Positions 1 to 23,206 of a DNA stretch of 23,206 bases are shown here, one piece after another. This DNA is from a virus, in the IMG/VR virus record IMGVR_UViG_3300017767_000142, positions 1-23,206 of that record; one strand, given 5' to 3'. How positions within the stretch are numbered: position 1 is the first letter of the stretch; the number at the start of each line of letters is the position of its first letter. Both the position numbers and the translations under genes were made by a program. The notes under the pieces are model-generated. The model was given only the letters and a program-made list of their open reading frames with translations, was not told the DNA's origin and did not search any database.

Positions 1-1
1 A

Positions 2-37
2 GACCATTTCATCAAGATAGTAGAAGCATATGGATAG
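2..37 (+). CDS. 3' end of an upstream gene (partial)
   Basis: The second frame reads DHFIKIVEAYG and then a TAG stop at 35-37, so the tail of a gene that begins outside the window probably enters here. It overlaps the next start codon (ATG at 30) by 8 nt, the same junction style used by the other structural genes. By position, upstream of the connector and tail genes, it would be a head gene such as the major capsid protein, but eleven residues cannot identify it. Confidence 0.35.
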   Translation, partial: DHFIKIVEAYG

Positions 38-221
38 TGAAATACAAAAAATTGAAAACATTATTGAAGTAATGGCGCAGTTAAAAGCGTTAGAAAGACA
101 AATACGCAAAGATTACAATACTCAAGGCGAATCATTAGCTTTGATTCTGGCTTTAATCGCAACAGCAGAGATACCAAACATAACATTACTTCCTAACCTT
201 GAGGATATAGCCGTAGCATGA
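30..221 (+). CDS. Small hypothetical protein of the head-tail region
   Basis: This 63-residue protein is not one I recognise. Residues 1-35 are strongly helical and charged (many Glu, Lys, Arg), and residues 36-63 are hydrophobic and Leu/Ile/Ala rich without being long enough for a confident membrane span. Its stop overlaps the start of the next gene in an ATGA junction (218-221), so the two are probably translationally coupled. An AGAAG sequence just before the ATG is a weak ribosome-binding site. The position ahead of a connector-like gene suggests a small structural or assembly factor. That is inference from context only. Confidence 0.6.
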   Translation: MDSEIQKIENIIEVMAQLKALERQIRKDYNTQGESLALILALIATAEIPNITLLPNLEDIAVA

Positions 222-1201
222 GTAGTATATATTCAGCATTCTGTAATAACACTACAGACCTACAAAGTGTCGTAAGTGACATTGATAAATTTGATCGTAA
301 GCGCGTACTAGCGCCCAACTTCACGACCACAGATACTAGTAATTTATACCAACTTAATAATACTGGTTTTATTGGTCAGCTATATAAAGATGGCGTAGAA
401 ATGACTGCTGTTACTGATACGCCTAACGCTGATAATGAATATAATTATTCTAGCAGCACTGACTCGTTCCAGTTTTTCTTAGCATCTAGTTCTGTCTCTG
501 CACTTAATAGTGCAGTGTTTGAGTCAGGACAGGATTGGGATAATTTGAAAAGCACCGTATGCAAAGAACAAGCAGACTTAATGCGCAGTTATTTAGACAG
601 ACCAATTTACAAGCGTGCAAACACCACATACCAAGGCGCAAGCGAGCGAAACTATGATTTTATAATCGTTCGTATTAACGCCATTCTCGCCTGCGCCGAC
701 CTGGTAAGAAGTAGCGATCCTGAGAAAGCTGATGTTATAGAAGCGATGGCAATTAGTCCTGATGGTGATGGCCTTTTAGATAAGCTTAAGCGCCGTGAAT
801 ACGTAATGTCTAATGAGACTTCGTTTGCATCAGAAAAAGGTGTTATACAAGAGATTAGCCTTAATGCCTCAACTACTGGTTACATAGAAGATATAAAGTT
901 GCACGGACCACCAGCGGTTGATTATGATGAAGTTCGCGTTGTTATTTCTACTGGTGGCACATTTGCACTAGGTACAACAAGTCCAGTAAAGTACGATGTA
1001 ATTATAAAAAATAGTAATGGCTTACGCATGAATAAAGTAGTAAGCGCAGAACAAGTAAATGGTGATTACCAAATACTTGCTTATGGAGCAAGGATACGTT
1101 TTCAAGCAGGCGTTTATTATGCAAATGATGAGTTTAGTATCATCTTTCAAAGTGACGAACTGCCAGTTGGAACAATCAAATCAGGACAAATATACAGATA
1201 A
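218..1201 (+). CDS. Putative head-tail connector/adaptor protein
   Basis: This 327-residue protein lies between the presumed head genes and the putative tail terminator, the usual place for head-tail adaptors. Residues about 95-185 are helical and contain CKEQADLMRSYLDRPIY, which resembles the segment of gp6-like or DUF1320-like adaptors that carries Asp-x-x-Leu-x-x-Arg and a nearby Pro. The C-terminal third (about 215-327) is beta-rich and may be a surface or fibre-like domain, which would be an unusual extension for an adaptor. No catalytic motif is seen. It starts on the ATGA overlap with the preceding gene and is followed 9 nt later by a small gene with a strong AAGGAG site that overlaps its own end. 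A minor capsid or decoration protein is an alternative reading. Confidence 0.5.
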   Translation: MSSIYSAFCNNTTDLQSVVSDIDKFDRKRVLAPNFTTTDTSNLYQLNNTGFIGQLYKDGVEMTAVTDTPNADNEYNYSSSTDSFQFFLASSSVSALNSAVFESGQDWDNLKSTVCKEQADLMRSYLDRPIYKRANTTYQGASERNYDFIIVRINAILACADLVRSSDPEKADVIEAMAISPDGDGLLDKLKRREYVMSNETSFASEKGVIQEISLNASTTGYIEDIKLHGPPAVDYDEVRVVISTGGTFALGTTSPVKYDVIIKNSNGLRMNKVVSAEQVNGDYQILAYGARIRFQAGVYYANDEFSIIFQSDELPVGTIKSGQIYR

Positions 1202-1210
1202 GGAGTAATT

Positions 1211-1315
1211 ATGCCAAAAGGCCCAGGATCATATGGAAGTAAGCGTGGAAGACCACCAAAGAAAAAGAAAAATAAAATGAAAAAGCGCAAAGGCGTGTCA
1301 TCGAAGCGCCGTTAA
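1211..1315 (+). CDS. Very small basic protein with AT-hook-like core
   Basis: This 34-residue ORF starts at an ATG placed 5 nt after a perfect AAGGAG (1200-1205), one of the best ribosome-binding sites in the window. The peptide begins MPKGPGSYGSKRGRPPKKKK and continues as Lys/Arg runs to the end, with about half of all residues basic. The Gly-Arg-Pro flanked by Arg and Lys is the core of an AT-hook, a minor-groove DNA-binding motif. Similar tiny proteins, beginning MP-x-G-x-G-x-YGS and carrying GRPPK, are familiar to me from marine phage head/tail junction regions. It could bind DNA in the virion or during packaging. That role is inference. Confidence 0.7.
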   Translation: MPKGPGSYGSKRGRPPKKKKNKMKKRKGVSSKRR

Positions 1316-1320
1316 TATAG

Positions 1321-1749
1321 ATGGCAATTTCTTACGAAAATGTTATTTATGACCGGGTTATTGAGAGCTTGTCTAGCATTATTGCTAATGAGTTCTCAAT
1401 ACCGATCAATTATGATGCCCATGAGGGTAATCAAAGTTTTTTGATAACGCCAGTAAGTGATGAACTAGAAGAGCTATTAGCTAGTGGGCAAACAAGAAAT
1501 GTTGAAATATCTATTAGTTATGAACTGCAAAGTTCTGGTAATTACACAAAAAATAGTATTAGTCAAGTGAGCAATCTTGCTGAAAGATTAAAACGATTAC
1601 TATACAATAATAAAAATTATGCCGTGAGTGGAACAACAAAATATTTTAATGGTAGTGTAGCAAGCATTACCTACGAAAGAGATGAAGATAATAATGAGCT
1701 ATTAAGAGCTATTACTTCATTTACATGTCAAACATTGGAGCTAGTATGA
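1321..1749 (+). CDS. Putative tail terminator / tail completion protein
   Basis: This 142-residue protein has alternating strands and one amphipathic helix: ISYENVIYDRVIESLSSII at the N terminus, a strand NVEISISYELQ near residue 60, the helix NLAERLKRLLYNN near 86-98, and a final strand ending TSFTCQTLELV. The pattern of a helix packed on a sheet, and its place directly before the tail tube gene, fit tail terminator proteins (lambda gpU-like), which stop tube growth and join the head. No ribosome-binding site is obvious before the ATG, and the 5 nt after the previous stop suggest coupling. The gene ends in an ATGA overlap with the next one. Confidence 0.45.
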   Translation: MAISYENVIYDRVIESLSSIIANEFSIPINYDAHEGNQSFLITPVSDELEELLASGQTRNVEISISYELQSSGNYTKNSISQVSNLAERLKRLLYNNKNYAVSGTTKYFNGSVASITYERDEDNNELLRAITSFTCQTLELV

Positions 1750-1937
1750 AATATAAAGCAAAAGAATCTTATAAAAATCTTGATGCAGCAAACAACTTTA
1801 TGTCGTTGGGTATGGCATCAAAGCATTTATGGTTGCTTGATGGTCAAGAAATAGAATATAATGGCAAATTATCAAACGATATGCAAAAACATTTAGAAGA
1901 AGTTAAAGATGTCTCAAAAGGCAAAGGAGCTGAGTAA
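1746..1937 (+). CDS. Small hypothetical tail-module protein
   Basis: This 63-residue charged protein begins at the ATG inside the ATGA junction at 1746. A TTG-like extension upstream would add seven residues but ignores this classic coupling. Sequence features are MKYKAKESYKNLDAANNFMS at the N terminus and a Lys-rich end (KDVSKGKGAE). No membrane segment or Cys pair is present. The stop overlaps the tail tube start in a TAATG junction. The NDMQKHLEEV segment near the end could be a helix. I do not recognise the family. Small proteins in this slot often assist tail tube assembly, but nothing in the sequence proves it. Confidence 0.6.
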   Translation: MKYKAKESYKNLDAANNFMSLGMASKHLWLLDGQEIEYNGKLSNDMQKHLEEVKDVSKGKGAE

Positions 1938-2974
1938 TGGCAAAAAGTGCAAAATTTCAATTAAAAAATAATACTAATGTCTTTATTGGCACGGAAGTAA
2001 CAATGGGTACAGCATCAGTTGCTGGTGGCGCTCTTGTTGAGCTTCCAGCCACTGATTTTAGTTTCTCAGAGCTTGGTGCTGGTGGGCAAACATTAAGCAT
2101 TGCTCCATTTAGAGTAGGTGGTGGCCTAACACAAAGTGATGATATGGTCCGCGCACAAAGACATGATCGTATGTATGAAATTTCTGTTACATTTATGTGT
2201 ACTGATGCGGCAACAAAGCGTGTACTTTTAAATTTATATGAAGACGGCGCAAGTGGTGGTTTATCATCTTTACTAGGCTCAATGCCAACTACAATGTTAT
2301 TTGAAGATGGAGCATCTAATGCAATTCCAGTCAGTTTGATTTTTCGCGATTCTGCGCATGATGCAACAAGTGATATGGTATTTAAAAGTTGTATGGCAAC
2401 TTCACTGACCTTTTCAGGTGATATTGGTGGTAATGGCGGTGTAGTAATGTGTACCGCGGTATTTCAAACCGCTTACTTACCCACTGGAGGAACTGATTTA
2501 AGTTATAGTAGTATTACAGCAGTATCTGCTCAACAAACAATCTTTAACATGCATGATTTAGTCGATACAAAAGTAACACCTAGTGGTGGTAGCGCTGAAG
2601 ATTTACTTATGTATAACTTTGAAATAAATATTGCTAGGCCAGTTACTAGAATTGGATTTGATTCATCAAGCGATTTTAAACCAATGGGTTATTCTCTTGG
2701 TGGTTATGAGGTTACTGGTTCTTTAACAGTAAAACGTGACGCTGAATCCATTTCGGCTATAGCAGAAAATACTTCATTTGCATTAGCAATAAATACTAAA
2801 AACGATTCAAGCGCAATTATATATCAACTATCAGCACCAACATGTTTAATTGATGCAGCATCAATAAGCTTTGATGATGATGGCTTTAAGCAAGTTATTC
2901 CTTTTAGAGCTACATATACTGGTGCTACAACATCTAAGATTTTTGAATTTTCAGGTGCTGCTGGTGATAGTTAG
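1937..2974 (+). CDS. Major tail tube protein
   Basis: This 345-residue protein lies directly upstream of the frameshifting chaperone pair and the tape measure, which is the canonical slot for the tail tube subunit in siphoviruses. It is rich in Gly, Ser, Thr and Ala with many predicted beta strands, opens with NVFIGTEVTMGTASV, a phrase like that of tail tube proteins of the beta-sandwich type, and contains a second related beta module in its C-terminal half (about 205-335). The internal halves (residues 1-190 and 200-345) both read like tube-fold domains, so a two-domain subunit is possible. The start is the TAATG overlap with the preceding gene. It has no catalytic residues. Confidence 0.7.
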   Translation: MAKSAKFQLKNNTNVFIGTEVTMGTASVAGGALVELPATDFSFSELGAGGQTLSIAPFRVGGGLTQSDDMVRAQRHDRMYEISVTFMCTDAATKRVLLNLYEDGASGGLSSLLGSMPTTMLFEDGASNAIPVSLIFRDSAHDATSDMVFKSCMATSLTFSGDIGGNGGVVMCTAVFQTAYLPTGGTDLSYSSITAVSAQQTIFNMHDLVDTKVTPSGGSAEDLLMYNFEINIARPVTRIGFDSSSDFKPMGYSLGGYEVTGSLTVKRDAESISAIAENTSFALAINTKNDSSAIIYQLSAPTCLIDAASISFDDDGFKQVIPFRATYTGATTSKIFEFSGAAGDS

Positions 2975-3003
2975 ACCTGGGTTAATACAAACAGTGAGGT
3001 TGT

Positions 3004-3270
3004 ATGACCGTAAAAACAAAACATGGTGATTTTGAATGCCGTGAATTAACATTCAAGAAGCGTAGAGAATTACACCGTTTAGAAATTGGCGCATTAGGAG
3101 CTGATGGGCAAATAGACTTAAATAAGTATTATGATGTAATGGAATTTATTATGTCATATGCTTTTGTTAATGCTGAAGAATCATTAGGGCATTTAGATGA
3201 TGCAGAGATTGATACAGTATTAAGTGAAATCTATACAAGGTATAAGAATCCACCCAAAAAAAAGAGCTAA
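3004..3270 (+). CDS. Tail assembly chaperone, short form (gpG-like)
   Basis: This 88-residue acidic/helical protein follows the tail tube gene and precedes the tape measure, the place of lambda gpG. It starts with MTVKTKHGDFECRELTFKKR, a phrase often seen in tail assembly chaperones, with a GAGGT ribosome-binding site 4 nt upstream of the ATG. The last codons before the stop are CCA CCC AAA AAA AAG AGC TAA, containing the slippery heptamer A AAA AAG. Ribosomes that do not slip make this product, which in lambda coats the tape measure and recruits tube subunits. See the fusion entry for the slipped product. Confidence 0.75.
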   Translation: MTVKTKHGDFECRELTFKKRRELHRLEIGALGADGQIDLNKYYDVMEFIMSYAFVNAEESLGHLDDAEIDTVLSEIYTRYKNPPKKKS

Positions 3271-3662
3271 AAGTACGCGTTGCGATGTGGATGAATTATC
3301 ATAGTGTACCAACACGTAACTTAGTTTTTCCATATCGCGCTAAATCGCCCACATTAAAAAAATCCATTACATACACAAAAGAAGAAGTATGGAATGAGAT
3401 TGATCGCGTACTTGCAGAAGACCAAACTGGCAAATTTACACCCGGGCAACAATTATATTATAACATGCTACATTGCGCAGATTCGACCTTTTTTTATGAC
3501 AATGATGTTGTTGCACTATTAGAAGAATATCTACTGCACAAACGCTTTAATATAGCTTTATATGAATCATTAGATAATGCACTGTGCGAACGTATGTCGC
3601 TTTTTGCTGCTATTGATGAAGAGTACTTAGCAATTCAACGAATGGAAAAAGATGGCAGCTGA
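3004..3662 (+). CDS. Tail assembly chaperone, -1 frameshift fusion (gpGT-like)
   Basis: A -1 slip on A AAA AAG (3258-3264) moves ribosomes into a frame that is open from 3264 to the TGA at 3660-3662. The fusion would be 219 residues: 87 from the first frame and 132 from the second, with the junction reading KKK-ELKVRVAMWMNY. The second part alone could start at ATG 3285, but no ribosome-binding site precedes that ATG, and the downstream ORF is in exactly the frame a -1 slip reaches, with no stop between. This is the conserved G/GT arrangement of long-tailed phages, where a small fraction of fusion protein links the tape measure to tube subunits. The end overlaps the tape measure start by 11 nt. 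Confidence 0.8.
3258..3264 (+). promoter_or_regulatory. Programmed -1 ribosomal frameshift site
   Basis: The heptamer A AAA AAG is in register (zero-frame codons AAA AAG), the same sequence that drives efficient -1 slippage in E. coli dnaX. It sits two codons before the zero-frame stop. I do not see a strong downstream stem by eye. Efficiency may depend on the run of eight A residues (3256-3263) and the nearby stop. Confidence 0.8.
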
Positions 3663-5640
3663 AAAATTTATAATTGAAATACGCACCAAAGGCTTTAAAG
3701 GTGCGAACAAATCTTTAGAGCAAGTTACTAAATCAACAAGAGCATTTTCACGCGAAGCTAACAGAGGTAGTGGTATGGCTGCTACGTTTAGGCGTAACAT
3801 GTCAGGCTTGCGTAATAACTTACTTCTTGTAAGTTTTGCTTTCGGTACAGTTGCACTTGGTTTTAAAAAATTTATTGATGCAGCGTCAGGTTTTGAAGAT
3901 GTAAAGACTCGTTTAACTGGACTAATGGGTTCAGCAGAGCGAGCAGAGCGTGCATTTAAAAACTTTAATGCAGTTGCCGCAACTACGCCGTTTAGTCTGC
4001 AAGATGTTGTAGAAGCTGGTGCGCAGTTAAAAGCATTCGGAGCTGATGCAGAGGGTATGATTAAGCCAGTAACTGACCTTGCTGCATTCATGGGTACAAC
4101 TGCAACAGAAGCTGCTAACTCACTTGGTCGCGCTTTTGCTGGTGGTGCAGGCGCTGCTGATATTTTAAGAGAACGTGGTATACTTAATCTTGTTAAGTCA
4201 TTCAATAATATTGATGATTTAAGTAAAATTACATTACCTGAGTTTCGCAAAGCACTAGAAGCCACATTGATAGACCCTACAGCAGGCATACAAGGTAGTA
4301 CCGACAGAATGGCTAAAACTTTTACTGGTGCATTTAGTAATATGACTGATGCTGTTACCAGGCTTGCTGCTAATATTGGTAATACTTTTATGCCTGCTTT
4401 AAAAAGCGCAACAATTGGATTAGGTCAATTTGCTAGTGAAACAGATAGATTTTTGACATTTGTAAAAAATGGTCGCGCTGATTTTGATGTGTTTGGTGAT
4501 ACCATTGATGCTTTTGGTATCAAAATTGAAACATTAACAGTTAAACAATTGGAAGCAGAGTTAGCCACATTAAATAAACAAATGGCAGATTCCAAAAAAC
4601 CAATTGAAGAAGCAGCAGAATCAACAATTAGTTTTGGTGATAGTATTAAAATTTTAGGACCAGCGCAAGATGTGTTAGCAGATGGCACAATTAAAATCAG
4701 TGAAAACTTTAATGGCTTTAATGATATTTTGTCTAAAAATGGTGTTACAATACTAAAAGGCACTAGTCTTCTTGACCAATTAAAAGTAAAAGAAGATGAT
4801 TTTAATACTACTCAAGTCGCAACAAATGTTAATGCGCAAGTATTTGAGGAAAGAATAAATGCAATAAATGCAGAACTTGAGCGTAGAAACAATCTTAATC
4901 CTGATTTAGAGCTAGCTCAAAAAACATTTAGTGAATTATTAGAAAAAACAGCGCTTGCACAAATAAAAAATATTGATGCAACTATATTAGAAATAGAAAC
5001 AAATGCATTGCTAATTGGCTCAACTCAAGAAGTAGCAGCAGTATTAGATATGTTACGGCAAAAACGAGATAATTTACTTGGTGTCAAAAAGAAAGAAAAT
5101 GACGAAACAGATGATTCGATAGAAAAAAAGAAAAAAGAAGAAGATCAATTATATAAAACCGCCGCTGCTACTACAACTATTGCATCCGGACTTCGTACAA
5201 TGATGAGTGCTGGCGCAAGCGCAGAAGACCAGTTTAAAGCACTACTGGGCACTTTAGCAAAACTTATTACAATGGGTGTATTTAGTCCTGGTGGCGTTGC
5301 GACTGGTGGTTCAGCTTTAATGGGTAGTATTCTTGGTGCTTTTGTTGGGCATACTGGTGGCCTGATACAAAACAACGGTATTCAACGTTTTGCTACTGGC
5401 GGTATGGTCCAAGGGCAAGACAATGTGCCAATCCTTGCACAATCAGGTGAATTTATTATGCAGAGAAGCGCAGTCAATAGCATTGGTTTACAAAATTTAG
5501 CACAAATGAATCAAACTGGCGAATCAAGCGCATCTTTAACTGTTAACATATCAGGTGATATTATAGGCAATGAAGATCATGTAAGAGATAAAGTATTGCC
5601 TGCAATTAAAGAAGAATTAAGGCGTGAAGCTAACGCATAA
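3652..5640 (+). CDS. Tail tape measure protein
   Basis: This 662-residue protein is the longest helical protein in the tail module and follows the chaperone pair, as tape measures do. Residues 1-50 are basic and helical, residues about 54-74 (NNLLLVSFAFGTVALGFKKF) form a hydrophobic segment, and 80-190 carry the Ala/Gly-rich core (SLGRAFAGGAGAADILRERG) typical of tape measures. The middle (about 300-500) is charged helix, and near 563-610 comes the common C-terminal phrase with GG-x-I, FATGGMVQGQDN and GEFIMQRSA. It sets tail length and travels with DNA into the cell. At roughly 0.15 nm per residue the tail would be near 100 nm. The start ATG overlaps the previous stop by 11 nt. No peptidase or muramidase motif is evident. 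Confidence 0.9.
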   Translation: MAAEKFIIEIRTKGFKGANKSLEQVTKSTRAFSREANRGSGMAATFRRNMSGLRNNLLLVSFAFGTVALGFKKFIDAASGFEDVKTRLTGLMGSAERAERAFKNFNAVAATTPFSLQDVVEAGAQLKAFGADAEGMIKPVTDLAAFMGTTATEAANSLGRAFAGGAGAADILRERGILNLVKSFNNIDDLSKITLPEFRKALEATLIDPTAGIQGSTDRMAKTFTGAFSNMTDAVTRLAANIGNTFMPALKSATIGLGQFASETDRFLTFVKNGRADFDVFGDTIDAFGIKIETLTVKQLEAELATLNKQMADSKKPIEEAAESTISFGDSIKILGPAQDVLADGTIKISENFNGFNDILSKNGVTILKGTSLLDQLKVKEDDFNTTQVATNVNAQVFEERINAINAELERRNNLNPDLELAQKTFSELLEKTALAQIKNIDATILEIETNALLIGSTQEVAAVLDMLRQKRDNLLGVKKKENDETDDSIEKKKKEEDQLYKTAAATTTIASGLRTMMSAGASAEDQFKALLGTLAKLITMGVFSPGGVATGGSALMGSILGAFVGHTGGLIQNNGIQRFATGGMVQGQDNVPILAQSGEFIMQRSAVNSIGLQNLAQMNQTGESSASLTVNISGDIIGNEDHVRDKVLPAIKEELRREANA

Positions 5641-5643
5641 ACT

Positions 5644-7815
5644 ATGGCACTTTCTCCAAGTACAAATTTTTCTAACTCTCTCAAGCGTAATAATGACATT
5701 TTTCCCATACTTACAATTGCTGGTAGTGCAACTTTATATCTTAGTACAAGAGATGTAACAGTAGAATCTCAAGCATATGATGGTAGGCTAATGAATGCAC
5801 CTAGCATCATATCTAATATTGATTTACGTAGTTTTAGTAGTAGAACAAACAATATAACATTACGCATTGCTAATGGTGGTTATGCTCCTACATTTGGCGA
5901 AAGAAATAATCAAGTGGTGACTATTTATTTTGCTTCTAATGGTACATTGTCTGCGCTTAGTGATTGCTTAAAGGTTTTTACTGGACGAATTATTGGAGTT
6001 TCAAAACTTACTGATAAAGAAATAGTTGTTAACTGTGAAGACCTTAGTGCATGGCGTGCAAATAAAATATTACAAGAACAACTTACTGACCTTGCTGGTT
6101 ATAATACGCCAGTAAAAGGCAAATTTAAGCCAATTAGCTATGGCGATTTCACTCAGAACGTTTCTACTGAGGCAAGTCCTAATCAATGTACTAGCAAAGA
6201 GTTTAGACCAGCGCATTTAATTACACATGATAGTTCATTTATTTACTATGATGAGGGTCTAAACAATGGTGGGGGTAGAGGACATATATACATACCAAGT
6301 ATTGATCGTTTTATTCCAATTGAAAACGCAACTACTGCAACATTAGAAAAATTTAACACAAATGTTATTCGCATAAATAATGTTTCAGATACAGCAAATC
6401 AGAAAACATTTTATAAAAACACAGTAAGACTATCTCCGGTTTCACATGTTGCTACTAGCGATGTTGCAAATCCTAATTTGGATTTAAACTTTACTCCAAC
6501 ATTAGCAATAAATGATGATGATGATGATTCTGTTACAATGGCAACAAGTGGTAGCGCAAGTGGCAGTCCAGCAGGAACATTAGCTGCCATGAGTGGTCAA
6601 TTAAATGGTAGTATTGCTAAAGTAGTAGCTGTAATCATTGCTGAGAATGTTGGTAACGATTTTCCGGTTGGTGTTGTAAATCTTAGTGTTGCTCACATAT
6701 ACGATAATAGTGGTAGTGATACATTATCGGGCATATCATCATCTGATTTAGAAACCGGAAATGGCTGGTCAGGCGATAACTCTTGGTCAACATTTGCAGG
6801 CAATATTAAATATGTTGTGAAAAAAGACATTACATCTGATTGGACTACTGGTTCAGTACAAGGGTATCAACCTGGGGTAAATTTAACAGATATTGTAATG
6901 GCTCTACGTATATCAGATGATAATAATATTCGCTCATTAAAAGTATATAGTATGTATTTAGATATTACGACATTTATTGAATTAGAGCAGCGCACAACAA
7001 CATATTCTAAAAAAAGTGTAAGTGAGCAAATACCTGAAACTATTTATATTGGCAAAAATGCCACGTTGCTTGAATCCGGTTATACAGAGGTTGCAGATCA
7101 CGGGCCAACTGAAGTACATGAAAATATATTAATAAACTTTGGGCCTGGAGATATCATTGATGATACTTCTCAAGCAGCAGTAGAGGGTAATTTTAATGCA
7201 GATGGTAAAGTAAGATGCACTATTGATAATCCTAGCATGACTGTACAAGATGCTTTAAATAAACTCCAACAGGAAGCAGGGTTTATAAGTTACATTAGAC
7301 CAAGTGATGGTAAGTTGTACTATCTTATTGAAGATGGCAGTAGTAAAACAATTAATGCTAATCTAACAACTGCTATGTATCGTAATCCGATCTTTGGCAC
7401 TATACCGTTAAGTAAAATGTTATGGCGTGTTAACTTTAATTATGATAAACATCCATCTACTGGTGCATATAGAACTAGTGGTGCTGCTCAAGATACGAGT
7501 ACAAAAAGCACGTATGCATTTACTGATACTAGTGGGGTAATAACACTTAATAACGACTGGGTCAATGAGTCAGAAGCAGCAACAAATTTAGTTAATCTTT
7601 TTAAATATCAACGCGTTACTGCTCAATGTGAAATATTAGACCCAAATGCATGGAAACTTGAAATTGGTGATGTAATAACTTTTAGCGATCCACCAGCAGA
7701 TTTTAGATTTCGTGATAGTAGCGCTGCATATACAGACTACCAATTTCGAATTATAGAAACAAATCGCACTGTAAATAGTTTAAAAATAAAAGCAATGGAA
7801 GTGTATAAAGCGTAA
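5644..7815 (+). CDS. Tail hub-like / large minor tail protein
   Basis: This 723-residue protein starts 3 nt after the tape measure. Its N-terminal region (about 1-150) contains NNITLRIANGGYAP and TGRIIGVSKLTDKEIVVNCED, phrases like those of distal tail and hub proteins that form the ring below the tube. The middle (about 260-440) is Ser/Asn/Asp-rich beta structure with a short Asp run near residue 297. The C-terminal region (about 515-720) has VQDALNKLQQEAGFISYIRP and LEIGDVITFSDPPADF, which resemble the domains of gp27-like baseplate hubs. It likely closes the tail tip. It overlaps the next start in a TAATG junction. The exact orthology to lambda genes is unclear to me. Confidence 0.6.
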   Translation: MALSPSTNFSNSLKRNNDIFPILTIAGSATLYLSTRDVTVESQAYDGRLMNAPSIISNIDLRSFSSRTNNITLRIANGGYAPTFGERNNQVVTIYFASNGTLSALSDCLKVFTGRIIGVSKLTDKEIVVNCEDLSAWRANKILQEQLTDLAGYNTPVKGKFKPISYGDFTQNVSTEASPNQCTSKEFRPAHLITHDSSFIYYDEGLNNGGGRGHIYIPSIDRFIPIENATTATLEKFNTNVIRINNVSDTANQKTFYKNTVRLSPVSHVATSDVANPNLDLNFTPTLAINDDDDDSVTMATSGSASGSPAGTLAAMSGQLNGSIAKVVAVIIAENVGNDFPVGVVNLSVAHIYDNSGSDTLSGISSSDLETGNGWSGDNSWSTFAGNIKYVVKKDITSDWTTGSVQGYQPGVNLTDIVMALRISDDNNIRSLKVYSMYLDITTFIELEQRTTTYSKKSVSEQIPETIYIGKNATLLESGYTEVADHGPTEVHENILINFGPGDIIDDTSQAAVEGNFNADGKVRCTIDNPSMTVQDALNKLQQEAGFISYIRPSDGKLYYLIEDGSSKTINANLTTAMYRNPIFGTIPLSKMLWRVNFNYDKHPSTGAYRTSGAAQDTSTKSTYAFTDTSGVITLNNDWVNESEAATNLVNLFKYQRVTAQCEILDPNAWKLEIGDVITFSDPPADFRFRDSSAAYTDYQFRIIETNRTVNSLKIKAMEVYKA

Positions 7816-8576
7816 TGGCACATAAGTTATACTTTGATAGTGCTGCAACGCGTGATGCCACGCTTACTGACGGCACAATTATAGAAGATAGTGGCAATGG
7901 AACATTTTCTTTTTCTTCAGGAAGTACGATAAATAATGAAGATAGAGCAATTGATTTACAGCTTACAGCAAACGTAACCAGTTTTAGTGGTAGTGCTAAT
8001 GATGCATTACAATTTGATGTAGGTGCTGCAAAGACAATTGATTTTATGGCTATATATTTTCAAAGTGGAGAGACAGATAATCTACGATTACATGCAGATG
8101 ATGCTACAAGTGGTAATACAGCAGTGCAACATAATTTTACTGACGATTTTTCTGCTGGTTGGAACATCGCATCATTTACACAAGCTAGTTATCGATATTG
8201 GATTGTAGAGGCAACAAGTGGATTTTTAAGTCCTGCTGAAATATTTTTTGGAGAAGCGCTGACATTACCAATAGATGGAAACAGTATTACAATAAAAAAG
8301 CCATTTAATTCATTTATTGCAAGTAGTTACAATAATGTGGAATACTCTAATAAAATTGATAATGAGCCAAGAGAATGGACAATACAATTGCCAATTATTA
8401 CAGTGGCAGATAAAACACAATTAGAACTATTGCAGAGTTATGATATTAATTTATATACTTTTCTTTATTATGATGAATCAGAATATCACACAGTAAGACT
8501 TGCAAAGCCATTGCGTTTTAATCAAATCGCAATTAATACTTTTTCAACCACAATAACATTGAGAGAAGAACTTTAA
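7815..8576 (+). CDS. Tail tip protein with discoidin-like domain, copy 1
   Basis: This 253-residue protein and the next (251 residues) are tandem paralogues. Shared landmarks in the same order are R-x-ATLTDGT near the N terminus, a D-x-RAID segment, ALQF-D-x-G, AIYF, W-N-I, a YW pair, EIFFG near residue 145, and a C-terminal V-R-L-x-x-PL-x-F. The first 150 residues read like a galactose-binding/discoidin fold (LQFDVGAAKTIDFMAIYF, RYWIVEATSG). If so, the protein may bind sugars at the cell surface or be a structural tail-tip adaptor. Starts and stops overlap in TAATG junctions on both sides. Receptor binding is inference. Confidence 0.55.
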   Translation: MAHKLYFDSAATRDATLTDGTIIEDSGNGTFSFSSGSTINNEDRAIDLQLTANVTSFSGSANDALQFDVGAAKTIDFMAIYFQSGETDNLRLHADDATSGNTAVQHNFTDDFSAGWNIASFTQASYRYWIVEATSGFLSPAEIFFGEALTLPIDGNSITIKKPFNSFIASSYNNVEYSNKIDNEPREWTIQLPIITVADKTQLELLQSYDINLYTFLYYDESEYHTVRLAKPLRFNQIAINTFSTTITLREEL

Positions 8577-9331
8577 TGGCTGCAACAATATACTATGATA
8601 ATTTAGGATCGCGTTCTGCTACACTAACAGATGGTACAACTGGTAGTTCTAGCTTTAGCAGTAGCAATGTCCTCAGTGATGAATTACGCGCAATTGATGG
8701 TAATATAACAGATGTAATTGGTGGCTGGACAGTAGATGAGGGTTTGCAATTTAATTTTGGCAGTGAAGTCAACCCTACATTTTGTGCCATATATAGTACA
8801 GTCGCTACTAGTAACGATATTAAGATACAGCGTGATAATGCAGCTACTGGTGCTTTTAATGGTATTGCAAATACAATAAGTGATATTGTTGTTGGTTGGA
8901 ACATCAGATCGCTTACCGCTTTACAAATGCAATACTGGACAATTAATAGCACTGTAGGAAATCTTACTGGTATATCAGAAATATTTTTTGGTAACCCATT
9001 TGAACTGCCAGTGCAACCTACGGCAAATATTATTACTTCTCATAATTTTGGCACAGAAGAAATTAAAGCACATGGCGCTAATCGTTATTATTTTAGTAAG
9101 CATAGTAACTATAAACAGTTGACATTAAGCCTTGATCATATGACAAGCGCAAACAAAACTAGTTTAGAAACATTTGCTAATACAGTTACAGACCGAGAAC
9201 CTTTTATTTATAGTGAAGATGGCACTACTGGACCATATCACTGGGTTAGGTTAGTTCGCCCACTGACATTCAAGACTGTAGCGCCTGATATTTTCTCATG
9301 TCAGGTGGTGATGAGAGAACTAACCTCTTAG
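8576..9331 (+). CDS. Tail tip protein with discoidin-like domain, copy 2
   Basis: This 251-residue paralogue of the preceding gene keeps the same landmarks (SATLTDGT, RAIDGN, GLQFNFG, AIYST, WNIRSL, QYWTINST, EIFFGNPFELP, VRLVRPLTF) but has diverged over most other positions, so the duplication is old. It is the last gene of the tail operon. The TAG stop (9329-9331) lies inside the left arm repeat of the attachment site, so the att region begins within the end of this gene. No lysis gene (endolysin or holin) is recognisable after it, which is unusual for the end of a late operon. Confidence 0.55.
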   Translation: MAATIYYDNLGSRSATLTDGTTGSSSFSSSNVLSDELRAIDGNITDVIGGWTVDEGLQFNFGSEVNPTFCAIYSTVATSNDIKIQRDNAATGAFNGIANTISDIVVGWNIRSLTALQMQYWTINSTVGNLTGISEIFFGNPFELPVQPTANIITSHNFGTEEIKAHGANRYYFSKHSNYKQLTLSLDHMTSANKTSLETFANTVTDREPFIYSEDGTTGPYHWVRLVRPLTFKTVAPDIFSCQVVMRELTS

Positions 9332-9347
9332 GTACATTTAGGTACAA
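9327..9347. repeat. Left integrase arm-type direct repeat
   Basis: A 21-bp sequence made of two tandem near-copies of a 10-mer, CTTAGGTACA then TTTAGGTACA, followed by A. The identical 21 bp recur at 9521-9541, on the other side of the tRNA fragment. Tandem decamers flanking a core are the hallmark of arm-type sites bound by the N-terminal domain of tyrosine integrases. The repeat covers the stop codon of the last tail gene. Confidence 0.75.
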
Positions 9348-9374
9348 AAAGCGCCTTTCACGACAATCTCGTAA

Positions 9375-9431
9375 GCGGACTTAAAATCCGTTGGTAGCAA
9401 TACCGTGCCGGTTCGAGTCCGGCCCCGGGTA
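9375..9431 (+). other. attP core: 3' half of a tRNA-Leu(UAA) gene
   Basis: The sequence matches a tRNA from the anticodon arm to the discriminator base. There is an anticodon stem GCGGA/TCCGT around loop CTTAAAA (anticodon TAA at 9382-9384), a long class II variable arm (TGGTAGCAATACCG), a T stem GCCGG/CCGGC around TTCGAGT, and an acceptor 3' strand CCCGGGT with A at 9431. The next bases are CAC, so CCA is not encoded. The 5' half is absent: no ACCCGGG-like strand and no D arm precede it. A tRNA 3' end carried next to an integrase is the usual attP, which rebuilds the host tRNA after integration. If the window were an integrated prophage this would be an attL/attR. The tail gene and integrase on either side favour attP. 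Confidence 0.85.
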
Positions 9432-9440
9432 CACGACGAG

Positions 9441-9466
9441 AAACCTCACTTTCAGTGGGGTTTTTT
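9441..9466 (+). terminator. Rho-independent terminator after the tRNA fragment
   Basis: AACCTCAC (9442-9449) pairs with GTGGGGTT (9455-9462) around a 5-nt loop, with one G-U pair, followed by a run of T. It lies just after the tRNA 3' end, so it may be the host tRNA terminator captured with the att core, and it would also end the tail operon transcript. Confidence 0.8.
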
Positions 9467-9490
9467 GCTATATACTCAAATTTCATAGTT

Positions 9491-9519
9491 TGGCATATTA
9501 TGGCATATTATGGAATATT
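9491..9519. repeat. Tandem decamer repeat in the attP right arm
   Basis: TGGCATATTA occurs twice in direct succession (9491-9510), followed by the related TGGAATATT (9511-9519). The array lies between the core and the right arm repeat. It could bind excisionase, an integration-host-type bending protein or integrase. Which one cannot be told from sequence. Confidence 0.6.
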
Positions 9520-9520
9520 T

Positions 9521-9558
9521 CTTAGGTACATTTAGGTACAATTATTTTTTGTACCTAA
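9521..9558. repeat. Right integrase arm-type repeats (direct and inverted)
   Basis: The 21-bp left arm repeat recurs exactly at 9521-9541, and TTGTACCTAA at 9549-9558 is the reverse complement of TTAGGTACAA, giving a third, inverted site. The inverted copy overlaps the integrase TAG stop (9555-9557). In all, five decamer sites surround the core: two on the left and three on the right. Confidence 0.75.
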
Positions 9559-10673
9559 TTTTTTGAAATAATGCTAGCAAGTGAATCATGTACCTGATTA
9601 TTTGTAGCGCGTTGTTCTGCGATGCTAATGCCAGCATAATGATTGTCAACAACTGCATCTGACTTATCACCAATACTGCGAGATGCTTGCGGTAAGTCAT
9701 GTGTCTCATTACGCAATACTTGCGCTTTCATTCTACGCAAATCATGGCAAGTGAACTCTATACCAGTAATAGCAACAATCTCATGCATAATTTTATTAAG
9801 CGCTTTATACTTCATGTCCAATGGGCGCTTATGTCCACGCTCTTTCCACTTCTTTAATATAACCATAACTGAGGGATGCACATCTACCGTTTCGCGTATT
9901 TGCCTACGTTTTTGAAGCAATTGCAGGGTATTGTTTTCAAGATTAACATGCTCCCAGTGTAATTCCTTGTATGGCTTTGTTCTTTGATAACCAGTAAGCT
10001 CATTGGCTCTAGAACCCAATACAGCAAAAAGCCACATTATATCTTTTTGGAAGTCATCTAATCCTGGATGATTAAATAAAGCATGTATTTCTTCATCGCT
10101 CCAAGTCTTATATACAATGGGTTTAAGCTCAGTATCTTTATAGCGATCGCTTTTCTTTATCACTAGTTTATGTATCAACTCTTCTTCAAATGCCCAATTA
10201 AATATATGAAGTATATCACGCAAGTAACTATCAATACCTCGCCTAGAGCGACCATGCACAAGCTCCATTTCACGTTTATAAATTGTCCATCCAGTAACTT
10301 CCATTCCAACTACATCTTTTTTCATTGTCCTAATGTCGCTCACGAATGTTGCGTCAGGAAATACCTTGCGACAACTATTCATTACTACATTGTATTTGGC
10401 TTTAGTATCAACATTGGTCATTGTGCTTAATACATTGTTTGTAAAAGCAGTAAAAACTTCACCAACAGTTATTGGTGCTTGTTGCTTATGAAGCAGGCTT
10501 TCCCAGTCCATATTATTCTTTTTAAATAATTCTACTTGCTGCCAATGTGATAATGCAATCACTGAATCATCTTTATTACTATAATATGTAGATTCCCATT
10601 TATTAGTATATGGATTTTTATATTGTACTTTATAAGTGCTTTTGCGACCGCGCACTTTATTCATGCTTGCCAT
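9555..10673 (-). CDS. int: Tyrosine-recombinase integrase
   Basis: This 372-residue site-specific recombinase would join attP to a host tRNA-Leu gene. The C-terminal catalytic domain (about 190-355) shows R222 in GSRANEL, K255 in LLQKRRQ, H310 and R313 in HDLRR, and the nucleophile Y346 in NHYAG. The usual His (or Trp) before the tyrosine is Asp here (D336 in GDKS). Residues about 65-165 form the core-binding helical domain, and the N-terminal 60 residues (RGRKSTYKVQYKNPYTNKW) resemble an arm-binding domain. The start at 10673 is supported by AGGAG 8 nt upstream. A second Met at residue 4 is less well placed. The 3' end abuts the attachment site, and it lies downstream of the repressor gene in the same direction. 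Confidence 0.95.
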   Translation of the reverse strand: MASMNKVRGRKSTYKVQYKNPYTNKWESTYYSNKDDSVIALSHWQQVELFKKNNMDWESLLHKQQAPITVGEVFTAFTNNVLSTMTNVDTKAKYNVVMNSCRKVFPDATFVSDIRTMKKDVVGMEVTGWTIYKREMELVHGRSRRGIDSYLRDILHIFNWAFEEELIHKLVIKKSDRYKDTELKPIVYKTWSDEEIHALFNHPGLDDFQKDIMWLFAVLGSRANELTGYQRTKPYKELHWEHVNLENNTLQLLQKRRQIRETVDVHPSVMVILKKWKERGHKRPLDMKYKALNKIMHEIVAITGIEFTCHDLRRMKAQVLRNETHDLPQASRSIGDKSDAVVDNHYAGISIAEQRATNNQVHDSLASIISKN

Positions 10674-10712
10674 GTGGTTGTCTCCTGCTTTTTATTGTGG
10701 TGAAATATGTGT

Positions 10713-11243
10713 TTAAGCTATGCCATTCATAAAATGTATGTTTGCTACAGCAGTTTTAGAAACCCAATCAACAAGATATTGATTCATTGCATGTACTGGC
10801 AATCCATCTTTTGTTTGGTATGTAACTGGCACTTTTAAATTATATGCGTACATAGCTCCTTTTGACAATACCATAGACTTTACAATATTAGTAGCAACTT
10901 TTAACATTGCTTTTTTTGCATCTTTTGATCTTAATAAATGTACTGGATGCTCTTTATAATTAATAGATTGACCAAAGCAAAATATATCATTTATTAACGT
11001 GTCTTTGCTATAGCCAAGTCGTTTAACTATGTAGTCAAAACTTGAAGTTGCTTTTACATATTGCATATTTACAGATAATTTTTTTAAGTCTATTTCAAAT
11101 CTGCATTCCATTGAAAATTGGTATTCTGTGTCAATTGAGTCATCCAAAGAGTTGCTATTGCTATTTTTAAGTAACCTATTTTCTGCTTTTAACTGCTTTA
11201 TCTCACTATCTTGATACTCTATCAATCTATTTTGTTGGTTCAT
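10713..11243 (-). CDS. Possible internal-start short form of the repressor-like protein
   Basis: ATG at 11243-11241 (Met89 of the long form) is preceded by ACAGGAGACTTAACC, an AGGAG with 8-nt spacing that resembles the integrase ribosome-binding site. Translation from here gives 176 residues with the coiled coil and C-terminal domain but no DNA-binding domain. Such a form could make mixed oligomers and weaken the repressor. The site also encodes Gly-Asp-Leu-Thr of the long form, so chance is possible. Confidence 0.45.
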   Translation of the reverse strand: MNQQNRLIEYQDSEIKQLKAENRLLKNSNSNSLDDSIDTEYQFSMECRFEIDLKKLSVNMQYVKATSSFDYIVKRLGYSKDTLINDIFCFGQSINYKEHPVHLLRSKDAKKAMLKVATNIVKSMVLSKGAMYAYNLKVPVTYQTKDGLPVHAMNQYLVDWVSKTAVANIHFMNGIA

Positions 11244-11507
11244 GGTTAAGTCTCCTGTGTTATTAGTTTTTACTGTATGTGGTGAAACGGCAATGCCGCC
11301 TTGATTGTACTCAATATTATATTGCATTTTCTTTGCAAACTCTGAAAGCACAGATCGTCTTAATTTTAACGAGTCTGCTTTTATCCATCGGTCAATAGTT
11401 TGCCTGGAAATGCCAGTTGATTTTTCTAGTGCCCAAGATGATTCACCGCTTTTTTGAATCATGTATTGCACTGCTAATAAATCACTTTTAAATGTCTTTA
11501 ATGTCAT
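10713..11507 (-). CDS. HTH repressor-like protein with coiled coil
   Basis: This 264-residue protein is divergent from a Cro-like gene, the position of a CI-type repressor. Residues about 8-62 form a helix-turn-helix (SSWALEKSTGISRQTIDRWI), 89-118 are a coiled coil (MNQQNRLIEYQDSEIKQLKA), and 130-264 form a separate alpha/beta domain I do not recognise. There is no LexA/CI Ser-Lys peptidase pair visible, so induction by RecA self-cleavage is not supported. The full-length start has only a weak GAGAGG site. An internal ATG at codon 89 has a far better one. Transcription would come from the promoter at 11531-11559. It may keep lysogeny, but an antirepressor or a regulator of integrase are alternatives. 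Confidence 0.65.
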   Translation of the reverse strand: MTLKTFKSDLLAVQYMIQKSGESSWALEKSTGISRQTIDRWIKADSLKLRRSVLSEFAKKMQYNIEYNQGGIAVSPHTVKTNNTGDLTMNQQNRLIEYQDSEIKQLKAENRLLKNSNSNSLDDSIDTEYQFSMECRFEIDLKKLSVNMQYVKATSSFDYIVKRLGYSKDTLINDIFCFGQSINYKEHPVHLLRSKDAKKAMLKVATNIVKSMVLSKGAMYAYNLKVPVTYQTKDGLPVHAMNQYLVDWVSKTAVANIHFMNGIA

Positions 11508-11530
11508 GTTATAAGCCTCTCAGTTAACTC

Positions 11531-11559
11531 ATATTACACGATATTCTACGTTATTCCAA
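11531..11559 (-). promoter_or_regulatory. Leftward promoter of the repressor-integrase operon
   Basis: On the minus strand, -35 TTGGAA (11559-11554) and -10 TAATAT (11536-11531) are separated by exactly 17 bp. The expected start near 11524 gives a short leader to the repressor ATG at 11507. The 102-bp gap between the divergent regulators must also hold operators. Confidence 0.7.
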
Positions 11560-11609
11560 ATTATTTCTTGTAAAAAGAAATATACTGTATTTAACTTTAT
11601 ACAACGTTT

Positions 11610-11822
11610 ATGGAGCAATTAACGACACATACCAAATTTCGCTTTCGCGGTTTACTACGTAAGCACGGTATATCTCAGCGTAAGCTTTGCAGGCTAGTTG
11701 GTATAAGTCCTGCGCTTCTTACAATGATGTTAAATGGACAAAGAACTTTTCAATTTAGGCATAGAGATAACATTGCAATGGTTCTCGGTGTAGAAGAAGA
11801 AAGTATTAACTGGAATGAATAG
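11610..11822 (+). CDS. Cro-like XRE-family HTH regulator
   Basis: This 70-residue protein is almost entirely one helix-turn-helix domain: LLRKHGISQRKLCRLVGISPALLTMMLNGQRTF (about residues 14-47) followed by NIAMVLGVEEESIN, the XRE pattern of five helices. It opens the rightward early operon opposite the repressor gene, so a Cro-like role in the lytic switch is likely. The start is forced: an in-frame TAA lies at 11592-11594 and no other start codon intervenes. No ribosome-binding site precedes the ATG. A TATACA at 11598-11603 would place transcription start at about 11610, so a leaderless message is possible. It overlaps the next gene by 8 nt. Confidence 0.75.
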   Translation: MEQLTTHTKFRFRGLLRKHGISQRKLCRLVGISPALLTMMLNGQRTFQFRHRDNIAMVLGVEEESINWNE

Positions 11823-12030
11823 ACCAATATCACCAACACAAGGTTGGCTTAGTATGACTCAAGCTGCTGATTATATAGGTATGAGCCGTAAAAGCGTTGA
11901 TAAAGCAGTAAAATTAAAAGAGCAAAACAAATGTAACGCTACGTTACGTATAAAGTACGTTGGAAATGAAAAGAGAATTTCACGTAAAAGCTTAGATGAA
12001 ACAGAAAAAATTTATACTTCTCTTAAGTAA
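11815..12030 (+). CDS. Small HTH protein, excisionase/MerR-like
   Basis: This 71-residue protein has the pattern of the winged HTH used by excisionases and HTH_17 proteins: LSMTQAADYIGMSRKSVDKAVKL (about 12-34), then a short wing (RIKYVGNEKRISRKSLDE) with basic residues. Phage excisionases are this size and often encoded early, so it could steer integrase toward excision. A second early regulator is the alternative. Its ATG overlaps the end of the Cro-like gene. It ends shortly before an inverted repeat that spans the start of the next gene. Confidence 0.6.
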   Translation: MNRPISPTQGWLSMTQAADYIGMSRKSVDKAVKLKEQNKCNATLRIKYVGNEKRISRKSLDETEKIYTSLK

Positions 12031-12032
12031 AG

Positions 12033-12106
12033 TGGGGCGGTTTCCTTCTTGTAAGCAACGTCATGTTGTGATTCTAACCTCTCAATTGAATCCTCATACC
12101 GCCCCA
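12033..12106 (+). promoter_or_regulatory. Cloverleaf-like inverted-repeat element over a start codon
   Basis: TGGGGCGGT (12033-12041) is perfectly complementary to ACCGCCCCA (12098-12106). Within the 56-nt interior, CAAC pairs with GTTG around GTCAT, and GATTC pairs with GAATC around 13 nt, so the RNA could fold as a three-way junction. The A of the next gene's ATG is the last base of the closing helix, and no ribosome-binding site precedes that ATG, so folding should limit translation. The outline recalls a tRNA (7-bp acceptor plus A), but D, anticodon and T loops do not fit. Confidence 0.5.
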
Positions 12107-12390
12107 TGATCTTTCGCGTCCACATACCAAAAGATACTGAGCAAATCAATGTAGCACGCAAAATTCGTGCATTATTAGAAAGAGCAAATGTGTATTCAAC
12201 TACATATGAACCTCAAGACGCACAAATAGGAATTAAACTTCATAAAGTACCAAGTAAAAAATTATTAGGTCAAATATTTGGCTTGATACAGAGAGGTGGG
12301 TATGAAATAGAGCAAGTGACCCCAGCTTACGCCAGGGTCACCGTTCCTGTTTCTTCACCACAAAGAAAACAGAAGACAACACAAAGTTAA
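12106..12390 (+). CDS. Small hypothetical protein of the early operon
   Basis: I do not recognise this 94-residue protein. It has an alpha/beta outline: strand IFRVHIP, helix INVARKIRALLERANVY, strand AQIGIKLHKVP, helix KKLLGQIFGLIQRGGYE and strand QVTPAYARVTVPV, followed by a basic tail (SPQRKQKTTQS). The order resembles a small ferredoxin-like or ribosome-associated fold, but no active site is visible. The ATG is the only possible start in an ORF open from 12055. It lacks a Shine-Dalgarno sequence and lies in the inverted-repeat element described above. It precedes the single-stranded DNA-binding protein by 15 nt. Confidence 0.65.
   Translation: MIFRVHIPKDTEQINVARKIRALLERANVYSTTYEPQDAQIGIKLHKVPSKKLLGQIFGLIQRGGYEIEQVTPAYARVTVPVSSPQRKQKTTQS
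12316..12341. repeat. Perfect 7-bp inverted repeat
   Basis: GTGACCC (12316-12322) and GGGTCAC (12335-12341) flank a 12-nt loop in which GC/GC can also pair. It lies near the 3' end of the small early gene, 65 nt before the single-stranded DNA-binding protein start. It could be an operator or an RNA hairpin. Its coding position makes either uncertain. Confidence 0.4.
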
Positions 12391-12405
12391 CAAAAGGAAA
12401 ACAAT

Positions 12406-12939
12406 ATGGCTAACAGTTTAAGTGGATTAGATATACCGTCAAGCGAATCAGGCGGTCTGTTTATGAAAAAGTTAGAGCAAGGTGAGAATAGAATGCGCAT
12501 ACTTACAACCCCGATACCGGGTTATGTATGGTGGCCTGAAAATGAGAATAAACCAAAACGCGTGCAAAAGCCGGGTGATATTGACACTGGCGTTAAAGAT
12601 GCAAAGTACTTTTGGTTTCTTACTATTGCTATTAATAATGAAGTAAAGTTTTTAGAAATAAAACAAAAGACTATCCTAAATCAGATAAAAGCATTATCTG
12701 ATAACAAAGAATGGGGCGAGGTGCAAGAATACGACATCACTATTACGCGTAGTGGTCACGATTTAGAGACTCAATATACAGTCGTTCCAAATCCCAAAAA
12801 GGCAATTGAAGCTGATGTAGTAAAGCAGTGGTCTTCATTAAAAGATCGCTATAACGCAGAAAATCTTTTTACCAATGGTACTCCGCTAGAACCCGGTGAA
12901 GAGAAAGCGCAAGATGAAGAAGAAGAGTTGCCATTTTGA
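12406..12939 (+). CDS. ssb: Phage single-stranded DNA-binding protein
   Basis: This 177-residue protein has the outline of phage replication SSBs: a basic/aromatic beta-rich core (YVWWPENENKPKRV near 40-53, KYFWFLTIAINNEVKFLEIKQ near 68-90) and an acidic C-terminal tail ending EEKAQDEEEELPF. The acidic tail with a terminal Phe is the shared mark of SSB proteins, including T7 gp2.5, and docks partner enzymes. It would coat single-stranded DNA for the downstream nucleases and primase-helicase. An AAGGA ribosome-binding site lies 7-8 nt before the ATG. It is not a bacterial OB-fold Ssb by sequence, so the family is phage-specific. Stop and next start overlap (TGATG). Confidence 0.75.
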   Translation: MANSLSGLDIPSSESGGLFMKKLEQGENRMRILTTPIPGYVWWPENENKPKRVQKPGDIDTGVKDAKYFWFLTIAINNEVKFLEIKQKTILNQIKALSDNKEWGEVQEYDITITRSGHDLETQYTVVPNPKKAIEADVVKQWSSLKDRYNAENLFTNGTPLEPGEEKAQDEEEELPF

Positions 12940-13241
12940 TGAACGTAGCTAAAAAAGGCTATCGTGGCGAAGTTGAGGTCAAAGAACTACTCTCTGACCT
13001 CGGCTTCGATGCCGAACGCTCTTGGGGCAGTGATGGACGCGCGTTTGGTCTTGCTAGTGATATAGACATTAAGGCAACACGTGACGATTTAGAGCTGCAT
13101 GTGCAAGTTAAACGGCGCAAAAAGATAGCAAGCTACTTAGAATTTAAAAATGCAAACCTTGTTGCTGTTCGTCAGGATCGTGGCAAGTGGGTATTTATAA
13201 TGAGCGAAGAGATGTTTAAAGATGTGCTTCGCGTGGAATAA
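12939..13241 (+). CDS. Holliday-junction-resolvase-like nuclease (PD-(D/E)xK fold)
   Basis: This 100-residue protein starts at ATG 12939 in a TGATG junction. A TTG three bases earlier would add one residue. KKGYRGEVEVKELLSDLGFD (6-25) gives the helix with catalytic Glu (E11 or E13), SDIDIKA gives D41, and LHVQVKRRKK gives Q56-x-K58. This is the order E-D-(E/Q)xK of archaeal-type Hjc resolvases and their phage relatives. It probably cuts branched recombination or replication intermediates before packaging. Gln in place of Glu is common in such phage proteins as I recall them. It is the first of three small proteins in this operon with this fold. Confidence 0.75.
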   Translation: MNVAKKGYRGEVEVKELLSDLGFDAERSWGSDGRAFGLASDIDIKATRDDLELHVQVKRRKKIASYLEFKNANLVAVRQDRGKWVFIMSEEMFKDVLRVE

Positions 13242-13392
13242 AAATATTAAATCCGAGGATACAGTTAAGAAGTTGAAACGACTGACTGATAGGTTGGCTA
13301 AACCATCCTCGGACGAAACTCCGGCATCGAAAAGCTTAATAATTAATACCCAGGTTGGCGTAGGCGGTAAGCTGCCTGATGCCGGAAAGTAA
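13222..13392 (+). CDS. Short hypothetical ORF overlapping structured repeats
   Basis: This 56-codon ORF starts at ATG 13222, inside the end of the nuclease gene (20-nt overlap), with a GAAGAG site upstream. The peptide is basic and hydrophilic: a helix IKSEDTVKKLKRLTDRLAK, then a Pro/Ser linker and VGVGGKLPDAGK. I do not recognise it. It fills what would otherwise be a 150-nt gap, but the same bases form two inverted-repeat elements (13252-13313 and 13320-13386), so the region may be an RNA element read by chance as an ORF, or both at once. Confidence 0.45.
   Translation: MCFAWNKNIKSEDTVKKLKRLTDRLAKPSSDETPASKSLIINTQVGVGGKLPDAGK
13252..13313 (+). repeat. Inverted-repeat element with 9-bp closing helix
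   Basis: TCCGAGGAT (13252-13260) pairs perfectly with ATCCTCGGA (13305-13313) across 44 nt. Inside, GGTT and AACC form a small hairpin at the 3' side and CAGT/ACTG another possible pair. Its 3' arm could instead pair (CGGA with TCCG) with the 5' arm of the next element, so the two may be mutually exclusive folds. Confidence 0.5.
13320..13386 (+). promoter_or_regulatory. Nested inverted-repeat element covering a ribosome-binding site
   Basis: TCCGGCATC (13320-13328) pairs with GATGCCGGA (13378-13386). After a symmetric 4x4 internal loop, AGCTTA (13333-13338) pairs with TAAGCT (13368-13373). The closing helix ends in GGA, which is the first half of the GGAAAG ribosome-binding site (13384-13389) of the gene starting at 13398. 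Folding would therefore hide that site. Confidence 0.5.
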
Positions 13393-13397
13393 TAGAT

Positions 13398-13592
13398 ATG
13401 ACAGTGAAACAAAAAATGATTGCAATAGTTGGCAAGGCTATTGTTGATACACTAGAAGAATATGCTAACAAGCAACCAAACCTTGCTAGTGAGACTTCAC
13501 GCTTTAAGATAATGACAGATATAATGGATAAGATAATAAGACAAATTGACAATCCAAAAGGCATGAGCGAGGGCGTGACAGATGAATTATAA
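13398..13592 (+). CDS. Small helical hypothetical protein
   Basis: This 64-residue protein is predicted to be almost wholly helical (QKMIAIVGKAIVDTLEEYANK and SRFKIMTDIMDKIIRQI), with acidic and basic residues balanced and no Cys or motif. It starts at ATG 13398, 8 nt after GGAAAG. The end (GMSEGVTDEL) overlaps the next gene by 11 nt. I do not recognise the family. Its short size and two-helix form would suit a dimeric adaptor or inhibitor, but that is only a shape argument. Confidence 0.6.
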   Translation: MTVKQKMIAIVGKAIVDTLEEYANKQPNLASETSRFKIMTDIMDKIIRQIDNPKGMSEGVTDEL

Positions 13593-14019
13593 AGAATTTA
13601 CAGAGTATAGAGACAAGTTTGTTGGTGAAGCACTAGACATTAGCGACACTAAATCAATTGAATACACTATATCTAATAAAGACAAGCACTACAACTTTAA
13701 ACACGTTGCGGACCGTTTAGGCATAACACCACAGCAAGCCATGATGGTATACGTGTTAAAACATGTAGATGCTATATGTAATGATGCTAAAACTGGCAAA
13801 CAAGTAAGCGATGAAACAGTTCGTTCACGTTGTCAGGATATAATGAATTATGCAATTCTTTATGCATCATTACACCACGAACAGAAGACAACCAAAGGTA
13901 CAAACCATGATAGTAACACTGAACGAAGTGGAGCAGAGTCTAGCGAAGCAAGTTGGAACGAAAAGAAACCAACAGAACCTCGCAAATGGAACGAACTCAA
14001 CAAAAGTAGCAAATCCTGA
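13582..14019 (+). CDS. Helical phage protein with overprinted C-terminal tail
   Basis: This 145-residue protein has a helical domain in residues 1-105 with NFKHVADRLGITPQQAMMVYVLKHVDAI and VRSRCQDIMNYAILYASL. The pattern of a KH-x-x-x-I segment followed by a D-x-x-NYA helix resembles small phage proteins related to DUF1599/MazG-like all-alpha domains, but the metal-binding Glu set is not obvious, so no activity is claimed. The last 37 residues are hydrophilic and low in complexity, and they lie in a 113-nt overlap with the next gene, read in another frame. This suggests the tail arose by overprinting or a lost earlier stop. Confidence 0.6.
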   Translation: MNYKEFTEYRDKFVGEALDISDTKSIEYTISNKDKHYNFKHVADRLGITPQQAMMVYVLKHVDAICNDAKTGKQVSDETVRSRCQDIMNYAILYASLHHEQKTTKGTNHDSNTERSGAESSEASWNEKKPTEPRKWNELNKSSKS

Positions 14020-14431
14020 TAACGATATTAATGGGTTTGCTGGCGAGTTAGCACTTGCTCGCGTTTTAAACAGTTACCCCGATTTTAGTATTGGCCCACA
14101 CAGGCGCGGTTTTGATCTTAAGATGCGTGGTAATGATGGTAAAGATGTACGCATTGATGTAAAGACAACTAGACATCAAGCAGGGTATTTAATAGCAAAA
14201 AAGTGGCGCAAGGTCGATGATTGTGACATGTATGTGCTTGTTAGCGGAACAATGCCACGTTATGAGATACAAGGGTGGGTATGGTCTGCTGAACTAGTTA
14301 ATCCTAGCAACTTATCTGATAATGGTTATGGCGAGCATTATCATATGGAACGCTCTCAATTAAGAGTATGGAAATATGGAAATACTAGATATTCAGTAGT
14401 TGATCTGTTTGATGGTGACATACTTGCATAG
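13907..14431 (+). CDS. Putative PD-(D/E)xK nuclease-fold protein
   Basis: I start this protein at ATG 13907 (174 residues), 7 nt after AAAGGT. An upstream ATG would add residues that do not look conserved. The N terminus (VTLNEVEQSLAKQVGTKRNQQN) matches a phrase I know from marine phage proteins. FAGELALARVL gives E47, RRGFDLKM gives D70, and VRIDVKTTRHQ gives D84-x-K86, the full PD-(D/E)xK order, with a DVKTT strand as in restriction-like folds. The C-terminal half is aromatic (EIQGWVWSAEL, WKYGNTRYSVVDL). It may be a nuclease acting on replication or host DNA, or a structural relative. It overlaps both neighbours. Confidence 0.65.
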   Translation: MIVTLNEVEQSLAKQVGTKRNQQNLANGTNSTKVANPDNDINGFAGELALARVLNSYPDFSIGPHRRGFDLKMRGNDGKDVRIDVKTTRHQAGYLIAKKWRKVDDCDMYVLVSGTMPRYEIQGWVWSAELVNPSNLSDNGYGEHYHMERSQLRVWKYGNTRYSVVDLFDGDILA

Positions 14432-14810
14432 TCAGAATGTTGGAACAATTGGAGAGTTGGCTGTGCGTATAGAATTAATCAAACAAGGATATAAGGTGTA
14501 TATACCTGAAGTCGATGTCGACCATGTTGATTTAATTGTAGAGCTACATAATAATTCATTTCAGCGTGTCCAAGTTAAAACAGTGACCAAGCCAACTACA
14601 GACACTGCAATACAAGTGCGCTGCGTTAAATATGTAGATAGCGGTAGGGTAGATGTGGTGGCGGTTTATTACGTGCCACAAGATAAGTGCGCATTTGTGC
14701 CTTATAACAATGAAAAGATGTTAAGCCTTGCCTTAACTACCGCAAAAAATAATCAAACATCTAAACGTATATGGTTCTACCAATACGAAAGATATCCGGA
14801 GTTTAGTTAA
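14412..14810 (+). CDS. Putative PD-(D/E)xK endonuclease, group I intron-endonuclease-like
   Basis: This 132-residue protein starts at ATG 14412, 20 nt inside the previous gene. A TTG at 14400 would add four residues. GTIGELAVRIELIKQGYKVY carries E15, VDHVDLIVEL carries D40, and RVQVKTV carries Q54-x-K56. This order and spacing resemble the PD-(D/E)xK endonucleases related to cyanobacterial group I intron homing enzymes, which also occur as free-standing phage proteins. The C-terminal half (VDVVAVYYVPQDKCAFVPY) matches the strand pattern of that family. It ends in a TAATG junction. Actual cutting activity is inference. Confidence 0.65.
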   Translation: MVTYLHSQNVGTIGELAVRIELIKQGYKVYIPEVDVDHVDLIVELHNNSFQRVQVKTVTKPTTDTAIQVRCVKYVDSGRVDVVAVYYVPQDKCAFVPYNNEKMLSLALTTAKNNQTSKRIWFYQYERYPEFS

Positions 14811-15040
14811 TGATATTAGAACATTATGCAGGAAGTGTGTCATTTGACACAGACAATCACGAAAGAAGTGATCAGATAGTCACGGCACTGCGCTATAAAG
14901 ATTTGGTAGAGAAGATACAAAACCTTATGAAGCATCGCAAAAACCCTGAAGTGCATTTTGCGTGCCATAAAATGGGTAAAAAAGAATTTGATTTAACTGA
15001 GAAACTAACAAGAGAGGTAAAAAATGCAATGGATACTTGA
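14810..15040 (+). CDS. Small hypothetical protein
   Basis: This 76-residue protein starts at a TAATG junction. It contains an acidic, strand-forming N terminus (ILEHYAGSVSFDTDNHE) and helices rich in Lys and Leu (YKDLVEKIQNLMKHRK, FDLTEKLTREVKNAM). The segment HFACHKMGKKEFD has one Cys between two His, too little for a zinc site. I do not recognise it. Its position between nuclease-like genes and a Zn-ribbon protein makes a role in DNA metabolism plausible but unproven. It overlaps the next gene by 17 nt. Confidence 0.6.
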   Translation: MILEHYAGSVSFDTDNHERSDQIVTALRYKDLVEKIQNLMKHRKNPEVHFACHKMGKKEFDLTEKLTREVKNAMDT

Positions 15041-15263
15041 GAAAAAAGCAGATAATGACCGTTTTGGTGGTCGCATATTAAGAAATAAAGAGACACGTGG
15101 GCGCAAGCTAGTAGTAGATAAGCTTATTAAGTATTGCCCATCATGCGAAAGAACGTATGAGCGAGTCAATATGGGTAACTATAACTCAAAGTTTATGTAT
15201 TACAAAAAAGGACAAATACCATCATATGGTAAAGAAAAAGTAATATGCGAGAGATGCAAGTAA
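15024..15263 (+). CDS. Small Zn-ribbon protein
   Basis: This 79-residue basic protein has two CxxC knuckles, C38-P-S-C41 and C75-E-R-C78, the second at the very C terminus. This is the layout of a zinc ribbon. The N-terminal 35 residues are basic (GGRILRNKETRGRKLVVDK) and may touch nucleic acid. AGAGG lies 5 nt before the ATG. It ends one base before the methyltransferase start, so the two are likely co-translated. A partner or DNA-targeting role for that enzyme is possible but not shown. Confidence 0.65.
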   Translation: MQWILEKKADNDRFGGRILRNKETRGRKLVVDKLIKYCPSCERTYERVNMGNYNSKFMYYKKGQIPSYGKEKVICERCK

Positions 15264-15264
15264 C

Positions 15265-16116
15265 ATGCGTTTGCTCGATTTGTTTAGTGGAATTGGTGGA
15301 TTTGCGCTTGCTGCTAAGTGGGTATGGGGTAAGGAGCTGGATATTGTTGGGTTTTGTGACATTGAAGAATATTGTCACAAGGTACTTGCAAAGAACTTTC
15401 CTAATGTGCCTATATATAAGGACATCTGTGATTTAGATGGCGCAGATTTTACTAATATTGACCTTATTACTGGTGGTTTCCCTTGCACTGATATTAGCCA
15501 GGCTGGTGCTGGTAAAGGACTAATTGATGAGTCAGGAAAAAGAACTAGGTCAGGTCTTTGGTTTGAAATGCACCGTCTCATTAGCGAGATACGACCAAGA
15601 TTTGCACTCATTGAGAACGTACCAATGCTCACTGCTAGGGGCGGAACACGAGTTATTGCAGACCTTGCCCAAATCGGGTACAATGCAGAATGGACGATTA
15701 TCGGAGCAGACGATGTTGGAGCTTGGCACAGAAGAAAAAGAATATGGATCGTTGCCTACCCGGAACAACTTCCCAACACCAACGGTGTCGGATGTGTTCA
15801 CGGCCAATCTAAAGAGCAGTCAGCAGAAAGAAGGGTCACTTCATTCGGTAACATTAAGTCAGGCCGTGCATATGAAGAAACTTTTTCCAACGCTGACAGC
15901 GAACGAGGACGCAGCAGGCACTCCAAACGGAAAAATGCAGCGAATGCTGGGCAACTGCGAAGAAGTAAGAAATTCGGGGGATGGCGTACTGAACCCAAAC
16001 TGGGTAGAGTGGCTCATGGGATACCCAATCGGGTGGACAGACTTAAAGGATTAGGAAACGCTATTGTACCACAAGTAGCACAATTAATAATGGAGAAATT
16101 ATATGGGAAAATTTAG
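15265..16116 (+). CDS. dcm: DNA (cytosine-5) methyltransferase
   Basis: This 283-residue C5 methyltransferase transfers methyl from SAM to cytosine in DNA. Motif I is FSGIGGF (7-13), motif IV is GGFPCTDIS with the nucleophile C74, motif VI is ENV (117-119), motif VIII is HRRKRIW (155-161), and motif X is GLGNAIVPQVA (262-272), so all core motifs are present. The target-recognition segment (about 165-255) is short and basic and ends with EPKLGRVAHGIPNRVDRLKG, a phrase typical of phage Dcm proteins. It probably protects phage DNA from host restriction. No paired restriction enzyme is obvious. Much of the gene, from 15527 to 16054, is also open in a second frame that reads as another protein. 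Confidence 0.9.
   Translation: MRLLDLFSGIGGFALAAKWVWGKELDIVGFCDIEEYCHKVLAKNFPNVPIYKDICDLDGADFTNIDLITGGFPCTDISQAGAGKGLIDESGKRTRSGLWFEMHRLISEIRPRFALIENVPMLTARGGTRVIADLAQIGYNAEWTIIGADDVGAWHRRKRIWIVAYPEQLPNTNGVGCVHGQSKEQSAERRVTSFGNIKSGRAYEETFSNADSERGRSRHSKRKNAANAGQLRRSKKFGGWRTEPKLGRVAHGIPNRVDRLKGLGNAIVPQVAQLIMEKLYGKI
15527..16054 (+). CDS. Overlapping gene in the +1 frame inside dcm
   Basis: This 175-codon ORF lies wholly within dcm. It starts at ATG 15527, 7 nt after AAAGGA (15514-15519), a good ribosome-binding site inside dcm. The product reads as a protein family I know from phage methyltransferase loci: SLARYDQDLHSLRTYQCSLLG (18-38), LPKSGTMQNGRLSE (47-60), two PTxT repeats (NFPTPTVSD at 81-89 and LFPTLTANED at 119-128), and the closing LNPNWVEWLMGYPIGWTDL (155-173). 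Noise in an alternative frame should not yield such phrases, so I regard it as a real second gene. A frameshifted relic of a dcm extension is the alternative. Function is unknown. Confidence 0.65.
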   Translation: MSQEKELGQVFGLKCTVSLARYDQDLHSLRTYQCSLLGAEHELLQTLPKSGTMQNGRLSEQTMLELGTEEKEYGSLPTRNNFPTPTVSDVFTANLKSSQQKEGSLHSVTLSQAVHMKKLFPTLTANEDAAGTPNGKMQRMLGNCEEVRNSGDGVLNPNWVEWLMGYPIGWTDLKD

Positions 16117-16756
16117 TTTACATGGCACAAAATATATTAACGAAGAGGGTAAGCGCGTACCAAGCGTAACCACTATTATTAATGGGCATCTTGGCTGGAA
16201 TAAGCAGGCACTACTTGGCTGGACAAAACGTATGATGCTTGGTGGCCAGGATAGCGACAAGGTTTTAAGTGAGGCTGGTGATATCGGTACATTACTTCAT
16301 TTGCTTATTGAGGGGCATCAGCAAGGCTTTGATGTTGATACAAAAGATTATAGCTATAACCAGGAAAAAGCTGCGATGAAAGCATTTGCAGGGTATTTGC
16401 AGTGGTATGAGAAAAGAAAGTTCAAGTCACTTGCAAATGAATTGGTTTTAGTCAATGAAGAATTGCAAGTAGGCGGTACAATTGACTCTATTGGTAAGAT
16501 GGGTGATGACTTAGTAGTAGTTGACTGGAAAACGAGTAAGTATTTGTATGCAGAAAATAAGATCCAATTAAGTGCCTATTGTTATATGTATGAACAAGCA
16601 CAACCCAAGGCTAAGATATCACATGGTCTTGTGATGCGCTTTGGTAAGGATGACGGCAAATTTCATCAGCACGTTATCAAGAGAGAAAAATTAGAAACCG
16701 GGATTGAAGTATTTAAGGCGCTTGTAAAAATCTCGCAACTCAAATCCCAGCTTTGA
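16103..16756 (+). CDS. RecB/Cas4-like PD-(D/E)xK exonuclease
   Basis: This 217-residue protein has the order of motifs seen in phage exonucleases of the RecB/Cas4 group: an N-terminal SVTTIINGHL phrase, H66 in GTLLHLLIEG, D128 in VGGTIDSIG, D141-W-K143 in VVVDWKTSK, and Q155 in IQLSAYCYMYEQ. No four-Cys iron-sulphur cluster is present, so it is closer to plain PDDEXK_1 phage exonucleases than to Cas4. It likely resects DNA ends for recombination together with the SSB. GGAG lies 8 nt before the ATG. It overlaps the end of dcm by 14 nt and the primase-helicase start by 4 nt. Confidence 0.8.
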   Translation: MGKFSLHGTKYINEEGKRVPSVTTIINGHLGWNKQALLGWTKRMMLGGQDSDKVLSEAGDIGTLLHLLIEGHQQGFDVDTKDYSYNQEKAAMKAFAGYLQWYEKRKFKSLANELVLVNEELQVGGTIDSIGKMGDDLVVVDWKTSKYLYAENKIQLSAYCYMYEQAQPKAKISHGLVMRFGKDDGKFHQHVIKREKLETGIEVFKALVKISQLKSQL

Positions 16757-18621
16757 TACGCCCATCAGAGGTTTTCTCTGAAATCAACTCAGGTGGGAAA
16801 CGTGCGCGCTGTCCTGATTGTGCTGATGGCAAGAAGAATTACAATGTACAGATAGAGCCGGACCATGCATTCTGCCATAAGTGTACGAAGACCTGGAGGT
16901 TTGATAACGATAAACCATATACTAATGGTGAGATAGAGCCGCCAACTGTAAAAGAAAAAACATATGTGAAAAGTAGCGGAGCTGTAAAAAATTCAGGATT
17001 TGTAGAAAACCGTGCAAATTTCTTAGCACACTGGAAGAAAGTTAAGAAAGACTTAGAGCTGCCGTGGAATTTAGAATCTAGGCGTGACAAGTTTGGTATA
17101 GGTGTGCGTAATAATGATAATGAAATGCAGTTAGTATTTCGCATTACAGATAATCATATAAAAAGACATAAGGGTGAGCAGTTTGGCGATGCAGAATGCA
17201 AAATTTACCCTGACATAGCAGATATAAAACCCGACAGTACGCTACTTATCTGTGAGGGAGAAAAGGATGTCGTTAGTGCCTCATGTTATGGATTCCCGGC
17301 CATAACATTTACTAGTGGTGCTAACGGCATTCCTAAAGATATTAGCGTTTTAGAGCCGTTTAAAAGTATTGTTATTTGCTATGATAGTGATGAAAGTGGC
17401 CGTAAAGGTGCAAAAAAACTGGCAAATGAATTGTACCATGTGGACCGTAATATAAAAATACTAGAATTAGATGATAATATGGACATAACTGACTATTTTT
17501 TGGCCGGTAATAGTGCTATAGAGCTAAACATACTTATACATAGTGCTAAAGTGTTTGGTGATGATCCTGGTGACTTCGGTGGTGACCCAGTGTATAATGT
17601 GCTTGATTTTATTGACACATTTCAAGATGAAGTAAAATATATATGTGATGAGATACTACTTGAAGATGGTAGGACTAGCGTTGCTGGTGGTACAAATGTA
17701 GGCAAAAGCTTATGGGCCTTACAATTTGCGTTGTGCGTTGCGATGGGTGTGCCTTTTATGAGCTTTAATGTGCCAAGGCCGAGGCGTGTGCTCCTTGTAC
17801 AGTTTGAGATGATGGATAGCATGATGACGCAACGTATTACTTCTATGATGAACGCACTACTTGATAAGTATCCGGACCGCAAACACTTACTTGGTAAAAA
17901 CCTACATATTATTAGTGCGGACCAAAAGAAATTGTTTGAAGACTCATATGTGAAGATTGAGGGCAATCTTAAAGCTACAAAAAACCCTTACGAGGTGCTT
18001 ATTATAGATAATCTATATACTAGTACGCAAGTAGATACGGTCAAAAACGATCAGTTACGTAGCTTACTTGAGACTATTGAGTCAATAAAGAAGCGTTATC
18101 AATTAGCTGTGATGATGGTAGCGCATCATAAAAAGATTAGTGAGAAGCAAGTACCAATTGATACTGCTATGGTGTTTGGTGGTTCTTTTTACTGTAACTG
18201 GCTTGACAATCTTATACAGCTTGCTGGAACGTTTAATGATAAGTTAAAAGTAATGAAGATCACAAAGACCAGGACAAATAGCGAGTTTCACAACTTACCG
18301 CTTGGCATCAAGCTTACAGATGATGATGAGCGTAATCATTTATTATATGAGTATTTGCAGCCACTACCAAAAGGTGAGGTGTTTTGGTATCGCGAACAAG
18401 AAAATTCCGATGAGGACCGCGTGCTTGAAAACATAGCGAGCCAAGGTGACAATTTTACATATGAGGATATGCGTTTAAGCCTAAAAGAAACATTAAACAT
18501 TACTAGCAGTAATTCTATAAGCAGATGGCTTAAAAAGTTATTAAAACAGCAAAGAATAATAAAGATTGAACGCGGAATATATGCAAAGAATCGTACAGAT
18601 TTAGATGCATTGCTTAATTAA
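16753..18621 (+). CDS. DNA primase-helicase
   Basis: This 622-residue fusion would prime and unwind phage DNA. Residues 20-44 form a zinc finger (C20, C23, C41, C44). The TOPRIM domain (about 160-240) has Glu in LLICEGEKD and DSDESG. A RecA-like ATPase follows with Walker A GGTNVGKS (near 312-319) and Walker B VLIIDNLY (near 415). The last 70 residues (SISRWLKKLLKQQRIIKIERGIYAK) look like a winged helix. The arrangement resembles T7 gp4/Twinkle-like proteins, with a RepA-type ATPase. The start is TTG at 16753, overlapping the previous stop (TTGA). No ATG lies between it and the zinc finger, so TTG is needed to keep the finger. Confidence 0.9.
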   Translation: MIRPSEVFSEINSGGKRARCPDCADGKKNYNVQIEPDHAFCHKCTKTWRFDNDKPYTNGEIEPPTVKEKTYVKSSGAVKNSGFVENRANFLAHWKKVKKDLELPWNLESRRDKFGIGVRNNDNEMQLVFRITDNHIKRHKGEQFGDAECKIYPDIADIKPDSTLLICEGEKDVVSASCYGFPAITFTSGANGIPKDISVLEPFKSIVICYDSDESGRKGAKKLANELYHVDRNIKILELDDNMDITDYFLAGNSAIELNILIHSAKVFGDDPGDFGGDPVYNVLDFIDTFQDEVKYICDEILLEDGRTSVAGGTNVGKSLWALQFALCVAMGVPFMSFNVPRPRRVLLVQFEMMDSMMTQRITSMMNALLDKYPDRKHLLGKNLHIISADQKKLFEDSYVKIEGNLKATKNPYEVLIIDNLYTSTQVDTVKNDQLRSLLETIESIKKRYQLAVMMVAHHKKISEKQVPIDTAMVFGGSFYCNWLDNLIQLAGTFNDKLKVMKITKTRTNSEFHNLPLGIKLTDDDERNHLLYEYLQPLPKGEVFWYREQENSDEDRVLENIASQGDNFTYEDMRLSLKETLNITSSNSISRWLKKLLKQQRIIKIERGIYAKNRTDLDALLN

Positions 18622-18708
18622 CCGACGCGCAGGAGAGGTGAAGTAGGTGAACTACTGTAAACACTTACTTCACTTACTTTACTTACTTCACTTATATTTA
18701 GTGTCGGT
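18621..18708. repeat. Repeat-rich region after the primase-helicase (candidate origin or operator)
   Basis: ACTTACTTCACTTA occurs at 18663-18676 and 18681-18694, an 18-bp period. A near-inverted copy, GTGAAGTAGGTGAA, is at 18638-18651. The region is closed by ACCGAC (18621-18626) and GTCGGT (18703-18708). Direct repeats in phase with an outer dyad, next to a replication gene, fit an origin or a replication-regulator site. A translational or transcriptional control of the next gene is the alternative. Confidence 0.5.
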
Positions 18709-18720
18709 GTGAACATTTCA

Positions 18721-18948
18721 ATGAAAAAAATGGATTTTATACATAAATGTCCATTATCACATGAAGAAGACAAAACTTGCATCTTTGCCATGCCAGTAAA
18801 AGACACCATTCATTGCAAAGCTGTGATTAACTGGTGGCATGATCTTGACATTGCTTTACATGATAAATGTTTTCACAGAGCTTGGGGCAGAGACAAACTA
18901 CTTTGGCGCAACCGGCAAATAAAAAAAACCCTGCCAGGTAAAATATAA
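18721..18948 (+). CDS. Small Cys/His-rich protein
   Basis: This 75-residue protein has C10, C20, C32 and C50 with nearby His residues (IHKC, TIHC, DKCFH), which could form a zinc site, and a basic C terminus (RNRQIKKTLPGKI). I do not recognise the family. The start is uncertain: GTG 18709, ATG 18721 and ATG 18730 are all in frame and none has a ribosome-binding site, so I chose the first ATG. It is the last gene of the rightward early operon and lies between the repeat region and a triple terminator. Confidence 0.5.
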   Translation: MKKMDFIHKCPLSHEEDKTCIFAMPVKDTIHCKAVINWWHDLDIALHDKCFHRAWGRDKLLWRNRQIKKTLPGKI

Positions 18949-19072
18949 AAAACCCTGCGAGCAATAATATAAAACCATAAAATAATGCAAATAGTAGGGC
19001 AAAAAATCACCAAAAAATGACTGTTTTTTTATGTATGTAATAATTTGATACATGCAATAAAAGACACAAAAA
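18920..19072. other. AT-rich intergenic sequence with short repeats
   Basis: The phrase AAAAAACCCTGC occurs twice, at about 18922-18933 (inside the end of the Cys/His-rich gene) and 18947-18958. No ORF, promoter or RNA gene is visible. The stretch leads into the terminator cluster. Confidence 0.4.
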
Positions 19073-19092
19073 AAGCGCTTTTAAAAGCGCTT
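19073..19092. terminator. Palindromic hairpin, terminator 1
   Basis: A perfect 20-bp palindrome centred on TTTTAAAA with GCGC arms, flanked by an A run on the left. It would work best for leftward transcripts because the long T run appears on the minus strand. Confidence 0.6.
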
Positions 19093-19135
19093 AAAATGGA
19101 CCTAAAAACATAATTTACTATAATGATTTAGGCAC

Positions 19136-19164
19136 AAAAAAAGCACTTTTAAAAGCGCTTTTTT
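19136..19164. terminator. Hairpin terminator 2
   Basis: The stem AAAAGCAC/GCGCTTTT with one A-C mismatch around TTTTAAAA is followed by a T run on the plus strand and preceded by an A run, so it can stop transcripts from both sides. It is a diverged direct copy of terminator 1 together with the preceding GCACAAAAAAAG-like sequence. Confidence 0.65.
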
Positions 19165-19200
19165 GATCAATTCAAATATTAATAAGTTATAAGAGACACA

Positions 19201-19229
19201 AAAAAGCCCGGAATTAATCCAGGCTTTTT
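19201..19229. terminator. Bidirectional hairpin terminator 3
   Basis: AAAAAGCC pairs with GGCTTTTT, and inside a C-A mismatch GGA pairs with TCC around ATTAA. A and T runs on either side make it bidirectional. It lies 24 nt beyond the stop of the last minus-strand minigene and is its likely terminator. Confidence 0.75.
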
Positions 19230-19252
19230 ACTTGCTGCGGTGTGTTTATTTG

Positions 19253-19366
19253 TTACTCTTCAATGCTTAACAGTAGCGCACCAATAAATAATAGTATAAA
19301 CAAAGCTAGATAAAAATCAACCCAACCAAGGTTATTAACTGTTAAAACGCGGCTTAATAAGATCAC
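19253..19366 (-). CDS. Single-pass membrane micropeptide
   Basis: This 37-residue peptide starts at GTG 19366 in a GTGA overlap with the previous stop, with GAGG 7 nt upstream. Residues 17-34 (DFYLALFILLFIGALLLS) form one strongly hydrophobic membrane span, followed by SIEE. The N-terminal part carries one Arg. It ends the minus-strand operon just before terminator 3. Holin-like or superinfection-exclusion peptides have this size, but no family signature supports either. Confidence 0.5.
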   Translation of the reverse strand: MILLSRVLTVNNLGWVDFYLALFILLFIGALLLSIEE

Positions 19367-19515
19367 TTTACAACCTCGCTTTTAAACGTAATCCAGGAAT
19401 GCGTTTTTAATTCGCAATGATTACACAAAAAAACATTCTTGAATTGCTTAATTAAGTATGTTTTGTAATATGTTTTATTTGTTGGCGCTTTTATGCTGCA
19501 TTTATAACACTTCAT
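19363..19515 (-). CDS. Zn-ribbon micropeptide (two CxxC)
   Basis: This 50-residue peptide has C3-Y-K-C6 and C31-N-H-C34, a spacing typical of a zinc ribbon, and a basic middle segment (KAPTNKTYYKTYLIKQFK). Its ATG lies in a TAATG junction with the preceding gene's stop, and its own stop is shared with the GTG of the next gene. It is the second of the two Zn-ribbon peptides in this operon. Function is not known. Confidence 0.6.
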   Translation of the reverse strand: MKCYKCSIKAPTNKTYYKTYLIKQFKNVFLCNHCELKTHSWITFKSEVVK

Positions 19516-19670
19516 TACAGTTTGTTTTTGTTTAAATTTATATCGACTCTATCAGTCAATGTAAGATCAACGTAATCAATAGAATACAGATGATCCGAAT
19601 CTAAAAAAGCATATAATCTATGTTCCGGATTACATGACTCTAATGTTTTAATAATGTCTTTAATTTTCAT
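19515..19670 (-). CDS. Small acidic hypothetical peptide
   Basis: This 51-residue peptide begins MKIKDIIKTLESCNPEHRLY and continues with many Asp (LDSDHLYSIDYVDLTLTDRVD). AGAGG lies 8 nt before the ATG. It overlaps the end of the previous gene by 11 nt. The pattern of a helix followed by strands could be a tiny alpha/beta domain. It resembles small phage peptides with an ESCNP-x-x-x-V/L-x-x-x phrase that I recall from several phages, but I assign no function. Confidence 0.55.
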   Translation of the reverse strand: MKIKDIIKTLESCNPEHRLYAFLDSDHLYSIDYVDLTLTDRVDINLNKNKL

Positions 19671-19836
19671 TGCTGCAAACCTCTTGTAATCTGTTATAAT
19701 ATATCAATATTTCATTAAATGCAATGTCTTGACCGCCTAACGTGATCATGTCATTACTTAACGTGACGCGGTCCGTCACACGTGCAAATATGCGAAATAC
19801 TTTTAATGCTATTTTATTACGTTGTTCTAAGTTCAT
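19660..19836 (-). CDS. Small helical hypothetical peptide
   Basis: This 58-residue peptide is mostly helical: MNLEQRNKIALKVFRIFARV, then TDRVTLSNDMITLGGQDIAF and NEILIYYNRLQEVCSNEN. It starts at ATG 19836 in an ATGA overlap and uses the shared AGAGGTTAAAAA ribosome-binding module encoded in the tail of the preceding gene. It has no membrane span, and the single Cys argues against metal binding. No family is recognised. Confidence 0.55.
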   Translation of the reverse strand: MNLEQRNKIALKVFRIFARVTDRVTLSNDMITLGGQDIAFNEILIYYNRLQEVCSNEN

Positions 19837-19997
19837 TTTTTAACCTCTTTTTTGTTTAAACAGCTATTACATAATAATTGATCATTACTTACACCATACA
19901 AAACAATTTGCGAATTATCCGCACATGTTCCAGGAACACCGCAGCCGCTGCAATATAGATTAATTTCTTGATCAACTTTATTTATGCAATACTTCAT
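19833..19997 (-). CDS. Zn-ribbon micropeptide (Cys-rich)
   Basis: This 54-residue peptide has C4, C16-S-G-C19, C25 and C43-N-S-C46, enough for a zinc ribbon with CxxC knuckles. It ends LNKKEVKK, where the codons double as the AGAGGT site of the next gene. The ATG is in an ATGA overlap with the previous gene and has the same AGAGGTTAAAAA module. Such peptides can bind nucleic acids or proteins. No target is evident. Confidence 0.6.
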   Translation of the reverse strand: MKYCINKVDQEINLYCSGCGVPGTCADNSQIVLYGVSNDQLLCNSCLNKKEVKK

Positions 19998-20416
19998 TTT
20001 TTAACCTCTTTTATGTAATTGTGATCAATCCAGGACCGGCAAAGCTGTATTAATTCATTATGCTTTAATTCATGCTGCGCACTATCAAAGCCGGCAGCGC
20101 GCACCATCAAACCCAAGCCGCGTTTATTTAATACATATATGCTGTAATCTGTGCCGTTACAGCTAATTAAACAGCTTTTATGTAATGTCGTATTCTCCAT
20201 GTTAAAAACAACATCATATATTTTAATACTTGCCCTCTCATATTCAACCGCGTACCAATACAGCGCATCAATAACAGATATGTCTATAAGCTGCGGCGGC
20301 TTTACTTGGTATTTAAGGCGCTTTAATGTTTTAAAATGCATCATTGCAATTGCTTTACTTTCAAACTTATCAAAGCAAAAAGAATGATCTTTTTTATAAT
20401 ATTCAAGTACGTACAT
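19994..20416 (-). CDS. Hypothetical protein of the minus-strand operon
   Basis: This 140-residue protein is not one I recognise. It begins MYVLEYYKKDHSFCFDKFES, has a basic helix near 25-40 (MMHFKTLKRLKYQVK), a beta-rich middle with several Cys (C86 and C90), and a helical C terminus (ELKHNELIQLCRSWIDHNYI) ending KEVKK. AGAGGT is 8 nt before the ATG. No membrane span is present. The final codons carry the ribosome-binding site of the next minigene, and the stop overlaps its ATG. The high share of aromatic residues suggests a compact, soluble fold. Confidence 0.65.
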   Translation of the reverse strand: MYVLEYYKKDHSFCFDKFESKAIAMMHFKTLKRLKYQVKPPQLIDISVIDALYWYAVEYERASIKIYDVVFNMENTTLHKSCLISCNGTDYSIYVLNKRGLGLMVRAAGFDSAQHELKHNELIQLCRSWIDHNYIKEVKK

Positions 20417-20419
20417 TGT

Positions 20420-21118
20420 TTACACCTCTTTTTTGTTTAAGATTTCATCAATTACGCCGGACTTGCTGCCGTGCGCCGGAAAATAAACTATTGATTTTCT
20501 ACTACCCACCGCGCAAAGCTTGCAAGTCTTGCACGTTATACTATCTTTAATGGTTGCCGGACATTGTACAAAAGACTTACCACCTTGTTTAAAATTGCCC
20601 TTTTTTTTGCTATGAGTAACCGCAACAACCGGCCCCACATTAAGCGCGCTTAATTCTAGCGCATGATCTACACTGTTCCCGGATAAATTCACCGTAAAGC
20701 CGGCCGCGTTCATTGCTTTAATGATCACGCCGTTACCGTTTTTTGTTGGGTTATAATGCGTATATGTAAAGCCGCTTTTATTTTCATTTGCTGCGGTTAG
20801 TTGTTCGCATGCTGTGCCGTTTAGATGTACGCCGTCTCCTGGTAGATCACCGGCCACATTGTGCCGCCACAGCGTGCCAGGCGGTAACTCTTTTATTTTT
20901 TGCATTGTTGCCGGGAATACATCACCGCGCTTTTTTGCTGTTACTAAGCTCCAATTTATTGCGGTGTGGCCTTGCTCTGCATAGCAGCCGCCGTCGTTTT
21001 TGTGGTTAAAAATACAATCTATTGGACACGTTGCCGCGGTTGTATATGTTACCGGAATTGGTCTGGTTTTTTTATTTGCGCTCTTATAAACTAAATGCGT
21101 TTGATAATCTGTTGTCAT
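20420..21118 (-). CDS. Cys-rich phage protein with GDLPG motif (DUF7227-like)
   Basis: This 232-residue protein matches, from memory, a family found in phages and plasmids (I recall it as DUF7227). The N terminus has TAATCPIDCIFNHKNDGGCYAE with Cys 31, 35 and 45. The middle has LWRHNVAGDLPGDGVHLN and FTYTHYNP, followed by AGFTVNLSGNSVDHALEL. The C-terminal part has QCPAT, then C-x-x-C-x-x-C in ITCKTCKLCAVGSRKSIVYF and a closing FPAHG. The Cys clusters suggest metal or an iron-sulphur site. The alternating strand-helix order could be a barrel, and relatives of radical-SAM-like Gp37/Gp68 proteins share CYAE. Function is unknown. GAGAGGA lies 6 nt upstream. A GC-rich hairpin (GCGGC/GCCGC, 21154-21166) precedes it. 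It ends LNKKEV. Confidence 0.75.
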   Translation of the reverse strand: MTTDYQTHLVYKSANKKTRPIPVTYTTAATCPIDCIFNHKNDGGCYAEQGHTAINWSLVTAKKRGDVFPATMQKIKELPPGTLWRHNVAGDLPGDGVHLNGTACEQLTAANENKSGFTYTHYNPTKNGNGVIIKAMNAAGFTVNLSGNSVDHALELSALNVGPVVAVTHSKKKGNFKQGGKSFVQCPATIKDSITCKTCKLCAVGSRKSIVYFPAHGSKSGVIDEILNKKEV

Positions 21119-21171
21119 GTTGTCCTCTCTTTTGTTTAACGTGGTGAATTGTTGCGGCTTTGCCGCGGTAA

Positions 21172-21378
21172 TTATATTTTCATGCTTTCACACTCTTCTA
21201 TATAATCAATAAAATCACTTAAATCTGTGTCTAAGCTTGGGCCGTATAGATCCCACTCATACAACTCACAAAAGCCAACATTAAAAACCGTTCCGGCTTT
21301 TAATTGGTTGTCTTTCTTAATGATTGTAAAAATTGTTTCCTCGCCGCTTTGGCATTCATATATCCAAGTATTGTTCAT
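21172..21378 (-). CDS. Small acidic hypothetical protein
   Basis: This 68-residue protein is strongly acidic toward its C terminus (LDTDLSDFIDYIEECESMKI) and begins with strands (TWIYECQSGEETIFTIIKK, GTVFNVGFCELYEW). Acidic mini-proteins of this sort in phages sometimes mimic DNA to block host DNA-binding enzymes, but that is speculation here. AGAGGTTAGAAC directly precedes the ATG. It sits between a two-span membrane peptide and the GDLPG protein. Confidence 0.6.
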   Translation of the reverse strand: MNNTWIYECQSGEETIFTIIKKDNQLKAGTVFNVGFCELYEWDLYGPSLDTDLSDFIDYIEECESMKI

Positions 21379-21381
21379 GTT

Positions 21382-21558
21382 CTAACCTCTTTTTTTAATG
21401 TTATTCTTATTAGCAATAAAAACAAATGCATCTCTTAATAAATCAAATGCGATTAATACTAATAATATTATTACGACCGCTGCCGTATGTGTTGTTGTTG
21501 GTATTAATGGAGCAGAAAACAGCATTATAAAGCCTAAAATGATTATAAATAAATTCAT
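21382..21558 (-). CDS. Two-span membrane micropeptide
   Basis: This 58-residue peptide has two hydrophobic spans, residues 2-19 (NLFIIILGFIMLFSAPLI) and 27-42 (AAVVIILLVLIAFDLL), joined by a Thr-rich turn (PTTTHT), and a basic tail ending KKRG. The tail codons AAA AAA AGA GGT TAG are the ribosome-binding site of the next gene. A small two-span peptide could act as a holin or membrane-exclusion factor. No evidence singles out either. AGAGGTTAGGAC precedes its ATG. Confidence 0.6.
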   Translation of the reverse strand: MNLFIIILGFIMLFSAPLIPTTTHTAAVVIILLVLIAFDLLRDAFVFIANKNNIKKRG

Positions 21559-21561
21559 GTC

Positions 21562-21687
21562 CTAACCTCTTTTTTTACGTTGTTTTAAAATGTATGATGG
21601 AATAAACGACAGCGGCCGCAATACTGTTAATATTGTGATCTTAGCCAGTTCATTTATTATTCGCGCAATTGCTATTATATAATGCAT
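21562..21687 (-). CDS. Small basic, partly hydrophobic micropeptide
   Basis: This 41-residue peptide starts at ATG 21687, one base after the previous stop (TAACATG), with no strong ribosome-binding site, so it depends on coupling. It is amphipathic (HYIIAIARIINELAKITILTVL) with a basic end SYILKQRKKRG. The end again is written by the AGAGGT module. The helix could lie in the membrane surface. It may be a real gene or a chance ORF held open by the module. The intact chain of junctions favours a gene. Confidence 0.45.
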   Translation of the reverse strand: MHYIIAIARIINELAKITILTVLRPLSFIPSYILKQRKKRG

Positions 21688-21688
21688 G

Positions 21689-21811
21689 TTATACGGTTCC
21701 AGTTGTTATAATTATATACATATACAGACCATACGCAATAATAACAGATAGCGCCGGCAGCTCTATAATTAAGCAAATAATAATTAATACTAGTTTTTTT
21801 ATTGTGTTCAT
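21689..21811 (-). CDS. Single-pass membrane micropeptide, first gene of the operon
   Basis: This 40-residue peptide has basic residues at 5-6 and a long hydrophobic stretch from 7 to about 35 (LVLIIICLIIELPALSVIIA and on), with one Glu inside, so it may form one long or two short spans. GAGAGGTTAGAAC directly precedes ATG 21811, and the promoter at 21849-21877 lies about 40 nt further up. It opens the minus-strand operon. Confidence 0.55.
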   Translation of the reverse strand: MNTIKKLVLIIICLIIELPALSVIIAYGLYMYIIITTGTV

Positions 21812-21848
21812 GTTCTAACCTCTCATAGTTTGTTTATTGAACTGTATA

Positions 21849-21877
21849 ATATTACGTTAATACAACGTCACTTGCAA
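21849..21877 (-). promoter_or_regulatory. Leftward promoter of the minigene operon with an internal dyad
   Basis: On the minus strand, -35 TTGCAA (21877-21872) and -10 TAATAT (21854-21849) are 17 bp apart. The spacer contains the inverted repeat ACGTT-AATAC-AACGT (21854-21868), a plausible operator. The -35 box itself is in the palindrome CTTGCAAG. Confidence 0.65.
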
Positions 21878-22145
21878 GCTTTTTTGTGAACAGTTTATAC
21901 AAAGTAATATTGCAATACATGTTTACAAAATAGGCACGCAACGGCCACGGCTTGCACTTGGTCCGCTTTAGTTCTATTTAGTTACAATAGACGCGCCACC
22001 GTCGACAGGATACGGTTTATTAATCCGTTTTTTATATATTTATACCTGATACGCCAAGGCCAAGTTAATTTTTCGCTATGTAGGCACTCCCTAAAAATTT
22101 TTTTCTCTTTTTGTGAACACCCCACAAACGCTACATTAGCGCTAC
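21878..22145. other. Intergenic control region between divergent operons
   Basis: No gene is visible. A candidate rightward promoter is TTGCAC (21954-21959), 17 bp, TATTTA, near the direct phrases TTTAGTTC and TTTAGTTA. ACGG/CCGT before a T run (about 22013-22034) is a weak hairpin. Just before the first packaging gene, GCTACAT occurs twice (22130s and 22140s). A cos or pac site may lie here because it adjoins the terminase genes, but I see no decisive signature. Confidence 0.4.
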
Positions 22146-22466
22146 ATGGATTGGGTAGAACTAACAGATGAAGATGCGGAACGCCTGATTAGAACCATCA
22201 CCCGAGCAAAAGATTATGCAAAGAAGATGGCAATATTTCAAAGTGGTTTCCTAGCACCTGAGATGAGATGGCTGCAAACATCAGCACATGATCTCTACGA
22301 TGAGCTATCGCCACGCGAACGTGAGGTATTTAACATGCGCATACAACAACACACATTTCCCATTATAGCAGACGCTCTTGGCATTAGCGAAAGCAGTGCC
22401 AAGACTTACTGGCTAAGAACAATGGCAAAGTGCGCCAAGCTCTTTGTGTCACCTAATAAGCTATAA
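22146..22466 (+). CDS. Sigma-region-4-like HTH regulator upstream of terminase
   Basis: This 106-residue protein ends in a DNA-binding domain: LSPREREVFNMRIQQHTFPIIADALGISESSAKTYWLRTMAK (about 54-96). The LSPREREV and IADALGISESSAKTYW phrases fit sigma-70 region 4 or LuxR-type HTH folds. Residues 1-50 are acidic and helical. A regulator just before terminase suggests control of the packaging and late genes, like ArpU/RinA-type activators. It lacks sigma region 2, so it is not a complete sigma factor. No good ribosome-binding site precedes the ATG. Confidence 0.65.
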   Translation: MDWVELTDEDAERLIRTITRAKDYAKKMAIFQSGFLAPEMRWLQTSAHDLYDELSPREREVFNMRIQQHTFPIIADALGISESSAKTYWLRTMAKCAKLFVSPNKL

Positions 22467-22470
22467 GTAT

Positions 22471-22866
22471 ATGCCTAAAAAAGTAGATATCGATCCTGAT
22501 AAAGTAAAAATGCTCGCTAGTTTTGGTTGTACATACCTAGAAATTGGTAAGTACTTTGCTGTAAACGAGGCGCTGATACGCAAGAAGTACAGAACCGAGT
22601 TCGAGCAAGGCAAGGAAGAGATGAAGCTTTCTTTGCGTCAGCTCCAATGGAAACATGCTGGACAAGGCAACACGGCGCTGCTCATATTTTTGGGCAAGAA
22701 TTATTTAAATCAAACTGATAAGTCTCAAGTAGACCACACCAACAACCTGGAGTTAGTGCTAAAAGAAGTAGGGTTTCAAGGTAACCCAATGGATGATAAA
22801 ACAGATAGTCAACAAAAAGAAATTGTGGAAGCTGGTGGGATACCAACCGACTCCGCAACAGCTTAG
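22471..22866 (+). CDS. terS: Terminase small subunit
   Basis: I start this 131-residue protein at ATG 22471, 4 nt after the previous stop. A TTG upstream would overlap that gene. The N-terminal domain (about 8-50) is a helix-turn-helix (MLASFGCTYLEIGKYFAVNEALIRKKY), followed by the oligomerisation helix EMKLSLRQLQWKHAGQGNTALLIFLGKNYLNQTDK, which is the typical small-terminase phrase ending in LGKxxLxQxDK. It recognises the packaging site and positions the large subunit. The acidic, Gln-rich C terminus overlaps the large-subunit start by 74 nt. Confidence 0.85.
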   Translation: MPKKVDIDPDKVKMLASFGCTYLEIGKYFAVNEALIRKKYRTEFEQGKEEMKLSLRQLQWKHAGQGNTALLIFLGKNYLNQTDKSQVDHTNNLELVLKEVGFQGNPMDDKTDSQQKEIVEAGGIPTDSATA

Positions 22867-23197
22867 TATACACGATTCCAACGCGAGATTTCGCATCAAT
22901 TGCCAAGGACGGCGTAGTGGCAAGTCCTATTCAGCAGCATACGAAATACTTCCATATTTGCTAACACCAAACACGCGTGGCTGGATCGTATCACCAAGCT
23001 ACAACCTCTCACAAAAGATTGCGCGTATTATAAAAGAAGATATTATGGTCAAGCTCAAATTGCCTATTGAGAACAAGAAAGAGGTTAATGGCGATCTATA
23101 CTATATGAAACTTGCTGGACTTAACTCGGAGCTGTCGGTCAAGTCAGCGGATTCTCCGGAATCACTTATTGGAGGGGGTAGGTTGCCCCTCGACTAA
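22793..23197 (+). CDS. terL: Terminase large subunit, N-terminal part (broken or cut at the window edge)
   Basis: The ORF carries the start of the packaging ATPase: the adenine-binding phrase YQPTPQQLSIHDS (17-29), Walker A GRRSGKS (about 39-45), and the GWIVSPSYNLSQKIARIIKED segment. It should continue with the Walker B Asp-Glu after SLIGGG, but the frame stops at 23195-23197, just after SLIGGGRLPLD. The last 25-30 bases do not read as terminase in any frame, so an assembly or sequence error, or a true break, lies there. ATG 22793 overlaps the small subunit by 74 nt with AAGGT upstream. TTG or GTG starts 10-14 codons later are possible. Confidence 0.8.
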   Translation: MIKQIVNKKKLWKLVGYQPTPQQLSIHDSNARFRINCQGRRSGKSYSAAYEILPYLLTPNTRGWIVSPSYNLSQKIARIIKEDIMVKLKLPIENKKEVNGDLYYMKLAGLNSELSVKSADSPESLIGGGRLPLD

Positions 23198-23206
23198 ATA
23201 GTTGGG

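Follow-up and report, generated by a model that had tools for sequence, protein, structure and literature searches.

Does the cytosine methyltransferase (dcm) gene of this virus contain a second protein-coding gene in another frame, and what would the second protein contribute? The question comes from a sequence-only reading of the window, the 23,206-nucleotide stretch covering positions 1 to 23,206 of IMG/VR virus record IMGVR_UViG_3300017767_000142. Our analysis indicates that the two frames very probably encode a single C5-cytosine DNA methyltransferase (C5-MTase) as two polypeptides, alpha and beta, from nested genes, and that the enzyme would methylate phage DNA. The features of the locus are listed in Table 1.

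Table 1. Features of the proposed alpha and beta subunit genes in the window.
Feature	Position	Strand	Remarks
Alpha subunit gene, frame 1	15265..16116	+	283 aa, stop included; C5-MTase motifs I-VIII and X
Beta subunit gene, frame 2 (+1 relative to alpha)	15527..16054	+	175 aa, stop included; recognition segment and motif IX
AAAGGA, candidate Shine-Dalgarno site for beta	15514..15519	+	Within the GKG codons of alpha, 7 nt upstream of ATG
Beta residues 79-147, predicted target-recognition segment, two PTxT motifs	15761..15967	+	Conserved beyond alpha
Beta motif IX, LNPNWVEWLMGYPIGWTDL	15989..16045	+	Near-invariant columns L155-T171 in 94 relatives
Alpha residues 170-250, unconserved, predicted disordered, replacing the small domain	15772..16014	+	AF2; 72 relatives
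Alpha motif X and C-terminal helix, RLKGLGNAIVPQVAQLIMEKLYGKI	16039..16113	+	G264 and N265 invariant

Read from the window sequence, the beta frame is open throughout from ATG 15527 to the stop at 16054. Codon shuffles that preserve the alpha protein and its codon usage leave frame 2 open in 0 of 2000 cases (mean 7.1 stops). In the converse shuffle, with beta fixed, alpha stays open in 0.2%. Therefore, the open frame 2 is not due to chance. The features that the sequence-only reading described at this locus all stand: both open reading frames, the AAAGGA at its distance from the ATG, the PTxT repeats, and the bases shared by the two ends. FPTPT, FPTLT, and LNPNWVEWLMGYPIGWTDLKD are found in beta. 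VDRLKGLGN of alpha and GWTDLKD of beta are the same bases read in two frames, and the stop of beta falls within motif X of alpha. Searched separately, the two translations match two families of phage proteins, as had been anticipated. Alpha matches PF00145 (6e-42, covering positions 1-220 of the 324-position profile) and phrog_363 (9e-73). Beta matches phrog_1008, 'DNA methyltransferase' (5e-15), as well as 85 phage records by tblastn, and is without any match in Pfam or NCBIfam.

The two frames divide the motifs of a C5-MTase between them. Alpha possesses motifs I-VIII, including the PC nucleophile, ENV, and RxR, in agreement with its membership of PF00145. Motif IX and the recognition domain are absent from alpha and present in beta. 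The consensus of alpha from 72 relatives is conserved to motif VIII, continues with about 75 unconserved positions, and ends with WxxEPxxGRVAxGxPxRVDRLKxLGNAIVPQ, which includes motif X. In the AF2 model of alpha, the block means are 92-98 at residues 1-160 and 86-96 near the C-terminus, and pLDDT is 42-58 at residues 171-250. Foldseek aligns this model to M.HaeIII and M.HhaI, and the sequence match with M.HhaI stops at motif VIII. Beta carries PTPxxxD-like motifs and a near-invariant GxLNPxWVEWLMGxPIGWTDL (94 relatives). Because AF2 gives a poor model for beta by itself (pLDDT 62, pTM 0.25), we infer the fold of beta from the sequence order. A PDB profile search with the beta alignment returned nothing relevant. 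On a forced fusion of frame 1 and frame 2 (P0001), Pfam and NCBIfam matches reach no further than on alpha, and the fusion is not correctly alignable with relatives. Since frame 2 holds the recognition segment and motif IX lacking in frame 1, the best reading is a single enzyme of which the two proteins are complementary subunits.

Both frames are under constraint. The shuffle test was split by region and calibrated. In the regional codon shuffles, the median z is 5.5 for alpha and 2.9 for beta over motifs IV-VIII, 0.8 for alpha and 3.4 for beta over the recognition region, and 2.2 for alpha and 3.3 for beta over motif IX. For calibration, alpha residues 5-84, where there is no beta, give z of about 0 in both other frames. 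The recognition and motif IX region gives z of 5.4 for the +1 frame and 3.7 for the +2 frame; the +2 frame is also raised because any extra nucleotide constraint lifts all frames. Synonymous-codon conservation was calculated as an observed/expected ratio in 72 relatives. The ratio is 1.03 both before beta and after its stop. Inside beta, it is 1.34 at motifs IV-VIII, 1.59 in the recognition region (few comparable columns), and 2.43 at motif IX. Excess synonymous conservation is thus limited to the span of beta and is the clearest of the constraint results. Together with the shuffle tests, it bears out the suggestion that both frames are coding; synonymous change is reduced over the overlap, and changes in frame 2 are constrained.

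The nested layout extends to nearly every relative. In the first 12 loci examined from the beta tblastn search, the match lies in the +1 frame of the dcm ORF in 12 of 12. To avoid sampling on beta, the query was limited to alpha residues 1-87, upstream of the overlap, and viral contigs were searched with it alone. Of the 80 loci in this sample, two are cut by the contig end, 77 have beta in +1, and one (L150) is broken, giving 77 of 78 informative loci. Bacterial and archaeal genome assemblies, where loci were found with the beta alignment, give 80/80 in +1. Over all samples, beta lies in +1 in 249 of 250 loci, a count that includes some contigs twice, so the loci are not all independent. The pair is therefore widespread in phage dcm genes, as the sequence-only reading had guessed. 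Relatives have no general stops in frame 2, and sequencing error cannot account for about 250 loci. L150 has an insertion of about 0.6-0.7 kb in the alpha gene at motif VIII, which breaks both alpha and beta (L150:2960-3580); no Rfam intron family was found there.

Relatives with other layouts indicate what beta corresponds to. The order of modules in the single-chain and split relatives is I-VIII, recognition, IX, and X. In the single-chain actinophage enzymes L264, L265, and L266, the catalytic motifs, recognition segment, IX, and X are in one frame; Spartoi gp40 covers positions 3-321 of 324 of PF00145. In the split relatives L007, L009, L064, and L076, alpha stops after motif VIII and beta carries IX and X, which read LNPDWVEWLMGYDRGWTDL...EPEDIPRVAKGKKNRAKRLKGLGNAVLPQ in L064. 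EricB and EagleEye have the two parts annotated as neighbouring genes without overlap, although the open frame of the second gene extends into the first. In the split enzymes, the EPxxGRVAxG..RVDRLK linker comes right after the motif IX segment; in the nested form, one stretch of bases encodes both. This superimposition indicates that beta is the missing small domain and not an unrelated protein. The earlier description of the locus as an overprinted gene pair is thus correct in that there are two real coding frames, but they are not two separate methyltransferases, because beta holds the recognition segment and motif IX that alpha lacks. Likewise, an alternative dcm architecture does exist, in that relatives carry the same segments in one frame or in split genes, but frame 2 is no relic of it.

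Several loci depart from these layouts. In L045 (1124-2058), the first motifs of alpha are in frame with beta, and alpha contains a degenerate VADGIPTRMDR (motif IX DNA read in the alpha frame) and a separate EPEGIPRVATGVKDRVHRLKGLGN linker. It was considered as a natural fusion and rejected, since it looks like a frame-disrupted copy; an intermediate form or a one-base indel is possible. L262, on a plasmid of Candidatus Megaera polyxenophila (2685-3710), has the recognition segment in the beta frame and IX and X in the alpha frame, a mixed layout that reflects an indel or an intermediate form. L259, a candidate stand-alone beta gene, proved to be a nested pair with the beta frame alone annotated, and no stand-alone beta gene was found among the loci examined. 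In Gordonia phage Ailee (L269:886-1284), an HNH endonuclease is annotated inside a joined two-piece methyltransferase gene; out-of-frame HNH insertions in phage methylases have been described (PMC11855218).

From these data, the working of the enzyme can be outlined. Alpha would supply the catalytic domain, with AdoMet binding, the PC nucleophile, ENV, and motifs VIII and X. Beta, which would be initiated internally at ATG 15527, would supply the small domain, with the target-recognition segment and motif IX. Together, the two polypeptides would form an active methyltransferase acting on phage DNA, plausibly as a means of evading host restriction.

Instead of initiating separately, the frame-2 recognition segment could be joined to the catalytic half of alpha by a programmed +1 ribosomal frameshift past motif VIII, giving an active transframe fusion. 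The single-chain relatives indicate that the fused order is functional in principle, and synonymous conservation is high just past motif VIII, with a ratio of 2.24 at alpha residues 166-185. However, such a fusion of the nested form would be without motif X, which sits in frame 1. The start of beta also bears on this point. In this window, the codons of alpha by themselves yield a start and a Shine-Dalgarno (SD) site in 59% of shuffles, so the SD-like site alone is weak evidence. Across 192 loci, a start with an SD in the beta frame is observed in 95, compared with 61.7 +/- 5.6 expected, a moderate excess, and an in-frame beta ATG precedes the recognition segment in 203 of 207 loci. On this sequence evidence, separate initiation of beta is favoured over frameshifting, which we consider improbable.

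Beta could also be a protein with a function of its own, overprinted on a methyltransferase that is complete without it, as a conserved frame 2 with its own start might suggest. This is very unlikely: alpha is without motif IX or a conserved recognition region, and these are precisely the parts of the single-chain methyltransferases to which beta is homologous. Finally, frame 2 could be an echo of conserved alpha sequence, or a decaying relic without a product. In favor of an echo or relic, the N-terminal profile of beta matches the +1 frame in single-chain enzymes as well; in L264, L265, L266, and L268-L270, that frame scores above codon-shuffled controls (z 2.6-5.2). The signal in single-chain enzymes may have been left by a nested ancestor or may reflect a constraint not yet recognised. 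The N-terminal third of beta, which overlaps alpha motifs IV-VIII, may in part be a relic or be subject to a different constraint. Because the signal recurs in single-chain enzymes, this third is not counted as proof of function or nesting. However, the recognition region is conserved in frame 2 and unconstrained in alpha, the signal of the calibrated test and the synonymous constraint begin and end with beta, and frame 2 is present in essentially all relatives. An echo or relic is therefore highly improbable, and the suggestion in the sequence-only reading that frame 2 is a relic falls away. Nested genes for two complementary subunits remain the preferred reading.

A layout of this kind has a precedent. 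Lee, Kam and Shaw are said to have described in 1995 an EcoHK31I small-chain gene of similar size inside the large-chain gene, in another frame; nesting of this kind is seen directly in the window and its relatives. M.AquI and M.EcoHK31I each consist of two polypeptides (PMC3404938). M.EcoHK31I, a C5-MTase specific for YGGCCR (Lee, Kam and Shaw 1995, as described in PMC3404938), carries motifs I-VIII and X in its large chain and motif IX in its small chain, and its TRD is predicted to lie in the large chain (PMC3404938). Compared by layout, the window resembles M.EcoHK31I in that alpha has I-VIII and X and beta has IX. It differs in that the recognition region is constrained in the beta frame (z 3.4 compared with 0.8) and disordered in the alpha model, although the TRD placement in EcoHK31I is itself a prediction. 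The window resembles M.AquI in having two chains with I-VIII in alpha, and the four split relatives share the M.AquI layout; unlike M.AquI, in which X is with IX in the small chain, the window has X in alpha, and its overlap is a complete nesting. Single-chain actinophage C5-MTases (Rothia phage Spartoi gp40 and Mycobacterium phage Estave1 gp75) have the same catalytic motifs, recognition segment, IX, and X, but their modules are in one continuous frame.

Judged from sequence comparison, the layout known from the E. coli restriction-modification enzyme proves to be the rule across a large and widespread family of phage methyltransferases. The breadth of the layout and target recognition in beta appear to be the new part, the kind being already known. 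No account of this for phages was found in the literature searched, which largely excluded subscription journals. A wider reading, which we offer tentatively, is that a recognition subunit nested in a catalytic subunit is standard and ancient in a large phage C5-methyltransferase family, occurring in phages as well as in archaeal genomes and those of many bacterial phyla, with the IX and linker segments superimposed and with beta, not alpha, setting the target. If true, a target set by beta would overturn the TRD assignment made for M.EcoHK31I.

The locus is a clean case of long conserved dual-coding DNA, and because single-chain, split, and nested relatives all occur naturally, ideas on how overlapping genes evolve can be tested directly on them. 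It also affects annotation. Among 13 annotated nested loci, alpha alone is listed in nine, beta alone in three, and both in one, indicating that what many records annotate as 'phage Dcm' is one half of an enzyme. Where E. coli sequences match the Salmonella phage S9-5 homologue, their annotation shows one 'DNA cytosine methyltransferase', accompanied in two cases by a neighbouring gene. PHROG families 363 (alpha) and 1008 (beta), both labelled DNA methyltransferase, match the proteins of the window, but PHROG treats them as separate families, with no indication that one locus encodes both in different frames. Specificities guessed from the variable region of alpha have probably been read in the wrong frame.

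The surroundings of the locus in the window are phage-like (3652-18621), with a tape-measure protein at 3652-5640 and an integrase on the minus strand at 9555-10673. An exonuclease gene (16103-16756) begins inside the 3' end of alpha and is followed by a primase/helicase gene (16753-18621).
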